Program-made: the position numbers and the translations under genes
Source: Acidimicrobiales bacterium
GTDB lineage: Bacteria; Actinomycetota; Acidimicrobiia; Acidimicrobiales; Palsa-688
DNA: 64,000 nt
Reading direction: 5' to 3'
Assembly (NCBI GenBank): GCA_036378675.1
Contig: DASUWA010000055.1
Span: forward strand, 1 to 64,000
Part shown: one piece after another, positions 1 through 64,000 of the stretch
How positions within the stretch are numbered: the stretch's first letter is position 1
Layout of the letters: each line of letters starts with the position of its first letter
The notes under the pieces: model-generated
Databases searched by the model: none
What the model was told of the DNA's origin: nothing
The model's input: only the letters and a program-made list of their open reading frames with translations

Positions 1-830
1 GAAAGCTGCCGGTACGCCTCGGCTTGCTTCGACAGGTCGTCATAGACGATAAGGGCGTGCTCGCCGTTGTCCATCCAGTGCTGGCCGATCGCGCACCCGG
101 CGTAGGGGGCGAGGTACTTGAACACGGCCTCGTCGGCGGCGGGCGCGTTCACGACCACCGTGTAGTCCATCGCGCCGTGCTCCTCGAGCGTGGCGACGGT
201 CTGCGCGACGGTGGAGCCCTTCTGGCCGATCGCGACGTAGATGCACTTCACGCCCTGGCCCTTCTGGGCGAGGATCGTGTCGATCGCGACGGTGGTCTTG
301 CCGGTCTTGCGGTCTCCGATGATTAGCTCGCGCTGGCCCCTGCCAATCGGGGTCATGGCGTCGATCGCCTTGATGCCGGTCTGTAGCGGCTCCTTCACCG
401 GTTGGCGGTCGATCACTCCAGGGGCCTGAACCTCCAGGCGGCGGGTGAACTCTGTCGCGATAGGACCAAGACCGTCGAGCGGTTCCGCTAGCGGGTTGAT
501 GACTCGACCGAGCATCGCGTCGCCGACGGGAATAGAGAGAATCCGACCAGTTGCGCGTACCGTCTGGCCTTCCTCGAGATCGTCGACCTCGCCGAGAACT
601 ACTGCGCCGATCGAATCCTCATCGAGGTTAAGGGCAAGCCCGAGCTCCCCGCCCTCGAACTCGAGAAGCTCGTTCACCGCCGCGTTCGGCAGCCCGGATA
701 CCCGTGCGATCCCGTCGTAGACCTCGAGGATCCGGCCCACCTGCTCCGTCGACACGCCGGCGGTAAATCCTTCGACGTTGCGACGGAGTGCGGCGCTGAT
801 TTCGGCGGGATCGATTGCGAGTTCAGCCAT
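1..830 (-). CDS. atpA: ATP synthase F1 subunit alpha (partial, C-terminal part off the left edge)
   Basis: Nucleotide-binding alpha subunit of the F1 head of ATP synthase on the cytoplasmic face of the membrane. About 276 N-terminal codons lie in the window and the rest is beyond base 1. The N-terminal beta-barrel region is followed by a Walker A motif (GDRKTGKT) near residue 171 and the conserved [13 protein letters not shown] stretch. The chosen start is the ATG at 830-828, preceded by AGGAGAC. It is the most downstream gene seen of the atpZ-I-B-E-F-H-A run and starts 21 bases after atpH. The spacer carries a duplicated copy of its ribosome binding site and start codon. Confidence 0.97.
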
Positions 831-866
831 CAGCTGTCTCCTGTGTTGCCATCAGCTGTCTCCTGT
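826..866 (-). repeat. 19-bp direct duplication of the atpA ribosome binding site and start codon
   Basis: The 19 bases at 826-844 recur exactly at 848-866 (period 22). Each copy, read on the minus strand, has AGGAGACAGCTGATGGC, that is a Shine-Dalgarno plus ATG. The upstream copy's ATG (852-850) overlaps the atpH stop as TGATG and opens a 9-codon frame that ends in a TGA overlapping the atpA start region. The true atpA ATG (830) is in a different frame from the upstream one. Confidence 0.85.
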
Positions 867-1766
867 ATTGACGGTGGCCTCGGGGGTTAGGAGGCGCTCT
901 TTCAAGATCTCGAGGCGATGCCGTGCGCTGCCATCAACGACGGTGTCGCCAATGGTCGCGACGAACCCGGCCAGTACCGACGGGTCGATCGTCACCCTTA
1001 TGTCGACGCCGCGGCCGACCACCCGGGACAATGCGTCGGCCAGCTGCTGACGTTGTGATTCGTCTAGGTCGACCGCGGCGCGGACCTCCGCGAGCCGGCG
1101 GTTGCTCTCGGCGGCGACCCGGTCGACGAGAAAGCCGAGAAGCGCCTGGTAGTCGCGGGGCCTGCCGACCTGAGTCGCGTAGGCCGCCAAGTGAAGCGTA
1201 ATCGGTTCCGTCTTCGTACGAAGGAGGTCCTCGACCAGGGACCGGCGGCGCTCGGCAGGTACATCACGGTCGGTGAGCGCCACGGTGAGTTCTGTCGAGC
1301 CGTCGACGACGCGCATGAACCGGAACAGCTCGTCGGCGACTCGCGTCAGCTCCGCGTCGCCTCGAAGCTGGCCGAGTACCGCAGTGGCGTATCCGTCGAG
1401 ACGCTCTTCCGCGGCGTGATGTCCGAGAACGGGCTCCGATACGGGACGCGCGCCTCTTGCGGCGGCCTCCACGCGAGCAACCAGCCAAGTGAGGTTGGAG
1501 AGAAATTCGCCGGCGCGGTCCGCGTCCACCGCGAAGTTGACCAGCTCCAACGAGCGATCACTGACCCTGCTTTGAAACAGCTCCGTCACCACGGCGCGCC
1601 GGGCCGAGGCGGTCACCCCGGCGTCGGCAAGAACGCGACGCAGATCCTCGGAAGCGTCGACTACCTGCTTGATCGCAGATAGTTCGGTCGCGATTGACGC
1701 GAGGCTCGATGTATCGCCGGCAAGCTCGATGACCCCGTCGGTGTAGCCGCGGATGCTTTGCCGCAC
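852..1766 (-). CDS. atpH: ATP synthase F1 subunit delta, with a duplicated N-terminal domain
   Basis: Peripheral-stalk subunit (OSCP) linking F1 to the b subunit. It is 304 residues, well above the roughly 180 usual for bacterial delta. The extra length looks like a second copy of the helical OSCP N-terminal domain: residues about 7-105 and 124-225 both begin with a GY motif and share the pattern VVD-S-EL, a VP/VT-ARR turn and a closing V-A-E-R helix. The C-terminal part (VTIDPSVLAGFVATIGDTVV region) is the usual OSCP end. The start is GTG at 1766-1764, immediately after the atpF stop, so translation is probably coupled. The related mycobacterial b-delta protein is also enlarged, so this may be a lineage trait. 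Confidence 0.9.
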   Translation of the reverse strand: MRQSIRGYTDGVIELAGDTSSLASIATELSAIKQVVDASEDLRRVLADAGVTASARRAVVTELFQSRVSDRSLELVNFAVDADRAGEFLSNLTWLVARVEAAARGARPVSEPVLGHHAAEERLDGYATAVLGQLRGDAELTRVADELFRFMRVVDGSTELTVALTDRDVPAERRRSLVEDLLRTKTEPITLHLAAYATQVGRPRDYQALLGFLVDRVAAESNRRLAEVRAAVDLDESQRQQLADALSRVVGRGVDIRVTIDPSVLAGFVATIGDTVVDGSARHRLEILKERLLTPEATVNTGDS

Positions 1767-2288
1767 CTAGCCGGTCACCCCAGCACTGGCACTCGAGTCG
1801 ACCTCTGCAATTGTTCTGTCGATCAGGGCCTTCTGCGCCGAGGTGTCGAGACCCTCGCCGATGACCTTCTCCACGACGGTCACCGCTAGATCGGCGGCGC
1901 TCCGCCGGAGTTCCTCGGTGGCGCGCCTCGTCTGGGCATCGATGTCTTCTCGCGCCCGCGCAAGGATTCGCTCGTACTCCTCCTCGGCCTGCTGGCGTCG
2001 ATCCGCTCGCACTCGCTCGCCCAGCTTGCTCGCCTCGTCAACAACAGAGCGCGCCTCTGAGCGTGCCTCGGCGATCACCCGCTTGTACTCCTCTTCGGCC
2101 TCGGCGGCGCGGCGCTTCGCCTCTTCCGCGTCGGCCAGAGCCTGGCGGATCGTCGCTTGGCGTTCCTCCATCGGCTTGGTGATGTACGGGAGGATGTATC
2201 TGCCGATCACGAACACGACGATCAGGAACGCAATCAGCTCGACGATGAACGTCGCGTTCGGTACTAGGAAGTTGGACGAGCCGACCAT
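1767..2288 (-). CDS. atpF: ATP synthase Fo subunit b
   Basis: Membrane-anchored stator stalk subunit. Residues about 10-35 form the single transmembrane helix, followed by a long, highly charged Ala/Glu/Arg-rich coiled coil (residues 40-150) typical of subunit b. Its 173 residues match the family. The start is ATG at 2288-2286, 6 bases after the atpE stop, and the stop abuts the atpH GTG. It acts with delta (atpH) to hold F1 static against the rotating c-ring. Confidence 0.96.
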   Translation of the reverse strand: MVGSSNFLVPNATFIVELIAFLIVVFVIGRYILPYITKPMEERQATIRQALADAEEAKRRAAEAEEEYKRVIAEARSEARSVVDEASKLGERVRADRRQQAEEEYERILARAREDIDAQTRRATEELRRSAADLAVTVVEKVIGEGLDTSAQKALIDRTIAEVDSSASAGVTG

Positions 2289-2294
2289 CGACGA

Positions 2295-2555
2295 TTAGCC
2301 CTTGGCGAGTACGAAAACGAACAGCGCGGCGAAAGCCAAGTTGATGAAGTACATGCCTTCGACCAGACCGACGATCAGGAACATCGTCGTGTAGAGACGA
2401 CCCTGGACCTCAGGCTGGCGTGCGATGCCGGCGATGGTCTGGCTACCGGCGAGACCGTCACCTACTGCCGCGCCGATCGCGCCGCCGCCGAGAGCGAGGC
2501 CTCCTCCAGTGAAGGCACCGGCCAGCTCGATGGCCTTCTGCGTGGTTGCTGCCAT
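2295..2555 (-). CDS. atpE: ATP synthase Fo subunit c
   Basis: Proton-carrying ring subunit of Fo: 86 residues, two hydrophobic helices and a polar loop (ARQPE) between them. The Gly-rich first helix ([18 protein letters not shown]) allows tight ring packing. The ion-binding carboxylate is probably the Glu in the second helix (LVEGMYF). No extra polar residues suggesting sodium specificity stand out, so proton coupling is the default inference. Minus-strand AGGAGAAG lies upstream of the ATG at 2555. It sits between atpB and atpF as in most bacterial operons. Confidence 0.96.
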
Positions 2556-2616
2556 TTTGTTGGGCTTCTCCTATCTGGGCCTCGGCGACCCATTTGATTG
2601 GTCAAGGGTGGTCACT

Positions 2617-3354
2617 TCAGTGCCCACCCTCTTCGACGGCAAACTGGTAATAGAGGATCGTCAGCAGGGCGAAGATGAACGCCTGGATGACGCCGATGAA
2701 CATGTCGAAGAGCTTCCAGATCGGCGTGAAGATGATGCTGAAGAAATAGAACTTCGGGATGAAACTGATCAGCAACGCGATCATGATCCCGCCGGAGAAA
2801 AGGTTCCCGAAGAGCCGCAGCGCCAGGGTCAGAGGTTTGGTGATCTCCTCCACGATGTGGATCGGGAACATCCACCTCGGGGCGCGGAAGAAGTTCGTGA
2901 TGTAGCCCCAGAGACCTTTCTTCCTGATCGAAGCCGCAGTGAACAGAACGAAGACCGTGATCCCCATCGCGTAAGTCAGGTTCACATCGGCTGTCGGAGA
3001 GGGCGCGTAGTCCGTGTTGTGGAACAAGCCTGGGAGGATCTCGATCCAGTCTGCGATCAGGATCAGCAGGAAGATGGTCACGCCGAGAGGAACGACGTTG
3101 CGGTAACGGGGGCCCAGGCTGCTTTCCACCTGGTCCTGCACCGTGCCAACTACCGTCTCCCATACCAACTGGAGCCGACCGGGGACCTCCGCAGTCGCGT
3201 TGCGGCGGAGGTAGAAGCCCATGCCCAGCACGATCGCCGCCGCAGCAACGGTCGTCCAGATGGTGTCGAGGTTGAAGCTGAGACCGCCGATCTTTCGGGT
3301 GATGTGATCCCCGACCGGGATGTTTACGGCGAGGATGCCGGACAGATCCCTCAT
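2617..3354 (-). CDS. atpB: ATP synthase Fo subunit a
   Basis: Multi-pass membrane subunit forming the proton half-channels against the c-ring. It is 245 residues with at least five hydrophobic segments. The essential arginine of the family lies in the ALRLFGNLFSGG motif near residue 175. The start ATG at 3354-3352 is preceded by GGAGGT. It is followed 61 bases later by atpE. An overlapping 260-residue reading in another frame is a shadow. Confidence 0.95.
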   Translation of the reverse strand: MRDLSGILAVNIPVGDHITRKIGGLSFNLDTIWTTVAAAAIVLGMGFYLRRNATAEVPGRLQLVWETVVGTVQDQVESSLGPRYRNVVPLGVTIFLLILIADWIEILPGLFHNTDYAPSPTADVNLTYAMGITVFVLFTAASIRKKGLWGYITNFFRAPRWMFPIHIVEEITKPLTLALRLFGNLFSGGIMIALLISFIPKFYFFSIIFTPIWKLFDMFIGVIQAFIFALLTILYYQFAVEEGGH

Positions 3355-3390
3355 GCGGGACCTCCGCCGCGCCGATCACCGGAAAGCTCG

Positions 3391-3825
3391 TCACTCATCC
3401 GCGCCCTCCGGCACCGCCAAGGAGCCGATCTCGCGCCGTTGATAGCGCGCCAGCGAGACCAGGGCGTTGAGGAGCATCATGAACTGGAAGACCGCCAGAC
3501 CGGCCACGACCCCCCATCCCATCGGCCTTGCGACGATCAACAGACCGATGGCCACCGCGGTGCACGCACCGAGCCGCAGCGCGACGCTCCCGGCGAACGG
3601 CTTGCGGCTGAGCATTCCCTCGGGGGTGGTGAAGCGCATGGCCGACGACTGGAACACGCGGTGGTTGGCGATGGCCAGGGCGATGCCGAGAGCCAGCCCG
3701 GGGGCCACCAACGGCTGACCGAGCAGGATGGCAAGCGCCGCGCCGGCTATGCCGGCGCCGATGGTCGAGTAAGCCGTCCTTCGGACGATCCGGTCGACTT
3801 CGGTAAGGGGAAAGGCGGTGAGCAC
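3391..3825 (-). CDS. ATP synthase subunit I-like membrane protein
   Basis: Small four-helix membrane protein of 144 residues placed just before atpB, the usual position of AtpI/subunit I family members that help c-ring assembly. Hydrophobic helices lie at about residues 20-38, 40-52, 80-98 and 102-122, with a cytoplasmic tail rich in charged residues. The start is GTG at 3825-3823. Sequence identity within this family is low, so the call rests mainly on topology and neighbourhood. Confidence 0.75.
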   Translation of the reverse strand: MLTAFPLTEVDRIVRRTAYSTIGAGIAGAALAILLGQPLVAPGLALGIALAIANHRVFQSSAMRFTTPEGMLSRKPFAGSVALRLGACTAVAIGLLIVARPMGWGVVAGLAVFQFMMLLNALVSLARYQRREIGSLAVPEGADE

Positions 3826-3910
3826 AGGCTTGAAGGTTAGGTGGGTGATGGGAGTTTTCGTTGGTCCTGGGTCTGTATTTTCGGTCGGGAAAAAATGTAG
3901 TCGCGGACGA

Positions 3911-4111
3911 CTAGAAGTATCTCTTAAACTCCGACCTGGTCGCCAATACGCCGACTAGGACACCGGCGACGAGGCCGATCATCAGGAAGAGCGGCAAGGT
4001 GCCAGCAGCCTTGTCGGCGAACCAACCGCCGACGAGCCCGGCTCCGACGCACAAGGCGTTCATCAGCCCGAGGCCGGCGAATGCCATGATCCCTGGTCGC
4101 TCTTTGTCCAT
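3911..4111 (-). CDS. AtpZ/AtpI family small membrane protein
   Basis: First gene of the ATP synthase operon: 66 residues, two Gly-rich transmembrane helices (about 8-30 and 38-58) joined by the short loop WFADKAAGTLP. That is the layout of the AtpZ family, thought to assist Fo assembly or divalent cation supply. It ends in a charged tail (RSEFKRYF). ATG at 4111-4109 has AGGG a few bases upstream. Confidence 0.8.
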   Translation of the reverse strand: MDKERPGIMAFAGLGLMNALCVGAGLVGGWFADKAAGTLPLFLMIGLVAGVLVGVLATRSEFKRYF

Positions 4112-4205
4112 GATTGCCCTGCCGGGAAACTACATGGTTGCCGCTGGCGAAACCTGAAGCCGCTCTCCGGCAGGCGAACAAGCCCCCTGCTACTGGGCGG
4201 GACAT

Positions 4206-4217
4206 CAGCACGTGCTG
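4206..4217. promoter_or_regulatory. 12-bp palindrome in the presumed atp operon leader
   Basis: CAGCACGTGCTG is a perfect inverted repeat about 95 bases upstream of atpZ. It lies just downstream of a TATAAAG element (minus strand, 4241-4235) that could be the operon's -10 box. A repressor operator or a leader hairpin are both possible. No regulator is assigned. Confidence 0.35.
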
Positions 4218-4234
4218 CATCGTCCCATGCCAGG

Positions 4235-4241
4235 CTTTATA
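4235..4241 (-). promoter_or_regulatory. candidate -10 element of the atp operon
   Basis: Minus-strand TATAAAG in the 210-base gap between tsaC and atpZ, the only A/T-rich promoter-like hexamer there. No good -35 box is recognised at the right spacing. Confidence 0.35.
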
Positions 4242-4321
4242 GGGGCAAGTTGACGCGATTTCGCTCTGAGCGTCTCTTTCGGTGTCTTCCAGCGGTTGGC
4301 CGCTCAGAGGCGGTGGCGTCG

Positions 4322-4957
4322 CTACGCGGTGGCGACGGCGAGGATCTGCTCCCAGGGAATCGCGCCCTCCCGCAGAAGTCGCGGGCTCTCACCGGTCGCG
4401 TCGACAACGGTCGACGCAGGGCCGTCGCACTTCCCGCCGTCGACGACGATCGCCATGCCGCTCAAGGACTCGGCCAGCTCCGCCGCGGTCGTCAGCGGGG
4501 ATGCCCCGTGACGGTTGGCGCTGGTCGTGGCCACGGGGCCGATCTCCCGGCATACGGCCAGCGGAACCGGGTGGGCGGGGCAACGAACCCCGATCGTGGC
4601 GTCCTCGTCGCCGAGGTCTGCCGTGACGTCGGGGCGGCGCGGCATCACCAGGGTGAGGGCTCCCGGCCAGAACGCCTTCATGAGCCTCAACGCCGCGTCG
4701 GGAAGGCCCGTCACCAGGCTCAGCGCCTGTTCGGCATCTGAGACGAGCACCGGCAGCTCGATGCTCCTCGGTCGGCGCTTGACCCGGAACAGCCTGTCGG
4801 CGGCGCCCGAATGCCAGGGATCGGCGGCCAGTCCGTAGACAGTGTCGGTCGGCAGCCCGACGATGTCCCCGTCGCGTAGCGCCTCGACCGCCGCCGCGAT
4901 GGCATCTCGAGGAGGGGGGTCTCCTAGCGCCGGAATGATGCGCACCGGTGAGATCAC
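4322..4957 (-). CDS. tsaC: L-threonylcarbamoyladenylate synthase (Sua5/YrdC/TsaC family)
   Basis: Makes threonylcarbamoyl-AMP from threonine, bicarbonate and ATP, the first step of the t6A37 modification of ANN-decoding tRNAs. The single YrdC domain fills the 211 residues: GLPTDTVYGLAADP near residue 35, KRRPRSIELPVLV (family KR-P-S pattern) near 58, TIGVRCPAHPV near 120, TSAN near 144. The C-terminal Sua5 domain is absent, so it is the short form. GTG start at 4957-4955. It lies directly after prmC (19 bases), and this prfA-prmC-tsaC order is common in bacteria. Confidence 0.93.
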   Translation of the reverse strand: MISPVRIIPALGDPPPRDAIAAAVEALRDGDIVGLPTDTVYGLAADPWHSGAADRLFRVKRRPRSIELPVLVSDAEQALSLVTGLPDAALRLMKAFWPGALTLVMPRRPDVTADLGDEDATIGVRCPAHPVPLAVCREIGPVATTSANRHGASPLTTAAELAESLSGMAIVVDGGKCDGPASTVVDATGESPRLLREGAIPWEQILAVATA

Positions 4958-4976
4958 TGGTCCACTACCCCGGCCC

Positions 4977-5912
4977 TCATCTTGGGCTCATCCTCGCAAC
5001 CAGCGCCCGGTCGCGGCCGGCGAGATCCTGGACGATATGTGCGTGCTCGAATCCGAGCCCGCGCGCTGATTCGATCGCACGTTCACATTGATGAGGAGCG
5101 ATCTCGATCACGGCGGATCCCCGAGGGCTCAGCCAGCCGGCAGCACCTGCGAGTATCGACTCGATCCCTTCCAGACCGGTCGGCCCCGACGCGAGTGCTG
5201 TGGTCGGCTCCCAATCGCGGATGACCGGGTCGAGCAGTCCCATCTCGGCGGTGGACACGTACGGCGGGTTCGAGATCACCAGATCGACCCGACCTCTCAG
5301 CTCCTCCGGCAACGCGGACCACCACTCTCCATGAGCAAATCGAACGCGCGTTGCCCTGAGGCCCCCTAGCCCAGCCAGGTTCGCCGAGGCGACGTCGAGG
5401 GCTTCGCGCGACTGATCTGTCGCCCATACCTCTACTCCGTGCCGCTCCGCCGCGATCGACAGCGCGATAGCGCCCGAACCGGTCCCGAGGTCGACCGCCA
5501 ACAGGGAGCGTTTCGGGTCGCTGGCTCGGGTCAGATCGAGCTCGACGAGACCCGCCTCGACCACTTGCTCCGTTTCGGGCCTCGGAATCAACACCCTTCG
5601 GTCCACCATCAGGTCCAGGGTCCGGAAACTCCAGTGCCCCAATACGTACTGGAGGGGCTCCCCCGCCGCGCGCCGCTCGAGCATCGAGGTGAAGCGCGCC
5701 CTTGCCGCGTCCGCAACACTCGGCCCTTCTCTGGACAGCTCCGGCCAGGAGAAGCCCGAGGCCTCCTCGACCAGCCAGCGCGCCTCGACATCGTTGGCCA
5801 GTCGCCGGCGCGCCTCCTCGTAGAGGACCCGCCACGTCTCCCGGGGCGGCTCGCTCAGCGGCGTCGTAGGGGTCCGGCCCGCCGGTGCGATCGGGCTCGG
5901 AACGCTGGTCAT
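4977..5912 (-). CDS. prmC: peptide chain release factor N5-glutamine methyltransferase
   Basis: Methylates the GGQ glutamine of release factors RF1 and RF2. N-terminal helical substrate-binding domain (residues 20-110), then a Rossmann methyltransferase domain with the SAM motif VDLGTGSGAIALS near 142 and the catalytic NPPY motif (LVISNPPYVS) near 210. Its start overlaps the prfA stop by 4 bases (ATGA), so enzyme and substrate are translationally coupled. Length 311 is slightly above the usual 280 because of an N-terminal Pro-rich extension. Confidence 0.95.
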   Translation of the reverse strand: MTSVPSPIAPAGRTPTTPLSEPPRETWRVLYEEARRRLANDVEARWLVEEASGFSWPELSREGPSVADAARARFTSMLERRAAGEPLQYVLGHWSFRTLDLMVDRRVLIPRPETEQVVEAGLVELDLTRASDPKRSLLAVDLGTGSGAIALSIAAERHGVEVWATDQSREALDVASANLAGLGGLRATRVRFAHGEWWSALPEELRGRVDLVISNPPYVSTAEMGLLDPVIRDWEPTTALASGPTGLEGIESILAGAAGWLSPRGSAVIEIAPHQCERAIESARGLGFEHAHIVQDLAGRDRALVARMSPR

Positions 5913-6997
5913 CCTGCGGCGAACGCGGGGTCTTCGCCCGCCCCGGCGAGCTGTGCGGCCCTCTCGTCCGCCATGAGCGCGTCGACGATCTCGTCGAGCT
6001 CGCCCATCATGATCTTGTCGAGCTTGTACAAGGTCAGGCCGATGCGGTGATCGGTGACCCGGTTCTCCTTGTAGTTGTAGGTGCGGATCTTCTCGGACCG
6101 GCCGCCCCCTCCGATCTGGCTGCGTCTGGCGCTGGACAGCTCGGCGGACTGCCGGTCCTGCTCGGCCTTGAGCAAACGGGCTCGCAGCACCTGCATCGCC
6201 TTCGCCCGGTTCTGGATCTGGCTCTTCTCGTCCTGCATCGCCACCACGATCCCGGTCGGAAGGTGGGTGATCCGCACGGCCGAGTCGGTGGTGTTCACCG
6301 ACTGGCCCCCTGGCCCGGTCGAGCGGTAGACGTCGATCTTCAGGTCCTTCTCTTCGATCTGCACGTCGACTTCCTCTGCCTCGGGCAACACGGTGACCGT
6401 CGCCGAAGACGTGTGTACCCGGCCTTGCGACTCGGTCACCGGGACACGCTGCACCCGATGCGGGCCCCCTTCGTATTTCAGATGCGACCAGGCCGTGTCG
6501 CCCTTGACCACGAACGTCACCTGATTGAACCCACCCATGTCCGACGGGTCGGTCGAGAGGACCTCCAGTCCGAGCCCTTTCCGCTCGGCGTACCGCGTGT
6601 ACATCTCGTAGAGATCCCGGGCGAACAGGTTGGCCTCCTCGCCACCCTCGGCCCCCCTGATCTCCACGATCACGTTCTTGCCGTCGTTCGGGTCCTTCGG
6701 AAGCAGCAACAACTTGAGCCGCTCCTCCAGGTCCGCGATCCGAGACTCGGACTCGGCGATCTCCGCCCGCAGCATGTCGCGGTCAGCCCCGTCGGCTTCG
6801 GCGAGCATCTCCCTCGCCGCGTCGAGATCGCCGGCCGCGGAGCGATAGTCCCTGAGCGCCTCCACGATCGGTTCCAGCTCCTTGTGCCGCCTCGAGACGT
6901 CCCTCAGCCGGCGCTGGTCCGAGATGACGGCCGGATCCGAGAGCTGCGCGAGCACGACTTCGTACTCACGTTCCAGGTTCTCGAGACGATCCAGCAC
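5909..6997 (-). CDS. prfA: peptide chain release factor 1
   Basis: RF1 reads UAA and UAG and triggers peptide release. The canonical start is GTG at 6997-6995 (VLDRLENLEREYE), giving 362 residues. The GGQ loop (STGPGGQSVNTTDSAV) that enters the peptidyl-transferase centre and the RF1-type codon recognition region are present, followed by QIGGGGRSEKIRTYNYKENRVTDHR. Minus-strand TACGCT (7011-7006) lies 8 bases before this GTG and could drive a near-leaderless message. The frame stays open for 53 more codons upstream, to an ATG at 7156, adding a winged-helix-like segment (separate entry). Confidence 0.96.
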   Translation of the reverse strand: MLDRLENLEREYEVVLAQLSDPAVISDQRRLRDVSRRHKELEPIVEALRDYRSAAGDLDAAREMLAEADGADRDMLRAEIAESESRIADLEERLKLLLLPKDPNDGKNVIVEIRGAEGGEEANLFARDLYEMYTRYAERKGLGLEVLSTDPSDMGGFNQVTFVVKGDTAWSHLKYEGGPHRVQRVPVTESQGRVHTSSATVTVLPEAEEVDVQIEEKDLKIDVYRSTGPGGQSVNTTDSAVRITHLPTGIVVAMQDEKSQIQNRAKAMQVLRARLLKAEQDRQSAELSSARRSQIGGGGRSEKIRTYNYKENRVTDHRIGLTLYKLDKIMMGELDEIVDALMADERAAQLAGAGEDPAFAAG

Positions 6998-7156
6998 GAT
7001 CCACCAGCGTACCGGTGGGTCGCGCGGCGCCCGTCGTAGGACACCTTGGGATAGGAGGCCATGGAACCGGCCGGAGGTCACGCCGGCCTGACGCAGCTGC
7101 GCCCTGCTGATGACACCGCCCTGGCCCGAGGCAACGGTTACCCACTGTTGATGCAT
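6998..7156 (-). other. AbiEi-type winged-helix segment fused in frame ahead of prfA
   Basis: These 53 codons join prfA without a stop. Residues about 7-45 match the start of the AbiEi antitoxin winged helix: a VASGQGGVISRAQLRQAGV helix-turn followed by a LLSQGVLRRAP wing. It stops where that domain's RVHRGVYA strand would be. Either the remnant of an AbiEi gene whose 3' end was deleted into prfA, or a real N-terminal extension of RF1. ATG 7156-7154 has TAATAT exactly 6 bases upstream, so a leaderless full-length fusion could be expressed. Confidence 0.6.
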
Positions 7157-7162
7157 TTCATG

Positions 7163-7168
7163 ATATTA
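7163..7168 (-). promoter_or_regulatory. -10 element for the wHTH-prfA reading frame
   Basis: Minus-strand TAATAT, 6 bases before the ATG at 7156, the spacing seen at other presumed leaderless starts in this window. It is back to back with the plus-strand TACACT at 7191. Confidence 0.5.
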
Positions 7169-7190
7169 CAGCCGGACCACCTCCTCCGCA

Positions 7191-7196
7191 TACACT
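7191..7196 (+). promoter_or_regulatory. -10 element of a leaderless methyltransferase gene
   Basis: TACACT ends 7 bases before the GTG at 7204. No Shine-Dalgarno precedes that GTG. Confidence 0.5.
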
Positions 7197-7203
7197 CACC
7201 GCA

Positions 7204-8061
7204 GTGGCCTCGGACAACGCCCAAGACGCCGAGAAGGGGATGGATCTCAACCGCCGGATGTGGGACGAACGGGTGCCAATCCACGTCCGCTCCGAGTTCT
7301 ACGACGTCGACGGCTTCAAGGCCGGCCGACCAAAACTGGAGCCGTTCGAGATCGAAGAGCTCGGGCCGCTCGGAGGTTTACGGCTGGCGCATCTGCAATG
7401 CCACTTCGGTCTCGACACCCTCGATCTGGCGAGGCTCCACCCGACGCTCACCGCTGTGGGGCTCGACTTCTCTCAGCCCGCGATCGAAACCGCCCGCGGC
7501 CTCGCCGCCGAGCTCGATCTCGCCGACCGAGCCACGTTCGTCCAGGCCAACGTGTACGACGCGCCCGAGGTTCTCGGCGCCGGCGAGTTCGACGTCATCT
7601 ACACCGGTAAAGGCGCGCTCAACTGGCTTCCCTACATAGACCGTTGGGCTGCGATCTGCGCCAGGCTCCTGAAGCCGGGTGGATGGCTCTACGTGTGCGA
7701 GTACCACCCGGTCGCATGGGTCTTCGACGACAAGGAACCGGTAGTCAAGTACGACTACTTTTCGGTCGCTCCGTTTGTCGACGACAGCCCAGGTACCTAC
7801 GCGGACAGGAACGCCGCCACCGAACACAACACTTGCTACGAATGGCAGCACCCGATCTCGCAAGTGATCAACGAAGTGCTCAACGCCGGGTTCGACTTGA
7901 GGTTCGTAAACGAATGGGACTGGTGCCACTCGGATCTCGGCGGATGGTTGATCAGGGGAAAGGACGGGCGCTACCGGTGGCCGCCCCCCGGGCGGCTGCC
8001 CCTGATGTACTCGCTCAAGGCACGCCGTCGGGCAGAGCCTCCCAATCCCGCGGAACGGTGA
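7204..8061 (+). CDS. class I SAM-dependent methyltransferase
   Basis: Predicted cytoplasmic small-molecule methyltransferase of unknown substrate, 285 residues. The Rossmann core includes LRLAHLQCHFGLDTLDLARL (motif I; the usual E/D-x-G-x-G is here LQCHFGLDT), TAVGLDFSQPAIE (motif II), FDVIYTGKGALNWLP and LLKPGGWLYVCEYHP. The motif I variant with CHFGxDT is typical of a group of actinobacterial methyltransferases. Leaderless GTG start at 7204. An internal ATG at 7240 is an alternative. Its 3' end overlaps the convergent unknown gene by 47 bases. Confidence 0.85.
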   Translation: MASDNAQDAEKGMDLNRRMWDERVPIHVRSEFYDVDGFKAGRPKLEPFEIEELGPLGGLRLAHLQCHFGLDTLDLARLHPTLTAVGLDFSQPAIETARGLAAELDLADRATFVQANVYDAPEVLGAGEFDVIYTGKGALNWLPYIDRWAAICARLLKPGGWLYVCEYHPVAWVFDDKEPVVKYDYFSVAPFVDDSPGTYADRNAATEHNTCYEWQHPISQVINEVLNAGFDLRFVNEWDWCHSDLGGWLIRGKDGRYRWPPPGRLPLMYSLKARRRAEPPNPAER

Positions 8062-8944
8062 CGACTTCCGCGGGCCGGGCAAGGGCCGCGGCCAGCCGTC
8101 GGTTGACCGGCGCATCGTCTCCGTGGGGCACAGCGAGGATCAGACGACCGGCCGGGCGATAGAGGACCCTGCAGTCTGCAGCCGTCGGTACCAGGTCGAG
8201 GTCGATCCCGACCGAGCACACAACTACGACGGGGTCCCCGCCGGCCAGAACACCGACGCAGGGAGCCGCACCGGCCTCGGGCAGGTCGAACCACGGCATG
8301 GGGGGAGCTACGACCGTCAAAACATCGGCCCCGACGAGCGAGGGGCGGGCACAGACCACTGCCCGCAACCACCGCGATCGGGCGAGCGTGTTGGCAGGGT
8401 GTCGTGTGACGCCGGGCCGGCGCCGGGCGCGAACTGCTGCGGCGGCTTCGTCAAGCGCCGCACCGATGTCTTCGCCCGGCCGCATTTCCAGCCGGGCGTT
8501 GCGGTCGTGCCTGCCGACCCCAACCACCAGGTCTCCGCCGATCACCCGGGCCACCTCTAGCCCGAGCACCTCACCCCGGAGCACCCCGTGCTCGAATACC
8601 GGTTCGATTCCGTGCGCCGCCAGGAGCCCGACGTATTCCGCGTCGCCGCTGTCGCCGGCGACCTCGGAAATGTCGGGCACCCCCGCCGGCGCCGACCGCT
8701 CGATCTCACGCCCGGACAACGTCCACACCCCCGGCGGAGAGGCCATCTCCTCCGCACGCCGGGCGATCACGCCTGCAGCGCCGGGCACGGCCTCCTCTAC
8801 GAGCACATCCAGAGACGCCGCGCCCCGGCTGTCCGCCAACGCCAGCGCCGGTCCGAATCGTGCCACCTCGCCGTCATCGATGAGCACCCACATCGCGCAA
8901 CGCTCGCCCGGCGAGACCAGCGCGGCGCCCCCTACGAACGCCAC
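8015..8944 (-). CDS. conserved protein of unknown function between rpmE and prfA
   Basis: No family recognised. The protein is mixed alpha/beta with several hydrophobic beta-strands (VLGLEVARVIGGDLVVGVG, VLTVVAPP, PVVVVCSVGIDLDLVPTAA) and no signal peptide or membrane helix. Such a gene next to rpmE is often seen in related actinobacteria (recollection, not checked here). Start uncertain: GTG at 8944-8942 is the first conventional start after rpmE, with GGTGA just upstream. Protein-like sequence continues upstream (LRAAKLRALVGQHWDKD) towards a CTG at 9025-9023. The end overlaps the convergent methyltransferase gene. Confidence 0.6.
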   Translation of the reverse strand: MAFVGGAALVSPGERCAMWVLIDDGEVARFGPALALADSRGAASLDVLVEEAVPGAAGVIARRAEEMASPPGVWTLSGREIERSAPAGVPDISEVAGDSGDAEYVGLLAAHGIEPVFEHGVLRGEVLGLEVARVIGGDLVVGVGRHDRNARLEMRPGEDIGAALDEAAAAVRARRRPGVTRHPANTLARSRWLRAVVCARPSLVGADVLTVVAPPMPWFDLPEAGAAPCVGVLAGGDPVVVVCSVGIDLDLVPTAADCRVLYRPAGRLILAVPHGDDAPVNRRLAAALARPAEVVTVPRDWEALPDGVP

Positions 8945-9066
8945 GTGTTCACCGAGACGAGCGGTGTCTTTGTCCCAGTGCTGACCGACGAGAGCGCGAA
9001 GCTTCGCCGCCCGCAGCTGGCTCAGCTGATCAGCCGCGCCGGCGGTCCCGCCGGCACCCGGAGAAG

Positions 9067-9279
9067 CTACGACTTCTTGCCCCTCCGGCCGTAACGGCGT
9101 TCGAAGCGCTCGACCCGGCCACCGGTATCGACCAGCTTCTGCTTGCCGGTGTAGAACGGGTGGCACTCGTTGCAGAGCTCGGTGTGAAGCTCGCCCTTGG
9201 TCGAGCGGGTCGTGAAAGTGTTGCCGCACGAGCAGGTCACCTTGGCGGTCACGTACTCGGGATGGGTTTCGGTCTTCAT
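9067..9279 (-). CDS. rpmE: 50S ribosomal protein bL31
   Basis: Ribosomal large-subunit protein of 70 residues bridging the two subunits. It is the zinc-binding C+ form: CSCG near residue 16 and CNEC near residue 36 supply four cysteines. Typical bL31 words are [12 protein letters not shown] and [27 protein letters not shown] at 9279-9277 with AGGAAGGAG-type sequence upstream. It lies downstream of rho, its frequent neighbour. In actinobacteria a zinc-free paralogue usually exists elsewhere; none is in this window. Confidence 0.97.
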
Positions 9280-9320
9280 GAAGACTCCTTCCTAAATCTT
9301 CTAAATCTCATGTAACCGGC

Positions 9321-11141
9321 TCACATCGCCGGTGTCGGGTTCTTCGCCACCTCGGCGAGGAACTCGTCATTGGTCTTGGTGGCCTTGAGCCGGTCCAACA
9401 GCAACTCGAGCCCGGCGGCGCTGCTGCCTTCGCTCCCAAGCGCGTTGAGAACACGGCGCAGCTTCCACACCTGCTGGAGCTGCACCCGGTCGAACAGCAA
9501 CTCCTCGTGACGTGTGGACGAACCGTTCACGTCGATCGCCGGATAGATGCGCCTCTCGGCAAGCCTCCGGTCCAGCCGCAACTCCATGTTTCCTGTTCCC
9601 TTGAACTCCTCGAAGATCACCTCGTCCATTCGGCTCCCGGTCTCGACCAGCGCGGTAGCCAGGATCGTCAACGATCCGCCCTCCTCGATATTCCGCGCTG
9701 CCCCGAAGAACTTCTTCGGCGGGTACAGGGCGCCGGTGTCGATGCCACCCGACATGATCCGGCCGGTCGCGGGCTGGGCGAGGTTGTAGGCACGCGCTAG
9801 GCGGGTGATCCCGTCCAGGACGATGACGACGTCGCGCCCGACCTCGACCATCCGCTTGGCCCGCTCGATGGCGAGCTCAACGACCTGGGTGTGCTCCTCG
9901 GCAGGACGGTCGAACGTCGACGCGATGACCTCGCCCTTGACCGACCGCCGCATGTCCGTGACTTCTTCGGGCCGCTCGTCGACGAGGAGCACCATCAGGT
10001 GAACGTCGGGATTGTTGGCCTCGATCGAGTGGGCGATCTGCTTGAGGATCGTGGTCTTCCCAGCCTTCGGTGGGGAGACGATCATGCCGCGCTGGCCTTT
10101 GCCGATCGGCGATATCAGATCGACGATCCGGGCGGTCACGTTCGCGGGGTCGCCGGGAATCTCGAGGCGCAGCTTCTGATCGGGAAAGAGCGGGGTGAGG
10201 TTTTCGAAGCGAGGCCGCTCCCTGGCTTCGTCCGGCGTCAGGCCCGAAACCTTGTCGATCCGGAGCAGCGCCGGATACTTCTCGTTCCCGCCGGCGGGAC
10301 GGGCGGCGCCTTCGAGGTAGTCACCCTTGCGCAAAGCGAAGCGCCGCACCTGGCTGATCGACACATAAACATCTCCCGGCCCGGACAGAAAGCCGTCCGT
10401 CCGGAGAAACCCGTAACCCTCGTCACGGGTGTCGAGGTAGCCGCTCACCGGGATCGGTTCCCCGCTGAACTGCGACTCGGCGTTCTGGCCGGGAAGATCA
10501 CGCTCCCCTCTGTCGAAACGGTCTCGCCCGCGCCGCCGGCGGTTTCGCCGGTTGCCGGGTTCCGCGTCGAATTGGCGTTGGCCGGGTCCATGGCTCGGGC
10601 CGTCCTGGGTTGTCCGGCCGCCCGCCCCGCGCTCGGTGACCGTGTTTTGTGCATCCCCGTGGTCCTGCCCGGCGCCACCGCCGTTCGAAGCGTTGGAAAC
10701 GTTCGCAGCGGCCGGACCGTCGAGAGCCCCGTTTACCGGCGCGACACCGACCGATTCAGCACCCGATCGACTCCGATCGCGACCTTCCACGTCTGCGCCG
10801 GCCTCGATCGCTCGTGATTGCCGGGGCGGCCGGGACGGCCCAACTTCCCCCTCCTCGCCCGACGGCACCCCGGAGTCGGGCACCGGCTGCTGGCCCGTCT
10901 CTTGGTTGCCCGCCTGGTCGGAAGCCGCCTCGGTCGACGTTTTGCGAGCGCGCGTCCGCCGCGGCTTGGCGCCTTCGCCGGCGGCGTCGGCCTCAACACC
11001 GGTCGCGCGCAGTATTTGGTTGACCAGGTCCGACTTCTTCGCGCGCGCCGTCGGCTTGGTTCCAAGGGCGTCGGCGATGGCGAAGAGCTCCTCGCGCTCC
11101 TTGGCCTCGAGGACCGAGCGCTCGAGCTGCGTTCCGCTCAT
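9321..11141 (-). CDS. rho: transcription termination factor Rho (extended actinobacterial form)
   Basis: Hexameric RNA-dependent ATPase that terminates transcription. The N-terminal Rho_N helical domain ([19 protein letters not shown]) is followed by a long, low-complexity, Arg/Gly/Asp-rich insertion (residues about 60-240) typical of high-GC Gram-positive Rho. Then come the cold-shock RNA-binding domain ([19 protein letters not shown]) and the ATPase domain with Walker [10 protein letters not shown] and Walker [18 protein letters not shown]. The start chosen is ATG at 11141-11139, preceded by GAGG, giving 606 residues. The frame stays open upstream, but those codons look non-coding. Confidence 0.96.
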
Positions 11142-11368
11142 ATGTGAAACCTCGTTTGTGGTCTTCTTAGGGTTCGAAAGGGAAAAAGGAGAGGATGTCG
11201 GCCACCGGCTCGCTGGATACCACGGCGTCGGTGTGTCAATCGGCTGGTGCACGCCGCGAGTTCAGGCCTGAAAGGGGCGCACCATCGCCCGGCAGGCACT
11301 CCGGCGCGGACGACGACCGGTCCATGGTAGTTAGCCGGAGGCCCTAGCGGCAACCACCAAGCCGGCGA
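11142..11368 (-). promoter_or_regulatory. rho leader and upstream region
   Basis: A 227-base non-coding stretch between thrC and rho. Read on the minus strand it contains TAACTACCAT near 11330, which may hold a -10 element. The rest is leader sequence to the GAGG before rho. Long rho leaders often mediate Rho autoregulation (family knowledge). No specific structure is proven here. Confidence 0.35.
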
Positions 11369-12421
11369 TCAGAGACCCAGTTCGGCCCGCACCGCACCAA
11401 TCTCTGGATCGACCGGAGTCGGAACCGCGATCTGCCCGATAGCAATGTCGGGATCCTTCAGCCCGTGGCCGGTCAGGACGCAGACAACCGTCGACCCCGA
11501 CGGAACCTCCGACTTCAACAGACCGGCCACCGACGCAGCCGACGCCGGTTCACAGAACACCGACTCCTCCTGCGCCAGCAACCTGTACGCCTCGAGGATC
11601 TCGTCGTCGGTCACCGCCGCAATCGACCCCCCCGACTCGGTAGCCGCAGCCGTGGCCCCGTACCACGAGGCGGGCTTGCCGATCCGGATTGCTGTGGCGA
11701 CAGTCTCGGGCTCCTCGATCGGGTGCCCCGCGACCAGCGGTGCGGCACCCGCGGCCTGAAACCCGAGCATTCGAGGCAGCTTGGATAGCCGTCCCGCGTC
11801 CTGGTACTCGCGGTATCCCTTCCAGTACGCGGTGATGTTCCCCGCGTTGCCGACGGGGATGCAATGGAAGTCGGGCGCGTCGCCGAGGACGTCGACGATC
11901 TCGAAGGCTCCTGTTTTCTGGCCTTCGATCCGGTACGGGTTGATCGAGTTCACAACGGTCACCGGTGCGGTGTCGCCGAGCTGGCGGACAATCTCGAGGG
12001 CGGCGTCGAAGTTGGCTCGAATCTGGAGAACTCGGGCTCCGTGGATCAGAGCCTGGGCCAGCTTGCCAAGGGCTATGTATCCCTCCGGGATGAGGACAGC
12101 GCACGTCATGCCCGCGCGCGATGCGTATGCCGCCGCGGATGCCGACGTGTTGCCGGTCGAACCGCAAACGACGGCCTTGGCGCCTTCCTCGAGCGCCTTC
12201 GATATGGCGACGGTCATTCCGCGGTCCTTGAATGATCCGGTCGGATTCGCCCCTTCAACCTTCAGGAACACCGTCGCCCCCACCCTCTCCGAGATGCGAG
12301 GCGCCGGCAGAAGAGGGGTGCCCCCTTCTTGGAGTGTCACCACCGGAGTCGACGCGCCCACCGGCAGGAACTGGCGGTATTCCTCTATAACGCCTTTCCA
12401 GCCGGACGCCACTCGAGTCAC
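11369..12421 (-). CDS. thrC: threonine synthase
   Basis: PLP enzyme converting O-phosphohomoserine to threonine, last step of the pathway begun by hom. The Schiff-base lysine lies in [10 protein letters not shown], and the phosphate-binding loop is Gly-rich ([10 protein letters not shown]). Substrate and domain words [27 protein letters not shown] and [10 protein letters not shown] are all present. The GTG start at 12421-12419 overlaps the hom TGA as GTGA, giving 350 residues and tight coupling. Upstream codons in the same frame belong to the hom shadow. Confidence 0.95.
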
Positions 12422-13815
12422 GATCCAATGACGCGCAGGAGTCCGCCGATGCTGTCGACTACGTCCAGGTGGCGCAGGTCGTGCAGACACGCCTGGACGT
12501 CCCGCTCGTATGCAGGGTGGGTGACGAACACCAGCCGGGCGACCGGCTCGCCTCCCGCAACGGCAGAAGGTCCGGCCATGGTTGCCGGCGACGATGGTTC
12601 GGCGGTCGATCCGGGCCTGGGAGCCTCGTCGATCGCGGCGATGGCTGGAAGCGCTTCCTGCTCCATCAACCTGATCGATACCTGATGTCGCCCCAGCACC
12701 CCGGACACCGCGTGCAGAACCCCGGGCCTGTCGAGCACCTGGAGGGTCAGGTAGTAAGGAGAACGAAGATCATCGATGGGGCAGATCTCGACTTTCCTCA
12801 GCGCGACGCTACGGCCCGCCCCGCCGGTGGTGAGGTTGTGCGCAGCGTCGAGCAGGTCGCCGAGCACCGCGCTGGCGGTAGGCATCCCTCCCGCTCCGCG
12901 TCCGAGCAGCATGAGCTGGCCGACCGCGTCGCCTTCGACGAACACTGCGTTGTACGAGTCCCTGACCGCGGCCAGAGGGTGGGTAGTCGGGATCATCGCC
13001 GGGTGGACCCTTACCGCGACGGATTCAGTGACGGATTCGGCGGCGTCGTTGTGTTCGACCACAGCGAGGAGCTTCACCGCGAAGCCCAACTGTTTGGCCG
13101 TGGATATATCCGCCGTGGTGATTGCGCTAATGCCCTCTCGGTAAACGTCGCCGGCAACGACGCGCGCTCCGAACGCAACGTTGGCGAGGATCGCAGCCTT
13201 GGCCGCGGCGTCGTATCCCTCGACGTCGGCGGTCGGGTCCCTTTCGGCGTACCCGAGGCTCTGGGCTTCGGCGAGGGCGTCGTGATAGCTGGTTCCGGAC
13301 TCGCTCATCTTGGTGAGGATGAAGTTCGTCGTTCCGTTGACGATGCCCATGACCCGTCGGATCCGTTCGCCTGCGAGCGACTCCCGGAGCGGCCGGATCA
13401 GAGGAATGCCACCGGCAACCGCAGCCTCGAACAGAAGGTCCACGCCCGCGGTCGAGGCCGCCTCGAACAGTTCAGCCCCGCAGTTGGCCAGGAGCTCCTT
13501 GTTGGCCGTTACCACTGGCTTCCCAGCCTTGAGAGCGGCCAGGATCAGGGTTCTCGCCGGTTCGATTCCCCCGATTACCTCGACGACAACGTCGACATCG
13601 GGATCGAAAACAACTGACTGGGCATCCGCCGTCAACAGACCGGCCGGCACCGGCGCGTCACGCTCTCGCGATTGGCTGCGAACCGCTACACCAGCAAGAG
13701 AGACCTGCAAACCGGTACGCGCCGCGATGCGCTCAGAGTCGTCGACCAGAAGGCGGACGAGCGCGCCTCCGACGTTGCCGCATCCGAGCAGCCCGACCTT
13801 GAGCGGTGTTGCCAT
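12418..13815 (-). CDS. hom: homoserine dehydrogenase with C-terminal ACT domain
   Basis: NAD(P)-dependent reduction of aspartate semialdehyde to homoserine, the branch point to threonine and methionine. N-terminal Rossmann fold ([17 protein letters not shown]), the catalytic-domain words [19 protein letters not shown] and [15 protein letters not shown], the signature [21 protein letters not shown] (here [12 protein letters not shown]), and a C-terminal ACT domain (residues about 350-460: [21 protein letters not shown]) likely sensing threonine. 465 residues. ATG at 13815, 18 bases after lysA. An insertion rich in Ala/Pro lies within the ACT region. Confidence 0.95.
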
Positions 13816-13833
13816 CTCTTCGACAGTAGTTCG

Positions 13834-15174
13834 CTAGACGTCGAAGGCCACGAGGTCGTCGTACGTCTCGCGCCTGACGACCATCCTGGCTTCGCCGTCT
13901 CGGACGAAGACGACAGGCGGGCGGGGAACCTTGTTGTAGGTCGAGGCCATCGAGTGGCCGTACGCTCCGGTTACCGGGGTGGCCAGCACGTCGCCGACGG
14001 ACAGATCCTCCGGGACCTGCGCATCGCGGACGATCACGTCGCCGGACTCGCAATGTTTCCCGACCACGGTGACGACCCGTGGTCGCGCTGCGGTGACGGC
14101 ACGAGGCAGGAAGGCTTCGTAGCCGCTTCCGTAGAGAACGGGCCTGGGGTTGTCGCTCATCCCGCCGTCGACGCTCACGTAGGTCCGGATGCCGGGGACC
14201 CTCTTGATCGTGCCGACCGTGTAACAGGTCACAGCAGCTGCGGCCACGATCGCCCTCCCCGGTTCGGCGGTCACTCGCACCTCGGGTGGTATCCCCGCCG
14301 AAAGGGCGGCTCGCTTCACGGCGTCAGCCCAGCCAGTGATGCTCGGGGCTGCCTCGCCGACGACGTACGGAACGCCAAGCCCTCCACCGAGGCAGAGCTC
14401 CGAGAGACCGAGAGGGACAAAGAAGTCCGCCAGCGCGGACACCTCCCTCTCGAAGGATTCGAGCGAGAAGATCTGAGATCCGATGTGGGCGTGGAGGCCA
14501 ACGAGTTCAACTGGAAAGCCGGGCTTGCGAAGCCTCGCCACCGCCCCGGCCGCGTCGCCTGATGAAAGCCCGAAGCCGAACTTCGAATCCTCTTGCCCGG
14601 TCATGACGAACTCGTGGGTGTGAGCCTCGATCCCGGGGGTTACGCGGACGAGCGCCCTGGGCCGCTTTCCGAGATCGCCGGCGATCCGCTCCAGCCGGTC
14701 GATTTCGTCGAACGAGTCGACAACGATCCGTCCGACTCCGGCGCGAACGGCAGTGCCAATTTCTGTCTCCGACTTGTTGTTGCCATGAAGAACAAGACGC
14801 TCGGCAGGGACTCCCGCATTCAACCCCACGTGCATTTCGCCTCCGGTGGACACGTCGATGCACATGCCCTCCTCGTAAGCGAGGCTCGCCATCGCCCGGC
14901 ACAGAAACGCCTTCGATGCGTAGGCGACGCCGTCGCCCCACGCCGCGACTGCCTCATTGCACCTCCTTCGGAGGTGGTCCTCGTCGTACAAGAACACCGG
15001 GGTCCCGAACTCTCGGGCAAGTTCCACAACTGAGACCCCGCCGATCGAAAGGGCACCGGTGCCGTCGACAGACGCTCCATCCGGAAGGAGCGCGAGCGGG
15101 ACCGGCGCGTCGGCCGGTGGGCCGTGGGGGTGTTCGATCCCCGGCGCGGCCTCAGTCTCGGGATCGGGGAGCAA
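13834..15174 (-). CDS. lysA: diaminopimelate decarboxylase
   Basis: PLP enzyme making L-lysine from meso-diaminopimelate. Fold type III barrel: the PLP lysine is in VAYASKAFLC near residue 85, with HGNNKSE, GLHAHIGSQIF and the Gly-rich phosphate loop LCLGGGLGVPYV. The second domain has VGKHCESGD with the catalytic cysteine and GAYGHSMASTYN. The start is TTG at 15174-15172, 2 bases after the stop of the receiver-protein gene, so the two are co-transcribed. Upstream of hom-thrC, it places threonine and lysine synthesis in one run. Confidence 0.95.
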   Translation of the reverse strand: MLPDPETEAAPGIEHPHGPPADAPVPLALLPDGASVDGTGALSIGGVSVVELAREFGTPVFLYDEDHLRRRCNEAVAAWGDGVAYASKAFLCRAMASLAYEEGMCIDVSTGGEMHVGLNAGVPAERLVLHGNNKSETEIGTAVRAGVGRIVVDSFDEIDRLERIAGDLGKRPRALVRVTPGIEAHTHEFVMTGQEDSKFGFGLSSGDAAGAVARLRKPGFPVELVGLHAHIGSQIFSLESFEREVSALADFFVPLGLSELCLGGGLGVPYVVGEAAPSITGWADAVKRAALSAGIPPEVRVTAEPGRAIVAAAAVTCYTVGTIKRVPGIRTYVSVDGGMSDNPRPVLYGSGYEAFLPRAVTAARPRVVTVVGKHCESGDVIVRDAQVPEDLSVGDVLATPVTGAYGHSMASTYNKVPRPPVVFVRDGEARMVVRRETYDDLVAFDV

Positions 15175-15176
15175 CG

Positions 15177-15572
15177 TCAGTCGGCTGGCCGGTCGGCGGC
15201 GGAGGATCGCGCGACGAGGCCGCCGACGCGTTCTAGCAACTCCAGGGGCTCGAACGGCTTGGTGACGTACTCATCCGCGACCTGCAGCCCGGCCTGGATA
15301 TCCGCGGCCTGGGCCTTGGCGGACAGCAAAACGATGGGAATAGATGCCGTGTCGCGATCCTGGCGCAAGCGCCGAGCAACCTCGATCCCGTCGATGCCGG
15401 GCATCATCACGTCGAGGACGATCGCGTCCGGCCGGTTCGCCTTCGCCTGGGCCAGACCCGCTTCGCCGCCGAGCGCGGTCAGCACGTCATAGCCCTCGAT
15501 CTCGAAGTTGACCTGCAGCAGGTTGATTATGACTGGATCGTCGTCGACTACCAGGACGGTGCCCTTCGGCAT
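15177..15572 (-). CDS. stand-alone response regulator receiver protein
   Basis: A single CheY-like receiver domain of 131 residues: acidic pocket VVDDDP at the start, phosphoacceptor Asp in VLDVMMPG, the Ser/Thr position in IVLLSAK and the conserved lysine in VTKPFEP. No output domain. No histidine kinase is nearby and it precedes lysA, so the partner is unknown. Start is ATG at 15572-15570, with minus-strand TACCAT exactly 6 bases ahead (leaderless). The open frame further upstream runs antisense through the tRNA and was not used. Confidence 0.9.
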   Translation of the reverse strand: MPKGTVLVVDDDPVIINLLQVNFEIEGYDVLTALGGEAGLAQAKANRPDAIVLDVMMPGIDGIEVARRLRQDRDTASIPIVLLSAKAQAADIQAGLQVADEYVTKPFEPLELLERVGGLVARSSAADRPAD

Positions 15573-15578
15573 CCTCTC

Positions 15579-15584
15579 ATGGTA
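15579..15584 (-). promoter_or_regulatory. -10 element of the receiver protein-lysA unit
   Basis: Minus-strand TACCAT, 6 bases from the ATG at 15572, fitting a leaderless transcript. Confidence 0.45.
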
Positions 15585-15646
15585 GGACAGCCCCGCCCGA
15601 GGGCTATGCTCGTCCCTCCCGGCGCGGATTCCCGCTCGCCGCCAGC

Positions 15647-15718
15647 GCCCTCGTAGCTCAGGGGATAGAGCACCGGCCTCCGGAGCCGGGTGCGCAGGTT
15701 CGAATCCTGCCGAGGGCA
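15647..15718 (+). tRNA. tRNA-Arg (anticodon CCG)
   Basis: Cloverleaf read by eye: acceptor GCCCTCG (15647-15653) pairs with CGAGGGC (15711-15717), followed by discriminator A15718. D-stem GCTC/GAGC, anticodon stem CCGGC/GCCGG enclosing the loop CTCCGGA, anticodon CCG at 15680-15682. T-stem GCAGG/CCTGC encloses TTCGAAT. The 3' CCA is not encoded in full (ACCC follows). It decodes CGG, a frequent codon in this GC-rich genome. Confidence 0.97.
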
Positions 15719-15843
15719 CCCGGGAGCACCGGGCTCTGACACTTCCGGGGTGCCAGGGAGCACAGCCGGTAAGAACCGGTTTGGATCTACCTTGGCAACG
15801 TTCGATTGACGTTTTAGAGGGAAACTGTCAGAGAGGAGGCTCG

Positions 15844-16665
15844 GTGAGCACCCCGCGTGACGCTCTGGCCTCCTTGATCGGCGGTGCCGAGCCATCCAGC
15901 CAGGTGAGGCGATCGATTTCTGAATCCTGGCGGCGCTCTGCAGACGCCGGCCTCGTTCCCCGCCAGTTCGACGTGCCCTACGAAGATGGCGCTGAAGAAG
16001 ACAGCCAACTCCAAAGAGCAGCCCGGCCGGTGCTCGAACGTGTGGCAGACGACCTGGCAACGGCGAAAGTCAGCGTCTTGATGACCGACGCCAAGGGCCA
16101 CGTCAGGGATCGGTACGTGTCGGACCGTTCGTTGCGCGACCGTCTCGACCGGATCTACTTGGCCCCTGGCTTCGTGTACGCCGAGGATCAAATCGGCACG
16201 AACGCCATCGGCACGGCTCTCGCTGAAGGGGCGACATCGGTCGTGGATGGTGAGGAGCACTTTGCGGAAGCCCTCGTCGGGATGGCATGCGCTGCGGCGC
16301 CGATACGCGAGCCGTCGAGCGGGCAGGTGCTCGGGGTCGTCGACTTGACGTCGTTCGCTGAGGACGCCAGCGAACTGATGCTCCCGCTGGCAAGGCAAGC
16401 GGCGCGCCAACTCGAGTCGAGGTTGGCGGACGCGATGCCGGCGATCGAGAGACGATGGGCCGAGCTAACCAGCACCGAGCGAAACATCGCCGACTTCGTC
16501 GCCCAAGGTTTCACAAATCGCCAGACAGCGGATCAACTGTTCATGTCCCGGTTCACAGTCGACTTCCACTTGAGAGCCATCTTCAGAAAGCTCGGGATCA
16601 ACTCTCGTGTGGACTTGGCAAGGCTCGTCGGCGAGCGACGAATGAAAACTGTTCGACGAAACTGA
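15844..16665 (+). CDS. GAF-domain LuxR-type transcriptional regulator
   Basis: Predicted DNA-binding regulator of 273 residues. Residues 20-200 resemble the sensor half of AcoR-type sigma-54 activators: ISESWRRSADAGL, RPVLERVADDL, a GAF core VSVLMTDAKGHVRDRYV, APGFVYAEDQIGTNAIGTAL and AAPIREPSSGQVLGVVDLT. Instead of the sigma-54 AAA and Fis domains it ends in a LuxR/GerE helix-turn-helix (LTSTERNIADFVAQGFTNRQ, FMSRFTVDFHLRAIFRKLGI). GTG start at 15844 with GAGGAGG 5 bases ahead. Ligand and targets unknown; adjacent genes concern c-di-GMP and envelope proteins. Confidence 0.85.
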   Translation: MSTPRDALASLIGGAEPSSQVRRSISESWRRSADAGLVPRQFDVPYEDGAEEDSQLQRAARPVLERVADDLATAKVSVLMTDAKGHVRDRYVSDRSLRDRLDRIYLAPGFVYAEDQIGTNAIGTALAEGATSVVDGEEHFAEALVGMACAAAPIREPSSGQVLGVVDLTSFAEDASELMLPLARQAARQLESRLADAMPAIERRWAELTSTERNIADFVAQGFTNRQTADQLFMSRFTVDFHLRAIFRKLGINSRVDLARLVGERRMKTVRRN

Positions 16666-16666
16666 A

Positions 16667-16684
16667 GCTACGCGGCCGCGTAGC
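16667..16684. terminator. 18-bp perfect palindrome after the GAF-LuxR gene
   Basis: GCTACGCGG followed directly by CCGCGTAGC begins one base after the stop codon. It could form a terminator stem without a T-tract or serve as an operator. No loop bases separate the arms, which favours a DNA-binding site over a transcription hairpin. Confidence 0.4.
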
Positions 16685-16850
16685 CAAAGTCGCCTTCTGA
16701 ACGAGGCGCGTAGGCGAAATGACCATGTACCCGCGCGGTGACTAGACGATGTGTCTTTTTACGCGGGCGCGGGAAGCATCGACCGGTGACGTAGGTGATA
16801 ATGCCCCACTCAAACCGAGGACTTGACCGGTCTAGCGGTGGAGTGAGGTA

Positions 16851-17204
16851 TTGGCCGAAGTCGAGGAGAAAACTAGCCCGACGCCCAGCAGTCTTGAAGA
16901 TCTTGTGGCGCGCATCGACCGCCTCGAGGTGGACGTGGCCCGCATCGCGGCCGAGGTTGAGAGAAGAGGCGCCGAGATCAGTGAAGTTCGCCGGCTGGCG
17001 GACATGGCCCATCTGACCCCACGCCAGAGCGAGGTGCTGATTCGGATATTGAGCGGCCAGCGAGTGGGGAGGATAGCGGCCGATCTCTACGTGAGCCGCT
17101 CGACCGTACGGAATCACCTTTCCGGGATATATCAAAAGCTCGGTGTTGGTTCTCAGTCTGAGCTGATCGAGTTCGTTCGGTCGAAGGCGTCCTGGAAGTC
17201 TTAG
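16851..17204 (+). CDS. small LuxR-type HTH protein with N-terminal coiled coil
   Basis: 117 residues. Residues 15-50 form a heptad-like coiled coil (LEDLVARIDRLEVDVARIAAEVERRGAEI). Residues 54-112 form a GerE helix-turn-helix: LTPRQSEVLIRILSGQRVG, IAADLYVSRSTVRNHLSGIYQKLGV. There is no receiver or sensor domain, so it probably dimerises through the coil and binds DNA constitutively or through a partner. TTG start at 16851 preceded by GTGAGG. It is followed closely by the EAL gene, likely the same transcript. Confidence 0.8.
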   Translation: MAEVEEKTSPTPSSLEDLVARIDRLEVDVARIAAEVERRGAEISEVRRLADMAHLTPRQSEVLIRILSGQRVGRIAADLYVSRSTVRNHLSGIYQKLGVGSQSELIEFVRSKASWKS

Positions 17205-17257
17205 GGAGAAGATCACTGGATCCCGACGAGGTCATCTCTCATTCGGACCGATCAGCG

Positions 17258-18511
17258 GTGGCAAGTGCACTCGTCACCGCGCTTACTGTCAACGACGGCG
17301 GGCCGCGGGTGGCTGTGGTTCAAATCGATGTCGGCGGCCTAGATGAACTCAGCGAAGTACTCGGCGAACGTGGCACACGCGAGGTGTTACGGGCGATTGC
17401 CGTTCGGATCGTCAGGAGCATCCCCAACTCCGCGGGTCTGTTCCGCGTAGCTCACGCCCGTTTCGTGTTGTTGCTCCACAACGTTCGGGATACCCGAGAG
17501 GCGATGACCATAGCCGCCGACATCGGCGCACGGTTCTCACTTCCGATCAAGTTTGGAAGCCGTGAATATGTCATGCGCGTCGCCATCGGTGTTGCCGCCT
17601 CCGGGCAGGACGGGACGGTGGAGTTTCCCGAAGACGTGATGCGAAACGCTGAATTGGCTACGGCGGAAGCAAGGGGTGGAGCATCCGGGAGGGTTGCGGC
17701 GTTTCAGGAGCGAATGCTTCGTGACGCCGCCCGACGAGAGCAACTCGGCAAAGACCTGGATTCCGCCGTCGCTCGCGGGGAGTTGGTCCTGCACTACCAG
17801 CCGATCGTGGATCTCCATCAGCAGCGGATCGTCGGGGCCGAAGCGCTGGCTCGCTGGCAGCATCCTCTTCATGGATTGATCCCGCCGGACGAGTTCATCC
17901 CGATTGCTGAGCGCACGGGCCAGATTGCTGGGATCGGGCGATGGGTCCTGGGCGAAGCTGTGACTCAAGTCGCCAAGTGGGGTTGGGGATCGGACGCACC
18001 GACGCCGCGCTCGATTTCGGTCAACGTTTCCGGCCAGCAGCTCACGAATCCGGGATTCGTCGATTTCATCGCGTCGCTCCTGACTCGTTCCGCTCTGGTG
18101 CCGTTTACTCTCGTGCTCGAGATCACCGAGACGGTTCTGATGGAAGACGGAACTCGGGTGCTCGAGCACCTTCACGCTCTGCGCGACCTCGGGGTGAGGA
18201 TCGCCCTGGATGATTTTGGAACCGGCTACTCGTCCATGTCACGTCTCGCCACTTTCCCTGTGGACGTGCTCAAAATCGACGGGAGCTTCGTGACGCAGTC
18301 CGCGCGTGGTGACCGTACTGCGAGAGCGCTCATGCGGAGCATGGCCTCGTTGTGCTCCGAGCTCGAGATAATTGCGGTAGCAGAGCGGATTGAATCCGAA
18401 CCGGAACTCGAAGTCGCCACGGAAACCGGATGCCGTTTCGGACAGGGATTCCTGCTCGGTCGTCCGCTTCCGGCTGGACAGTTTGCGCAAGCGCACGCGT
18501 TTCGCGCCTGA
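17258..18511 (+). CDS. degenerate GGDEF plus EAL domain protein (probable c-di-GMP phosphodiesterase)
   Basis: Predicted cyclic di-GMP hydrolase, about 417 residues, soluble. The N-terminal GGDEF fold (residues 15-150) has lost its signature: FRVAHARFVLLL stands where GGDEF would be, so no cyclase activity is expected. The EAL domain keeps its catalytic set: EALARW, VNVSGQQL, LEITE, DDFGTGYSS, LKIDGSFV, an ERIE variant of EGVE, and FGQGFLLGRPLP. GTG at 17258 is the first conventional start, but the frame is open to a CTG at 17216 preceded by AGGGAG. The extra residues (DPDEVISHSDRSAVA) look like the normal domain start. Confidence 0.88.
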   Translation: MASALVTALTVNDGGPRVAVVQIDVGGLDELSEVLGERGTREVLRAIAVRIVRSIPNSAGLFRVAHARFVLLLHNVRDTREAMTIAADIGARFSLPIKFGSREYVMRVAIGVAASGQDGTVEFPEDVMRNAELATAEARGGASGRVAAFQERMLRDAARREQLGKDLDSAVARGELVLHYQPIVDLHQQRIVGAEALARWQHPLHGLIPPDEFIPIAERTGQIAGIGRWVLGEAVTQVAKWGWGSDAPTPRSISVNVSGQQLTNPGFVDFIASLLTRSALVPFTLVLEITETVLMEDGTRVLEHLHALRDLGVRIALDDFGTGYSSMSRLATFPVDVLKIDGSFVTQSARGDRTARALMRSMASLCSELEIIAVAERIESEPELEVATETGCRFGQGFLLGRPLPAGQFAQAHAFRA

Positions 18512-18595
18512 CTATCAGAGAATGCCGGTCCACCTGGGAATATGGCAGCTCGGCAAACCGCTGAACCGTTAGATACGTATTGCAGGACGTGACAA

Positions 18596-18607
18596 GTGAA
18601 CGTTCAC
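18596..18607. promoter_or_regulatory. 12-bp palindrome upstream of a lipoprotein gene
   Basis: GTGAACGTTCAC is a perfect inverted repeat 64 bases before the ATG at 18671. A second short palindrome, ATACGTAT, lies at 18573-18580. Together they suggest an operator region in the 159-base gap after the EAL gene. No regulator is assigned. Confidence 0.35.
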
Positions 18608-18670
18608 GGCTCCGAGTTCGGTCTCGGCTAGCGTCCCGCTTCGGAAAAGAACCACTAGGGAGTTCGCTCG

Positions 18671-18910
18671 ATGAAACGATTCCGTCCGCTGCTCGCAACG
18701 CTCGTGCTGGCAGTCGGCGTGGCGTTCGCCGGATGCGGCAGCTCGGGTGCGACGAACACGCCTTCTGGTCCGACGACACCCAACGCCACGGTTTCGCCGG
18801 GGTCGACTCCTGGGTCGACCACGCCTTGCACCATTCCGCAGCACAACGGCGGGGACCACGACTCGGACAACAACGGTGGGCCGAGCGACGGCGATGGATG
18901 CGACACGTGA
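18671..18910 (+). CDS. small secreted lipoprotein of unknown function
   Basis: 79 residues. A positively charged start (MKRFR), hydrophobic core and lipobox AFAGC near residue 20 mark it as a lipoprotein anchored on the outer face of the membrane. The mature part is only Thr/Pro/Ser/Asn-rich linker with a DHDSDNNGGPSDGDGC tail carrying two cysteines and an Asp-rich, possibly metal-binding stretch. ATG preceded by AGGGAG. It overlaps the start of the next membrane-protein gene. Confidence 0.75.
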   Translation: MKRFRPLLATLVLAVGVAFAGCGSSGATNTPSGPTTPNATVSPGSTPGSTTPCTIPQHNGGDHDSDNNGGPSDGDGCDT

Positions 18911-19421
18911 CCAGACGTGTAGAACCGTGACTACCGGTGTCACTTTGAGAGGCAAGCACGACGCAGCCGGATTCGTGGGCCGACTCGTCGACGCCCTCCT
19001 CGGTCGAGGGTTTGGCGGGGCAACGCCCAAGTGGGTGAAGTGGCTCGGGACGGCCGCCGTCCTGTCCGGAGCTGCCTTGATCATCACCACAGCAGCCATA
19101 CATCTGCATCTTTGGCTGTCGGGCTACAGGCATGTTCACCGGCTCGGTCCGCTCTTCTTGGCCCAAGCCATCACCGGCTTCCTGCTCGGTCCGATCCTCG
19201 CCCTCGGCAGGCAAACGGCCCTAGTGGTCGTCGGCGCAGGTTTCATGGCGGCGAGCGCCGTCGGACTGCTGCTCAGCGCGACCGTCGGATTCGTGGGAAT
19301 CCACGACGGTCTGGATGTGCCGTGGGCGACGCCGTCGCTCTCCGTCGAGCTCGCCGGATTCTTGTTGCTGTCGGCTTCCAGCGCGATCGCGCTGGTCCCG
19401 ACCCTGCGGAGCGCTGACTGA
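18894..19421 (+). CDS. four-helix membrane protein of unknown function
   Basis: About 175 residues with four hydrophobic segments after a polar start (AAVLSGAALIITTAAIHLHL, LGPLFLAQAITGFLLGPILA, TALVVVGAGFMAASAVGLLL and SVELAGFLLLSASSAIALV). An LHLWLSGYRHVHRLGPLF motif in the first loop is His-rich. No family recognised. Start uncertain: ATG 18894 (overlapping the lipoprotein end) or GTG 18927. Longer upstream readings are shadows of the lipoprotein gene. It is followed with overlap by another lipoprotein gene, so three envelope proteins form one unit. Confidence 0.65.
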   Translation: MDATRDQTCRTVTTGVTLRGKHDAAGFVGRLVDALLGRGFGGATPKWVKWLGTAAVLSGAALIITTAAIHLHLWLSGYRHVHRLGPLFLAQAITGFLLGPILALGRQTALVVVGAGFMAASAVGLLLSATVGFVGIHDGLDVPWATPSLSVELAGFLLLSASSAIALVPTLRSAD

Positions 19422-19978
19422 CGTCGCTCCGGCTCGCAGCGACGATTTGTTCGGTTGCAATTTCATCTGCTGCTGCTTCATCTGCTGCTGCCGGGTGCGG
19501 AGGCAGAATCGGCGGAGCCGGGCGGTCGGCAGGGGTCACCGATGTATCAGGCCTTCCGGTCGACCGTCCCGTGACCCGTTCGGAGCTCATGCGCCTGCCG
19601 GAGGCTGCGCTTCGATTTCCACATTCGAAGCTAGAGAAGATCGTAGGCATGGACCAGAGTCCGACCCACCCCGGTGAGGAGCCCAATCCGGCCTTCACCG
19701 GGGCGATCCTGACCGCATCGACCACGCCGGCAGCGCTTTACAGCTGGTACGAATCGGCTCTCGACCGACTCGGTTTCGCTCCCACCCTGGATTTTCGGCC
19801 GGGTGATCAAACATCGGGTCACGCGTGGCAACTGCACCACCGCTTACAGGTTCAGGTCGGGGTGTTCGACCCCAAGCTTCTTCGCGATGATGCTCGCATC
19901 AGCATCACGCTTCCCCCCGGGCAGCTTGCGTACGAAGCCGTCGTGGTCGGCTACCCACCAGGATTACCCAGGTACTGA
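19418..19978 (+). CDS. lipoprotein of unknown function, apparently with a CTG start
   Basis: With ordinary start codons only residues from GTG 19571 are read. The frame is open for 51 more codons, to a CTG at 19418 that overlaps the previous gene's TGA as CTGA. Those codons encode an ideal lipoprotein signal: TSLRLAATICSVAIS, Ala/Ser core, lipobox AAAGC, then a Gly-rich linker. A TGA lies directly before the CTG, so no other start can include the signal peptide. The mature part (LPEAALRFPHSKL, STTPAALYSWYESALDRLGF) resembles small actinobacterial proteins with a surface-exposed alpha/beta module. Function unknown. GCGGAG precedes the CTG. Confidence 0.7.
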   Translation: MTSLRLAATICSVAISSAAASSAAAGCGGRIGGAGRSAGVTDVSGLPVDRPVTRSELMRLPEAALRFPHSKLEKIVGMDQSPTHPGEEPNPAFTGAILTASTTPAALYSWYESALDRLGFAPTLDFRPGDQTSGHAWQLHHRLQVQVGVFDPKLLRDDARISITLPPGQLAYEAVVVGYPPGLPRY

Positions 19979-20049
19979 ATAAACAAAACCCCTCGGTTGG
20001 CAATGGCAAAGTGCCGGGTATAGCCGTGGTATGACCATCGGGAGCCGAG

Positions 20050-20394
20050 ATGGGTAAGCGCGATGCCTCGGCGATGCGAGAAGTGGCGGCCTCCGCCGAC
20101 GCCACCGCACGGGAGCAGCGGAGAGTCGCGTCTCTTGCCCGCCGGATAGCCGACCAGCGCGAACGCGACGTTCCGTGGGCGACGATCACCGAAAGGGGAA
20201 CCGTGAGTTCGGTGATCGAGTTGCTCGGGCGGGGCGCCCAACGCCTCCGGTCCGGGTCGTCGAAGACACGCCGCTTGGCCGCGCGAGGGCTCTTGAACGA
20301 GGGGCTTACCACTCGGCAGGTCGGCCGCCGCTTTGGAGTAAGCCACCAGCGGATCTCGGCCCTCGTGTCAACAGATCGTGGGGACGACCGCTAA
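20050..20394 (+). CDS. small helix-turn-helix protein
   Basis: 114 residues, strongly basic. The N-terminal half is a long Ala/Arg helix (SADATAREQRRVASLARRIADQRERD). The C-terminal half has a helix-turn-helix of sigma region 4 or Hin type: LNEGLTTRQVGRRFGVSHQRISALV. ATG at 20050 with GGGAG ahead. It lies 12 bases before the RsbW-like gene, so they are probably co-expressed. It could be a DNA-binding partner of a stress-response switch (inference). Confidence 0.65.
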   Translation: MGKRDASAMREVAASADATAREQRRVASLARRIADQRERDVPWATITERGTVSSVIELLGRGAQRLRSGSSKTRRLAARGLLNEGLTTRQVGRRFGVSHQRISALVSTDRGDDR

Positions 20395-20406
20395 GGGGGA
20401 TCAGGC

Positions 20407-20889
20407 TTGGGCCGGACGCTTCGCACCAACAGTGACCCCAAGTGGGTAGGGGCAAACCGGACGGGTCTAAAGATGTCGCTGTCGCTCGAGCTTCCTCGCG
20501 AGCGCGAGAGTGTCCCGCTGGCGCGGCACCTCGCATCTCGATCGCTTTTGGAGTTGGGCGTGTTGGACGAAATCGTCGACGACATGGAGATCGCCCTGTC
20601 GGAAGTCTGCACGAACGTGATCGATCACGCCGAGGTGGGGGACTCGTACGACGTCGAGATATTCGTCAAGGGTCACGATTGCGAGATTCGGGTGGTCGAC
20701 AGCGGGTTAGGGTTCGACGCCATCGCGCTCGCGGACAGCGGTCCCGAGACCGACTTCGAACGCGGGCGTGGTCTGGCGATCGTGCGCGCGGTTATGGATC
20801 ACGTTGACCTGCAATCACACACCGACCGCGGCACGCTTGTCACCCTCGAAAAGCACCTAGAGTTCAAGTTCGAAATCAGCGCCTGGTAG
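20407..20889 (+). CDS. anti-sigma factor kinase-like ATPase (RsbW family)
   Basis: GHKL-fold protein of the RsbW/SpoIIAB type, which phosphorylates anti-anti-sigma proteins or sequesters a sigma factor. N box: MEIALSEVCTNVIDHA with the catalytic Glu and Asn. G1 box: IRVVDSGLGFD. G2 box: ERGRGLAIVRAVMDHV. C-terminal GTLVTLEK. TTG at 20407 has a strong AAGGGGG 9 bases ahead; ATG at 20473 (MSLSLELPRERES) is the start suggested by domain boundaries. No anti-anti-sigma partner is adjacent. Confidence 0.82.
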   Translation: MGRTLRTNSDPKWVGANRTGLKMSLSLELPRERESVPLARHLASRSLLELGVLDEIVDDMEIALSEVCTNVIDHAEVGDSYDVEIFVKGHDCEIRVVDSGLGFDAIALADSGPETDFERGRGLAIVRAVMDHVDLQSHTDRGTLVTLEKHLEFKFEISAW

Positions 20890-20898
20890 CCGTTGGAA

Positions 20899-21870
20899 TT
20901 AGGAATGGATGGAGCCCAGAAACCGGGTGAGAAGCCGGTTGACATCGTCCGGCTTCTCCATCTGAACCAGATGCCCGGCGCCGGGCACCATGGCGACCTC
21001 GCGAAGATCGGGCACGCGCGATTTCATGGTCCCGATCGGATCCGAACCGCTGAAGCCCTCCATATCGCAGTCTCGCTCGCCGTACAGGAAGAACACCGGG
21101 ACTTCAACGTTCGCGTCGTTGAACGGCTCGGTCAGCTCCCAGTTGAGGTCTAGCGCCCGGTACCAGTTCAAGCCGCCCGTGAAGCCGGTTCTGGTGAACT
21201 CCTCGGCGAAGACGTCGAACTCGTCCTGGGCCATCCAGCGCCAGGGAAGGGGAGGCCCCTTGGGGAGGACGTCCAAGTATCCGTTGCCGCTGGTCGGGTG
21301 GGACCAGATGTCAAGGTAGTGATAGTCGCCGCTCAACGCGTAGTAAATGCTGGAGAGGAAGTCTCGAGGCCGCTCGTTGAGTTCGGAGTCAGCCGGCCCC
21401 AGCTCTTGGAAGTAGTGCAGATGGAGGAAGTGTTTCTCTGCGATACGCGCCCATAGTTCGCTGGGCCGACGCTTGCCGCGCCCGACAAAGGGATTGTTGA
21501 AGACGACCGCGGCGCGCACCCGGTCGGGATGGCGAAGGCAGAGTTCCCAGACCAACGCTGCACCGAAATCCAGACCTACGAAGACCGCCTCGCCCTCGTC
21601 CATGTCGTCGAGAAGGCCGATCAGATCAAGGGCCGCCTTCTCGTTGGTGTAGGAGGCAACTCCCGTCGGGGCGTCGCTTCGTCCGTATCCTCGCATGTCG
21701 GGCGCAACGGCCCTGTATCCCAGCTGGGCGACCACCGGGAGCTGGTGGTGCCACACGTACCAGACGTGCGGGAAACCATGGCAGAACACGACGGGAGGAC
21801 CTTCCCCTTGCTCCGCGACGTGAAGGGTGATGCCGTTCGTGCGAACCTGCCGGTGGGTTGGGCTTGGCAC
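20899..21870 (-). CDS. alpha/beta hydrolase, epoxide hydrolase-like
   Basis: About 323 residues. Oxyanion motif HGFPHVWYVW, DMRGYGRSDAP, the nucleophile elbow VGLDFGAALVW with Asp as nucleophile as in epoxide hydrolases and haloalkane dehalogenases, a cap region with YYALSGDYHYLD, the acid in GERDCDMEG and the catalytic His in GAGHLVQMEKP. These fit soluble epoxide hydrolases. Substrate unknown. GTG at 21870 chosen; TTG at 21924 would add 18 residues and reach the divergent SDR start. Converges with the RsbW-like gene, 9 bases apart. Confidence 0.83.
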   Translation of the reverse strand: MPSPTHRQVRTNGITLHVAEQGEGPPVVFCHGFPHVWYVWHHQLPVVAQLGYRAVAPDMRGYGRSDAPTGVASYTNEKAALDLIGLLDDMDEGEAVFVGLDFGAALVWELCLRHPDRVRAAVVFNNPFVGRGKRRPSELWARIAEKHFLHLHYFQELGPADSELNERPRDFLSSIYYALSGDYHYLDIWSHPTSGNGYLDVLPKGPPLPWRWMAQDEFDVFAEEFTRTGFTGGLNWYRALDLNWELTEPFNDANVEVPVFFLYGERDCDMEGFSGSDPIGTMKSRVPDLREVAMVPGAGHLVQMEKPDDVNRLLTRFLGSIHS

Positions 21871-21923
21871 CCGCGAAACGGTACCAGGAGACACCGAGCG
21901 CCGGTTGGTGCAAGTCTTATCCA

Positions 21924-22784
21924 ATGGGAACTATTGATGACCACCCCCTGGCCGACCGTGTCGCGGTTGTGACCGGCGCCAGCAGGGGAATCGGCAAGGG
22001 CATCGCCCTCGAGCTCGGTGCGGCCGGTGCGACGGTGTATGTCACCGGGAGGACGTCCGAGGCTGGTCGACTGCCGGGCACAGTGAGCGAAACGGCGGAC
22101 GAGGTCAACCGGCTCGGTGGAACGGGTGTCGCGGTGGTCTGCGATCACAGCGACGACGCGGCCGTCGCTGCACTGTTCGATCAGGTCTCAACCGAGACCG
22201 GCCGGCTCGACGTGCTGGTCAACAACGTCTACAACTCTCCTGCGGCGGCACGGTGGCTGGGGAAACCGTTCTGGGAGGTCCCCGCTCGCGCATGGGACGA
22301 AACGTTCATCATCGGGGTGCGCTCCCATTACGTCGCGTCGGTGCTGGCGGCCCCGATGCTTCTTGAAAGCGACGGCGGCCTCATCGCCAACGTGTCATCC
22401 CCCGGGTCGGTTCATTACATGCACAACACCGTTTACGGGGTTGGGAAGGCAGCTGTCGACCGGATGACCAAGGACATGTCCCATGAGCTCGATGGTCGAC
22501 GTGTCGCAGTGGTCTCTATATGGCCCGGAATCGTCAACACCGAGTTGCTGCAGATGGTCCCAGCCGGGCCCGACGGGAGGCGGATCCTCAGCCTCCCCGG
22601 TGAGGGCGAATTCGACCTTGCCGGAGCCGAGACGCCTCGATTCGCCGGTCGGGCTGTCGTCGCGCTTGCTGCGGACGCCAAAAGGGAGAGGTGGTCAGGT
22701 CAGGCACTTTACGTCGCCGATCTCGCCGATCATTACGGGTTCACCGACCTCGATGGGCGGGTCCCGAGACCGCCGGTCCTTTAG
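21924..22784 (+). CDS. short-chain dehydrogenase/reductase
   Basis: NAD(P)-dependent SDR of 286 residues. Cofactor motif VVTGASRGIGKGIALEL, LVNNVYNS in place of the usual NNAG, catalytic Ser in IANVSSPGSVHYM, and Tyr/Lys in VYGVGKAAVDRM (YxxxK). WPGIVNTEL follows as in classical SDRs. Substrate unknown; the NNVYN variant is seen in DHRS1-like enzymes. ATG at 21924 chosen because homology begins at once (DRVAVVTGAS). The longer TTG reading upstream is not supported. The final TAG shares a TTAG with the stop of the convergent cyclase gene. Confidence 0.88.
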   Translation: MGTIDDHPLADRVAVVTGASRGIGKGIALELGAAGATVYVTGRTSEAGRLPGTVSETADEVNRLGGTGVAVVCDHSDDAAVAALFDQVSTETGRLDVLVNNVYNSPAAARWLGKPFWEVPARAWDETFIIGVRSHYVASVLAAPMLLESDGGLIANVSSPGSVHYMHNTVYGVGKAAVDRMTKDMSHELDGRRVAVVSIWPGIVNTELLQMVPAGPDGRRILSLPGEGEFDLAGAETPRFAGRAVVALAADAKRERWSGQALYVADLADHYGFTDLDGRVPRPPVL

Positions 22785-25700
22785 CCGGACGGCACGCCGG
22801 CGAGAAGTCCCGGCGCTACGAGGAGGGCCACGACCCGGCGAAGCTCGGACGCCGCGTCCATGTCGCCGAGCACGGCATGCGCTCGCAGGATGACAGCGCC
22901 CGACGCAGAGACGGGATCTTCTGGAATCGGTGGCAAAAGTGAAGGGTCCGCTTTGACTTCTGCTTGGATCGCCTTGGCCATGACCAACACCGGCTTTGCG
23001 CCCATCTGCGCAGCGACTGCTTCGGCTCGCTCGGCGGGCTGAAGTGCCTCGGAGTGCCGCCCGGTCAGCAAGAGCATCAGCGCCCTGAGGACGCCGGACG
23101 TGTCGGCGACCGGCCCCCGCTCGAGCAGGCCGGTGGCGCAGTGGCCGAGGGCTTCCTCGACCCGGCCGCAGAAGGCGAGCTCGGCTTGGATGACCTCCGC
23201 CGCCACTGCACCCACCGGGTTGGTGTAATCGGCGGGAGGAAACGGAGCAGCCGCCGAGGCCGCGCCTCTCGCCACGGTCACCGAGAATCCGACTGCCCAG
23301 GGGAGCCACGGGTCCCTTCCGCCGAGCCGATCGACGAGCTTGTTGACCGACTCGGCATGTCTCACCGCCTCCTCGAGGCGGCCGCTGGATCTGGCGAGGA
23401 TCGACAGTAGGGAGTGCCCATGAATCGCCGATTCGTTCTGACCCAACTCCTCGGCGACGGCAGCGAGCCGGGCGGCGAAGTTCTCGGCGTCGGCCGTTTC
23501 GGCAGCCGGCCCCCAGATCGCCCTCAGCCCGTGGTGCCATGCCAGAGGAATCAGCGCGCTCATCTGGCGCATCCGATCGCCGGTGACTTCCGCGAAGCTG
23601 AGCGCGTTGGCCAGCCACGTCCCGACCCGCGGGTCGGTGGGCCTCACCAGGCTCAGGAACGATGTCGTGGCTGACTCGCCGCCCTGGTCGCCCAGCCCTT
23701 CGAATATCTGCAGGGCGCCTTCGAGGTCGCTGGATGCCTCCTCCATCTGGCTGAGGTTGAAAGCGGCGACACCCGCGTTTGCCAGCGCCCACGCTTGTTT
23801 GAGGGGATCGCCGGCTTGCCGCCAGCGGTCCGCCACATCATGCAACCGCGGTCGGGCCTCCGCCGAGTTGGTGAACATCTCGACCCGGCCCATCGCGTGG
23901 TCGCGTTCAATGCCTACCAACGGATCGGTCGGGTCGTCCCCGATCAGCGCCAGCGTTTGCATTGCAGCGTCGCTGTCACCGTCAAGCGACTGAACGTCGG
24001 CCAGGGTCAGTAGAGCGGCGGCCTCGCGCCACCCCAAGGACACGGCGCGTTCGAGCAGCCGGCGGGCCTCGGGGAAGCGGGCTGACTCCCGGAACTCCAA
24101 CCCGACCCGGACCAACGCCTCGGCGGCTTCGGCGGCAACAGCCTCATCGTCCTCGAGGTAGCGAGCCGCTGCCTCCAGGTGCCTGCCCCTGTCCTCCGGC
24201 CGGGAAGCGGTCTCCGCCGCCAGTTTGTGAAGATCACCGCGGGTGGTTCGGGGCAGCGACTCGTAAGCCACTTCGCTCAGCAGAGGATCGGCCGCCGAGT
24301 AAGACCCGTCGGGTTCGAGCCTGATCAGACCCAGATCGAGCAAGCCCCGCAGCGCGTTGGTGCATGCAGTACCCCCGAGGGCAGAAAGCTGCGCCTCGGA
24401 AGCTCCATGGCCGATGACCGCGAGGTGCTGGAAGGCCTGTTTCTGGGCCTGTCCGGCTGCGTCGAGGCGGGCGGCGAGCAGCGCGTGAAGTGTGACCGGC
24501 ACCGGGGCCGCGCCAAGGCGATAGTGGTCACCGGCGTCGACTAGCGAACCTGTCTCGCGGGCCACTCGGACCAGCTCTCGCAAGTACAGCGGGTTCCCCC
24601 CGGAGCGGCCGATCAGCCAGTCCGCCGCCTCCTCCGACAAGGGCTTCTCGCCGACGAGCTCGGCGGCGAGGCAGGCCGAGTCGCCCCGGCCGAGCGGTGG
24701 GACTTGGACCTTGGTCGCCGCCGGAAACCGGGCGAGCCATTCTCCCGGATCAGTCCTCCCCACCAGCACCAGGAAGATCGGCACGCCGGCCAGGCGGTTG
24801 GGGATCTCGCCGACGATCTGCAGAGTCGTCTCTGTCGCGTGGTGGAAGTCGTCGACGATCAGGAGCAGCGGACCGGCCGAGCCTTTTTCCTCGAGAAGCC
24901 TGCCAAGCGCCCAAAGCTGCTCTTTCTGGAGGCCGGCGGGATCCATCGATCGAAGAGACACGTCCACCGGACCCGCCAGTGAGCGCACCCGGGCGGTCAC
25001 CTCCGTGTCGTCGGCAGGACCGAGCTGGTTGAGAAGGTCACGGGCCAGCCGGACCCCGCCCACCGGGCCGTAGGCCGGATAGCTGGTTCGAACCACTTGC
25101 CCGTCTCGGGCGGCTGCGTTCGCCAACTCGTCGACCAGGCGGCTCTTGCCCAGCCCGGCATCGCCGCAAACAAGAGCCATCTGGTAGCGAGAGTCGCGCA
25201 CCACGCGCTGCCACTGGGCGAGGAGATATGCGAGCTCGTCGTCGCGCCCGATGAGCGGGACGTCAGGCGTCGTCGTCGCACCGCTCAGCGGCCCGATCGA
25301 AACGGCCTCCCAGACGTGCAACGGTTGGCTCTTGCCTTTCAGAAGCAGCGGCTGTTTGGGTCTGAACACTGCTCTTCCGCCTACCAACTCGACGGTCAGA
25401 GGCCCGCAGAGCACCTCTCCTGGCCCGGCCGCTTTTTCCAGCCGGGCTGCGACGTTGACGGTGTCGCCTATGACAGTCGTCCCGGCGGACCGGACGAGCG
25501 GGGTCACCATCACCTCTCCCGAGTTGACTCCGATCGAGAAGACCAGATCGCCGCCGATATGTCGCATCGCGAGAGCGGCGGCGACGGCTCGCTCGGCATC
25601 ATCGTCGTGTGCCGTGGGCACGCCGAACACCGCCATGAGGGAGTCGCCCATGTACTTGTCGATCGTGCCGCCGTGCTCGGAGACGACCTGCCCGAGCTCC

Positions 25701-26011
25701 GTGAACGCCGCGTCCACCATCCGGGCGACGACCTCCGGGTCGGTTCGCTCTGCGAGAGACGTGAACCCGACCACGTCGGCGAACAGGACGGTGGCGAGCT
25801 TCCGCTCGGGGACCGGGTCCGTCACCGCAGCACCAGCGTTGACTTCCTGCAGAACGGCCCCGCACTGGCCGCAGAACTTCTGATCAGGCGTGTGAGAGGC
25901 GCCGCACACCGGGCAACCGGCGGGCTCCAGCATCGCGCCGCACTGACCGCAGAACCGGAAGCCCTCGGGATTTTCCATCCCGCACTGGTGGCATGGCGGC
26001 ACGGAGGCCAT
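22781..26011 (-). CDS. zinc-ribbon / class III nucleotidyl cyclase / ATPase / TPR signalling protein
   Basis: A 1076-residue multidomain protein. Two zinc ribbons (CHQCG..CGQCG, CPVCG..CGQCG, residues 7-50), then a class III cyclase domain (about 68-245) with metal-binding Asp in LFADVVGFTSL and in IDKYMGDSLM, and GDTVNVAARLE for substrate and transition state. An AAA/STAND-type ATPase follows with Walker A GDAGLGKSR near 285 and Walker B LLIVDDFH, then a long TPR-like alpha region to the end. Similar cyclase-ATPase proteins occur in mycobacteria. GAGG precedes the ATG at 26011. Probably makes cAMP in response to an unknown signal (inference). Confidence 0.9.
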   Translation of the reverse strand: MASVPPCHQCGMENPEGFRFCGQCGAMLEPAGCPVCGASHTPDQKFCGQCGAVLQEVNAGAAVTDPVPERKLATVLFADVVGFTSLAERTDPEVVARMVDAAFTELGQVVSEHGGTIDKYMGDSLMAVFGVPTAHDDDAERAVAAALAMRHIGGDLVFSIGVNSGEVMVTPLVRSAGTTVIGDTVNVAARLEKAAGPGEVLCGPLTVELVGGRAVFRPKQPLLLKGKSQPLHVWEAVSIGPLSGATTTPDVPLIGRDDELAYLLAQWQRVVRDSRYQMALVCGDAGLGKSRLVDELANAAARDGQVVRTSYPAYGPVGGVRLARDLLNQLGPADDTEVTARVRSLAGPVDVSLRSMDPAGLQKEQLWALGRLLEEKGSAGPLLLIVDDFHHATETTLQIVGEIPNRLAGVPIFLVLVGRTDPGEWLARFPAATKVQVPPLGRGDSACLAAELVGEKPLSEEAADWLIGRSGGNPLYLRELVRVARETGSLVDAGDHYRLGAAPVPVTLHALLAARLDAAGQAQKQAFQHLAVIGHGASEAQLSALGGTACTNALRGLLDLGLIRLEPDGSYSAADPLLSEVAYESLPRTTRGDLHKLAAETASRPEDRGRHLEAAARYLEDDEAVAAEAAEALVRVGLEFRESARFPEARRLLERAVSLGWREAAALLTLADVQSLDGDSDAAMQTLALIGDDPTDPLVGIERDHAMGRVEMFTNSAEARPRLHDVADRWRQAGDPLKQAWALANAGVAAFNLSQMEEASSDLEGALQIFEGLGDQGGESATTSFLSLVRPTDPRVGTWLANALSFAEVTGDRMRQMSALIPLAWHHGLRAIWGPAAETADAENFAARLAAVAEELGQNESAIHGHSLLSILARSSGRLEEAVRHAESVNKLVDRLGGRDPWLPWAVGFSVTVARGAASAAAPFPPADYTNPVGAVAAEVIQAELAFCGRVEEALGHCATGLLERGPVADTSGVLRALMLLLTGRHSEALQPAERAEAVAAQMGAKPVLVMAKAIQAEVKADPSLLPPIPEDPVSASGAVILRAHAVLGDMDAASELRRVVALLVAPGLLAGVPSG

Positions 26012-26059
26012 TGTGCCTCGTCAGACGGAAGATTGGCGATAGATAGGCTGCCGGGACGC

Positions 26060-27334
26060 ATGATCGACACCCGGCTACTGATCGACGACTTCGACGAGAC
26101 CGCAAGAAGGCTTTCGCGCAAAGGGGTCGACCCGTCCCTGGTCAGCTCCGCACGCAACCTCGCCGAGCGGCGCAGGGAGCAGATCCGCAGGGTCGACGAG
26201 GCCAGGGCGGAGAGCAACGCTGCGTCAAAAGAGGTCGGCGCCTTGATGAGAGAGGGCCGGAGCGCGGAGGCCGACGAGCTGCGAAGCCGGCTCGCCGCCT
26301 CGAAGACGGACCTCGAGAAACTCGACGCCGAGCTTCGCGCGATCGAAGACGAGCTGGACGACACCGTCTCCCGCATTCCGAACCTGCCGGCCGACGACGT
26401 GCCTGACGGGTCGGGCGAGGAGAGCAACAGAATCCTGCGGACACATGGTTACGACCCATCCGACTATGAGGGCAGGGAGTGGCTGCCGCACTGGGAGGTC
26501 GGTGAACGGCTTGGGATATTCGACGGGGAGCGTGCGGCGAAGCTGAGCGGGGCGATGTTTTCGCTGCTTCGTCGCGAAGGGGCGAGGCTATTGCGCGGGC
26601 TGGTTGACCTCGCCCTGGACCTCCACCGTGACGCCTACGAGGAAATCGTCCCGCCACACCTCGTTCGCACCGAGGTGATCACGAAGACCGGACACCTGAC
26701 CAAGTTCGATACCCAGGCCTACCGGGTCCGTGACGACGAACTGTGGCTGATTCCCACCGGCGAGGTGTCGTTGATGGGGATGGACCAGGGCGAGATCCTT
26801 GCCGAAGCCGAGCTCCCCAAGCGGTACATGGCGTACACCGTGTGCTGGCGCCGGGAGGCCGGCGCCGCAGGCAAGGACACCCGGGGGCTCCAGAGGGTTC
26901 ATGAGTTCCACAAAGTCGAGCTGGTCAAGCTGTGCAGGCCGGAGGAAGGCAACCGCGAGTTCGAATCACTGGTTGCCGACGCGGAGAAGGCCTTGCAGGT
27001 GCTCGGCCTCCCCTATCGGGTCGTCGAACTCTGCGCCGGCGACCTGACCTTCTCGGCCGCCAAGGTCTACGACCTCGAGGTCTACTCGCCGGGCGTCGAC
27101 AAGTGGCTCGAGGTGTCGTCAGTGAGCCTGGTGACCGATTTTCAAGCCCGGCGTGGCCAGATCCGTTTTCGAAGGGAGGGCGGTTCGGTCGAGTTCGTCC
27201 ACTCGTTGAACGGTTCGGGCCTGGCGACTCCTCGGGTGTGGGCGGCGATCGTCGAGCATGGCCAGCAGCCGGACGGGACCGTCGTCGTCCCCGAAACGCT
27301 TGTGCCCTACGTCGGCACTAACGTCATCCGCTGA
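26060..27334 (+). CDS. serS: seryl-tRNA synthetase
   Basis: Class II aminoacyl-tRNA synthetase charging tRNA-Ser. 424 residues from ATG 26060. The N-terminal long coiled-coil arm that grips the tRNA variable arm (residues 30-105), then class II motifs: motif 2 YTVCWRREAGAAGKDTRGLQRVHEF (in part) and motif 3 LNGSGLATPRVWAAIVEHGQ, with TGEVSL in the active site. The open frame extends far upstream, but that part is antisense to the cyclase gene and not coding. Plus-strand TAGGCT lies 10 bases before the ATG. Confidence 0.97.
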   Translation: MIDTRLLIDDFDETARRLSRKGVDPSLVSSARNLAERRREQIRRVDEARAESNAASKEVGALMREGRSAEADELRSRLAASKTDLEKLDAELRAIEDELDDTVSRIPNLPADDVPDGSGEESNRILRTHGYDPSDYEGREWLPHWEVGERLGIFDGERAAKLSGAMFSLLRREGARLLRGLVDLALDLHRDAYEEIVPPHLVRTEVITKTGHLTKFDTQAYRVRDDELWLIPTGEVSLMGMDQGEILAEAELPKRYMAYTVCWRREAGAAGKDTRGLQRVHEFHKVELVKLCRPEEGNREFESLVADAEKALQVLGLPYRVVELCAGDLTFSAAKVYDLEVYSPGVDKWLEVSSVSLVTDFQARRGQIRFRREGGSVEFVHSLNGSGLATPRVWAAIVEHGQQPDGTVVVPETLVPYVGTNVIR

Positions 27335-27351
27335 CCCGTGACATCCTGACG

Positions 27352-28182
27352 GTGGCGAACTCCGAGAGAGCCCAGGGAGCTGTCCGGGAGGTTCCCGGCG
27401 CAGCTGCCCTCGCGGATCGAGCGGCGAGTGACTTCGTCGAGGAATACCACCATCGTCCCGGCGCGCCGATCGCGGTTGTCATCCCCGCGCTCAATGAGGC
27501 CGAGACTGTCGCCGACGTCATCGAGTCGGTGCCGGAATCGATCTGCGGCCTCAAGACCGAGACGATCCTCGTCGACGACGGATCCACCGACGGGACCGGC
27601 GACATCGCCCGCCGCGCCGGAGCGCTCGTATGCAGCCTTCCCGTCAACCTCGGCCAGGGGCAGGCGTTCCGCCTTGGCTACCGCCTCGCCAGGGAGCGAG
27701 GGTCTCGGATCATCTGCACCGCGGACGCCGACGGACAGTTCGATCCGCGCGAGCTTCCGCGTTTGGTCGAGCCGATCGTTTCGGGAGATGCCGACTTCGT
27801 GAACGGGTCGCGGCGACTCGGCCGAACAGAGACGACCGACCCCGTCCGAAAGGCCGGGGTCATCCTCTACGGCGCGTTGGTCAGCATGTTGACTGGCGTG
27901 CGTATAACCGATCCCGCCAACGGCCTGCGTGCATTCCGTGCCCAGGTAACCGATCGGGTGCCCCTGCGACAGACCCAGTACCAGACATCAGAGCTCTTGA
28001 TCGGTGCCATAGCCCACGGATTCAAGGTGATCGAGGCGCCGGCGACCATGTACAAACGCAGTGCGGGGACGTCCAAGAAGGGGGGAAACCTTGTCTACGG
28101 ACTGCGGTTCGGGCGGGTCGTCGTCACGACCTGGTGGGCTCAGAGAGCGAGCGCGCGGGCTTCGACGACCGGTCGGGGATGA
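27352..28182 (+). CDS. family 2 glycosyltransferase
   Basis: 276 residues, GT-A fold. IAVVIPALNEAETVADVI at the start of the catalytic domain, LVDDGSTDGTGDIA, and the metal-binding TADADGQFDP (DxD) near residue 125. A PANGLRAFR motif and basic C-terminus follow, as in polyprenyl-phosphate sugar transferases. It has no clear C-terminal membrane helices. GTG start 17 bases after serS. Converges with, and overlaps by 59 bases, the GtrA-like gene. Likely transfers a sugar to polyprenyl phosphate for the glycan genes downstream (inference). Confidence 0.85.
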   Translation: MANSERAQGAVREVPGAAALADRAASDFVEEYHHRPGAPIAVVIPALNEAETVADVIESVPESICGLKTETILVDDGSTDGTGDIARRAGALVCSLPVNLGQGQAFRLGYRLARERGSRIICTADADGQFDPRELPRLVEPIVSGDADFVNGSRRLGRTETTDPVRKAGVILYGALVSMLTGVRITDPANGLRAFRAQVTDRVPLRQTQYQTSELLIGAIAHGFKVIEAPATMYKRSAGTSKKGGNLVYGLRFGRVVVTTWWAQRASARASTTGRG

Positions 28183-28618
28183 ACACCAGCCACTCGTAGA
28201 GAACGAACTTCAGAACAAAGAACACCCCGGATACGCCGAGAAACGCGAGCCCGGTGAGCAAGACCGTCCAGCCGTGGTCGCCGGTCAGACTTCGCGCTCC
28301 TTGCTGTGCCCAGTGAGTGGCCACCGCGGATGCTGCAAAGCTCGACAAAGCGACCGCCATGTAGAGAACGACCTCGGTGGTCCGCTCATGCCCGCGCCGC
28401 TCCGACCACACCCAACGCCGGTTCAGTATGTAGTTGGGTACGGCCCCGCCGACGAATCCCGCCGCGGAAGCCCACGTCGTGCCTCCGTGCAGCCAGCCAA
28501 GCGTCCCGAGAAACGCAAGCTCACTGGTCACCGTCGCTATCGCGGAGCCGGCGCTGTAGCCGGCAACCCGGCGCACCAGCGGCCACCGGCCCACGATCGC
28601 GGTCCATCGGCTTCTCAT
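28124..28618 (-). CDS. GtrA-like membrane protein
   Basis: 164 residues with four membrane helices and the GtrA family pattern: a first helix after VRRVAGYSAGSA, then WASAAGFVGGAVPNYILNRRWVW, a characteristic NxxxNRxWVW-type signature, and a last helix VSGVFFVLKFVLYEWLVF. GtrA proteins are thought to flip or move polyprenyl-linked sugars. ATG at 28618 overlaps the GT-C stop (ATGA), so the two are coupled. The upstream part of the longer frame is a shadow. Confidence 0.85.
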   Translation of the reverse strand: MRSRWTAIVGRWPLVRRVAGYSAGSAIATVTSELAFLGTLGWLHGGTTWASAAGFVGGAVPNYILNRRWVWSERRGHERTTEVVLYMAVALSSFAASAVATHWAQQGARSLTGDHGWTVLLTGLAFLGVSGVFFVLKFVLYEWLVFIPDRSSKPARSLSEPTRS

Positions 28619-30543
28619 CCGCCTGCTCCGGCGGACGTTCCCAAAGCGTGCAGGTCCACGACCGCGGCGGGACCCGTGCCGGCTACGACGGCCCGCAGCC
28701 CCGTCGCTACCGTCCCGTCCGGCAGGCTGGCCACCAGGATCGGCGCGAAACCTCGACCGTCGCCGACGCCGCTGTTGGCGCGCGCCACCGGGACCCATCC
28801 ACCGGTGCCCGTTCGGATCTCGAGGGTCACGGATCTGGTGTGCCCCGCGGAGAGAGCGGCCTCACCCACGCTGACCTGACTGACCACCGAAGGAGTCTTC
28901 CATTCCAGGGTGACCGCTGTCGTACCGCCCGACGTCGACTGCAACGGAGTTATCGCGGCGCCGAGATCGACGTCGGACGGATGGGCGGTACCGGGGCCGA
29001 TCAGCTCATACACGGAGGCATCGTCTCGGGATGTATGCAACAAACGCACCGACCACGGCGAGCTGTCGGCAACTCCGAGCAGGCACGGGTTGTCCATGAT
29101 CCCGGGCTTGTTAACATCACCGAGCAGGAGGAAGCCCGCCTGGTCCTTGGCGACCGCCTGCTGGATCGAAGGGGTGTAACAAATGCTCGACGTGGCATCG
29201 AATGCCGAGCGCGCGGTGAGATGGCCGCTGAACAGCGCGGTGGAGTAGAGGTAATCGGTCTCGACAACCGTGGACGCCGGGCGTTCTGCAGAAAGGACCG
29301 CCATGTACCTCGACCCGCCGAAATGCGAGCTCGACTGGCCGAGGTTGAACAGGTAGTCACGGGGCAACTGCACAACCAGCGGAACCCCGACCGCGGCAAC
29401 CGCCAGAGTCACCGAAGCCGCTCGCGCCCTGCCGAGCCACTCCGCCCTGCGAGCCTCGATACGGGTCCGCAGGGCGTGCCAGACAGCAAGAGCTCCCATC
29501 ACGTACCACACCGCGATCAGCGGCAGGACCAGCATCACCCGCCGCTCATTCACATACGGCCAAAGCAGGGTCTCGGCCAGGTAGATCGGAACGATCGCGA
29601 TCGCTGCGTCGCGGTGGCGCCGAAACCAGACGACCGCACCCACGATCACGAAGACAATCACGTGCCACGAGAACACCTTCCAAACGTCTGGAATGTGACC
29701 GCTCGTGGGCAGCGGGCTCAGATACGGAACCAACGTCACCGCCGCAGCAGTAGAGAAGATCTGCCACACGCCGTGAGGGAGCACATGGAGCAAACGATTC
29801 GCCAACCCGCCCTGGTAGTAGCCACCAAGTTCCTGTGAGTAACGGGTACCTGCGATCGGGACGCCAGCCATCACGCGCGCGACGACCACAGGAAGAAGCA
29901 GTGCGACCGTCGCCCCGATGATGCCGCCTCCCCGTAGCAGGCTGCTCCAGCCCGGCTTGCGCCGGCGGGACCATAACTCCCAGACGATCAGGCCGGCGAG
30001 GATGCCGACCGCCGCCTCTTTCAACCAGACCAGGGCCGCACCGGCGAGGAAAACGGCGACGGCCGTCGGGGTGAAGTCTTTTTCCTGGTGGTCCCACCTG
30101 TCCACGAGGAGAAGAAAGACGAGGAACACGATCAGGAACGGCGCTTCGGCCATCACCATGCTCCCGAACGTCGCGAACGGCGGGCTGAGAGCGAGCGCGA
30201 GCAGGGCCATACCGATCACCCCGGGCGACACGTCACGGCGGCGCAGGTACGTCCATGTCAGCGGGAAGACCCCCGCGTAAGAAGCGACCGAGAGGAGACG
30301 CAGCGGCGCGAAGCTGTGTCCCCAGATCCAAACGAGCGGGGCGAGCAGCGCAGGGTATCCCGGCGGGTAGGCGCCGACCACGACCGACCCGTTGACGAGG
30401 TGACCGGTCAGCCCCTGACCGTGCAGCAGCGCTCTCGCAGTGAGGATGTAGCTCGAGTCGTCGTCGAACGATCCGACGAAGTAGTGCGGCGCGACCAGCG
30501 CAACGTGTATGAGTCCGAGCAGCATCGGCCCGCCGACGAGCAA
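28615..30543 (-). CDS. GT-C type membrane glycosyltransferase (ArnT/PMT-like)
   Basis: 642 or more residues: about 11 transmembrane helices in the first 400 residues, then a soluble extracytoplasmic C-terminal domain. The first loop carries the acidic motif FDDDSSYILTARALLHG, matching the catalytic D/E-containing loop of GT-C enzymes using lipid-linked sugars. The C-terminal half has beta-rich carbohydrate-module-like sequence (VTLEWKTPSVVSQVSVG, SVTLEIRTGTGGW). TTG 30543 is the first ordinary start, but NWWKRRW codes directly upstream of helix 1 and the frame is open to a CTG at 30663. Acceptor unknown. Confidence 0.82.
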   Translation of the reverse strand: MLVGGPMLLGLIHVALVAPHYFVGSFDDDSSYILTARALLHGQGLTGHLVNGSVVVGAYPPGYPALLAPLVWIWGHSFAPLRLLSVASYAGVFPLTWTYLRRRDVSPGVIGMALLALALSPPFATFGSMVMAEAPFLIVFLVFLLLVDRWDHQEKDFTPTAVAVFLAGAALVWLKEAAVGILAGLIVWELWSRRRKPGWSSLLRGGGIIGATVALLLPVVVARVMAGVPIAGTRYSQELGGYYQGGLANRLLHVLPHGVWQIFSTAAAVTLVPYLSPLPTSGHIPDVWKVFSWHVIVFVIVGAVVWFRRHRDAAIAIVPIYLAETLLWPYVNERRVMLVLPLIAVWYVMGALAVWHALRTRIEARRAEWLGRARAASVTLAVAAVGVPLVVQLPRDYLFNLGQSSSHFGGSRYMAVLSAERPASTVVETDYLYSTALFSGHLTARSAFDATSSICYTPSIQQAVAKDQAGFLLLGDVNKPGIMDNPCLLGVADSSPWSVRLLHTSRDDASVYELIGPGTAHPSDVDLGAAITPLQSTSGGTTAVTLEWKTPSVVSQVSVGEAALSAGHTRSVTLEIRTGTGGWVPVARANSGVGDGRGFAPILVASLPDGTVATGLRAVVAGTGPAAVVDLHALGTSAGAGG

Positions 30544-30655
30544 CCAACGTCGCTTCCACCAGTTCGCAGCAGCGTCGCGGACTTCGTCGCGACCGGTTTG
30601 GCGGCGGCCGGCCGCGGTTTCGTCGAGAGTCGTCAGCGCCGCTGGCAGGTGGGCC

Positions 30656-31960
<1,305 letters not shown>

Positions 31961-31994
31961 TTAGCTAGTCCTTAGGTTATTTCGATCTCTGTCT

Positions 31995-32022
31995 CACCTC
32001 GCGAGTGTCTACTCGCGAGGTG
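31995..32022 (+). promoter_or_regulatory. perfect 12-bp stem overlapping the lipoprotein start codon
   Basis: CACCTCGCGAGT (31995-32006), loop GTCT, then ACTCGCGAGGTG (32011-32022). Both possible GTG starts of the gene (32005 and 32020) lie inside the stem. As RNA this would block initiation; as DNA it is a strong palindromic operator. No other ribosome binding site is visible. Confidence 0.6.
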
Positions 32023-32610
32023 CCAAAACTCGCCGCAAGCAACTCGAAAAAGATCCTGGCCCCGGTGGCCGTCGGACTTTCGTGCGCCATAGGACTCGCT
32101 GCATGCGGTGGAGGCAGCTCGTCCGCCGCGGGATCGTCGTCGACCACCACCGTGCCGGGGGCCGGGGCGGAGACGTTCCCCCGGTACACACAGTGTCTGG
32201 AGAGCCACGGGGTTCCCTCCAGCGTCGCCGGCGCATTCGCGCAGCGTCGCGGATTGACGCAGAACCCGACCAGCCCACCGTCGGGTGGCTTCACCCGTCC
32301 GACGATTCCTGCCGAGTACCAAGCGGCGTTCCAGGCGTGCCGGACCCTGAGGCCGAACTTCGGCGCTGGTTTGAACAGCGCGGCCTTCGCCGCCTACCGC
32401 AACTGCCTTCAGTTACACGGGGTGAGCATCCCGACCCCGACCACCGCACCGGGCCAGACTTCCGGTCAAGAGCCGTCCGGCGGCGGGCCGCGCGGCGCGT
32501 TCAGCCAGCTCCAAAACAGCCCGACTTTCAAGGCAGCCCAGCAGGCTTGCGCCGCGTTGCTTCCCAATCGCGGGTCCACGACGACTACTACGACGCCGGC
32601 GGCTTCGTGA
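32005..32610 (+). CDS. lipoprotein at the head of a MacAB-type export operon
   Basis: 201 residues. Signal peptide KKILAPVAVGLSCAIGL with lipobox LAACGG near residue 34. The mature part has two copies of a short motif with paired cysteines: YTQCLESHGVPS..FQACRTL and YRNCLQLHGVSIP..QQACAAL, a pattern of small actinobacterial periplasmic proteins. GTG start at 32005 (or 32020), inside a hairpin. Its stop overlaps the ATG of the fusion-protein gene (TGATG). Role unknown, presumably an accessory subunit of the exporter. Confidence 0.75.
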   Translation: MSTREVPKLAASNSKKILAPVAVGLSCAIGLAACGGGSSSAAGSSSTTTVPGAGAETFPRYTQCLESHGVPSSVAGAFAQRRGLTQNPTSPPSGGFTRPTIPAEYQAAFQACRTLRPNFGAGLNSAAFAAYRNCLQLHGVSIPTPTTAPGQTSGQEPSGGGPRGAFSQLQNSPTFKAAQQACAALLPNRGSTTTTTTPAAS

Positions 32611-34135
32611 TGATTGGACTAAGGGGTACTCGGCGCCTTCTCGTGGGGAACCTGGTGATCGCGGCGGTGCTCACCGGTCTGGTCGTGGCGGGGGTGACGT
32701 CGGTGTTCAGCTCGGCTTCGGCCAACACAGCCCCGCGAACCGTCAGGGCCCAGCTCGGTGACGTTTCCGCGTCGGTGTCGGCGACGGGCAACGTTTCGCC
32801 GGCGCAGGCCCAGAACGTCGACTTCTCAACGGGAGGAACCGTCACCGAAATCGACGTGACAGCCGGCCAGTCGGTCACCACCGGCCAGGTGCTCGCCAAG
32901 CTCGATCCCGGCCCGGCGCAGGCCTCCCTCACCGCAGCCGAGGACAGCCTTCAAGCGGCGCAGGACAACCTTGCGCTCGTCCAGTCCGGAGGGGAGACAC
33001 CTCCCCAGAAGGCGCAGGATCAGGCGACTCTCTCGGCGGCCGAAAGCCAGGTCTCTACCGCGCAGTCGAACCTCACCGCGGCCCAGGACCAGCTGGGGTC
33101 CGACAGGGCACAGTGCGCCAAATCGGGCGCTTCAGCCGGTACCACAGCCTGCTCGGCCGTCGGCAGCGACCAACAGTCGGTCAACCAAGCACAAAACTCA
33201 CTGACCCAGGCGCAGAACACGCTGACCCAGGAACAGCTGTCGATTCAGGCAAAGCAGTACGTCAACCCGGCCGCAGTTCTGCAAGACGAAGCGGCGGTCA
33301 CCCAGGCCCAAGCAGTAGTCGCCCAGGATCAGAAAACACTCTCGGAAACGACCCTGACCGCGCCCTTCTCCGGAACTATCACTGCACTCAACGGAACAGT
33401 CGGCGAAACTGTTACCGGAGGCGGCTCATCCAACGCCAACGCGAACTCGGGTTCGTCGGGGACAGGATCGGGAACCGGCTCCGGGTCCGGAGCGGGGTCC
33501 TCGAGTGCCGGATCGTCGTCGAGCGGCAGCTCGGGATCGTCCTCGTCTGTGTTCCTCACGCTTACCAACATGTCCCAACTGCAGGTCATTGCCGGTTTCG
33601 CCGAAGCCGACGCGACCCGGGTGGCTATAGGGCAGCCCGCGACGGTTACGTTCAGTGCGCTGACCAGCACGACCGTCCCCGGACGGGTCACCGCGGTGAG
33701 CGCCACCTCGACGGTCGTGAGCAACGTCGTCACTTACAACGTCACGGTCGCGTTGCAGAACCCGCCCACAACCGTGAAGCCCGGGATGACCACGACCGTC
33801 AGCGTCGTAGTCGCGTCCGCGGGCAACGTCCTCGAGCTGCCTACGTCCGCGATAAGCACGGCCGGCCGTGCGTCGACCGTGACAGTTCTTCAGAACGGGA
33901 AGCAGACCGTCCAACCGGTGGCCGTCGGGCTGGTCGGCGACACAAGCACGCAGATACTGTCGGGACTTTCGGCCGGCGACGTGGTCGTGATCCCGACTGC
34001 GACGGTGAGCTCCGGAGGTTCGGGTACGGGCTCGTCCCGTAACGGAACGGTCGGCGGTTTCGGCGGCCTGGGTGGCGGCCTTGGGGGCGGCGGTCTCGGT
34101 GGCGGCGGAGCAGTGAGAATCGGGGGCGGAGGCTG

Positions 34136-34136
<1 letters not shown>
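32610..34136 (+). CDS. periplasmic adaptor (HlyD/MacA family membrane fusion protein)
   Basis: 508 residues. N-terminal membrane helix (VGNLVIAAVLTGLVVAGV), a lipoyl half (NVDFSTGGTVTEIDVTAGQ, VTTGQVLAKLDP), a long Gln/Ala-rich coiled coil (residues about 105-240), the second lipoyl half (TLTAPFSGTITALNGTVGETV), then a beta-barrel (VIAGFAEADATRVAIGQPATVTF) and membrane-proximal domain. Unusual are a Gly/Ser linker of about 60 residues inserted after the second lipoyl half (about 275-330) and a Gly-rich tail. Starts TGATG-coupled to the lipoprotein and ends TGATG-coupled to the ATPase. Confidence 0.88.
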
Positions 34137-34879
<743 letters not shown>

Positions 34880-34897
34880 AGTGATCGGGGAGGGCGA

Positions 34898-36121
34898 GTG
34901 AACTGGGCAGACAACTTCCGGGGCGCCTTCCGGGGTCTTTCAGCGAACAAACTCCGATCTGCCCTGACGGTGTTCGGGATCCTCATCGGAGTCGGCGCTG
35001 TAATCATCCTGGTCGCGGTCGGCAACGGCTCGTCTCAAGCCGTGCAGAACCGCATCAAGGCGCTCGGCACCAACACCATCACGATCATCAACCGCGGCAG
35101 GTTCGGAAGAGGCCCGGCAACGGGAGGAACGCAAACCCGACCGGCGACCATCACGGCCGCGGACGTCTCCAAGCTCCAGGACCCCAACCAAGCCCCCGAC
35201 GTCGCCTCGGTTTCACCGGTCGTGAGCGCCTCGGAGACGGCGGCTTACAGCGGGGCGTCGACCTCGGTGACGGTCACGGGGACGGTCCCGGCATGGTTCG
35301 CAGCGGAGGACTATCAGGTTCAGGCCGGGCGCCAGATCACACCCACCGACATCTCGTCTCACGCGCGAGTGGTCGTCATCGGGCAGGACCTCGTCTCCAA
35401 CCTCTTCCAACCGGGGTCAAACCCGCTCGGAGCACAGATCAGTTTCGGCTCTGCCCGGTTCGTCGTCGTCGGCGTTCTGGCGAACAAGGGGTCGAGCGCC
35501 GGGCAGGACTTGAACAATGTCGCAGTCGTTCCCTACACGTCGGCCGAGGATCAGCTGACCGGCTACACCAACAACTTCACAGAACTGATCGTCCAGGCCA
35601 AAAGCGCCAGCAGCGTCAACAACGCCGAGCAGGAAGCCGCAGAGATTCTCGCTTCGGCGAACCGGACGAGTGTCGCCAACCTTCCCTTCCTGATCGTCAA
35701 CGAGGGCTCGCTTCTAGCAACGAGCCAATCGACGAACCAGACCTTCACCGTCCTGCTCGGAGCGGTGGCAGCCATCAGCCTTCTAGTCGGAGGAATCGGG
35801 ATCATGAACATCATGCTCGTCAACGTCACCGAGCGGACCCGGGAGATCGGCATCCGCAAGGCGATCGGAGCCCCCAGGTCGGCGATACTCGGCCAGTTCC
35901 TCACCGAGGCAGTCCTCCTGTCGCTCTTAGGCGGTTTGGTGGGCATCGGCGTCGGTCTGATCGGGACTCGATTCCGGATCGTCGGGGTGCATCCGGTGGT
36001 CTCTGCATCTTCAATCGCGCTCGCCTTCGCGGTGGCAGTGATGGTCGGGGTGTTCTTCGGGTTCTATCCGGCGAACCGGGCCGCTGCGCTCCGGCCGATC
36101 GAGGCGCTCCGACATGAGTGA
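34898..36121 (+). CDS. ABC transporter permease, MacB/FtsX family
   Basis: 407 residues: one N-terminal helix (LRSALTVFGILIGVGAVIILVAV), a periplasmic MacB_PCD-type domain (residues 50-270), then three C-terminal helices of the FtsX fold (AISLLVGGIGIMNIMLVNVTERTREIGIRKAIGA, LLSLLGGLVGIGVGLI, LAFAVAVMVGVFFGFYPA). The mechanotransmission MacB layout is clear. GTG start at 34898 with GGGGAGG ahead. With adaptor and ATPase it forms an export or lipoprotein-extrusion machine of unknown substrate, in a monoderm or atypical envelope. Confidence 0.93.
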   Translation: MNWADNFRGAFRGLSANKLRSALTVFGILIGVGAVIILVAVGNGSSQAVQNRIKALGTNTITIINRGRFGRGPATGGTQTRPATITAADVSKLQDPNQAPDVASVSPVVSASETAAYSGASTSVTVTGTVPAWFAAEDYQVQAGRQITPTDISSHARVVVIGQDLVSNLFQPGSNPLGAQISFGSARFVVVGVLANKGSSAGQDLNNVAVVPYTSAEDQLTGYTNNFTELIVQAKSASSVNNAEQEAAEILASANRTSVANLPFLIVNEGSLLATSQSTNQTFTVLLGAVAAISLLVGGIGIMNIMLVNVTERTREIGIRKAIGAPRSAILGQFLTEAVLLSLLGGLVGIGVGLIGTRFRIVGVHPVVSASSIALAFAVAVMVGVFFGFYPANRAAALRPIEALRHE

Positions 36122-36728
36122 TGGGGACATAAGTGATAGGGCCACGAGTTACCTCGCGGTGCACCCCGAGGACACCGACGACGAGTGGCAGACCGGCCCG
36201 CCGCCGAGGGGATTGAGACTTCATGCTGTTACGGCCGGGCTACTGGCCCTCGCTCTTCTCGCGGGCGGGTTCTGGGCGGGCTCGGTCGCGGAGCGTCACC
36301 ACAACGGGACGTCGTCGTCGAACCCGTTGAGCGCGCTGGCAAGCAGGTTCGCGGCAGCGAGGTCCGCCAGCGGGCCCGGTGGCTCGGGCGGGTTGGGAAC
36401 CGGGAGCGGCGGCGGAGCTGCCGGTGCCACCTCCGGCGTCGTGACCGGCGTCCAAGGCAACACGCTCTATGTGACGGACTCGAGCGGCAGCCTGATCAAA
36501 GTGCAAGTCGGCTCCTCGACGAGCGTGACCCGAACGGCGGAGTCGGCGTTATCCGGGCTGCAGGTGGGCGACACGGTCGTCGTGTTGGGGTCGAAGGCCT
36601 CTGACGGGACGGTAACTGCTACGTCGGTTCGAGCGAATTCCGCAGGCGCCGGCCCCGCATCAGGTGGAGCTGCATTCGGAGGTGGAAGCGGCCCGTTCGG
36701 CGGTTCCTTCGCCGGGGGCGGTGGTTAG
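36114..36728 (+). CDS. membrane-anchored DUF5666-like protein
   Basis: 204 residues. Cytoplasmic polar start, one membrane helix (AVTAGLLALALLAGGFWAGSV, residues 38-58), a Gly/Ser linker, then a small beta domain (GVVTGVQGNTLYVTDSSGSL, QVGDTVVVLGSKASDGTVTA) like the OB-type repeats called DUF5666, and a Gly-rich tail resembling that of the adaptor protein. It overlaps the permease end by 8 bases, so it is part of the same operon. Role unknown. Confidence 0.75.
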   Translation: MSDGDISDRATSYLAVHPEDTDDEWQTGPPPRGLRLHAVTAGLLALALLAGGFWAGSVAERHHNGTSSSNPLSALASRFAAARSASGPGGSGGLGTGSGGGAAGATSGVVTGVQGNTLYVTDSSGSLIKVQVGSSTSVTRTAESALSGLQVGDTVVVLGSKASDGTVTATSVRANSAGAGPASGGAAFGGGSGPFGGSFAGGGG

Positions 36729-37048
36729 CCTCCGCCCCAACGCCGCTCTGCAGCGGCGACCAGTGACCACAAACCGGCTGCCGCGAGGCAGGCCCCAACA
36801 ACCCCGACCACCAAGCCGACGCTCAAGCCCACCACGGTGAGAACGAGTCCCACCACGACGGCCGGCGCCGCAAGCCAGAGGCTGTGTATCCATCCGGGTA
36901 TGGCGGGCAGGCGGAGGAGCGGGATCCAGTGGTTGGGACCCCGGAGGCGAGCCGCCAGTTGAGGGTCGTCCGCGGCCGCCAGGGCTTCGAGGTTTGACAG
37001 GGCGGCGCGCTCTTGAGCCGTGAGGCGAGCGTCGTCCCTCGTGCTCAT
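36725..37048 (-). CDS. DUF3040 family membrane protein
   Basis: 107 residues: an N-terminal amphipathic part (LTAQERAALSNLEALAAADDPQLAARLRG), the DUF3040 hallmark of actinobacteria, then two close hydrophobic helices (residues 57-98). ATG at 37048 is preceded by AGGGAGGTG. Function unknown. Its stop shares TTAG (36725-36728) with the DUF5666-like gene. The tandem operator pair lies just upstream of it. Confidence 0.8.
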   Translation of the reverse strand: MSTRDDARLTAQERAALSNLEALAAADDPQLAARLRGPNHWIPLLRLPAIPGWIHSLWLAAPAVVVGLVLTVVGLSVGLVVGVVGACLAAAGLWSLVAAAERRWGGG

Positions 37049-37070
37049 CGCACCTCCCTCCGTCCGAACG

Positions 37071-37123
37071 TGCCGTTACCTGACGGCAGTCTCACTGTGC
37101 CGTTACTCGACGGCAGTCTCATT
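37071..37123. promoter_or_regulatory. tandem pair of operator-like inverted repeats
   Basis: Two near-identical 26-base units at 37071-37096 and 37098-37123 (period 27). Each contains TGCCGT, six bases, ACGGCA, a perfect dyad (37071-37088 and 37098-37115). They lie 23-75 bases upstream of DUF3040 and 100-152 bases upstream of ppgK. The only differences fall in the spacer and at the ends, so the dyads are conserved. Confidence 0.65.
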
Positions 37124-37210
37124 CTGTACCCCATCGGGCGCAAACGTCGAACGCGTGAGCCAATTCCCCGTTTCGAAAAGGCCAGGGCGCCGCGTTGTCG
37201 TGGGACTACA

Positions 37211-37216
37211 TAGTCT
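37211..37216 (+). promoter_or_regulatory. -10 element of leaderless ppgK
   Basis: TAGTCT ends 6 bases before the ATG at 37223, and no Shine-Dalgarno is present. Confidence 0.5.
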
Positions 37217-37222
37217 CTCGAC

Positions 37223-38038
37223 ATGACGAACACAGCCCCAGCCCCGAAGACGGCCACCCCGGCCAAGACGGCTGCGGCCCGGAAGAGGGCCGCCGCTCCG
37301 GGGCTCGACACCCTGGCGATCGACATAGGCGGAACGGGACTCAAGGCCTCCGTCCTCTCGGCCTCGGGGGAAATGGAGCATACGAGGGTCCGCGCGCAGA
37401 CGCCCTATCCGCTGTCGCCGACCCGGCTCGTCGAGGAGTTGATGAAGCTGGTCACCGGGCTTCCGCCCTACAACCGGATATCGGTGGGCTTCCCCGGAAT
37501 GGTGCGTGACGGGCATGTCCTGTCGGCGCCGCATTTCATCTCGCCCGACGGCCCGGGAGGGAAACCTGCGGCGAAACTCGTCAAGGCCTGGGACGCGTTC
37601 GACCTCGAGGGGTCCCTCGAGGAAGCCACGGGCAAGCCCACCAAGGTCGCCAACGATGCGGACGTCCAGGGTGCGGCGGTAGTGGCCGGGAAAGGCTTCG
37701 AGGCGGTGATGACCCTCGGGACCGGGGTCGGCACAGCGTTCTTCTTCGAAGGCAAGCTCCTGCCGCACCTCGAGTTCGCCCACCACCCGTTGCGGAAGTC
37801 GGGCACCTACAACGATGTCCTCGGAAACGCGACCCTCAAGAAGATCGGGGTCAAGCGGTGGAAGAAGCGGGTGGTCGAGACAATTGCGACTGTCAAAGCG
37901 CTGACCTTCTACGACCACCTGTTCATCGGAGGCGGCAACTCCGTGCACCTGACGTCTGTGAAGCTGCCGGCAGACGTGAGCCTGGTGGACAACGCCGCGG
38001 GAATCCTCGGGGGCATCAAGCTCTGGGAACGGACTTAG
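37223..38038 (+). CDS. ppgK: polyphosphate glucokinase
   Basis: ROK-fold kinase phosphorylating glucose with polyphosphate (or ATP), an actinobacterial hallmark. 271 residues with an Ala/Lys/Pro-rich N-terminal tail of 27 residues. Phosphate-binding motif LAIDIGGTGLKASVL, ISVGFPGMVRDG, catalytic Asp region VANDADVQGAAVVAG, and TLGTGVGTAFFFEGKLLPHLEFAHHPLRKSGTYNDVLG specific to this enzyme (read in part). Leaderless ATG. The stop shares TTAG with convergent pncB. Confidence 0.93.
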   Translation: MTNTAPAPKTATPAKTAAARKRAAAPGLDTLAIDIGGTGLKASVLSASGEMEHTRVRAQTPYPLSPTRLVEELMKLVTGLPPYNRISVGFPGMVRDGHVLSAPHFISPDGPGGKPAAKLVKAWDAFDLEGSLEEATGKPTKVANDADVQGAAVVAGKGFEAVMTLGTGVGTAFFFEGKLLPHLEFAHHPLRKSGTYNDVLGNATLKKIGVKRWKKRVVETIATVKALTFYDHLFIGGGNSVHLTSVKLPADVSLVDNAAGILGGIKLWERT

Positions 38039-39270
38039 ACCGGCGCGACGCCGACCAGAGGCCGGCCGGCCGGCAGCTCATCGAGAGCACGCCGGCGGTG
38101 CTCGCGCACCTCGGCCAGTCCCGGCATCGGCTGCGGAACACCCCCGACCATCACAAGGTGCTGGAGCGGGCGGCTCCCGTCGGGCACTGGCTCGGGCCGG
38201 AGGCTGACCACTTCCTCGCCTCGACCGGGGACTCTCCAGGCCCACTTGCGGCCGCCGACCGTGGACTTGCCAGGTGAATGCTTGGCGACCGGACGGTTGC
38301 CGACGGCTACGAGCTTGTAGATGAAACCGGCGGTCGGGCTGCCGAGTCCGGTGACCACACCGGTCCCTACCCCGTATGCGTCCGCCGGCGCGTCCCGCAG
38401 CTCCTCGATCCGTTCGTCGTCGAGGTCCCCGGTCACGACGATCCGCGTTTCGGTGGCACCGAGCGAGTCGAGAAGCTCACGCGCCCTTCGCGTTTCTTCG
38501 ACCAGGTCGCCGGAGTCGATGCGGATCGCCGCCAGCTCGGTTCCGGCCGCTTCGACTGCGCGCCGTATCCCTTCGTGGGTGTCGTTCGTGTCGACTAGAA
38601 GAGTCGTTTCGCTGCCGAACGCCTTCACTTGCGCGGCGAAGGCCGCCTTCTCATCGGGGAACAGCTGCACGAACGCGTGCGCCGTCGTCCCGGCCGTCGG
38701 AACTCCATACCGTCGTCCTGCTTCGAGGTTCGAGGTCGACGCGAATCCTCCTATGTAGGCCGCGCGTGCAGCCTCGACGGCTGCTTCATTGTCGGTTCGC
38801 CGGCTTCCCATCTCGATCACCGGACGATCGCCGGCAGCCCTGCAGATCAACGACGCCGCCGCCGCGACCGCCGAATCATGATTCAGCACTGACAGGACAA
38901 GAGTTTCGAGCAGCACGCTCTCGCCGAAAGTTCCCTCCACGGTCAGCACCGGGGACCCAGCGCAGTAAAGGTCACCTTCTCCATACGCGTGAATGTCACC
39001 GCTGAACCGGTACCCGGCGAGCCACTCGAGCGTCGATTCGTTCACGACGCGCTCGCGTCGCAACCAATCGATCTCCGGCTTACCGAACCTGAAGTTCTCG
39101 AGCGCGGGAATCAATCTTCCCGAGCCGCAGAACACGCCGTACGGACGCCCACTTGGCAATGACCGGGTGAACACCTCGAAGGTCACCCGCTGATCGGCGA
39201 CGCCGGCGAGGAGCGCGGCTTCGAGCATCGTCAGCTCGTAGTGGTCGGTGAACAAGGCGGTCGAGCTCAA
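38035..39270 (-). CDS. pncB: nicotinate phosphoribosyltransferase
   Basis: NAD salvage: nicotinate plus PRPP plus ATP to nicotinate mononucleotide. 411 residues. FTDHYELTMLEAALLAGV at the start, the signature SRRTDNEAAVEAARAAYIGGF with conserved GSRR, STSNLEAGRRYGVPTAGTTAHAF (partly) carrying the catalytic His region, and IRIDSGDLVEETRRAR and VTGDLDDERI for PRPP. TTG start at 39270 overlaps the gatD stop (TTGA) and has GGAGGA ahead. Confidence 0.94.
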   Translation of the reverse strand: MSSTALFTDHYELTMLEAALLAGVADQRVTFEVFTRSLPSGRPYGVFCGSGRLIPALENFRFGKPEIDWLRRERVVNESTLEWLAGYRFSGDIHAYGEGDLYCAGSPVLTVEGTFGESVLLETLVLSVLNHDSAVAAAASLICRAAGDRPVIEMGSRRTDNEAAVEAARAAYIGGFASTSNLEAGRRYGVPTAGTTAHAFVQLFPDEKAAFAAQVKAFGSETTLLVDTNDTHEGIRRAVEAAGTELAAIRIDSGDLVEETRRARELLDSLGATETRIVVTGDLDDERIEELRDAPADAYGVGTGVVTGLGSPTAGFIYKLVAVGNRPVAKHSPGKSTVGGRKWAWRVPGRGEEVVSLRPEPVPDGSRPLQHLVMVGGVPQPMPGLAEVREHRRRALDELPAGRPLVGVAPV

Positions 39271-40070
39271 ACGCTTCCTCCGACACTCCTTGTGAGCCGG
39301 GAGCGAAGGCGCTCGAACCCGCCTAGGTCGGGCTTCCGTCTCTCCGTGCGAGAGGCGGCCAGTCGCTCTGCTCGCAGATCGTCACATTCCCCGTCATCCA
39401 GCGGCGCGAGGTCGCCGGTCACCCAACCGAGGATCAGATCGGCCAGGGCGGGGTTGCGCGCGAGGACGGGGCCGTGAAGGTAGGTGCCGAACACACGGCC
39501 CGACCTGCACCCGTCGACTTTGGTTTCTCCGCCGTTCCCGACTCCGTGAACAACCCGTCCGACCGGCCGGGCCGAGGGACCGAGAAGCGTGGTGCTGGCG
39601 TGGTTCTCGTAGCCGGTGAGCGATGGCAATCCCAGGTCCGGTTCCGGATCGACGACGATCTCGCCGACGGATCGGCGCCCGTTCGCCCGCACTGATTCGC
39701 AGTCGAGCAGCCCCAGCCCGTCCGAGCGGTTTCCGTCTGGACCGACGAAGCTGTTGCCGAGGATCTGGAGCCCGGCGCAGACTGCCAGTACGGCTGCTCC
39801 CCCGCCGACCGCTCGATGGAGCGGCCCGCCGGAGGTCCCGAGCTGCCGAGCGGCCAGAGCTTGGGGGAGGTCCTCCCCGCCCCCGACGACGTAAAGGTCA
39901 CACGACTCGGGAACCGGGTCCCCCGACCGCACGGTCAGGACTTCAGCCGGGACTCCTCGCCACCTGAGCCTCTGAGCCAGTATGACCGCGTTGCCCGAAT
40001 CGCCGTAGGTGCCCAGGAGATCAGGAAAAAGGAGTGCGACGGTGACCTTCGAGCCTGCTACGCCGCTCAT
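39267..40070 (-). CDS. gatD: lipid II isoglutaminyl synthase, glutaminase subunit GatD
   Basis: Class I glutamine amidotransferase supplying ammonia to MurT for amidation of D-glutamate in lipid II. 267 residues. Nucleophile Cys in VLAVCAGLQILG, oxyanion YVVGGGEDLP, catalytic His in TYLHGPVLARNP. DLLGTYGDSGNAVILAQRLRWRG is typical at the start. ATGA-coupled to murT upstream and TTGA-coupled to pncB downstream. Confidence 0.94.
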   Translation of the reverse strand: MSGVAGSKVTVALLFPDLLGTYGDSGNAVILAQRLRWRGVPAEVLTVRSGDPVPESCDLYVVGGGEDLPQALAARQLGTSGGPLHRAVGGGAAVLAVCAGLQILGNSFVGPDGNRSDGLGLLDCESVRANGRRSVGEIVVDPEPDLGLPSLTGYENHASTTLLGPSARPVGRVVHGVGNGGETKVDGCRSGRVFGTYLHGPVLARNPALADLILGWVTGDLAPLDDGECDDLRAERLAASRTERRKPDLGGFERLRSRLTRSVGGSV

Positions 40071-41326
40071 GCGAGCAAGGCCCGCATCTGCTGGAACGAC
40101 GTGTAGTTGGCCACGACGTCAACATCGGAGCAACCGGCTTCCGCAGCCAGGACAACGGCCTTGAGCAGATCGTCCTCGCGACGGTGCTCGACTCCCGCGT
40201 ACCGAAGGCGGACAGCGAGGTCACGGCTTCTCTCGCCCGTCGCGATCACCAACCGCCCCGCGAACCGCTCGAATGGAACGTCCCACAGCCAGGACGGATC
40301 GCGCCCGTCGGCTATCCGCGCGTTTATCGCGACCACCGCGGGAACGGGTGGTGGACGGAGAATGTCGAATACCTCGAGCCAGCCGGCAGGGTTCTTGGCG
40401 AGCAACAGGCGCGCGGCGATCGATCCAACCGAGACACTCGCGTAACGGCCCACCACCTCTTTCACTTCCGATAGCCCCGCGGCAGCGCTGGACTCGTCGC
40501 ACCCCAAGACCTCTGCAACCGACAGCGCCATCGCCGCGTTGGCCAGGTTGGCTCTTCCGGGCAGCGACACGCGAAGGTCGGTACGAGACCCGTCTGCCCG
40601 GACGATCGCGCCCGACTCGAGCCACGCGTCGAGAGGCGGCCTGCGGAAGTCGCAATTTCCGCACGCCCAGTCGCCGCCTTCCGAGAACTGGATCCTCCCG
40701 CCGCAAGCGGGACAGCCTGCGGCATCGTCGGTCCACGGAAGACCGGCGCCTATCCACCGGACGTCCTCAGCCAGGCCGGCTCCCCACACCACCATCGGGT
40801 CGTCGGCATTGGCGACAACGGTAACGGCCTCCTGCCGTGAAGTCCGATCGAATGTTCGCCGCCAGGCCGAGGCGAGCATGCGAACCTCGTTGTTGCGGTC
40901 CAGTTGGTCGCGGCTCAGGTTGAGGAGCGCGACCGCCCTGGGTGACGTGGCATCGACGACTTTTCCCAACCAGGCCTCGTCGACCTCCAGCGCCGCGAAC
41001 GGGGCGTCAGGCATCTCGGCCAGCGCTGCTGCAAGGCCCGGGGGAAGGTTCGCCCCGAGAAGGTTGGTAGCGACGGGACCGGAGCCGGAAAGCGCCGCCC
41101 GTAGGAGGCTCGTGGTCGTCGTCTTGCCATTGGTTCCGGAAACCAGCGCAATCGCCCGGCCGGCTGCCAGCCTCGAGAGACCTAGCGGATCGACGGCGAG
41201 GATTGCCCTCCCTCCCACGACGGACCCGCCACCGCGTCCCAAACGCCTCGACGTCTCGGATACTGCGGACCCGACTGCCGCAGCGACGCGGGTCCTCAAC
41301 GGCAGCTTGTGAGAAATAGATGACAC
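40067..41326 (-). CDS. murT: lipid II isoglutaminyl synthase, Mur ligase subunit MurT
   Basis: Mur-ligase-like partner of GatD that activates the D-Glu carboxylate of lipid II. 419 residues from GTG 41326. ATP loop LVSGTNGKTTTTSLLR near residue 60, ALLNLSRDQLDRNNEV, and the MurT-specific zinc ribbon CPACG..CGNC near residue 215-240 inserted in the central domain. C-terminal DUF1727 region with PAVVAINARIADGRDPSWLWDVPFE (in part). The start is chosen because homology begins at LPLRTRVAAAVG. Codons further upstream are antisense to ligD-like. Confidence 0.93.
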   Translation of the reverse strand: MSSISHKLPLRTRVAAAVGSAVSETSRRLGRGGGSVVGGRAILAVDPLGLSRLAAGRAIALVSGTNGKTTTTSLLRAALSGSGPVATNLLGANLPPGLAAALAEMPDAPFAALEVDEAWLGKVVDATSPRAVALLNLSRDQLDRNNEVRMLASAWRRTFDRTSRQEAVTVVANADDPMVVWGAGLAEDVRWIGAGLPWTDDAAGCPACGGRIQFSEGGDWACGNCDFRRPPLDAWLESGAIVRADGSRTDLRVSLPGRANLANAAMALSVAEVLGCDESSAAAGLSEVKEVVGRYASVSVGSIAARLLLAKNPAGWLEVFDILRPPPVPAVVAINARIADGRDPSWLWDVPFERFAGRLVIATGERSRDLAVRLRYAGVEHRREDDLLKAVVLAAEAGCSDVDVVANYTSFQQMRALLA

Positions 41327-41340
41327 CTTCCGACCGAGGG

Positions 41341-41346
41341 TACCGT
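41341..41346 (+). promoter_or_regulatory. -10 element of the LigD-like polymerase gene
   Basis: TACCGT ends 7 bases before the ATG at 41354, supporting that ATG over the GTG at 41345, which overlaps the box. Confidence 0.45.
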
Positions 41347-41353
41347 GGCGGCG

Positions 41354-42370
41354 ATGGCCGCCGAGGAGACAGTCGTCATTGAGTCGTGCGGACACGAGGT
41401 GTCGATTTCCAGTCCCGGAAAGGTCTTCTTTCCGGGATCGGGCCACACCAAGCTCGACCTTGTCGATTACTACCGCACGGTAGAAGACCCACTGATGCGT
41501 GCAATGGGCGGCCGGCCCGTACTGCTTCAGCGGTTCCCGCATGGCGCGGGCGGTCAGTCTTTTTTCCAGAAACGGGTACCCGAGAAGCACCCCGACTGGC
41601 TGCAGACGACGATCGTGGCCACACCGAACGGCACCACCTCGGAAGCTCTCGTGGCCGCCGACATCGCCCACGTGCTGTGGGCCGTGAATCTGGCGTGTCT
41701 CGGCTTCCACGTGTGGCCGTACAAGGCCTCGGATCCGGACCACGCGGACGAGCTACGCATAGACCTTGATCCCTCGCCGGGCGTGACGTTCCCGATGATC
41801 CGGGAGGCGGCTTTCGAAACCCGTCGACTCCTGGACGGCCTTGGGTTGACCGGGCTGCCCAAGACGACCGGCAACCGCGGCGTTCACATCTACGTACGCC
41901 TCGAGCCGCGATGGTCGTCGCTCGACGTGCGAGCTGCAGCTGTTGCCGTAGCGCGCGAGTTGGAACGCCGGCGCCCGGACCTCATCACCGCTGCTTGGTG
42001 GAAGGAGGAACGCGGCGCTCGGGTGTTCGTCGATTTCAACCAGAACGCGCCGCACAAGACCGTATTCGGGGCTTGGTCGGTCAGGGCCCGACCCGGTGCG
42101 CAGGTTTCGACTCCATTCGCGTGGGAGGAGCTCGGCTCGATCGAACCGGACGAGCTCACCATCGACTCGGTGCCTCTTCGAGTCGCCGCGAACGACGACC
42201 CGTGGAATCCAGCGCCCCCTCAATCGTTGGAGCCGCTACTCGACTTGGTTCGGCGTGATGCGGAAGAGCGTGCCCTACCTGATGCTCCGTGGCCGCCCGT
42301 CTATCCGAAGATGCCGGGAGAGCCCCCTCGGGTCGCTCCGAGCCGGGCGAAGAAACCGAAAGAGGCATAG
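41354..42370 (+). CDS. stand-alone LigD-type DNA polymerase/primase domain protein
   Basis: About 338 residues of the archaeo-eukaryotic primase fold found in LigD of bacterial non-homologous end joining. SISSPGKVFFPGSGHTKLDLVDYY, RPVLLQRFPHGAGGQSFFQKRVPE, the metal-binding LRIDLDPSPGVTF (catalytic Asp pair), TGNRGVHIYVRLEP and FVDFNQNAPHKTVFGAWSVRARPGA (in part). No ligase, nuclease or Ku gene adjoins it, so it acts alone or with partners elsewhere. Leaderless ATG 41354; GTG 41345 is the alternative. Confidence 0.9.
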   Translation: MAAEETVVIESCGHEVSISSPGKVFFPGSGHTKLDLVDYYRTVEDPLMRAMGGRPVLLQRFPHGAGGQSFFQKRVPEKHPDWLQTTIVATPNGTTSEALVAADIAHVLWAVNLACLGFHVWPYKASDPDHADELRIDLDPSPGVTFPMIREAAFETRRLLDGLGLTGLPKTTGNRGVHIYVRLEPRWSSLDVRAAAVAVARELERRRPDLITAAWWKEERGARVFVDFNQNAPHKTVFGAWSVRARPGAQVSTPFAWEELGSIEPDELTIDSVPLRVAANDDPWNPAPPQSLEPLLDLVRRDAEERALPDAPWPPVYPKMPGEPPRVAPSRAKKPKEA

Positions 42371-42516
42371 CCCGGGCGAGGGATCCCACGTACCACGTCA
42401 GCGATCCTCCGTCGCCTGCGGCTCCGGCGTTCGGACATCAGCCGGCTGCGTTCGGCGGCACGCAGAAGATCGTTACGCCTTTCGGCCGCGGCAAGTTCGT
42501 TCAGGTAGGGATGCAC
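42301..42516 (-). CDS. small basic protein, overlapping the end of the polymerase gene
   Basis: 71 residues from GTG 42516. The N-terminal 40 residues form a charged helix (HPYLNELAAAERRNDLLRAA, then RSRLMSERRSRRRRR), the pattern of a common class of short actinobacterial proteins of unknown role. The last 30 residues read antisense to the 3' end of the polymerase gene and may not matter. No recognised domain. Moderate confidence because it overlaps a real gene on the other strand for 70 bases. Confidence 0.45.
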   Translation of the reverse strand: MHPYLNELAAAERRNDLLRAAERSRLMSERRSRRRRRIADVVRGIPRPGYASFGFFARLGATRGGSPGIFG

Positions 42517-42746
42517 GACGGTCGCATTTCTATGGCGAGGACGCGGTGCTGCAACGTGCTGTCGGTGAGCGCCCGTTGGTCTGCTGCCAGGCGGCCCAGG
42601 TCAGACAGAGACGCCCAGTGGGTGTCAGCGACCCGGTTGCGGTCGATGTCGAAGCACCACCCGCGAGCGGTCGCTCGGGCGCGAGCCGGACCCTTCCGAA
42701 GCAGTCCAATTATCAGTCCACTTGCTACCTTTCGACCCATGCTGGC
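42517..42746. other. intergenic region before the MocR gene
   Basis: No convincing gene in this 230-base stretch. Its right end carries the first two AGTCCA half-sites described in the operator entry. Confidence 0.5.
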
Positions 42747-42800
42747 ATGATTGGACACAATGACAGTGCAGTCCAATATCCAATCGATAAGAAGTGGACT
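42702..42800. promoter_or_regulatory. cluster of five AGTCCA(A/C)T half-sites (putative MocR operator)
   Basis: AGTCCAATT (42703), AGTCCACTT (42715), ATTGGAC in reverse (42750), AGTCCAATA (42770) and AAGTGGACT in reverse (42792). Repeated sites of this kind upstream of a MocR gene suggest autoregulation. The last two overlap the reading frame if the ATG at 42747 is used, which favours the GTG at 42807 as the true start. Confidence 0.55.
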
Positions 42801-44276
42801 GATCAGGTGAGCAAGCTTGTATCTGACCTCGGGGACTGGTCTTCGGGCCGAGGGGCGCTCCACGAAAAGCTATCCACGCGTCTTGTCGCGCTTATCGAAG
42901 AAGGGATCCTGGCGCCGGGAACCCGGCTCCCGAGCGAGCGGTCCTTCGCACGGGATCTCGCCGTGAGCCGCACGACGGTCGTGACCGCGTACGAGTCACT
43001 GCGCACGACGGGAATGGTCGAGAGCAGGCACGGCAGCGGCACGACCGTGTTGGCACGACAGCAACTGGTGACGCTGCCCGACGAGCAACCGACTCTGGGA
43101 GCACCTATCTTCCGGCCGCTGCTGGCTCGCGGAGTCGAGAGCGGACCGCCGATCTCTTTCGCGTGCGCCGAGGTCCCGGGGTTGCCTGTCGTGGCTGAAG
43201 CGGTGCGCTCGTTTTCGGACGAGGACCTCAGCGAGTTGCTTTGCAGCAGCGGCTATTTCCCGTGGGGGCTTCCGAAGCTCCGAGAGGAGCTCGCCGACAT
43301 GATGAGTTCCGAGGGGCTGACAACCACCCCCGACGAGATCCTCGTGACGACCGGCGCGCACCAGGCGATTGGGTTGTGTGCGTCGCTGTTCGTCCGCCCC
43401 GGGGATCTTGTGCTCGTCGAGAATCCGACGTATCCGGGGTGCGCGGACGCGTTCGCGTCTGCGGGTGGACGTTTGGTTTCGTTGCCGACCGATGAGGATG
43501 GGATAGTCCTCGACGGGTTGGAGCGGATGCTCAGCGCGTCGGTGATCGCCGCCGCGTTCGTGATCCCGACCTTCCAGAACCCAACCGGCTCGTTGATGGG
43601 CGAACATCGGCGCAGGCGCCTGGCGGAGATCGCCGGCAGGCTCAGAGTCCCGGTGATCGAGGACCAGGCGCTGGCTCGTTTGCGTTACGACTCGCGCGAG
43701 GTTCCTCCCCCGATCGCGTCATACCCCGGAGCGGAGAGGGGCCCTGTCATAACCGTCGGGTCGCTCAGCAAGGCGTTGTGGGCCGGACTGCGGGTCGGTT
43801 GGATCAGGGCGCCGCATCCATGGATCGATCGGCTCGCTCGCCGGAAAGTTGCAAGCGACCTCGGAAGCGGAGTGCTCGACCAGGCTGTCGCGGCCCGTCT
43901 GGTCAGCCGGCTGGACGAGTTGCAGCCCGATACGAGCAAGCTGCTCGCCGGCCGTCTCGAGAACACGGAAATGCTCTTGCGATCGCATCTCCCGCGATGG
44001 AGATGGAACCCACCGGCGGGTGGCCCGTCCCTGTGGGTGCAGCTTCCCTTCGAGGCATTGCCGTTCTGCCAGCTGGCTCTTCGAAACGGCGTGGAGTTGG
44101 TACCGGGGAGTTTGTTCAGCACCGATGGTTCGTTCGAGGATCACATCCGGATCCCCTTCACCGCCGATCCGACGGTTATGGCTGAAGCGGTCGAACGGAT
44201 GCGGGCGGCTTCGGATGCGATGACCGGAGACGCCTCGCGATCCGAGCAGCCACGCCTCGCCGAGCTGGTGGTCTGA
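42747..44276 (+). CDS. MocR-type transcriptional regulator (GntR wHTH plus aminotransferase-like domain)
   Basis: PLP-binding regulator of 509 residues (489 if GTG 42807 is used). GntR winged helix in residues 30-100: LHEKLSTRLVALIEEGILAP, RLPSERSFARDLAVSRTTVV, MVESRHGSGTTV. Then a fold type I aminotransferase domain: VTTGAHQAIGLCASLFV, ENPTYPGCADAF, PTFQNPTGSLM, and the PLP lysine in VGSLSKALWAGLRVGW. Target genes unknown; no PLP-pathway or transporter gene is adjacent except pdxH, far away at 59682. Followed by a GC hairpin. Confidence 0.9.
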   Translation: MIGHNDSAVQYPIDKKWTDQVSKLVSDLGDWSSGRGALHEKLSTRLVALIEEGILAPGTRLPSERSFARDLAVSRTTVVTAYESLRTTGMVESRHGSGTTVLARQQLVTLPDEQPTLGAPIFRPLLARGVESGPPISFACAEVPGLPVVAEAVRSFSDEDLSELLCSSGYFPWGLPKLREELADMMSSEGLTTTPDEILVTTGAHQAIGLCASLFVRPGDLVLVENPTYPGCADAFASAGGRLVSLPTDEDGIVLDGLERMLSASVIAAAFVIPTFQNPTGSLMGEHRRRRLAEIAGRLRVPVIEDQALARLRYDSREVPPPIASYPGAERGPVITVGSLSKALWAGLRVGWIRAPHPWIDRLARRKVASDLGSGVLDQAVAARLVSRLDELQPDTSKLLAGRLENTEMLLRSHLPRWRWNPPAGGPSLWVQLPFEALPFCQLALRNGVELVPGSLFSTDGSFEDHIRIPFTADPTVMAEAVERMRAASDAMTGDASRSEQPRLAELVV

Positions 44277-44280
44277 TCGG

Positions 44281-44306
44281 GCGACGCCGCCACCAAACGG
44301 CGTCGC
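44281..44306 (+). terminator. GC-rich hairpin after the MocR gene
   Basis: GCGACGCCG (44281-44289) and CGGCGTCGC (44298-44306), 9 perfect base pairs around the loop CCACCAAA, 4 bases after the MocR stop. No T-tract, as is usual in high-GC actinobacteria. Confidence 0.55.
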
Positions 44307-44309
44307 GCC

Positions 44310-44315
44310 TACTCT
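44310..44315 (+). promoter_or_regulatory. -10 element of the leaderless LON-domain gene
   Basis: TACTCT ends 6 bases before the GTG at 44322. Confidence 0.5.
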
Positions 44316-44321
44316 CGCCGG

Positions 44322-44975
44322 GTGCCCCGTCGGATTCCGGTGTTCCCGCTCGGAACGGTGCTCGTCCCGCACGGCATCCTGCCGTTGCACATCTTCGAGC
44401 AGCGGTACCGGGCTTTGATGAACGACCTTCTTTGGGACGAAGCGAGCGGATCGCCGCGGAACGTGGAAGACGGAGTCGAACCCGAGATCGGCGTCGTGCT
44501 GATCGAACGTGGGAACGAGGTGGGCGGAGGGGAGCAGCGATCGATGTTCGGGACGGTCGCCCGTTTTCTCGATGTCGACCGCACCGCCGACGGCCGGTTC
44601 CTTGTGGTCATCGGGGGAACCCGAAGGTTCTCCGTGGTTAGCTGGCTACCAGACGACCCATATCCGATGGCGGACGTCGAGGAACAGCCGGACGAGACGT
44701 GGGACCCAATATGGACCGACGCACTCGACGTCGCCGAACGCGAAGTGCGCCGGGCGCTTGCGCTCGCCGGAGAGCTGGCGGACGTCCCGGTGTTGCCGCC
44801 GCTGACGCCCGATCCTCTCGAGGCCATGTGGCAGCTTTGCGCTGCGATACCCGTCGGGCCTTTCGATCGTCAGCGGCTGCTCGCCGCCGATGGGGTGGCC
44901 GTCAGGCTTACTTTGCTCGCCGAGTTGGCGGGCGACGCGGCGTCGTTGATTGCATTCAGGCTGGGCCAGATCTGA
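44322..44975 (+). CDS. LON substrate-binding domain protein
   Basis: 217 residues containing only the N-terminal (PUA-like plus helical) domain of Lon: IPVFPLGTVLVPHGILPLHIFEQRY, VVLIERGNEVGGGE, GTVARFLDVDRTADGRFLVV (in part), RRFSVVSWLPDDPYPMADVE. No ATPase or protease domain, so it is a stand-alone LON-domain protein of uncertain role, possibly substrate recognition. Leaderless GTG. Its 3' end overlaps the convergent coupling-protein gene by 20 bases. Confidence 0.88.
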   Translation: MPRRIPVFPLGTVLVPHGILPLHIFEQRYRALMNDLLWDEASGSPRNVEDGVEPEIGVVLIERGNEVGGGEQRSMFGTVARFLDVDRTADGRFLVVIGGTRRFSVVSWLPDDPYPMADVEEQPDETWDPIWTDALDVAEREVRRALALAGELADVPVLPPLTPDPLEAMWQLCAAIPVGPFDRQRLLAADGVAVRLTLLAELAGDAASLIAFRLGQI

Positions 44976-46713
44976 CGTCGGGTCCGACGTGGGCCGCTGG
45001 CAGTGCGCGCCGTCGCAGCATGGGGTCAGCGAACCAGGGACGGAGCCGGAGCCGGACGGGTGCCAGATGTCCGTATATGAGGATGGCTTCCCCCGGCGGT
45101 ACTCGGCGTAGGCGGTCGGATGGAAGCAACCGCCGAAACGCCACCGCCGACGAGCGTGTACGCCGCCCGTCGGTTTGGTCGAGGGTGTAGCTCTCCTCAC
45201 GAATCGCCTGCTCCCCCGCAAGGCCGGACAGCAGATCGAGAGTCGGGAGATCGGAGACGCCGGAGAGCAGCAGCTTGGCCCGGTGGTTGTTGACGATCGT
45301 CCGCGCCCTCTCGTTCCCGTAACGGCTCGACAGCTGCCCGAGGTCCTGGCAAACGGTCACCAACTGAACGCCGAGTCCGGCACAGGTCGATGCGAGAGTG
45401 TCGAGATCGCGTACCGGCGCGATGTTCGCCGCCTCGTCGAGCACCACTAGCAGCGGCGGATCTAGGGGGCGGCCCGTTCGGGCGACCCGGTCCACGGCAA
45501 CGGCGATCACCGACGAGACCAGCGCGGCAAAGACGCCCTGGACCCGCGCCTGCTCGTGGCTCGGGCCGCACAGGTACAGACTCCCTCGCGCATTGATGAG
45601 GTCGTCGAGGTCGAAGTCGGTCGAGGACGTCCAGGCGGCGACTGTCGGATCCTCGAAGGGGGCGAGAACGGTCTCCAGCGTGGTCGCCACCGAACTGCGG
45701 ATCCGCTCGTCCCGTCGTTCGCACGCCGACAACGCCAACGCCGCGTCGTCCTCGCCGGCGATTTGGAGCGCTTGTCCCGGCTCATTGAACTCGGACGTGT
45801 TGGTCCAGCGGACCACTTCTGCCATGCTCCATCCCCCCGAGTTGGCCGCCAGAAGTAAGGGAGCGAGTTGCTTCGAAGCGGCCGCGTACCAGAACGCCGC
45901 GTCTGCCATGCCGGCGCGAGCCGGGGTCGCATCTACCATCCAGGAGGCGGTGCGCTGGGCCCCGGTCCAGTCCCGACAGAGCGCGAGCGGTGACCAACTG
46001 GCCAGCGGTGCCAACCCCGATCCACCCGTCGGATCGAAGATCCACACCGGGCCCTGAGTCGAACGCCAAGGTGTCGTGTGCCGAGCGAGGTCGTCCTTGA
46101 CAGACGTCGCCACCGCTGGGCCGTCCCATTCCAGGAGAGCCGGGATAGCGAGCCCCGAGGTCTTTCCTGATTGCGTAGGACCGAGGACGAGGACGGAGTG
46201 GCGCGCTTCGGTAGCCACGAGCGGCTTCAAGTACAGACCCCCGAGACGACCCAGTGCTAGTCGGGGCCGGCCACGCCGTGACCGGGTTCTCAGCACGCGA
46301 GTATCGGTGCGTGTCGCCCACCGCGCTCCGTCCTTGCGGGCTGCAGACATAACGCCGTTCAGGTTGGCGATCCGCCGGACGAAGATGCGCGCCGAGAGGG
46401 TCGCGAAGACGGACCCGAGCATGACGATGGCCGCAAATAGGTAATAGACGAGCGCCCCGGGACCCCGGTCAGTTGTCGTCGTGGTTGACAGTGTCCACGC
46501 TCTTGCGGGTTCCCGGGCGTGTCGCCAAAGCGCGGCGAGGGCGCGGAGGGAATCAGTGATTGGCCGCGGTAACGAGTGCCCGGTAACGGCTATCCAGGCA
46601 GCCTGCGCGGACAGCCAGTTCAGCAACGCAACAGCCCCAACGATGGCCACGCCGGCAAACAGCAATGACGCAACTGGATCGCTGCGGAACTCGCGGGGCG
46701 GTGGTCCCCTCAA
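44956..46713 (-). CDS. type IV coupling protein (VirD4/TraG-like ATPase)
   Basis: Inner-membrane ATPase that links a relaxosome to a type IV secretion channel. 585 residues: two N-terminal helices (about 15-42 and 86-108), Walker A GPTQSGKTS near 178, WIFDPTGGSG, Walker B PPLLVVLDEAANIAP near 430 and a TraG/TraD C-terminal recognition motif VQLVTVCQDLGQLSSRYG. Start is TTG 46713, overlapping the VirB4-like stop as TTGA. Last gene of a five-gene minus-strand run (pilin, TrbL, SCO6880, VirB4, T4CP), all with overlapping or near-touching ends. Confidence 0.88.
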   Translation of the reverse strand: MRGPPPREFRSDPVASLLFAGVAIVGAVALLNWLSAQAAWIAVTGHSLPRPITDSLRALAALWRHAREPARAWTLSTTTTTDRGPGALVYYLFAAIVMLGSVFATLSARIFVRRIANLNGVMSAARKDGARWATRTDTRVLRTRSRRGRPRLALGRLGGLYLKPLVATEARHSVLVLGPTQSGKTSGLAIPALLEWDGPAVATSVKDDLARHTTPWRSTQGPVWIFDPTGGSGLAPLASWSPLALCRDWTGAQRTASWMVDATPARAGMADAAFWYAAASKQLAPLLLAANSGGWSMAEVVRWTNTSEFNEPGQALQIAGEDDAALALSACERRDERIRSSVATTLETVLAPFEDPTVAAWTSSTDFDLDDLINARGSLYLCGPSHEQARVQGVFAALVSSVIAVAVDRVARTGRPLDPPLLVVLDEAANIAPVRDLDTLASTCAGLGVQLVTVCQDLGQLSSRYGNERARTIVNNHRAKLLLSGVSDLPTLDLLSGLAGEQAIREESYTLDQTDGRRTRSSAVAFRRLLPSDRLRRVPPGEAILIYGHLAPVRLRLRPWFADPMLRRRALPAAHVGPDVRSGPA

Positions 46714-48014
46714 GATTGCGGCGTTCCGGCGTCTACCGTCATACCCGTGTCGCGCATGGCGAAGTCGGTGTCGACGAAAGGAGCTTCGATTCCGCCGACG
46801 ACATGCTCAACAAGGAAGGATCGCCCGCCGACCCTCCACAACGCGATCCCGCGGGGCAGGTGGACAATGACGTCGCGTTCTGTACGTGACAACGACAGAA
46901 GCTCCGAAGTCAAGTCCGCTTCGGAAGCCGGTTGCCCGAAAGCGACCCTGGTCTCCGAGTCGGCGAGCAACCCTTGTGCGAGCCTTTGCTGAACCGACCC
47001 CTGGGCTCCGGCAGCCTTCAAGTCGGACAGTCTGTGCACGACGGCCAGGGTTGAAACCCCAAAGGAGCGGGAGAGCTTGAACACCGACCGCAGCCAGCGA
47101 GCAGCGGCCAGATCATGCAGAATCGCCCAGGCCTCGTCGATCACGACCAGCCTCTTCACACGATCCCGCCTAGACAGCGCGGATTGCATCCACCCGGTGG
47201 CGCAGCTCATCAGGAGTGCCAATGCCGGGGACATGTACACGCTCGAAAGATCAAGCACCACCAATCGACCCGAAAGGTCGACGTGGGACGAGGTAGGACC
47301 GTCGAACATGCCCGCGAGATCACCTTCGACCAGACGCCTCAACTCGAGCGCGACCAGCCTTCCGTCCTCGGCAAGCGAAACCCGGTCCGTATACACGGCG
47401 GCCGCGGCTTCCTCCCGGGGATCCAGCAACAGCCGAACAACGTCGCTGAGTGTCGGCTTGCGAGATGTCGTCGACGCCGAACGAACCGCGAGCTCGACAG
47501 CGGTGCGCTCGGCCGGCGTCAATACCCGACCGAGCGTCGATTCGCCAAGTGAGCAGACCAGGTCGGCCTGACGGCGGGTGACCATTAGCAAGTCATCCCG
47601 CGATGGTGAGGCCGGCGCTCCAAGGTCGAGAGGGTTGAGGCGCACCTGGCCGCCCGGACGCAAGACAACCGGCTCCACACCCACCGCCGCCGCGAGCGGG
47701 CCGTACTCTCCCTTCGGATCGAGGATCCAGGCTTGTCGGCCAAAAATCATCTGCCGCCAGACGAATGTCTTGACGAAGGTCGACTTCCCGCGGCCGACCT
47801 GACCGAGGACGATCAAGTTCGGGTTGGTGAGAACCTCGGCCCCGTACAGAACCCACGGATCGAAGCAAAACGGCCCGCCGCCCAGCAGATCCCTTCCGAT
47901 GAAGGGGCCTTGCTCACCCAGGCCGATGTCACTGATGAAGGGATAGACAGCCTGCAGATTCGCTGTGGTCGCCCGGTGGGCCGGGGGCTCCGGCGCCCTG
48001 GCTCTGGTGATCAT
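46710..48014 (-). CDS. VirB4-like conjugation ATPase
   Basis: 434 residues, the C-terminal ATPase half of VirB4 only. Walker A VLGQVGRGKSTFVKTFVWR near 70, AWILDPKGEYGPLAAAVG, Walker B RLVVIDEAWAILHD near 290, and the arginine-finger region VHRLSDLKAAG. The N-terminal substrate domain of full VirB4 is absent; its role may be taken by the SCO6880 family protein encoded just upstream, as in other actinobacterial systems. ATG at 48014, 6 bases after that gene's stop. Confidence 0.87.
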   Translation of the reverse strand: MITRARAPEPPAHRATTANLQAVYPFISDIGLGEQGPFIGRDLLGGGPFCFDPWVLYGAEVLTNPNLIVLGQVGRGKSTFVKTFVWRQMIFGRQAWILDPKGEYGPLAAAVGVEPVVLRPGGQVRLNPLDLGAPASPSRDDLLMVTRRQADLVCSLGESTLGRVLTPAERTAVELAVRSASTTSRKPTLSDVVRLLLDPREEAAAAVYTDRVSLAEDGRLVALELRRLVEGDLAGMFDGPTSSHVDLSGRLVVLDLSSVYMSPALALLMSCATGWMQSALSRRDRVKRLVVIDEAWAILHDLAAARWLRSVFKLSRSFGVSTLAVVHRLSDLKAAGAQGSVQQRLAQGLLADSETRVAFGQPASEADLTSELLSLSRTERDVIVHLPRGIALWRVGGRSFLVEHVVGGIEAPFVDTDFAMRDTGMTVDAGTPQS

Positions 48015-48020
48015 CGGCCT

Positions 48021-49463
48021 TCAGCGCAGACCGCGCGCCAATGGAAGCGTCCATGTGAACGCCTCCCGCTGGCGCCCGTACAGCCTGCGAATCTCGAGGT
48101 GGGCCGCCTGAGCAGCATGCTCCGTCTCGGCGCAAGCGAGACCGAGACCTTCGCGGTCCGGCGCGCTCACAGTTATGTACCCGGAGAATCGGTACTCCAC
48201 GTGCCCGCGGGCAAGCTCTTCCTCGCGGCGGACCGGTCCCTCCGCCTCTTTATCCCTCCGTGCGCTCGGCGTGAATCCCGCGTTGGTCCGAATGTGTTCC
48301 TCCGCGACATCGGCAGTGCGCGCGGATCGCGCTTCGCGTGCGGCCCGTACCGCCGGGACCGGAGCCATTATCAGTGAAGTCGCCCGCCGTTCCCCTCCCA
48401 TGAGCAAAGGACCCATGAAGTCTGGGCCCACTTGGATTCGAGGCCATTCGGCAATCCAGTAGGTGGCATGGCAGGCGTGATCCGCTTGAACGAACGACCA
48501 GCCTTCCGCTTCGGCCATCGGGCTGAAAGGACGAGTCAGCTTGGAGCGCCGAGATGTCGCTGGACGATTGGTGTGCGCGGCTTCGAGGACCGTGGCCAGC
48601 GCGACCGCATCGAGCGGGCCTGCTGTCCACATGCCGGCGTTGCGGAGTTGCCCTTCCAATAGGCGGAGTTCCCTGCGGACGGTCTCGCTGGCACGCCGCC
48701 CGCTAGGGCCTCCTGCCCAGGCGGGTCCCGGGACTGCCAGCACAAGCCATACCTCGCGCGTTTGCCACGAGGTTGCGGCGGTTCTCACGACTTCGAGGTA
48801 TCCGTCAACCTCGCCGCGCGCGCACGAAAGAGCCTCGGCCCTTTCTATCAACGGAGCCGCTCCCGCCGGCGACGTCCGTTCTACCCACTGAAGCCGGCGC
48901 ACTGGCGTCCCCGGCCTGCCGATCGAATTCAAAACGACGCGCCAGGACTCCAGGCTGCGGGCCTGCTCCTCGGGATCGAGCAACGAGAAGGAACCACCCC
49001 TGACCGGGACGACGGCAGCCCAGCTGCCCGCGCTCCTGTCGAGCAAAACGCCGACCGGTGGCTGACCAGCTTCGGCGGTCAGCTCGACAAGATCGATCCC
49101 TGTCGGGCCGGCGAAGGCGCGACCGCACGAACCTCGCGGTGTCGACTGGCGAGGCGTGCGCAACCCGTCAGTCGGTTCTGGTGACAGCACCGGGCCGTTC
49201 ATGTTGCGGACCAGCCACGTAAGGCCCCACCTCAACCATGAAGCCGCTGATTGGCCGTCCTTAGACCAGAAAGCAGCGCCAGATGATGCAACGAAGGCGA
49301 GGAACGCGAGCGGTGGTCCTGCAAGCGATCGAAGAACCCGGGCAGTGACCCATGCGACAAGCAATCCGCCGGATGCGATGCCGATCTGAACCGGTTGCAG
49401 GCCTAGCAGCAGTCCTCGTCGCTCGAGCGGGTCGAACGAGTACCGGGCTACGCGTTCATCCAT
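48021..49463 (-). CDS. SCO6880 family conjugation-associated membrane protein
   Basis: 480 residues. The start YSFDPLERRGLLLGLQPVQIGIASGGLLVAWV with two membrane helices (about 20-40 and 48-66) is the SCO6880 hallmark of actinobacterial conjugative and integrative elements. The cytoplasmic remainder contains an alpha/beta module (GVLLDRSAGSWAAVVPVRGG, WVERTSPAGAAPLIERAEAL) thought to pair with the VirB4 ATPase. Overlaps the TrbL-like gene by 8 bases. Confidence 0.82.
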   Translation of the reverse strand: MDERVARYSFDPLERRGLLLGLQPVQIGIASGGLLVAWVTARVLRSLAGPPLAFLAFVASSGAAFWSKDGQSAASWLRWGLTWLVRNMNGPVLSPEPTDGLRTPRQSTPRGSCGRAFAGPTGIDLVELTAEAGQPPVGVLLDRSAGSWAAVVPVRGGSFSLLDPEEQARSLESWRVVLNSIGRPGTPVRRLQWVERTSPAGAAPLIERAEALSCARGEVDGYLEVVRTAATSWQTREVWLVLAVPGPAWAGGPSGRRASETVRRELRLLEGQLRNAGMWTAGPLDAVALATVLEAAHTNRPATSRRSKLTRPFSPMAEAEGWSFVQADHACHATYWIAEWPRIQVGPDFMGPLLMGGERRATSLIMAPVPAVRAAREARSARTADVAEEHIRTNAGFTPSARRDKEAEGPVRREEELARGHVEYRFSGYITVSAPDREGLGLACAETEHAAQAAHLEIRRLYGRQREAFTWTLPLARGLR

Positions 49464-50535
49464 CGCTTCCTCCCGCTGGTATTCGGTAATCGGGTGCCCG
49501 AACCGCCAAGGGTTGAGCAGTCACCGGAGACGTCTGAGGCCGAGCACTCTCGCTGGTCGTCCGCGCAGCGAGCAGCCGCATCACCAGTGGATTGGTAGGC
49601 GCGGCGACCGCCGATGCCGCCCGGGTCGCCGCGCGAAACGGCCGCCGCGCTACCCCCTCGAGGTGGGCGATGACGTCTACATCGGCAATCGGGACGAACC
49701 TGAGCAGAACGAACGGTGCGAAGGAAGCGATGAGCAGAATGCCCGCGCCTTCCAGTGCTCCGTCGATCGACCGATCGCCCGCCACCGTCGACATTCCCAG
49801 CCAGAGCGTTGCAAAGATGACGAACTTCGATAGGACGAGCGCGATCAGAATCTGTACCGATCGCTTGGCTATCGCGGCCGTGGCCGGCCATATGTATGTC
49901 ACCAGGCAAAGTGGCATGAAGAAGACGGCGACATAGATCGCCGCAGACCTGAGCACGAGTTCCAGCCAGACGAGGACCGCCCCGGCGAGCGCCAACAGGC
50001 CGATGCCGATCGTTACCAGCGCCGGCGAGCCGGTGGCGAACGCATCGCTCGCCAGGTTCTGAAGTGCCCCGTGGACGTTGAGATGAGTGCCGACCACCGT
50101 CGAGGTCAGCGAGTCCGTCGCTCTGATCGCAAGATCGGTGAGAACCGTGGCTGCAGCGGCCGCCAGAACCGCCACCGGAAGCCCAACGGCCCAGACCCGG
50201 CCCAAACGTCTCAAGTCCTGGCGGACGATCGAACCGATCGTCGCCACCAGCAAGATGGGCGTGACTACCGCCTCGAAGGCCTTTGCTGTCGCTCGATAGG
50301 CGGTACGGAACCAATCTGCCCCGACGTTCGGGGTTACGCCGAACAGGCCAGCCACGTGACCGATGAGCCACGTGTCCGCGGCAGAAAGGTATGAGATGAA
50401 GGCACCCATCAGCCCGTCTGCGATGGCACCGGCAGTGGACCCCGCCAGGTCGCTGCCGAGCGGGCTGACCGTGCAGCCGGACAACCCGACGATCGGCAGG
50501 CAGGGAAACCCTCCGTCCGGCGAAACCTGGATCAT
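49456..50535 (-). CDS. TrbL/VirB6-like channel membrane protein
   Basis: 359 residues. A luminal N-terminus, then at least six hydrophobic helices (VVTPILLVATIGSIV, VGLPVAVLAAAAATVLTDLAI, ALVTIGIGLLALAGAVLVWLEL, AAIYVAVFFMPLCLVTYIWP, IALVLSKFVIFATLWLGM, GILLIASFAPFVLLRFVP). The order and the motif LRSAAIYVAVFFMPL match actinobacterial TrbL/VirB6-type proteins. The hydrophilic tail is Ala/Thr/Pro-rich. ATG at 50535 abuts the pilin-like stop (TGATG). An overlapping frame of 378 residues is a shadow. Confidence 0.8.
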   Translation of the reverse strand: MIQVSPDGGFPCLPIVGLSGCTVSPLGSDLAGSTAGAIADGLMGAFISYLSAADTWLIGHVAGLFGVTPNVGADWFRTAYRATAKAFEAVVTPILLVATIGSIVRQDLRRLGRVWAVGLPVAVLAAAAATVLTDLAIRATDSLTSTVVGTHLNVHGALQNLASDAFATGSPALVTIGIGLLALAGAVLVWLELVLRSAAIYVAVFFMPLCLVTYIWPATAAIAKRSVQILIALVLSKFVIFATLWLGMSTVAGDRSIDGALEGAGILLIASFAPFVLLRFVPIADVDVIAHLEGVARRPFRAATRAASAVAAPTNPLVMRLLAARTTSESARPQTSPVTAQPLAVRAPDYRIPAGGSDG

Positions 50536-50834
50536 CAGAGCCTGGCGCCTTTATCCACGAAGAAGGTGATGATCTGCGGTGCACCGCCTATCAGGACGGC
50601 GGCGAGGGCGGAGACCATCACGCCGCGACGTCCGTTGACCGCCTGCTGGTAGTTGTGCGAGTAGTGGCCGAACGCCCAGATCACTGCTCCGACAATCAGG
50701 CCGAGCAGGGCGGCCATCAGCGCCCATCCGTCGATTCCGTTGGCGAGCGACTGAAGAACGTGCGACCCCGGAAGCTGGGCCGAATCGGGTTGGACGGTGG
50801 GACCGTCGCTCGGCAGCGATAGGAGCATTTGCAT
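50535..50834 (-). CDS. TrbC/VirB2-like pilin or DUF6112-like membrane protein
   Basis: 99 residues with two hydrophobic helices (ALMAALLGLIVGAVIWAFG and GVMVSALAAVLIGGAPQIITFFV) separated by a short polar loop HYSHNYQQAVNGRR, the topology of VirB2/TrbC pilins and of the DUF6112 proteins next to SCO6880 homologues. No obvious signal peptide. ATG at 50834 with GGAGGTG ahead. First gene of the conjugation run and divergent from the relaxase. Confidence 0.72.
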   Translation of the reverse strand: MQMLLSLPSDGPTVQPDSAQLPGSHVLQSLANGIDGWALMAALLGLIVGAVIWAFGHYSHNYQQAVNGRRGVMVSALAAVLIGGAPQIITFFVDKGARL

Positions 50835-50864
50835 CCGGCACCTCCGTGGTTGGGTTGGGAGGAG

Positions 50865-50903
50865 TATTTCATAGTTTTTAATGCTTCGCTAGTGTGTTTC
50901 ATA
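50865..50903. promoter_or_regulatory. A/T-rich divergent promoter region with a repeated T(A/G)TTTCATA motif
   Basis: TATTTCATA (50865-50873) and TGTTTCATA (50895-50903) repeat 30 bases apart between the pilin-like and relaxase genes. The stretch is unusually A/T-rich. TAGTGT at 50890-50895 lies 7 bases before the relaxase ATG. Confidence 0.45.
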
Positions 50904-52999
50904 TGTTGGTTCTGAAGCCCGTTGGCGACCGGGTCGCCGGCTACTACCTGAAGCAAGGGCCCGGCGAATGGCTGGGCCGAGGTTCGGACCGTCTCGGCCT
51001 GCACGGCGGAATCGAGGCGGCGGCAATGACAGCCGTCCTGCGAGGCTGCGATCCGTCGCGGGGCGTCTACCTGCCTCGGGTCAAGTCGCCTCGCCGGCGA
51101 GCGGGATGGGACCTGGTGTTCGCGGCTCCCAAGTCCTTGTCTCTTGTGTCCGCGACATCTTCTGGAACCGCTTCGGATCTCGAGCCGTCTATCGGGTTCG
51201 CCCATCGATGCGCGGTAAGAGGGGCTGTCGAGCACTTGGAACGGGAGTCCGGCAAGGAAATCGTCGGAGCTGCCTTCGACCACCTGCACAACGCCGGCGG
51301 TGAGCCCCACCTGCACACCCACGTGCTGGTCGCAAACCTCGCGCCCACAGCTGCCGGCTGGGCTGCCCTTGGAACTTGGCTGCACAGGGAGGAACTGGCG
51401 GCCGTGTACCACCTGGGACTTCGATACCATCTCGACCGAACCGGATTGCAACTCGACTGGCGGATCCGTTCAAACGGGTTGCCGGACTTGGCAGTAGTGC
51501 CCCGCGCGGCAGTTCGCGCCGCTAGCACCCGCAGCCACGAATCAAGGGGCGGAGCAGGTTGGGCCGGTCGCAACGGACCGCCCAGAGCGTGGGGGGCAGC
51601 GGTGCTCCATGCCGGGTGGGGTTCCTCCCATGCGTCTCGCGCCGCCCACGAGTCGATGGGCCCTCGCTCGTCCGTTACGCCAGGCGCCGCGTCCCTTGAA
51701 GCTCGAGTGAGCGCGCGACTGCTCACCAGGGGTTCGACCTTCACCAAGCGCGATGTCATCGCGGCTCTCGCCGCTGCGTCGCAAGCTGGCTTCGACGCAG
51801 AGGCCGCCACTTCGTGGGCGGACGCATTCTTCAACGCATCGAGCCCGATCGGCTCGGATGTGGGAGCTGACCGGCGGACCACTACACGAGCCGTGGACGC
51901 TGATCGCCGACTAGCCGCGCTGATCGAACGGCGTGCGGAGCGACGAGCTCAGGGAGTTGCCGCCGGAGATTTGGAAACGGCTGCCCAGCTTGACCCAACG
52001 CTGTCGTCGCGTTCGCGCGAGACAGTCCGATCCCTCGTTGGTAACGAAGGAGTTGTCCTGCTCGCCGCGGGTCCCGGGCGCTCGAACTTCGTTGCCGACG
52101 CGGCTATCGGAGCAGCATGCGCGTCAGTGTGGGAATCCCACGGAACGACCGTCGGAGTCGCGGCCCGTAGCGCGGCCGAAAGCGCGAGATGGGCCGCGCT
52201 TTCGGGCATCGAGGCCTTTCACCCTTCGGTGCGTCCGGACGTACTGATCGTCGACCAGGCCGACCGGCGGCCGCCTGGGGAGCTCATGGCTCTGCTGTCA
52301 GCCGCACCGGAAGCCAAGGTCGTCTTCGTTGAAGGAGGAACCCTTCCGCGAACTCGCGTTGACGGCTCACTCGGTTACAGCCAAACGACTACCGCCCTCA
52401 CTCGACTCGATCCGGGACCGGCGCCTGAGTGGCGCGCTCTCCCAGACGTGCCGCTTGCCGGTGCATTGACTGGTGTCGCCGCCGGCAAGCTGCTCGACCA
52501 CTGGGCTCAGTCGTTCGGAGTTGCCCGCACGGAGAATCCCACGATGGTTGGGCTCGGGGTGCCCGAAACCCTGGCGCTGAACGACGCCGCCCGGCGACAC
52601 CTCCTCGACACCGGCCGCCTCGACGGTCCGTCGATCCAGTCCCGCGGCCGTGCCTTTCAGACCGGTGATCGAGTCGTTGCCATCCGCGGCGCCGGCGCTG
52701 GGCTGCCGGCCGGCACGGTCGGCACGATCGTCGAAGTCGACCCAAAGCGGCGAAGCGCAATGATCAGCTGGACCGACCGCGCTACCGAGATGAAACGCGA
52801 TCAGCTTGGGACGATCGGGCACGCGTACGCGGCCACTCCCCGGTTGGCGTCTCGTATGGAAGGACCGGTATTCGTTCTCGGGCGGGCAGAAGGCCTCGGT
52901 ATCGAACGCTCTAGAGTTGCCGCTCAGATCTCGGTGGAGCGACGGGGGCCGGCGCTCGAACGCGAGAGACACCGTGTCATAGTCGGCCGTGAGCTTTGA
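50903..52999 (+). CDS. MobF-family relaxase with degenerate helicase domain
   Basis: 698 residues from the leaderless ATG at 50903 (GTG 50894 alternative). TrwC-type relaxase domain in residues 1-300: adjacent Tyr14-Tyr15 (VAGYYLKQG), WLGRGSDRLGL, FAAPKSLSLVSA and the metal site His127, His138, His140 (FDHLHNAGGEPHLHTH). A helicase-like region follows, but Walker A reads LLAAGPGRSN near 389, without the GKT/S lysine, and Walker B reads VLIVDQAD near 446. The late RVVAIRGAGAGLPAGTVGT stretch matches the SH3-like insert of TraI/RecD2 helicases. It can probably nick DNA but not unwind it. Confidence 0.87.
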   Translation: MLVLKPVGDRVAGYYLKQGPGEWLGRGSDRLGLHGGIEAAAMTAVLRGCDPSRGVYLPRVKSPRRRAGWDLVFAAPKSLSLVSATSSGTASDLEPSIGFAHRCAVRGAVEHLERESGKEIVGAAFDHLHNAGGEPHLHTHVLVANLAPTAAGWAALGTWLHREELAAVYHLGLRYHLDRTGLQLDWRIRSNGLPDLAVVPRAAVRAASTRSHESRGGAGWAGRNGPPRAWGAAVLHAGWGSSHASRAAHESMGPRSSVTPGAASLEARVSARLLTRGSTFTKRDVIAALAAASQAGFDAEAATSWADAFFNASSPIGSDVGADRRTTTRAVDADRRLAALIERRAERRAQGVAAGDLETAAQLDPTLSSRSRETVRSLVGNEGVVLLAAGPGRSNFVADAAIGAACASVWESHGTTVGVAARSAAESARWAALSGIEAFHPSVRPDVLIVDQADRRPPGELMALLSAAPEAKVVFVEGGTLPRTRVDGSLGYSQTTTALTRLDPGPAPEWRALPDVPLAGALTGVAAGKLLDHWAQSFGVARTENPTMVGLGVPETLALNDAARRHLLDTGRLDGPSIQSRGRAFQTGDRVVAIRGAGAGLPAGTVGTIVEVDPKRRSAMISWTDRATEMKRDQLGTIGHAYAATPRLASRMEGPVFVLGRAEGLGIERSRVAAQISVERRGPALERERHRVIVGREL

Positions 53000-53007
53000 T
53001 AGGACAC

Positions 53008-54111
53008 CTACGGACCAGAGACGTGATCGGTCCAGGCGTAGCCGTCCCACCATCGCCAGTAATGGATACCTGAGGGGTCCGGGTACCACCCCGGTGAAAC
53101 CCATGACGAGGACGGCCGCGGGCCAGAGGACGGCCACTCGCTGGACGACGCCCACTCGCTTGAGGGAGGCCAATAGCCTCCCCCGCCCGCACTCCCCCCC
53201 GGCGACCAACCGACGCGAGCCGCACGATCCCGGTCGCCCCGCTCGACAGCCCAGGTGATCGGGGCGGCGATCCATATCGCGACGGTGATCAGCAGAGCGA
53301 CGCCGGCGACCGCCGCCCACCGCTGAGACAGAAAACCGACCGTGTCCCACGCGGCATGCGTAACGATCAACGGGATCAACGCCTGGGTGCGAAGGTATAT
53401 CCAAAGGAAGATCGCCGCCCACACCACGATCCCGACAACGCCGGGCCCGTAATAGATGTGATACGACCCGCGCAGCACCAGAGCGACCACGACGATCTCC
53501 CAAAGTGGGCGGCGAGCCTGGCGCAAAGTGACGACGAGGAACGCCAGGACCACGAGCTCCTCGACTATGCCTGCCTGCACCGAATCGGCGACTCCGAACA
53601 GCAGCTCTGGCGCCGACGGCTTTGTCGTCGGCAAGTGCCCCGTCTGCAGGACTGCGTTGACGATCCCTCCGACGATCTGGGCGAAGATCGCCCAGGCGAA
53701 GATTCGGGTGGTCGCACCGGCCGCGAACCGACCGTCGGGTTTGCGCTGCCAGCGCAAACCCAACGTGGCAGGCGAAACACCGCGGCGAGAAGACAGCAGC
53801 AACACCAGGACAACAGCAACCGCCGACTGCATCAGCACTTCGATCGCTTGGGGCACGTAGAGCGCCCAGCTCGCGTTGGAAAGGACGTCCTTGTAGCGGT
53901 TGGCCAGCAGGAGACCGGCGGCGATCACTCCGGTGAGGAAGAACGCCGAGAACGTGAACAGGACCTCCAGGTACGCCCGCTTTGCGGTGATCGGCGCCAG
54001 TTCGGGAGCCGGGGCCGGAGACCACCAGTGTCTTTTCTTCTCCGGAGGGAACGACCCGGGTGGAGGAGGCGGAAGGGCCCCCGTCGCCGCCACGGTCCGC
54101 TCGTGCATCAC
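53008..54111 (-). CDS. CPBP family intramembrane metalloprotease with DUF2510 tail
   Basis: 367 residues. Pro-rich cytoplasmic start, then about eight membrane helices with CPBP (Abi/CAAX protease) motifs: VEELVVLAFLV (Glu-Glu), LRGSYHIYYG (His) and VTHAAWDTVGF (His and Asp). A Gly/Ser linker leads to a DUF2510 tail SPGWYPDPSGIHYWRWWDG with WTDHV, a small actinobacterial module of unknown role. GTG 54111 or ATG 54108 start. Nine bases from the convergent relaxase end. Confidence 0.85.
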   Translation of the reverse strand: MMHERTVAATGALPPPPPGSFPPEKKRHWWSPAPAPELAPITAKRAYLEVLFTFSAFFLTGVIAAGLLLANRYKDVLSNASWALYVPQAIEVLMQSAVAVVLVLLLSSRRGVSPATLGLRWQRKPDGRFAAGATTRIFAWAIFAQIVGGIVNAVLQTGHLPTTKPSAPELLFGVADSVQAGIVEELVVLAFLVVTLRQARRPLWEIVVVALVLRGSYHIYYGPGVVGIVVWAAIFLWIYLRTQALIPLIVTHAAWDTVGFLSQRWAAVAGVALLITVAIWIAAPITWAVERGDRDRAARVGWSPGGSAGGGGYWPPSSEWASSSEWPSSGPRPSSSWVSPGWYPDPSGIHYWRWWDGYAWTDHVSGP

Positions 54112-54181
54112 CGTAGGGTGCCACAGGGCTCACAGACGGCGCGCGTATCTTCAGTGTTTACAGCGCGAATATGCGAAGAAC

Positions 54182-55270
54182 GTGACCACCCCACCCGATC
54201 CGCCGATCGTCGCGCCCTCAGCCGGCCGGTGGTATCAGGTCTGGCGAGTGGCCCGGTACCTTCTCGGGCTGGCCGCTGTTGGCTTCGCGGCGTGGATCGT
54301 GAGCGGCAAAACCGACGAGCTCTCCGGCGCCACCACCTACCTCCGTCACCTCCGCTGGTGGTGGGTCGCGGTTGCAGTCGGCGCCGAAGCGGTCTCCTAC
54401 CTCGCGCTCGCCTCTCTGCAACGCCGACTCCTTCGCTCCGGCGGGGTTCGGGTCCCCATGGCTCCGATGACGGGCATTGCCCTGGCAGGGAACGCGATCG
54501 CGAACTCGCTCCCGGGCGGCCTGGTCTTCTACTCGGCGTACAACTACAGGCAGTACCGTCGCTTCGGCGCGGACGAGGTGCTCGCGGGCTGGACCTTGGT
54601 CGCCTTCAATGCGGTCACTTTTGTCAGCCTGTCGGTGATCTCCTTGGTCGGCTTGACGATGGCCTTGACCGCGGGCAACGCATACGACCTCGTGGAGGCG
54701 ATTCTCGGAATCGCGATCTTCGCCGGCCTGATCGTCATCCTCTGGGCGGAAAGGGTGTGGTTGCTGAGCCACATCACCCGCGTTGTGGCGTTGAGCCAGC
54801 GAGTGCTCCGGCACCCTTCACCCAGTCGCTCGGCCGGGGACGTCGTGCACGGATGGGTCGACCGGATGAGCGCGATCACTCCAAGCCGGCGCAACTGGGC
54901 CAGGGCGATGGTCATGGGATTCGGCAACTGGATCGCCGACTGCGCTTGCCTTGTACTCGCGTTCATGGCAGTGGGCGCCGGCGTCCCCTGGCGTGGGCTG
55001 CTCCTCGCGTACGGCGCCGGCCAACTCGCGGCCATCCTGCCGATCACCCCGGGCGGTCTCGGGGTGGTCGAAGGCAGCATCACGGTCGCATTGGTCACCT
55101 TCGGAGGGGGTCAGGCCTCTACCGTGGCGGCCGTGCTCCTCTACCGGCTGATCTCCTTCTGGCTGCTTCTGCCTGTGGGATGGGCATCGTGGCTGGCGTT
55201 GCTGATTGCCGGGCGGAACCATGACCGCAGCACCGTGGTCCCAGAACCCGAACGGTTGGCTGCGACATGA
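54182..55270 (+). CDS. YbhN/UPF0104-like membrane protein (lysylphosphatidylglycerol flippase-type)
   Basis: 362 residues with about eight helices and the UPF0104 pattern: LRWWWVAVAVGAEAVSYLAL, GNAIANSLPGG, LSVISLVGLTM, FGNWIADCACLVLAFMAVGAGVPW (in part) and ILPITPGGLGVVEGSITVAL near the end. Members are lipid or glycolipid flippase-like proteins. GTG at 54182 chosen. Upstream frame runs antisense to the CPBP gene. Ends with ATGA overlap to the lipoprotein gene. Confidence 0.82.
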   Translation: MTTPPDPPIVAPSAGRWYQVWRVARYLLGLAAVGFAAWIVSGKTDELSGATTYLRHLRWWWVAVAVGAEAVSYLALASLQRRLLRSGGVRVPMAPMTGIALAGNAIANSLPGGLVFYSAYNYRQYRRFGADEVLAGWTLVAFNAVTFVSLSVISLVGLTMALTAGNAYDLVEAILGIAIFAGLIVILWAERVWLLSHITRVVALSQRVLRHPSPSRSAGDVVHGWVDRMSAITPSRRNWARAMVMGFGNWIADCACLVLAFMAVGAGVPWRGLLLAYGAGQLAAILPITPGGLGVVEGSITVALVTFGGGQASTVAAVLLYRLISFWLLLPVGWASWLALLIAGRNHDRSTVVPEPERLAAT

Positions 55271-55734
55271 GCCGGGGGCACGCGGGCGTCGTGCGTATTC
55301 ACGCGAAACTGGCGGCCGCCATCGTCGCCGGCCTGCTCCTGGGCCCCACCGCTGCCGCCTGTAGCTCGACTCCGACTCCCGGCCTGTCCAACGGGTCGGT
55401 CAGCGCCTGCTACCGGGCGATACCAACAGCCCGGAAGGCCATCCACGACACGCACGCGACGCTGATCGGCGTTCACCGAATTCCCGCCGACAAGGTCAGG
55501 TCCCACCTGCCGCCCGCCGAGCAGCATCAGCTCGATGAACTCGCCGGCGACAACGACACGACCGTCTGCTCGGTCGCCTTCCACGGCAGGTTCACCCCCG
55601 GGCAGGTGGAGCTCGCCCCTCCCGGGGAGTCGGGCAGCTACGCGATCGTCCTGGTCAGCAGCAAGAGGCTCAAGCTGATCGACACCGCGGTCCTGAACCG
55701 CCTCCCCCGCTCGCTCGGCAGGAGGCTCGTCTGA
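55267..55734 (+). CDS. small lipoprotein of unknown function
   Basis: 155 residues. Signal VRIHAKLAAAIVAGLLLG with lipobox TAAACSS near residue 32, marking surface anchoring. The mature part has two cysteines (VSACYRAIPTA, TVCSVAFHGRFTPG) and a helix IHDTHATLIGVHRIPADKV. No family recognised. ATGA overlap with the YbhN-like gene and 4 bases before the adenine methylase, so all three are one transcript. Confidence 0.72.
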   Translation: MSRGHAGVVRIHAKLAAAIVAGLLLGPTAAACSSTPTPGLSNGSVSACYRAIPTARKAIHDTHATLIGVHRIPADKVRSHLPPAEQHQLDELAGDNDTTVCSVAFHGRFTPGQVELAPPGESGSYAIVLVSSKRLKLIDTAVLNRLPRSLGRRLV

Positions 55735-55738
55735 GCCG

Positions 55739-56809
55739 GTGATCAAATACATCGGATCCAAACGCCGCCTGGTTCCCGTCCTCGGCGAGCTGCTCGTCCG
55801 GGCCGGCGCGCGCACCGCACTCGACATGTTCACCGGCACCACTCGGGTTGCTCAGGAGTGGAAGAGACGCGGCGCTCACGTGACCGCTGTCGACGTCGCC
55901 CGCTACTCGGCTGTCCTCGCCGAGTGCTTCATCGCAACCGACGCCCGCGAGATCGATGTCCAATCGCTCAACGAGGCAATTTTTCATCTGCAGCGCCTGC
56001 CCGGAAGCGACGGCTACGTCACCGAGACGTTCAGCCGCCAGGCCAGGTTCTTCCAGGAGGACAACGCCCGACGCATCGACGCAATACGCGACGCGATCGA
56101 GCTCGAGTGGTGTGGGCATCCGTTTCGGCCGCTGCTACTGACCAGCCTTCTGCTGGCCGCCGACCGGGTCGACTCGACGACCGGAGTCCAGATGGCCTAC
56201 CTCAAGCAGTGGGCCCCCCGCTCGTACCAGCCCCTCGAGCTGAGGGTGCCGGAGCTGATTGCCGGCGAGGGACGGGCGCTTCAGGGAGACGCCGTCGACG
56301 TCTCTTCACAGCTTCCCGAGGTCGACCTCGCCTACCTCGACCCTCCATACAACCAGCACCGCTACTCGGGCAACTACCACGTGTGGGAGACACTGATGGC
56401 CTGGGACAATCCCGACCATTACGGGGTGGCGTGCAAGCGGGTGGGGTTGAGAGGCGAGGAGGGGGTGAGCGTTTTCAACCGGCGGCGCGAGGCGCCGGCT
56501 GCGATGGCCGCGCTTGTGTCGGGGCTCAAGGCTGAGGTCGTGTTGATCTCCGGGAGCGACGAGGGGTGGATCCCCGTCGAGGACCTTGCCGACATGGCGT
56601 CGGGATGTGGGGCGGTCGAGATTCTGGCGTTCGACTCGCGTCGCTACATCGGATCGCAGATCGGGGTATTCGACCCTCAGGGGAAAAAGGTCGGCATCGC
56701 CGGCAGAGCGCGCAACACCGAATTCCTGGTCGTTGCGGGGCCGGCGAAGGTCGTCTCGCGTATGTGCGTGGGGTATCCCACGGCCACCCGTGAAGGGTTA
56801 GCCGGTTAG
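55739..56809 (+). CDS. D12-class N6-adenine DNA methyltransferase (orphan)
   Basis: 356 residues. N-terminal MIKYIGSKRRLVPVLGELL, a SAM motif LDMFTGTTRVAQEW, and the catalytic DPPY motif LAYLDPPYNQHRYSGNYH near residue 200, in the order of class D12 (Dam-like) methylases. No restriction endonuclease or second subunit adjoins it, so it looks like a solitary methylase with regulatory or protective use. GTG at 55739, 4 bases after the lipoprotein stop. Its 3' end overlaps the convergent sigma factor gene by 12 bases. Confidence 0.85.
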   Translation: MIKYIGSKRRLVPVLGELLVRAGARTALDMFTGTTRVAQEWKRRGAHVTAVDVARYSAVLAECFIATDAREIDVQSLNEAIFHLQRLPGSDGYVTETFSRQARFFQEDNARRIDAIRDAIELEWCGHPFRPLLLTSLLLAADRVDSTTGVQMAYLKQWAPRSYQPLELRVPELIAGEGRALQGDAVDVSSQLPEVDLAYLDPPYNQHRYSGNYHVWETLMAWDNPDHYGVACKRVGLRGEEGVSVFNRRREAPAAMAALVSGLKAEVVLISGSDEGWIPVEDLADMASGCGAVEILAFDSRRYIGSQIGVFDPQGKKVGIAGRARNTEFLVVAGPAKVVSRMCVGYPTATREGLAG

Positions 56810-57733
56810 GAGCTCGCGTGCGCCGCGGTCGGTGGAGGGGTGGCGCAGCTTGGACATCGCCCGCGCCTCGATCTGGCGGATCCTCTCCCGGGTGAGGCTG
56901 AAGTGCTCGCCGACCTCGTCCAGGGTGCGGGGCTCGCCCCTGTCCAGACCGAAGCGAAGGCGGAGTATCTCCCGCTCGCGCTCGTCGAGGGCTATCAGCA
57001 TCTTGTTCACTTCGCCCGACAGGAGGGCTGCCGCAGCCGCGTCGAAGGGGGAGACCGCCGAGCGGTCCTCGACGACGTCGCCCAGCTCGGCGTCGCCGTC
57101 CTCGCGAAGGGGCTCGGACAACGAGAGCGGCTCGGCGGCGTGACGCAGGATCTCGGTGACCTTCTCCTCTTCGAGCTCAAGGTCGGCCGCAAGCTCGGCG
57201 ACCGTCGGCCGGCGCCCGAGCTGGCCTTCCAGCCGGCCCCTCGCCTTAGTGACCCGGGTGAGCAGGTCGCCGGCGTGGACCGGGAGACGCACGGTGCGGC
57301 CGGTGTTGGCGATGCCTCTGGTGATCGCCTGACGGATCCACCATGTGGCGTAGGTGGAGAACTTGAAGCCCTTGCGCCAGTCGAACTTCTCGACCGCATG
57401 CATCAGACCGAGGTTGCCTTCCTGGACCAGGTCCAGCAGGGGCAGTTCGGCAGCCTGATACTTCTTGGCGATAGACACGACCAGCCGGAGGTTCGCCTTT
57501 ACGAACGTCTCGGCGGCGTCGTCGCCTTCGCGGATCTGGCGGCGCAGCTCCCGCTTGCGCGCGGGAGTGACGGTCTTACCTGACGCCATCTCGGCTCTCG
57601 CCTCACGCCCGGCCTCGATGGCCTGGGCCAAGCGCGCTTCGTCATCCTTGGTGAGAAGTGCGTGCTTCCCGATGTCGTTCAGATAGAGGCGGACCAGGTC
57701 CTCCTCGGGCTGAGCGGCGTGGTTGTTGGGCAA
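56798..57733 (-). CDS. RNA polymerase sigma-70 factor, group 2 (SigB/HrdB-like)
   Basis: 311 residues, lacking region 1.1 as in group 2 sigmas. Region 1.2 VRLYLNDIGKHALLTKDDEARLA, regions 2.1-2.4 with KANLRLVVSIAKKY, LDLVQEGNLGLMHAVEKFDW and FSTYATWWIRQAITR (-10 recognition), region 3, and region 4.2 TLDEVGEHFSLTRERIRQIEARAMSKLRH (-35 recognition, in part). Could be the principal or a secondary housekeeping factor. TTG start at 57733 with GAGG ahead. Confidence 0.93.
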   Translation of the reverse strand: MPNNHAAQPEEDLVRLYLNDIGKHALLTKDDEARLAQAIEAGREARAEMASGKTVTPARKRELRRQIREGDDAAETFVKANLRLVVSIAKKYQAAELPLLDLVQEGNLGLMHAVEKFDWRKGFKFSTYATWWIRQAITRGIANTGRTVRLPVHAGDLLTRVTKARGRLEGQLGRRPTVAELAADLELEEEKVTEILRHAAEPLSLSEPLREDGDAELGDVVEDRSAVSPFDAAAAALLSGEVNKMLIALDEREREILRLRFGLDRGEPRTLDEVGEHFSLTRERIRQIEARAMSKLRHPSTDRGARELLTG

Positions 57734-57907
57734 TCGTCCTCGTCTCTCGATCTACCCGGGCAGAACAATTCGGCGATACCCGCTAAGGCTGGCAGGGGGC
57801 CTTCTTAGGTTCGCCAAGGGATTCACATAGTACCTGACCAGGGGCTGTCCGTGAAGGGATATCTTGGCGTTGCTTGCGGTCACAATCAGCTTTCGTCGGG
57901 TCGGCAG

Positions 57908-57913
57908 TAGGGT
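57908..57913 (+). promoter_or_regulatory. -10 element of the leaderless MarR gene
   Basis: TAGGGT ends 7 bases before the GTG at 57921. Confidence 0.45.
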
Positions 57914-57920
57914 GTGGCGG

Positions 57921-58481
57921 GTGAGTGCTGAGGCTGCTTCCCCAGCGTCGCCGGAGGGTGTCCCAGTGACTGTTGTGCAGAGTGCTTCGCCGGAGGAAAC
58001 CGCGGTTCCTGCTTGGCTCAGCGACTACGAGCAGGGGCTGTGGAGAAGGCTCCTTGCCGCCGAGTGCCGGCTGCGGGAGAGGCTTGATCGGGAGCTGCAG
58101 GAAACGCACGGCCTGACCCTCGGCGACTACGACGTGCTGGTCCACCTGTCCGAGGCGGAGGGCGGGTCGTTGAGGATGTCGGAGCTGGCGGAGAGGTTGT
58201 TGTTGTCGCGGTCGGGGCTCACCCGGCGGGTGGATGGGTTGGTCAGGGCGGGCTGGGTCGAGAGGAAGTCCTGCCCGGACGACGGGCGAGGGTCGCTGGC
58301 CGTGCTCACCACTGCCGGCCTGGAGCTGTTGCGATCCGCCGCGCCGACCCACGTGGCCGGCGTTCGCCGCTATCTGATCGACCCGTTGGCAGGGATCCAC
58401 GGGCTCGCCGGCCTGGACCGGGGCCTGGCCGCGGTCGAGGAGGCGTTCGGCGAGCGCCTGAAGTCCGGCACGGACAGGTGA
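57921..58481 (+). CDS. MarR family transcriptional regulator
   Basis: 186 residues from GTG 57921. Winged helix in residues 65-130: LTLGDYDVLVHLSEAEGGSL, MSELAERLLLSRSGLTRRVDGL, VRAGWVERKSCPDDGRGS (wing). Dimerisation helices flank it. The N-terminal 35 residues are Ala/Pro/Ser-rich. No effector or target identifiable; it lies between a sigma factor and a convergent rhodanese gene. The TTG at 57864 would add 19 more residues but lacks a promoter. Confidence 0.87.
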   Translation: MSAEAASPASPEGVPVTVVQSASPEETAVPAWLSDYEQGLWRRLLAAECRLRERLDRELQETHGLTLGDYDVLVHLSEAEGGSLRMSELAERLLLSRSGLTRRVDGLVRAGWVERKSCPDDGRGSLAVLTTAGLELLRSAAPTHVAGVRRYLIDPLAGIHGLAGLDRGLAAVEEAFGERLKSGTDR

Positions 58482-58494
58482 ACCTCCGCGCCGT

Positions 58495-58839
58495 TCAGGT
58501 CGGCGTGCTGCCGGTGACGAAGTCGCCGCCCTGCTCGATCCACCCTTTGGTGCCTCCCGCGACCGACACGGCGTTATAGCCCGCGTCAACGAGGGCCTTG
58601 GTGGCCGCGAGGCTTCTGCCGCCGACGGCACATATGACATAGAGAGGGTCCGCTTCGGGAATGTCGTCCTGGCGCTCGGACAACTCGCCGAGGGGGATGA
58701 GCACAGCCCCGGGAACGTGGGCCTCCTCGTATTCGTCCGGATTGCGCACATCGAGAACGGTCGCGCCGCCGGCGTAAGCCTTGGCGAACGTCTCCAGGTC
58801 GACTTCGAGCGGATTGGGGGAATCCTGCATGGCAACCAT
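58495..58839 (-). CDS. rhodanese-like domain protein
   Basis: 114 residues, a single rhodanese fold: TVLDVRNPDEYEEAHVPGAVLIPLGEL, and the active-site loop VICAVGGRS with the catalytic Cys. Likely a persulfide or sulfurtransferase. Start ATG 58839 or 58830 (MVAM). The rest of the open frame upstream is not supported. The convergent MarR gene ends 13 bases away. Confidence 0.87.
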   Translation of the reverse strand: MVAMQDSPNPLEVDLETFAKAYAGGATVLDVRNPDEYEEAHVPGAVLIPLGELSERQDDIPEADPLYVICAVGGRSLAATKALVDAGYNAVSVAGGTKGWIEQGGDFVTGSTPT

Positions 58840-58883
58840 TGTGGCGCACTCAGGCGTACACGGGTTCAGGCGACCCACCTGGG

Positions 58884-59621
58884 CTAACCCCGGGATAATC
58901 GCCGCCTCAACCGCTCCGACCGGGCGCGGACCAGAGCGGCAGCGCGTTCCTTTACGATTTGCCGCGCGCCCGGTTGCGTATAAAACGGCTGCATGAACCA
59001 CTCTTCGCAAACCGATCCTTCGCTCTGACGTTCGTACGCCACCCACTTTGCGTCTCGCGATAGCTCCTTCCACCGCGGGTCGAGTGCGAGGAAACGGTCT
59101 AGAACGTCAACGGCCGGGAGGTGCAGGTCGTCGATGAGAACAACCCCTCCGACGCGAAGCCGACCCGCTCCGTAGTACCAATCGATTATCGGTGCTGGAA
59201 AACCGTGGCAGCCGTCGATCAACACGACATCGAAGTCCGACCCGTCGCCAGGCAGATCGGGAAGGCCCCGGTCGGAAGGTTCCGCCACGAACGTGACCGT
59301 GTCTGTCGGAATGGCCTGATCGTGGCAAAAGGCGACAATCGCATCGATCTCCTCTTGTCCAGGAGCCACACACGTGTGCAGTGTCCGCCACGCCGCAAAT
59401 AGGACTGTAGAGATGCCGGCTCCCGTTTCGAGGGTCCTGTAACCCGGCTTACACAGATCCGCAAGGAACCGGTAACAGCTCTCGTCGGTCGACCACACCC
59501 CTGTGAGCGTCCCCGCGTCAGCATCTCGCTGCGACATGTAATGAACGAGCGGCGGATCCGCGAGCAGTCTGCTCACGGCCTGTTGGCGCTCAGACGCATC
59601 CTCAGCTGAGGTAGGGCGCAT
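58884..59621 (-). CDS. class I SAM-methyltransferase-like protein
   Basis: About 245 residues. The core has LETGAGISTVLFAAW (motif I), DFDVVLIDGCHGFPAPIIDWYYG and LRVGGVVLIDDLHLP, as in Methyltransf_24 type proteins that act on sugars or peptides. ATG 59621 chosen; GTG 59633 or 59663 are alternatives. Minus-strand TACGGT lies 10 bases upstream. The C-terminus is basic (RARSERLRRRL). Substrate unknown. Confidence 0.72.
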   Translation of the reverse strand: MRPTSAEDASERQQAVSRLLADPPLVHYMSQRDADAGTLTGVWSTDESCYRFLADLCKPGYRTLETGAGISTVLFAAWRTLHTCVAPGQEEIDAIVAFCHDQAIPTDTVTFVAEPSDRGLPDLPGDGSDFDVVLIDGCHGFPAPIIDWYYGAGRLRVGGVVLIDDLHLPAVDVLDRFLALDPRWKELSRDAKWVAYERQSEGSVCEEWFMQPFYTQPGARQIVKERAAALVRARSERLRRRLSRG

Positions 59622-59681
59622 GACGAGAGACACCGTAGCCACGGCCAAGGCCGTGCCGCACAAGAGAACGCACGGCAGAAG

Positions 59682-60287
59682 TCACGGGTTCAGACGGCGG
59701 ATATTCCAAACGCCCGCACTGAGCCTGTATTGGAAGCGATCGTGCAGGCGATCCCGGTGGCTGACCCAGAACTCCATCTCGTACGGCGCGACTACGTACC
59801 CACCCCACCAGGGCGGGCGTGGAACGTCACGGCCGGCGAAGCGGGCGGTGACCACGTCGAGGTGCTCGTCAAGGTCGGCGCGACTAGCGATCGGTTCGCT
59901 CTGCTCAGACGCCCAGGCGCCGAGTTGTGCCGCGCGTGGGCGTGTAGCGAAGTATGCGTCTGATTCGTCCGCTGACACCATCGACGCGGTTCCGATGACA
60001 CGGACCTGCCGCTCGAGGACTCTCCAACGAAAGGCCAGGCCGACGTTCGGGTTCGTTGCGATCTCTTTGGCCTTGCGGCTGTTCCAGTTCGTGTAGAACA
60101 CGAAGCCGCGACCGCTGAAACCCTTGAGCAGGACGAACCGGACCGCCGGTATCCCGTCGCCCACGGTCGCGACGGCCATAGCGTCTGGTTCCGGCTCCCC
60201 GGCGGCAACGGTCTCTCGATACCACGCGTCGAACTGGCAAATCGGATCCGGGTCCAGGTCGTGCTCGCCGAGGAACTGTTCTGTCAC
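59682..60287 (-). CDS. pdxH: pyridoxamine 5'-phosphate oxidase
   Basis: FMN enzyme oxidising pyridoxine or pyridoxamine phosphate to PLP. 201 residues, split-barrel: EPDAMAVATVGDGIPAVRFVLLKGF, FVFYTNWNSRKAKEIATNPN, VRVIGTASMVSADESDAYF, and the C-terminal signature PPWWGGYVVAPYEMEFW followed by RLHDRFQYR. GTG start at 60287, 21 bases after pyrE's stop. Its product PLP is the cofactor of several enzymes here and presumably the effector of the MocR regulator. Confidence 0.93.
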   Translation of the reverse strand: MTEQFLGEHDLDPDPICQFDAWYRETVAAGEPEPDAMAVATVGDGIPAVRFVLLKGFSGRGFVFYTNWNSRKAKEIATNPNVGLAFRWRVLERQVRVIGTASMVSADESDAYFATRPRAAQLGAWASEQSEPIASRADLDEHLDVVTARFAGRDVPRPPWWGGYVVAPYEMEFWVSHRDRLHDRFQYRLSAGVWNIRRLNP

Positions 60288-60308
60288 GGCTGATTCGCCC
60301 GATGGTTG

Positions 60309-60860
60309 TTAGAGGGGCTCGATGCCCAGGTCTTCCCACGTGAGGAGCGGCGCCCACTTGATGCCCGCTGCGGCGAAGCGCTCCGAGACCTGAGGGCTTC
60401 GGTCGAGCAGCGCCGTCGCTGCGACTATCTCGGCGCCGAGTTCGGCGACCTTCTCAACGGCTTTCAGCAGGGATGCGCCGGTGGAGACGACGTCTTCCAC
60501 GATAAGGACCCGATCACCCTGATCGAGGCGAGCCCCCTCGACCCACGCCCGCCTGCCGTGGCCTTTTGGTTCCTTGCGAACGGAGAACCACGACGCTCCG
60601 CTGACTATTGCGATTCCGTGAGCTAGCGCGTCGGCTCCCATCGTCGGACCGCCGACCGCGTCGAAGGGCTCACCGATCGCTTCCACGGCCGCGTCGCTCA
60701 CCTCTCGTAGCGCGGCGCCGGACGCGACTGCGAACTTTCCGTCGACGTAGTCACGGCTCCACCCGCCAGAGCTCAGTTGGAACGGCTCTTCGCGTCTTTC
60801 GTATCCGGTTGTCCGGACTAGGTCCGCCAGGGCTCGGCGAGTGGAGAGGTTGACCGGCAT
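60309..60860 (-). CDS. pyrE: orotate phosphoribosyltransferase
   Basis: Pyrimidine synthesis: orotate plus PRPP to OMP. 183 residues. PRTase fold with the PRPP motif RVLIVEDVVSTGAS near residue 117, SRDYVDGKFAVASG in the orotate site and VRKEPKGHGRRAWVEG on the flexible loop. ATG at 60860 is leaderless, with minus-strand TAAACT 6 bases ahead. Heads the pyrE-pdxH unit. Confidence 0.93.
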   Translation of the reverse strand: MPVNLSTRRALADLVRTTGYERREEPFQLSSGGWSRDYVDGKFAVASGAALREVSDAAVEAIGEPFDAVGGPTMGADALAHGIAIVSGASWFSVRKEPKGHGRRAWVEGARLDQGDRVLIVEDVVSTGASLLKAVEKVAELGAEIVAATALLDRSPQVSERFAAAGIKWAPLLTWEDLGIEPL

Positions 60861-60866
60861 GGGCGG

Positions 60867-60872
60867 AGTTTA
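60867..60872 (-). promoter_or_regulatory. -10 element of leaderless pyrE
   Basis: Minus-strand TAAACT, 6 bases upstream of the ATG at 60860. Confidence 0.5.
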
Positions 60873-60934
60873 GGTGGGCCTTGAAGAATCTCCGAATGTC
60901 CCTTATACCCCCCTATTCCTGCGGTGAGGGGGCG

Positions 60935-60986
60935 CCGATATCACTGACTGGGAAAAACCCGAAGGCCGAAGATTCGGTCATATCGG
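60935..60986 (+). promoter_or_regulatory. possible three-helix RNA structure in the surface-operon leader
   Basis: CCGATAT (60935-60941) pairs with ATATCGG (60980-60986) around two hairpins: GGG-AAAAA-CCC (60950-60960) and GGCCGA-AGAT-TCGGTC (60964-60979). A further imperfect stem (GAGGCC/GGTCTC) lies near 61057-61076. This is inside the 277-base gap upstream of the secreted-protein gene, which otherwise holds no gene. Confidence 0.4.
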
Positions 60987-61137
60987 GAACTCAGCGAAGG
61001 GACTAGACCGGAATAACTCCTGTTGGGGTGGTCAGGACCTCCGCGAACCGTCATAAGAGGCCATTTACCCGGTCTCTCCGTTTGCAGCACATTTACACAC
61101 CTAATCGGAAAATGATCGCAGGGGGTAATAGACCAAA

Positions 61138-62199
61138 ATGAGACGCACGGCCAAGTTGGCCATTCTCGGGGCAAGCGTGGCGGCCGTTGCAGCAGCCGCA
61201 ATCGCACCGGCCATGGCCTCCGTCAACGTCCAGTTGACCACCAGTTCCGGTACCAGAACGTTGAACCTCTATCAGCCGGATGGCACAACGCCTCTGACAA
61301 GTTCCGACCTGTCCTCTGGCGCCAGCAACTTCCTCGCCCAGGTCACCGACAGCACCTATTCGAACAAGGGCTTCAACGTGCAGGCGACCATGTCCAACCT
61401 GTACCAGTGGTCCGCCAGCAACCCCGCCAACGGTGGTTACACCTGCTCGTCGATGGTGCCGTCCTCGGCGATCAGCCTGTCCTCCCCGGCGAGTCTCTTC
61501 ACTCTCGGCGGGGTGAGCGCAAACCTGACGCCGGTCTTCCAGCTCTCCGGGATCCTCGACAGCTCCGTCATTCCGCTTCTGGGGCTGAACACTGTCAACT
61601 TCGGCACCTTGTCGCCGCCCGCCACCGTGAACGGGCTGCTCCCTTCAACCCCGCTGACACAGTCGCAGCTGACCGGCAGCAACGTGACCAACCTGTTCGG
61701 CTCGACGCTGAACGGCGTCCTGAACAAGCTCCCACTCAACCTGGCGAGCAACACGATCGGCGGCAGCTTCGCGAGCCCGGATGTCCATCCAACGTGTGAC
61801 TTGGCGGCCGCAGGTGCGACACCAGTCCAGATCATGGACTGGGCGGCGGATCCCGCCGGCGTGCTCGCCGATGTGAAGAGCCTCATCACGGGGGTAACCG
61901 GCGCTGCTCCGAGTCTCACCACCCTCATCAACGACGGTTACCTGACTTCGGCTCAGGTGTCGACGGCTTTGCAGGGCGTACCCAGTCTTGTGAGTGATCT
62001 CGGTGTCCTTGGTATCACCAACAACCTCACGACCATCGAGAACACCCTGACCGCTTCGATCAGCAACGTGACCACCCTTGCGAACTCACTCGTGCAGTCA
62101 GGTTCCTACACCTCGAGCCCGACACTGTCGGTGAACACCTCGGGGATACCTGCCGGCACCTACAAGGGCGTGATGACCGTCACGCTGCTCGACCAGTAG
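61138..62199 (+). CDS. secreted WxL-like surface protein
   Basis: 353 residues. Signal peptide ending AIAPAMASV near residue 27. The mature part is Ser/Thr/Asn-rich and predicted all-beta, with GFNVQATMSNLYQW near residue 80 resembling the first WxL strand and the end VNTSGIPAGTYKGVMTVTLLDQ resembling the WxL finish IPAGTY-x-LTxTL. Two cysteines (YTCSS, PTCDL) may form a disulfide. AGGGGG lies about 13 bases before the ATG. First gene of a three-gene surface operon. Function unknown. Confidence 0.7.
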   Translation: MRRTAKLAILGASVAAVAAAAIAPAMASVNVQLTTSSGTRTLNLYQPDGTTPLTSSDLSSGASNFLAQVTDSTYSNKGFNVQATMSNLYQWSASNPANGGYTCSSMVPSSAISLSSPASLFTLGGVSANLTPVFQLSGILDSSVIPLLGLNTVNFGTLSPPATVNGLLPSTPLTQSQLTGSNVTNLFGSTLNGVLNKLPLNLASNTIGGSFASPDVHPTCDLAAAGATPVQIMDWAADPAGVLADVKSLITGVTGAAPSLTTLINDGYLTSAQVSTALQGVPSLVSDLGVLGITNNLTTIENTLTASISNVTTLANSLVQSGSYTSSPTLSVNTSGIPAGTYKGVMTVTLLDQ

Positions 62200-62203
62200 G
62201 CAC

Positions 62204-62857
62204 ATGAAGACGAGGATCCGAATCCTCGTTGTGGCAGTAATCGCAGCTGCCGGCGCGCTCACGATGAGCGCGCCGGCGCATGCGGTCCAGACCACGACCT
62301 GGGGAATCACCGCTGCGCCGAACGGCAGTGGGCAGAGGACTTCACTCTCCCATCCCGCCGACGGCTCCACCGTCCATGACGCGGTGATCGTGTACAACCG
62401 GACTGCTAAGCCGATCACGATTCACCTGTACGTACTCGGGACCAACTACGCCAACGGTTCTTACCAATTCACTAAGCCGACAACCGGGCTTGGAGCAGCA
62501 ACCAGCCTTAGGCAAAGCACCGTCCAACTTCGGCCGTACCAGGAACTGCGTGTGCCTGTAACGATCCGCACGCCCCGGGGCGTCAAGTCGACGACGCTCG
62601 CCGGCATAGGTGCCGAGGCTGCGGGCGTCAACAACGGCGACTTGACCATCATGGAGCAGCTCGTGGTCCTCGTGAAGGCCACCCCGAGCAACCACCTAAT
62701 TCCTCCGGCCATCACCAAGGACCTGTTCCCCTGGGCGCTGATCGCCATCGCTTTGATTGCCGTGTCCGGCGGCTTTGCCGAGCGGGAGCGTCGGAAGAGC
62801 AAGAACGCCGGCACAGAGCTGCGCCGTCCACCGGTTCCAGCAATGGGGCCCTCATGA
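62204..62857 (+). CDS. DUF916-like membrane-anchored surface protein
   Basis: 217 residues. Signal peptide (ILVVAVIAAAGALTMSAPAHA), a beta domain like the WxL-associated peptidoglycan-binding DUF916 (TTWGITAAPNGSG, VHDAVIVYNRTAKPITIHLYV, LRPYQELRVPVTIRTPRGVK), then one C-terminal helix (DLFPWALIAIALIAVSGGF) and a basic tail ERERRKSK. Thus membrane-anchored with the beta domain outside. Starts 4 bases after the WxL-like gene and overlaps the LPLTG gene by ATGA. Confidence 0.75.
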   Translation: MKTRIRILVVAVIAAAGALTMSAPAHAVQTTTWGITAAPNGSGQRTSLSHPADGSTVHDAVIVYNRTAKPITIHLYVLGTNYANGSYQFTKPTTGLGAATSLRQSTVQLRPYQELRVPVTIRTPRGVKSTTLAGIGAEAAGVNNGDLTIMEQLVVLVKATPSNHLIPPAITKDLFPWALIAIALIAVSGGFAERERRKSKNAGTELRRPPVPAMGPS

Positions 62858-63135
62858 CGGCATATGTTGCGCAGGTCGCTCCGGGTCAGGGCCCGGTATC
62901 AGTCAGCATGACCATCAGTGGTTCAAGTCCTACGACGACCGTCCCGACAGCTACACCTCCGGGGCCGACAAGCCCGGGTGTCTCGACGTCCCCGCCGCAC
63001 AAGCCGTTGCCTCTGACGGGAGCACCGGTGCTGGCGGGTGTCGACCTTGCTCTACTGCTTGCGGTTGCTGGGGCAACTTTCGTGACCGTGGCCAACCGGA
63101 TGGTCAGCCGGACCGCCGTCAGGCCAGGCTCCTAA
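62854..63135 (+). CDS. small LPxTG-motif protein
   Basis: 93 residues. The C-terminus is a classic sortase sorting signal: KPLPLTGAPV, a hydrophobic stretch AGVDLALLLAVAGATFVTVA, then Arg residues. The N-terminal 58 residues are Thr/Pro/Ser-rich (TTTVPTATPPGPTSPGVS) after a short beta-like MTAYVAQVAPGQGPVSVSM. No N-terminal signal peptide is visible, which is odd for a sortase substrate. ATGA-coupled to the DUF916-like gene. The window contains no sortase gene. Confidence 0.72.
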   Translation: MTAYVAQVAPGQGPVSVSMTISGSSPTTTVPTATPPGPTSPGVSTSPPHKPLPLTGAPVLAGVDLALLLAVAGATFVTVANRMVSRTAVRPGS

Positions 63136-63176
63136 CTCGGGGCCTGGCCTTGTCTGCCCGCTAGGGAGTCGGGCAG
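63121..63176. terminator. two hairpins between convergent gene ends
   Basis: AGGCCAGGC (63121-63129) pairs with GCCTGGCCT (63142-63150), 9 perfect bp around the LPLTG stop. CTGCCCG (63154-63160) pairs with CGGGCAG (63170-63176), followed by GTTT. Together they suit bidirectional termination between the surface operon and the peptidase gene. Confidence 0.6.
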
Positions 63177-63997
63177 GTTTGGGCGTAGGCGCAGTCGTTG
63201 AACGACTGACCATCCGCCGCGAGCGGCGATGGGGTCGCCTCGTTTATCAATCCCGGCGACAGGATCACGGTTGTCGGATTTCCTTCGGCGATGGTCTGCG
63301 TGGTGCCTGCGGTGAAGCTATTGGTCGGTCCGAAATGCACGGTGCCGACGGGAGCCAACAACGTCTGCAACACCACCAGGGTCGGGGCCTCGAGGATCCA
63401 CTCCGCCGAGGATCGTGAGGAGCTGTACGGGACGGTTTTCGAAAAGTTCCACTTCCCAGAATCGACCACGGAGATATTCCAGTTCGAGCCCGAAGCCTGA
63501 GTGATGTCTACGCTGACCTGATCACCCGGCGTGACAGTGCAGTTTGGGTCCCCGGCGCAATTCGTGAGTTGCGTCTCACCGTCCGGAAGCAGTTCATACC
63601 ACGCGAAATATTGCGGACCGAGGACCGGGTTGTCGGGCAGCGATTGCTCGGAGATGCCGGCCTGGATCAGGTCGGTCGAACCCGGCACGAAGCCGCCGAT
63701 ACCAGCCCAGGTCGCGGCGAACCCGGGAGGAACGAGGCCAGCTGCAGGCACCGTGAACGTAGATGAGACTCCGGTTACCGGAGCTGAGGGGGTCACTGCA
63801 TATCCGGACCAGTTCAGGCTGTTGACCGTGTCGGCCCGCATGGGAAGGAGGCTGTGGGACTTCGCTCGGATCATGACTCCGGTCAGAGCCGACGTCGGGC
63901 GGCCACTGGCCGACACCTTCGTCATCCCTCCACTCGCCACCACCAAACCTGCAAGTCCGACAGCAACGACGATGAGCTTGGACGCTCGAACCCGCAT
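63161..63997 (-). CDS. secreted G1-family glutamic peptidase (eqolisin-like)
   Basis: 278 residues from ATG 63997, with a signal peptide ending near VSASG (residue 32). The mature part has the G1 pattern: SLNWSGYAV, VSSTFTVPA, ATWAGIGGFV, DLIQAGISEQ (catalytic Gln), PQYFAWYELLP, PGDQVSVDIT and SSAEWILEAPT (catalytic Glu). One Cys pair TNCAGDPNCT and a final YAQTCPTP. Likely an acid-active extracellular protease. A TTG at 64000 is the alternative start; the gene otherwise ends inside the window. Confidence 0.85.
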   Translation of the reverse strand: MRVRASKLIVVAVGLAGLVVASGGMTKVSASGRPTSALTGVMIRAKSHSLLPMRADTVNSLNWSGYAVTPSAPVTGVSSTFTVPAAGLVPPGFAATWAGIGGFVPGSTDLIQAGISEQSLPDNPVLGPQYFAWYELLPDGETQLTNCAGDPNCTVTPGDQVSVDITQASGSNWNISVVDSGKWNFSKTVPYSSSRSSAEWILEAPTLVVLQTLLAPVGTVHFGPTNSFTAGTTQTIAEGNPTTVILSPGLINEATPSPLAADGQSFNDCAYAQTCPTP

Positions 63998-64000
63998 CAA

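Follow-up and report, generated by a model that had tools for sequence, protein, structure and literature searches.

Does a lipoprotein gene of this organism begin at a CTG codon that overlaps the stop codon of its upstream neighbour? The question is raised by a frame in the window, that is, the whole stretch of 64,000 nucleotides analysed here (G000:C55:1-64000), taken from a 4.14-Mb draft assembly in 75 contigs. An earlier note on this DNA had claimed that the signal peptide of the encoded protein can only be translated from CTG. The features that define the problem are these:

19418-19978, plus strand: whole lipoprotein gene, 186 codons plus stop, with a conserved domain at about residues 56-177
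19418-19420, plus strand: proposed CTG start, directly preceded by TGA 19415-19417; with the upstream stop it forms CTGA
19571-19573, plus strand: GTG, the first canonical start, where a caller limited to ATG, GTG and TTG would start the gene
18930-19421, plus strand: membrane-protein gene with a proposed GTG start, whose stop TGA 19419-19421 overlaps the CTG

A frame that opens at a stop-start overlap

In the window sequence, the CTG at 19418-19420 opens a frame that runs to TGA 19976-19978. It is directly preceded by an in-frame TGA, and the first ATG, GTG or TTG in the frame, GTG 19571, comes 51 codons (153 nt) past the CTG, leaving no canonical start able to include the conserved N-terminus. 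The upstream frame shares its TG with the CTG to form a CTGA junction, which places the proposed start within a few nucleotides of the upstream stop, as in translationally coupled gene pairs. Two near-cognate ATT codons also lie in frame upstream of the lipobox, at 19445 (codon 10) and 19460 (codon 15).

On these points the earlier note was accurate: its positions for the CTG, the preceding TGA and the GTG 51 codons on are all correct, the CTGA overlap with the preceding stop exists, and no ATG, GTG or TTG can include the signal. Its expectation that gene finding restricted to canonical starts would lose the signal peptide was likewise supported, with an open reading frame list of this kind beginning the gene at 19571. 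The wording "can only be translated from CTG" is slightly too strong, because a substitution at 19418 remains a rival and the two ATT codons are present. On the sequence, we judge it probable, with a good measure of doubt, that CTG 19418 is actually used as the start.

The extension as a probable lipoprotein signal peptide

The 51-codon extension lost by a canonical-start model contains two features:

19418-19498, plus strand: lipoprotein signal peptide LTSLRLAATICSVAISSAAASSAAAG with lipid-acceptor Cys27 and lipobox A-A-G-C, recognised by pattern match and homologues
19462-19491, plus strand: perfect 15-bp tandem duplication, TTCATCTGCTGCTGC twice, in the hydrophobic core, adding five residues in frame (string search)

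The lipobox AAAGC claimed earlier was found at residues 23-27, and the PROSITE lipoprotein pattern PS51257 matches at C27. Given a CTG start, Arg5 supplies a positive charge within the first seven residues; Cys27 falls within the range 15-35, the core is without charge, and the first six residues of the pattern include no D, E, R or K. We take the form of the rule applied here to be that of PROSITE. By this rule the protein resembles other bacterial lipoproteins in its n-region Arg, uncharged core, A-A-G-C and Cys at 27, and differs from the usual ones in that it would need a non-canonical start to carry its signal. The 15-bp duplication is built of codons with low GC3, looks recent and may vary between strains.

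Curated domain models recognised no family for the lipoprotein in Pfam or NCBIfam, and a single-sequence structure prediction (mean pLDDT 35.7) was left out of fold searches. Searched with the window sequence alone, 397 genomes of the order gave one clear relative (G063, E 1.7e-6), the only one taken from 16 non-self genomes. Run against 298 genomes, a two-row profile then recovered two further relatives (3e-19 and 4e-18) as well as a paralogue (1e-7). A genome of the same family carries two paralogues on one 5-kb contig (L079 and L081, G007:C116), with another lipoprotein-like frame nearby. The first of these copies was added to the profile after inspection by eye of a weak match (E 0.044), and was then recovered by profiles from which it had been excluded (E 9.4e-7 and 8.2e-8, Z 4000), which supports it. 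Eight relatives were kept, the weakest being G037, which two profiles score at E 0.025 and 4.9e-5. The family is patchy: by profile at E 0.01, it matches 3 of the 32 genomes of the taxonomic family, own included, and the third of these (G005) is weak, at E 0.009.

Several other matches were rejected. Those in G247, G041, G219 and G182 were attributed to chance: the frames that were read, in three of these genomes, resemble ribosomal protein S11, and G219 was dropped along with them. Matches in G257 and G137:C155, which belong to the same 16 genomes as G063, looked unrelated where read, as did weak matches in G019 and G020, from the same set as the retained G007.

Five of the eight relatives fit the lipobox pattern with a Cys at 15-35 (G007a, G112, G063b, G069, G037), and three of these five (G007a, G063b, G069) also pass a stricter rule that requires a K or R among residues 1-7. 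G007b has LLTAAAC with its Cys at 36, one place beyond the limit of the pattern, and the N-terminal membrane segment of G137 contains no Cys. The remaining relative, on G063:C108 (L011 1331-1923), is frame-broken, its domain and a membrane segment lying in different frames; either the gene is broken or the assembly is wrong here. When four relatives were made into a profile that excluded both the window protein and the G007 copies, it aligned to residues 8-157 of the window protein (E 1.1e-6, Z 4000). The alignment starts at residue 8 and therefore spans the signal peptide. Homologous positions are also kept in the window protein.

The earlier note had named orthologues lacking a signal peptide as a result that would count against it; the relatives carry N-terminal signals. 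Because they do, the lipoprotein signal peptide seen in the extension is very probably genuine, and export appears to be a habit of the family. The same note had suggested a comparison of orthologous start codons: the proposed starts of all seven relatives with an intact frame are ATG or GTG, and CTG was found in none examined, which counts against a CTG start.

Codon usage and chance rates in the same genome

The codon usage of the extension is neutral and counts against the CTG-start reading. Its codon score is -5.2, with three of the five other frames scoring higher, and its GC3 is 0.53; over their first 51 codons, seven canonical-start signal candidates in the genome sample described below had GC3 of 0.67-0.86 and scores from -7.9 to +6.5. 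The domain region scores 12.9 and is the sole positive among its six frames.

Chance was gauged in a sample of 353,017 bases from this genome that includes the window, over open frames at least 100 codons long. Of 318 coding frames, a single one, the gene at 19418 itself, has a lipoprotein signal that can be reached from no start but CTG and that ends before the first canonical start; of 1444 other open frames, none has one. A chance origin of this signal is unlikely. The overlap taken alone is unremarkable and proves nothing. Among 184 neighbouring gene pairs in the sample there are 60 frame-compatible -4 overlaps, whose NTGA codons include 14 GTG, 13 ATG, 9 TTG and 14 CTG. In 13 of the 14 CTG overlaps an ATG, GTG or TTG lies at most 12 nt downstream or somewhere upstream in frame; the exception is 19418.

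A proposed model of coupled initiation

Two features bear on how ribosomes might start at the CTG:

19408-19411, plus strand: Shine-Dalgarno-like GGAG, with a 6-nt spacer to the CTG
19408-19430, plus strand: possible 6-bp hairpin GGAGCG...CGCTCC, which would mask the GGAG and hold the CTG in its loop

The GGAG is mild evidence, because the enrichment of Shine-Dalgarno-like motifs at the first canonical starts of this genome is only twofold: 77 of 321 genes have such a tetramer before that start, compared with 12.06% of 20,000 positions chosen at random. In the hairpin, GGAGCG at 19408-19413 would pair with CGCTCC at 19425-19430. A 6-nt pairing partner is present for 15 of 1801 GGAG sites in the sample, a count made only after the hairpin had been seen, and the fold of the whole region was not better than that of shuffles (z -0.74).

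The CTGA overlap, with GGAG six bases upstream, appears to suit coupled initiation. Ribosomes ending at TGA 19419-19421 would open local structure, allowing a 30S subunit to settle on the GGAG with CTG 19418 in its P site. The CTG would then be read as fMet, with initiation here coupled to the end of translation of the membrane-protein gene. The hairpin, if real, would hide the GGAG until the upstream ribosome passes. Sec would export the resulting chain of about 186 residues, Cys27 would receive the lipid, and signal peptidase II would make the cut. With a CTG start and coupling, output would stay low and open to discrimination by IF3. What can be read off the DNA and its translations is the frame, its stop codons, the overlap, the GGAG, the lipobox and the N-terminal signals of homologues; from them we infer CTG initiation, coupling, lipidation and low output. 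As a whole, the reading of an exported lipoprotein translated from CTG 19418 in coupling with termination upstream is somewhat better than an even prospect. A bolder version is tentative and rather doubtful: the CTG may be deliberate, with the hairpin hiding the GGAG so that lipoprotein would come only from ribosomes ending the upstream gene and output would be set by IF3, and CTGA may be an overlooked weak form of ATGA and GTGA in high-GC bacteria.

Alternative readings

The first alternative is that the true start at 19418 is ATG, GTG or TTG, and that the C is a consensus error or a minority strain variant of the draft assembly. One base decides here between an ordinary and an extraordinary start, because any base before this TGA gives NTG. 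The ATG and GTG starts of all seven intact relatives favour a base error, as do the frequency of NTGA overlaps in the sample, where the other CTG cases have another start, and the draft state of a genome in 75 contigs. However, there is no direct sign of error at 19418, and consensus substitution errors are rare per base. A search for a second sequence of the species found no relative or exact match in the genome contigs or viral contigs searched. The reported scarcity of rare starts in Listeria, under 0.3% (PMC13068326), again speaks for an ordinary start. Overall we regard a miscalled or variant base as unlikely, although it has to be weighed seriously.

It is improbable that the gene is decaying, having lost its start codon and with expression absent or weak. 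The patchy family, matching so few of its family's genomes, and the frame-broken relative would be consistent with decay, but the 186-codon frame is fully open, the codon usage of the domain is coding-like and homologous positions are retained.

Slightly less credible again is a start at some other near-cognate codon, for example ATT 19445 or ATT 19460. ATT is a strong leadered start in Mycobacterium smegmatis according to PMC4633059, and both codons are in frame and upstream of the lipobox. Neither is preceded by a GGAG-like site, however, and starting at either would cost the n-region its single positive charge and put the Cys at 18 or 13.

A cytoplasmic protein from GTG 19571 or ATG 19589, with the extension untranslated, would agree with the canonical-only list and the neutral codon usage of the extension, but it is most improbable, since relatives carry N-terminal signals, a profile to which the window protein did not contribute aligns with it from residue 8 on, no Shine-Dalgarno sequence precedes GTG 19571 and the spacer before ATG 19589 is just 3 nt (by eye).

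Two further ideas were discarded by eye. For rescue by an indel, start-like codons were listed in three frames over 19330-19470, and no ATG, GTG or TTG in the other two gives a short charged n-region. For ribosomal frameshifting from the upstream gene, no slippery run was seen at the junction.

Candidate non-canonical starts in this genome, and reports from elsewhere

Translation from CTG 19418 would probably not be the sole irregular start in this genome. The infC frame (G000:C6, L082, minus strand), identified as the IF3 gene by Pfam IF3_C (E 3.7e-34), has no ATG, GTG or TTG before its N-terminal stretch, which we take to be conserved, and its likely start is ATA, nine nucleotides after AAGGAG. 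Non-canonical initiation therefore seems to occur in the organism, with infC as a local precedent.

In the M. smegmatis survey, CTG accounts for 0.03% of selected leadered starts and is not enriched, whereas ATT is (PMC4633059). By analogy this counts against the CTG reading, with CTG apparently a poor starter in mycobacteria. The survey concerns the start-codon rules of a high-GC organism, as here, and discusses RTGA coupling. Structures with a tRNA variant are reported to show weak pairing of CUG with fMet-tRNA at the first base in vitro (PMC11497404). The Listeria figure refers to core-genome open reading frames with rare or flexible starts (PMC13068326), and the discussion of the same paper cites a systematic study in which CTG functions at a reduced rate in E. 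coli.

The closest parallels are infC, which starts at ATT in E. coli and ATC in Streptomyces, and Streptomyces sigR, which starts at GTC; IF3 is reported to hold these starts down, infC being the classic example (PMC5472188). As in infC and sigR, the present gene of a high-GC bacterium apparently starts outside ATG, GTG and TTG, would be missed by start-site prediction, and is a candidate for IF3 repression and low output. It differs in having a CTG, in encoding a lipoprotein, in a start that overlaps the upstream stop, and in being known from sequence alone. The junction also has the -4 nt geometry of termination-reinitiation coupling, with TG shared with TGA; here C replaces the A or G of the overlap that PMC10666635 names ATGA or GTGA, and "ctg" is absent from the main text of that paper. 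A search of the open literature found nothing joining lipoprotein, signal peptide and "CTG start codon", which is no proof of absence from print.

The gene at 19418 is a good candidate member of a rare but known class, and the claim is a modest one. If CTG works at a stop-start overlap, gene finders limited to ATG, GTG and TTG would assign such proteins to the wrong compartment; in this case a surface lipoprotein would pass for a cytoplasmic protein. With a signal peptide common to the relatives, localisation of the protein would report directly on use of the CTG. A countable question follows, namely what share of CTGA overlaps in high-GC genomes are real starts; the 353-kb sample gives one candidate among 14.

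Neighbouring genes

The upstream membrane-protein gene belongs to a family with a common HLHLW..GYR...GPLFL motif, which matches 22 of 148 genomes of the order, own included, and has a second copy in this genome on C27. Its pairing with the lipoprotein is not conserved in nine loci of its relatives; after two of these nine membrane-protein genes (L031, L032) there are lipoprotein-like frames, but of different types. One more small gene lies upstream:

18672-18908, plus strand: small lipoprotein gene with an ATG start (MKRFRPLLATLVLAVGVAFAGC)

Downstream, a small helix-turn-helix-like gene (20050-20394) precedes an RsbW-like HATPase_c_2 gene at 20407-20889 (Pfam E 1.9e-21), which has a TTG start in the open reading frame list.

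Follow-up and report, generated by a model that had tools for sequence, protein, structure and literature searches.

A minimal monoderm type IV secretion system (T4SS), consisting of VirB2, VirB6, VirB3/4N, VirB4C, and VirD4 components, is encoded together with a MobF relaxase in the window, the 64,000-nucleotide stretch of Acidimicrobiales DNA analyzed here, and this module is chromosomal and vertically inherited, neither a recent nor a worn mobile element. We consider it probable that the module is a domesticated conjugation machine, i.e., a T4SS that, with its own relaxase, acts on the DNA of the host chromosome rather than on that of a mobile element. Conjugation genes are generally seen as a property of mobile elements; in the present case, a family of soil actinobacteria and much of its order have kept both a T4SS and a relaxase, its active site conserved, as chromosomal genes. 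Transfer of chromosomal DNA, if it takes place, would account for gene flow among these numerous and mostly uncultured bacteria and would provide a bacterial system for testing directly how "sex" arose in bacteria, how it is regulated, and what benefit it brings.

Five genes on the minus strand diverge from the relaxase gene on the plus strand, and the assignments proposed for all of them in a sequence-only reading of this DNA were confirmed by Pfam, NCBIfam, and gene position. The minus-strand genes encode a VirD4-type coupling protein (T4CP; 44956..46713; PF02534, E 3.9e-47, and TraG-D_C), the C-terminal ATPase half of VirB4 (46710..48014; AAA_10/P-loop_TraG and VirB4-like NCBIfam models), a SCO6880 family protein (48021..49463; NF042935, scoring 170 bits where the cut-off is 60), a polytopic TrbL/VirB6-like membrane protein (49456..50535), and a VirB2/TrbC-like pilin (DUF6112; 50535..50834; PF19607, E 4e-10; PF04956, E 8e-7). 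The TrbL/VirB6-like protein, which has no Pfam or NCBIfam matches, was recognized by its position and hydrophobic segments; a homologue is present at 22 loci of the family. The relaxase (50903..52999; PF08751, E 1.4e-32) combines a TrwC-type HUH nuclease with a RecD2/TraI-like helicase fold; its open reading frame is listed as 50894-52999, and translation probably starts at the ATG at 50903. The five divergent genes had been described as overlapping, which is true of three of the four junctions (by 1 to 8 bp), whereas VirB4 and SCO6880 are separated by a gap of 6 bp.

An AlphaFold model of the SCO6880 protein (39 sequences; pLDDT 86) was compared with solved structures using Foldseek; the top matches were all to TrwM/TrwK (VirB3/VirB4) of R388 (E 1e-10), followed by ESX-3 (6umm). 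By fold, this protein is therefore the VirB3/VirB4 N-terminal part, and together with the short VirB4 ATPase it makes up one VirB3-VirB4. All open reading frames of the module are unbroken in the window, with no frameshift in either core ATPase: the Walker A motifs of VirB4 (GQVGRGKS) and the T4CP (GPTQSGKT) are intact, a Walker A motif is present in 49 of 49 VirB4 homologues, and the T4CP octamer is identical in 15 T4CPs of the set. The G+C content of the module (0.65-0.67) matches that of the remainder of the window, in agreement with the earlier description. No VirB8-like gene was recognized and no oriT was identified, and we count both against the reading of the module as a domesticated conjugation machine.

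Chromosomal site, descent, and selection

To place the module in its family, we used a sample of 32 genomes from 16 genera; the genomes compared throughout this analysis are mostly MAGs. At least part of the locus lies between the same chromosomal genes in 30 of the 32, and 27 carry a VirB4 orthologue (≥53% identity). True absence of the module was ruled out for G008, G010, and G023, in each of which the contig ends inside the locus. G007, the closest sampled relative by rpoB (96%), lacks the module, which is therefore dispensable and can be lost. Presence in a single strain only, which would have suited a chance acquisition, is thus not what we see. On the left, the conserved neighborhood comprises a ROK/polyphosphate glucokinase-like gene (37223..38038, plus strand), which in other families of the order is likewise found next to the T4SS genes, and genes for NAPRT, GATase, MurT, and a LigD-like polymerase (38035..42370), the conserved left neighbors of the T4CP or VirB4. 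On the right are an LPG-synthase-TM gene (53900..55270, plus strand), a gene encoding 155 amino acids (55267..55734, plus strand), and, as the conserved boundary of the locus, a sigma-70 factor (56798..57733, minus strand) with 92-98% identity in most relatives. Synteny holds in those family loci whose contigs extend far enough, and the insertion site is the same over about 16 genera; the T4CP does not adjoin the module in several genera. The flanks had been called chromosomal on the strength of LON-domain and CPBP genes, and conserved chromosomal neighbors were indeed found, but they are not those genes: LON and a MocR-type gene, left of the window copy, lie outside the conserved neighborhood, and the CPBP gene is common to some relatives only.

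The module's proteins have descended with the family. Its relaxases form a single clade (100/99), as do its VirB4s (95/90); the multi-member genera each group together in both trees, and the window sequence joins G012, G001, g14, and g7 in relaxase and VirB4 trees alike. Pairwise distances correlate with those of rpoB for the pilin, TrbL, SCO6880, VirB4, and relaxase (r 0.33-0.44; Mantel p 0.0002-0.0022), only moderately because the module proteins are fast-evolving; for the T4CP, the correlation was not significant among the eight genomes available (p 0.07, n=8). Each module gene is under purifying selection, with dN/dS values of 0.07-0.47, in the same range as those of the neighboring MurT and LPG-synthase-TM genes.

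These results bear on the first alternative, namely, that an integrative conjugative element (ICE), recent or decaying, sits here by chance. The conjugation gene set adjoins a MobF relaxase, the ICE feature set of relaxase, T4CP, and VirB4 is present in full in the window module, and the window's own genome does contain ICE-like copies (G000:C43 and C39; L069/L070). The VirB4s of such copies (e.g., C43), however, fall in clades separate from the family VirB4s. As the sequence-only reading had noted, the module and locus in the window hold no integrase, and a search for flanking att-like repeats at the window locus gave no convincing pair; the strongest was a 15-bp pair at 93%, and the others were weaker. 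There is no tRNA gene near the module, the sole one in the window being at 15.6 kb, and an integrase-bearing insert between virB4 and the T4CP gene is found in G006, G012, and G027 only. A chance insertion is also at odds with one site over about 16 genera, presence that is not sporadic (with G007 as the genome lacking the module), clade-wise trees, and intact ATPases under purifying selection (dN/dS <0.5 throughout). We therefore regard an ICE as very improbable and, in practice, as refuted for the family; of the two origins that the sequence-only reading had left standing, the worn integrative element has to be given up, and the domesticated system fixed in the lineage is supported and extends further, to much of the order, with DNA transfer itself something that we infer from the genes.

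Nuclease and helicase-like half of the relaxase

Judged by its motifs, the family relaxase has lost its helicase motor and kept its nuclease. The HUH motif and active-site tyrosine are kept in all 20 family relaxases that cover the site, and Y17, D73, H130, H141, and H143 are invariant in the 16 that were aligned; we take these residues to correspond to Y18, D85, H150, H161, and H163 of TrwC. Walker A, which all 7 conventional MobF controls have, is missing in 21 of 21 family relaxases, and the Walker B region of the window relaxase reads DQAD where a control from the same genome has DEAS. In the AlphaFold model (pTM 0.86), for which Foldseek returned TraI (5n8o, E 3e-21), TrwC (1osb), and RecD2 (3gpl, 4e-14), the C-terminal half retains the TraI/RecD2 helicase fold. 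The nuclease part (omega 0.12-0.26) is more strongly constrained than the helicase-like half (0.28-0.43). Trees of the nuclease domain fit either a single or a repeated loss of the helicase. The relaxase thus resembles TraI of F and TrwC of R388 in its nuclease fold, catalytic residues, and predicted C-terminal RecD2-like fold but differs from them in having no helicase motor motif and in being encoded at a fixed chromosomal locus. Because the DNA-cutting enzyme has been kept and the unwinding motor lost, these bacteria probably use the system to pass on or process their own DNA.

A second alternative is that the module forms a chromosomal membrane complex that no longer serves DNA and that the relaxase survives as a regulator that binds DNA or as an initiator of replication. 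The model for such a complex is cmdABCDEF of Streptomyces coelicolor (SCO4126-4131), which encodes five membrane proteins and one ATPase (the VirB4-like CmdB); cmdC and cmdD are related to SCO6880 and SCO6881, and the cluster has differentiation and antibiotic phenotypes, whereas the single plasmid tested, a derivative of SLP2, did not depend on it for transfer (PMC2782261). Like cmd, with which we compared it by description, the present system has chromosomal SCO6880- and VirB4-like genes (NF042935) in a fixed state, and the loss of the relaxase helicase, and of the T4CP in some genera, would suit a change of function. Unlike cmd, whose described six-gene cluster lists no relaxase, it has both a relaxase and a T4CP; the T4CP is kept in many genera and lies beside the relaxase in some other families, and the nuclease has invariant catalytic residues in a domain more constrained than the rest of the protein, all of which speaks against this alternative. 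We consider this alternative unlikely. The T4SSs of Patescibacteria are likewise lineage-wide, chromosomal, and of the monoderm (MPF-FATA) kind; they are mostly free of relaxases, a single MOB-F having been found, and are presumed to have other roles (PMC12102498), whereas the present system has retained its relaxase.

Relaxase and T4SS loci in other families of the order

In a sample of 248 genomes, which covers the order in part, relaxases outside the window's family include nuclease-only forms (~390-590 amino acids) and forms with a dead helicase, such as those of f28, which have GASWAGST or GARWAGSS in the Walker A region. Of the 23 loci examined (20 + 3), nearly all have the helicase-less or helicase-dead relaxase gene close behind pafB-pafC, often with the LPG-synthase-TM gene and its paired 155-amino-acid gene upstream. 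Since the same pair also neighbors the window's relaxase, this suggests that the family locus and the pafBC-relaxase locus share one ancestral locus; in the window's family, pafBC is located elsewhere, not at the module. A T4CP gene adjoins the pafBC-relaxase at five loci in four families (L168, L176, L177, L178, and L181), and the T4SS genes of other families occupy a second fixed locus near genes for seryl-tRNA synthetase and a PhoR-like histidine kinase and the ROK gene. Of the 29 genomes with a relaxase of this kind, 27 have a T4SS ATPase, versus 70 of the 219 others, a comparison that ignores kinship and uses relaxase classes assigned by hand; the two exceptions to the pairing are genomes that are 67% and 89% complete. 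That the helicase is dead family-wide, that there is a second, pafBC-relaxase locus, and that a motif links the loci (see below) were all things that the sequence-only reading could not see.

PafBC is a DNA damage regulator that in mycobacteria is activated by ssDNA (PMC11804915), which suggests a tie to DNA damage; by analogy, the position of pafBC may mean that the system is used when DNA is damaged, as archaeal Ced is. No paper naming both a relaxase and PafBC was found in the open-access literature. The pafBC neighborhood in other families also speaks for a third alternative, a DNA import or competence device akin to archaeal Ced or the ComB system of Helicobacter, a bacterial T4SS for DNA uptake (PMC12857230), in which the relaxase would serve recombination by acting on ssDNA that is either taken up or the cell's own. 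The Ced and Ted systems of Sulfolobales and Thermoproteales are domesticated T4SSs for DNA import that have no known relaxase (PMC9905601), and the present system is like them in being a chromosomal, probably domesticated T4SS with a VirB2-like pilin, a VirB6-like channel, and a VirB4-like ATPase, a set of components that likewise speaks for this alternative. It is unlike them in being bacterial, in having a separate SCO6880 protein as its VirB3/4N part, and in adding VirD4 and a MobF relaxase with an intact nuclease site. In known export systems, these last two belong to the donor side, which argues against import; we hold this alternative to be quite unlikely.

Ced/Ted and Streptomyces cmd are the systems closest in kind to the domesticated conjugation machine that we favor, and no described bacterial case with the same anatomy was found among the open-access papers searched. 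Actinobacteria have other routes for exchange of chromosomal DNA, the mycobacterial distributive conjugal transfer, which uses ESX, and that of Streptomyces, which uses the FtsK-like TraB (PMC12857230); the system described here, which would also serve such exchange, differs from both in being a T4SS with a relaxase.

A tandem motif shared between the loci

In the family, an AT-rich tandem repeat with a 10-bp period, TTTCATNNNNTTTCATG, is found upstream of the relaxase gene. In the window, it reads TTTCATAGTTTTTAATG (50867..50883, plus strand) and lies in an AT-rich island between the divergent genes, followed by a -10-like box, TAGTGT (50890..50895, plus strand), 7 nt before the ATG at 50903; judging from this spacing, the relaxase transcript is probably leaderless. 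Many family members have a TAnnnT -10-like box after the motif, a few bases ahead of the start codon. Using a matrix trained on the window's family only, we asked where in each locus of other families the single best match fell: it was no more than 300 bp upstream of the pilin gene in 12 of 13 T4SS loci and equally close upstream of the stand-alone relaxase gene in 13 of 21; combined, this gives 25 of 34 non-family loci where 0.9 would be expected, with shared ancestry within families ignored. Genome-wide, the motif is rare, with 38 sites in 20 genomes, and the reversed pattern gave 0. The motif also stands before a pair of genes, one kinase-like and one unknown, near ftsEX-prfB-secA and is exact there in the window's genome and in G006. 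In G006, an exact motif is divergent from a gene for a VirB1-like lytic enzyme (SLT/NlpC-P60), as is a one-mismatch counterpart in G027; this enzyme family is otherwise seen beside the T4SS. The sequence-only reading had remarked that the module lacks a lytic enzyme; these two sister genomes encode one at another place, next to this promoter-like motif.

The best reading of these sites is that the motif would link the relaxase, the T4SS, and, in two relatives, the VirB1-like lytic enzyme in one co-regulated set, and the motif offers a handle for defining the whole regulon. As for a PafBC promoter, the spacing of the motif appears to differ from that of the mycobacterial PafBC motif. Regulators of the OmpR/PhoB type typically target direct repeats of 10-11 bp, and one of these and its kinase adjoin the T4SS in another family; we offer such a regulator as a candidate reader of the motif, as a suggestion only. 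In the mechanism that we propose, a shared regulator would read the tandem motif and switch the set on, and the active-site tyrosine of the relaxase would nick chromosomal DNA. Unwinding, with the relaxase helicase lost, would then fall to a host helicase (e.g., of the UvrD/PcrA type); VirD4 would deliver the relaxase-bound ssDNA to the VirB channel, from which the ssDNA would exit the cell, to kin cells or into the medium. More tentatively, with the chances somewhat short of even, we propose that much of the order has a native, regulated chromosomal "mating" system, made up of a helicase-less relaxase, T4CP, minimal T4SS, and lytic enzyme, encoded at two or three fixed loci under one cis motif and possibly induced by ssDNA or DNA damage, which would be a counterpart of Ced that retains its relaxase.

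The motif was also considered as the relaxase's own oriT, which we do not favor because it precedes the lytic-enzyme and kinase-like genes as well; G053, moreover, has the motif with no relaxase or VirB4 detected in that genome, and there it adjoins a Sir2 gene. Further sites of the motif adjoin Sir2-, PepA-, and AbiEi-type genes.

Insertions beside and within the operon

In the window, LON-domain and GntR/MocR-type genes (42096-44975) separate the LigD-like polymerase from the T4CP; the compared relatives carry neither gene in this interval, and the pair is a local insertion. Two other contigs of the window's genome (G000), C43 (locus L069) and C39 (L070), between them encode a SCO6880/VirB4 cluster of ICE-like type as well as a full-length MobF relaxase that has Walker A.

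Within the operon, the virB4-T4CP interval of genera g13 and g7 holds an insert comprising a tyrosine-recombinase gene and three small genes (L033 12172-15975, L035 12040-15837, and L050 4041-7836, with parts in L047), and portions of it are present in genus g3. The recombinase is 359 aa long, its copies are 92-94% identical, and the insert occupies the identical site across different genera; it is either a target-specific element or an old insertion. The operon of genus g4 carries an extra gene between SCO6880 and virB4 (L059 10891-12984, L062 4794-6890, and L071 4944-7040), whose 697-aa product has F5/8 type C (galactose-binding) and Ig-like domains and is a candidate surface adhesin of the conjugation machine.

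Reduced modules in other actinobacteria

Two uncultured actinobacterial MAGs (L094 and L095) retain only pilin and/or TrbL-like plus VirB4 genes adjoining ROK, with no SCO6880 or T4CP recognised; these gene sets are a still more reduced version of the module.

Further motif sites and RpoB

The 10-bp-period motif also lies upstream of Sir2-family deacetylase genes in three families (L239, L251, and L257, from G077, G053, and G018) and of AbiEi/DUF559-like genes in two genomes (L238, G079; L258, G000:C17), both possibly additional regulon members. An exact motif precedes a kinase-like gene and an unknown partner, the latter with a weak FHA match, near ftsEX-prfB-secA in G000 (C9:17082-17098; L264 9083) and G006 (C108:23143; L265 9644). 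At this site G006 has a divergent SLT/NlpC-P60 lytic enzyme gene, and a methyltransferase gene occupies that position in the window's genome.

RpoB of the window's genome (L189, G000:C51:40064-43471) reads DHFANRR where GNRR would be expected.

What the first reader, a model, noticed from the sequence alone, without database searches (positions are those of the whole stretch)
61138..63135. WxL-like three-gene surface system in an actinobacterium
A secreted beta-rich protein with WxL-like ends, a DUF916-like protein with C-terminal anchor and a small LPxTG protein match the trio of WxL loci of Firmicutes (WxL protein, DUF916/DUF3324, LPxTG). In this lineage the tryptophan motif is not evident and the sequences differ, so it could be a previously undescribed counterpart that displays proteins on the cell wall.
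Basis: partly seen in the sequence, partly recalled or inferred. Interest (0 to 1): 0.7.

Follow-up and report, generated by a model that had tools for sequence, protein, structure and literature searches.

The report
Divergent WxL-type wall-display trio, actinobacterial
Three adjacent genes in an actinobacterium encode a distant version of the WxL surface-protein system known from lactic-acid bacteria, with a tiny wall-anchor protein whose exposed end seems to copy a strand of the protein it would hold, which makes the role of that anchor testable.

Summary
They form a tight operon. All three recur together in nine loci of Actinomycetota. No single-sequence Pfam or NCBIfam match passes threshold. 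Profiles do tie P2 to DUF916/WxLIP (hhalign E 4e-7; best PDB chain EfmWxLIP1, E 1e-4). P1 reaches the WxL domain only through actinobacterial intermediates (E 4e-8, then 1e-8; reversed controls about 0.1-0.6). P1 has lost both Trp-x-Leu motifs and carries a ~200-residue insert. P2 has one Ig-like domain, without DUF3324. The LPxTG protein lacks a signal peptide in 8 of 9 loci. The genome also holds a separate, more conventional WxL/WxLIP pair. New lead: the short peptide before the LPxTG motif resembles the mature N-terminal strand of its partner WxL protein. This is strong in 8 Firmicutes clusters (p about 3e-8, locus-specific p 3e-4), weaker in the actinobacterial trios (p about 1e-5 to 2e-3, not locus-specific) and not significant for the window alone. 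I propose that the sorted peptide tethers P1 by beta-strand complementation. Structure predictions were too weak to test this.

The parts
61138..62199 (+). P1: secreted WxL-like beta protein, 353 aa
   Evidence: ORF; homologues in 8 other actinobacterial loci; profile link to WxL domains via actinobacterial intermediates
61138..61218 (+). P1 signal peptide (residues 1-27, cleavage near AMA|S)
   Evidence: read from sequence
61219..61248 (+). P1 mature N-terminal strand SVNVQLTTSS, the strand that P3 may mimic
   Evidence: sequence; AF2 strand 31-35; similarity tests, weak for this pair alone
61348..61392 (+). P1 equivalent of WxL motif 1 (DSTYSNKGFNVQATM; Trp replaced by Phe)
   Evidence: hhalign alignment on the DxRGT-GWxL region of WxL; conserved in family
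61489..62085 (+). P1 insert between the two motif strands (about residues 118-316), partly helical, low confidence
   Evidence: AF2 pLDDT mostly under 50; variable in alignment
62155..62196 (+). P1 equivalent of WxL motif 2 at the C-terminus (GTYKGVMTVTLLDQ; Trp replaced by Val)
   Evidence: alignment
62204..62857 (+). P2: single-Ig-domain DUF916/WxLIP-like membrane protein, 217 aa
   Evidence: profile hit to EfmWxLIP1 and hhalign to DUF916
62285..62683 (+). P2 DUF916-like (peptidoglycan-binding-domain-like) Ig domain
62723..62779 (+). P2 transmembrane helix, followed by a basic tail
   Evidence: sequence, conserved in alignment
62854..63135 (+). P3: small LPxTG protein without signal peptide, 93 aa
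   Evidence: ORF; equivalents in all 9 loci; alignment of 6
62893..62919 (+). P3 predicted exposed beta strand PVSVSMTIS
   Evidence: P[VI]x[VLI]x[VI]-type strand in 5 of 8 non-redundant P3 proteins against 0.11 expected (motif chosen after seeing the data)
63007..63021 (+). LPLTG sorting motif
   Evidence: sequence; equivalents LPRTG, LPTTG, LAHTG, LPFTG, LSYTG in relatives
63028..63093 (+). P3 C-terminal TM helix followed by Arg residues
   Evidence: sequence

Best explanation
This is a divergent actinobacterial variant of the Csc/WxL surface-complex module. P1 is exported and is a WxL-type beta-sandwich whose large insert is probably the displayed part. P2 is exported, stays in the membrane by its C-terminal helix, and its DUF916-like Ig domain binds and stabilises P1 at the membrane-wall interface, as WxLIP is proposed to do for WxL. 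P3 is a short tether: its single helix goes in N-out, sortase cuts LPxTG and joins the remaining 20-50-residue peptide to peptidoglycan, and the exposed beta strand near its N-terminus captures P1 by taking the place of, or pairing next to, P1's own N-terminal strand. Shown: gene set, order, co-conservation, homology of P2 to DUF916, homology of P1 to WxL through intermediates, LPxTG/TM architecture, sortases in the genome. Inferred: export topology of P3, sorting, P1-P2 contact, P1-P3 strand pairing, function of the insert.
For: The trio is co-conserved in 9/9 loci. P2 profile: best PDB chain EfmWxLIP1 E 1e-4, DUF916 hhalign E 4.2e-7. P1 core vs actinobacterial WxL-like set E 3.8e-8, that set vs Firmicutes WxL E 9.5e-9, reversed controls 0.09-0.56. 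One family member hits Pfam WxL at E 0.0036, sub-threshold. Five sortase genes. P3 strand and its likeness to the P1 N-terminus. Firmicutes small LPxTG (CscD) proteins copy the mature N-terminus of the neighbouring WxL protein, e.g. TEVRSVETEGTVSFT / DEVRNVTTDGTIEFT. The published AlphaFold model has a WxLIP strand completing the WxL sandwich (PMC10599100). In the one trio whose P3 has a signal peptide (L040), the strand starts right after the cleavage site, so it would be outside the cell.
Against: P1 matches Firmicutes WxL only weakly when compared directly (E about 0.02), and both Trp residues are absent. The AF2 model of P1 is poor (mean pLDDT 48.7), and the P3-P1 natural fusion gave no usable model (40.6). 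P3-P1 strand similarity is not significant for the window pair alone (p 0.2), is absent in L017 and L036, and is not locus-specific among actinobacteria (p 0.25). A first automatic signal-peptide cut, which missed the strand, gave only p 0.04-0.1. P3 lacks a signal peptide, so export is not assured.
Confidence: 0.55

Rival explanations
1. P2 alone holds P1: the DUF916 domain supplies the completing strand, as published for WxLIP, and P3 is an independent small wall peptide or spacer that does not touch P1.
For: AlphaFold prediction for WxLIP-WxL in PMC10599100; weak P3-P1 similarity in the window pair.
Against: P3 adjacent in 9/9 loci although gene order changes; strong CscD-WxL N-terminal likeness in Firmicutes.
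Confidence: 0.2
2. P3 is not sorted to the wall. It is an N-out single-pass membrane tether, and the LPxTG-like motif is left uncut.
For: No signal peptide in 8/9 loci; motif degenerate in some (LAHTG, LSYTG).
Against: Motif-TM-basic tail is the full sorting-signal architecture; five sortases in the genome; one relative has a signal peptide.
Confidence: 0.2
3. P1 is a generic Ig-like or pilin-like beta-sandwich (TasA-like or donor-strand fibre subunit) unrelated to WxL by descent; the likeness to WxL loci is convergent.
For: Best structural neighbours of the weak model include donor-strand pilins (CfaB, CooA, CsuA/B, EcpA), TLP-1a and the GH123 N-terminal domain, Z about 5-6.8.
Against: Z under 8 may mean only a common arrangement (note); profile chain to WxL with clean reversed controls; DUF916-like partner.
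Confidence: 0.12

Closest known systems
Csc / WxL cell-surface clusters of Lactobacillales and Bacillales (cscA-D; Siezen 2006, PMC1534035)
   Same: Operon of exported proteins: WxL-type protein, DUF916 protein with TM, very small LPxTG protein
   Different: No Trp-x-Leu motifs, only one WxL-type protein per locus, ~200-aa insert in it, DUF916 protein without DUF3324, LPxTG protein without signal peptide in 8 of 9 loci, different phylum
WxLIP (DUF916 + DUF3324 + TM; Hassan 2023, PMC10599100; PDB 9i1y, 9i25)
   Same: DUF916-like Ig domain and C-terminal TM; profile match over the DUF916 part
   Different: 217 aa, single Ig domain, no host-binding domain
CscD small LPxTG proteins
   Same: Very short, LPxTG plus TM, Pro-rich linker, N-terminal strand resembling that of the partner
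   Different: CscD has a signal peptide; the strand motif here is PVxVxV-like rather than Firmicutes EVR-V-T-GT-FT-like
Actinobacterial WxL-like / DUF916 loci (e.g. own-genome locus C62; L018-L023)
   Same: Same two families side by side; bridge P1 to WxL
   Different: Full-length two-domain WxLIP; DxR(G/D)-WT motif retained; no small LPxTG protein noticed beside them

Membership tests
Csc/WxL gene cluster | DUF916 (PF06030) protein | tested here: met
   By profile-profile (E 4.2e-7) and PDB profile hit; single-sequence Pfam gathering threshold not reached by window P2, sub-threshold in 3 of 9 relatives
Csc/WxL gene cluster | DUF3324 second domain in the DUF916 protein | tested here: not met
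   P2 is 217 aa with the TM helix directly after the first domain
Csc/WxL gene cluster | WxL domain homology | tested here: met
   Only via actinobacterial intermediates: E 3.8e-8 and 9.5e-9; direct comparison E 0.003-0.02; no Pfam match for window P1
Csc/WxL gene cluster | Two Trp-x-Leu motifs | tested here: not met
   GFNV and MTVTL in place of the motifs
Csc/WxL gene cluster | At least one small and one large WxL protein per cluster | tested here: not met
   One P1-type gene per locus
Csc/WxL gene cluster | Small LPxTG protein | tested here: met
   LPLTG-TM-basic tail, 93 aa; equivalents in 9/9 loci
Csc/WxL gene cluster | Signal peptide on every member | tested here: not met
   P1 and P2 yes, P3 no
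Csc/WxL gene cluster | Genes conserved together as a unit | tested here: met
   9/9 loci
Csc/WxL gene cluster | Binding to peptidoglycan / WxL-WxLIP complex | not testable with these tools
   needs protein
Sortase substrate | Sorting signal and a sortase in the genome | tested here: met
   LPLTG-TM-R; five PF04203 genes above cut-off
Donor-strand assembled fibres | Incomplete Ig fold completed by the N-terminal strand of a neighbour | tested here: inconclusive
   Middling structural matches only; strand mimicry suggestive

The most novel reading that the evidence does not exclude
WxL / DUF916 / small-LPxTG loci of Firmicutes and Actinobacteria are one donor-strand assembly pathway of single-membrane bacteria: the membrane-bound Ig-domain protein (WxLIP) acts as strand-donating chaperone, WxL-type subunits link by exchanging N-terminal strands, and the small LPxTG protein is the terminal donor strand that fixes the chain to peptidoglycan.
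Probability: 0.27. Interest if true: 0.9.

Novelty: new variant of a known kind. Interest (0 to 1): 0.6.

Why it matters
WxL systems have been described almost only from Bacilli, and the role of their tiny LPxTG protein has been an open question since 2006 (PMC1534035: 'as yet unknown interactions'; multiple alignment 'not informative'). A reduced version in another phylum, and the finding that the tiny protein's mature N-terminus copies that of the WxL protein beside it, give a concrete and testable mechanism for how these complexes are tied to the wall.

Tried and rejected
Pfam/NCBIfam scans of the three proteins gave nothing above threshold. AF2 of P1 with 6 sequences gave only a moderate core; Foldseek gave no hit under E 0.001, VIA-align Z at most 6.8. 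AF2 of the natural in-frame P3-P1 ORF in L034 as a test of strand docking failed (mean pLDDT 40.6). A mixed P1/P3 alignment was useless because the P3 rows were misplaced. A first automatic signal-peptide cut put the P1 window past the strand and gave weak statistics; it was replaced by a cut anchored on the invariant Arg, and both results are reported. PDB sequence search with P1 found nothing relevant. WxL in PDB (9i25_A) was found with the Firmicutes profile but did not appear among the structural matches of P1. No held paper links the small LPxTG protein to the WxL N-terminal strand; many subscription papers and preprints are not in that library, including whatever describes 9i25. P3-P2 N-terminal similarity tested as control: none (p 0.3).

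Full report
What is there. On the + strand, 61138-62199 (P1, 353 aa), 62204-62857 (P2, 217 aa) and 62854-63135 (P3, 93 aa) form a tight operon between divergent pyrE-like and convergent G1-peptidase genes. P1: signal peptide, then beta-rich, ending GTYKGVMTVTLLDQ. P2: signal peptide, one domain, TM helix, basic tail. P3: no signal peptide, PVSVSMTIS strand, Pro/Thr-rich linker, LPLTG, TM, basic tail. The window is bases 1-64000 of a 135-kb contig of a 4.1-Mb genome.

How widespread. P1 relatives were found in 3 of 198 genomes of the order, 3 of 396 of a phylum sample (including the window's own), and five contigs of the 85,000-genome set, two of them the same as before. That makes nine distinct loci. 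In every one P1 is followed on the same strand by a P2-type gene and has a small LPxTG/TM protein next to it: G007 (LPRTG), G135 (LPTTG, in frame with P1 without an intervening stop), G091 (LAHTG), BP_196 and BP_193 (LPFTG), RYN_161 (LSYTG), G771 (LPRTG) and G656 (LPRTG). The small gene lies before P1 in eight and after P2 in the window, so it has moved but stayed. It is rare and patchy, with one copy in the window's genome.

What the proteins are. P2: a profile of nine relatives picks EfmWxLIP1 (9i25_C, 9i1y_A) as best PDB chain, E 1e-4 over the DUF916 part. It aligns with Firmicutes DUF916/DUF3324 proteins at E 4.2e-7, probability 93%, over the first domain. Three of nine relatives reach PF06030 below threshold. 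P2 has no room for DUF3324. P1: no Pfam match; one relative touches WxL at E 0.0036. Direct hhalign to Firmicutes WxL is weak but falls on the DxRGT-GW-L motif (E 0.003). With the insert removed, P1 matches nine WxL-like sequences that precede DUF916 genes in actinobacteria at E 3.8e-8, and these match Firmicutes WxL at E 9.5e-9; reversed P1 gives 0.09-0.56. So P1 is a WxL-type domain whose two Trp are Phe and Val and which carries about 200 extra residues between the motifs.

Structure. AF2 of P1 (6 sequences) has a core at pLDDT 60-79 (residues 30-117 and 320-353) and an uncertain, partly helical insert. Structural matches are middling (Z at most 6.8): integrin leg domains, GH123 N-domain, donor-strand pilins, TLP-1a. 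This neither supports nor refutes WxL topology.

The small protein. In eight of nine loci it has no signal peptide; in G771 it does, and there the strand PLPVIVEV begins right after the cleavage site. Five of eight non-redundant P3 peptides hold P[VI]x[VLI]x[VI] against 0.11 expected on shuffling (motif chosen after the fact). The same kind of strand opens mature P1. With an alignment-anchored definition, the likeness of P3 to the P1 N-terminus exceeds that to the rest of P1 (Fisher p about 1.7e-5) and to shuffled P3 (p about 0.002), but not locus by locus (p 0.25), and not for the window pair alone.

Firmicutes comparison. I fetched csc loci from food, soil and gut plasmids. In eight CscD/WxL pairs the mature N-termini resemble each other: TEVRSVETEGTVSFTGVYE / DEVRNVTTDGTIEFTANED, QDVRQVETNGTIGF / NEVRDVTTDGKIEF, DAEYDSNGVTAFY / DTDYTSNGAVEFI; one of the eight (L046) shows none by this measure. 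Fisher p is 3e-8 against other windows of the WxL protein and 5e-8 against shuffles; own-locus pairing beats permuted pairing, p 0.0003 (some loci are related to each other, so these values overstate the significance). Siezen et al. found CscD alignments uninformative and proposed only 'as yet unknown interactions' (PMC1534035). Hassan et al. predict that a WxLIP strand fills a gap in WxL beside its N-terminus (PMC10599100) and that the WxL N-terminal strand may rearrange (PMC9772566). Together these point to strand complementation as the common mode of contact.

Mechanism proposed. P2 receives P1 at the membrane and fills or guards its gap. P3 is inserted N-out, is sorted to peptidoglycan, and offers a strand like that of P1's own N-terminus, fixing P1 to the wall; P1 molecules might also chain. 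Shown: genes, homology, conservation, motifs, sortases. Inferred: everything about topology, sorting and contacts.

Known or new. It works like a Csc/WxL cluster but fails several defining features (Trp motifs, DUF3324, two WxL proteins, signal peptide on the LPxTG protein), so it is filed as a new variant and not as a plain member. The genome also has a separate WxL-like/two-domain WxLIP pair on contig C62.

Noticed in passing
window 63161-64000 (-), running past the window edge: Peptidase A4/G1 (eqolisin-type) secreted protein, PF01828 E 3e-17, convergent with the trio.
   Followed up: no
L031 (G000:C62 12000-26000) 5207-8838 (-): Second WxL-type locus in the same genome: 180-aa WxL-like protein, 348-aa two-domain WxLIP-like protein, and a 372-aa protein that passes the PF06030 cut-off.
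   Followed up: partly
L018, L019, L021: Recurrent four-gene cluster in the order: PstS-like secreted protein, large WxL-like protein, WxLIP-like protein, and a TM protein with a conserved CGNxARRGSxDC motif and no Pfam match (the one from L018 was scanned).
   Followed up: partly
L017 2477-4718 and 12978-14001: Near the G091 trio lie a SipW-like signal peptidase with small secreted proteins, and a separate WxL-like/WxLIP pair.
   Followed up: no
L034 5599-6801 (= L016): Small LPTTG protein and P1 lie in one open frame with no stop between them; signal peptidase could separate them.
   Followed up: partly
L045, L047, L049, L050, L051, L055: In Firmicutes csc loci the mature N-terminus of the small LPxTG protein copies that of the adjacent WxL protein.
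   Followed up: yes
window 61138-62199: Three of nine P1 relatives have weak hits to the GH123 N-terminal domain (PF22680, best E 0.075), and the P1 model also aligns to it (Z 6.6, 2.5 A, 99 residues).
   Followed up: no
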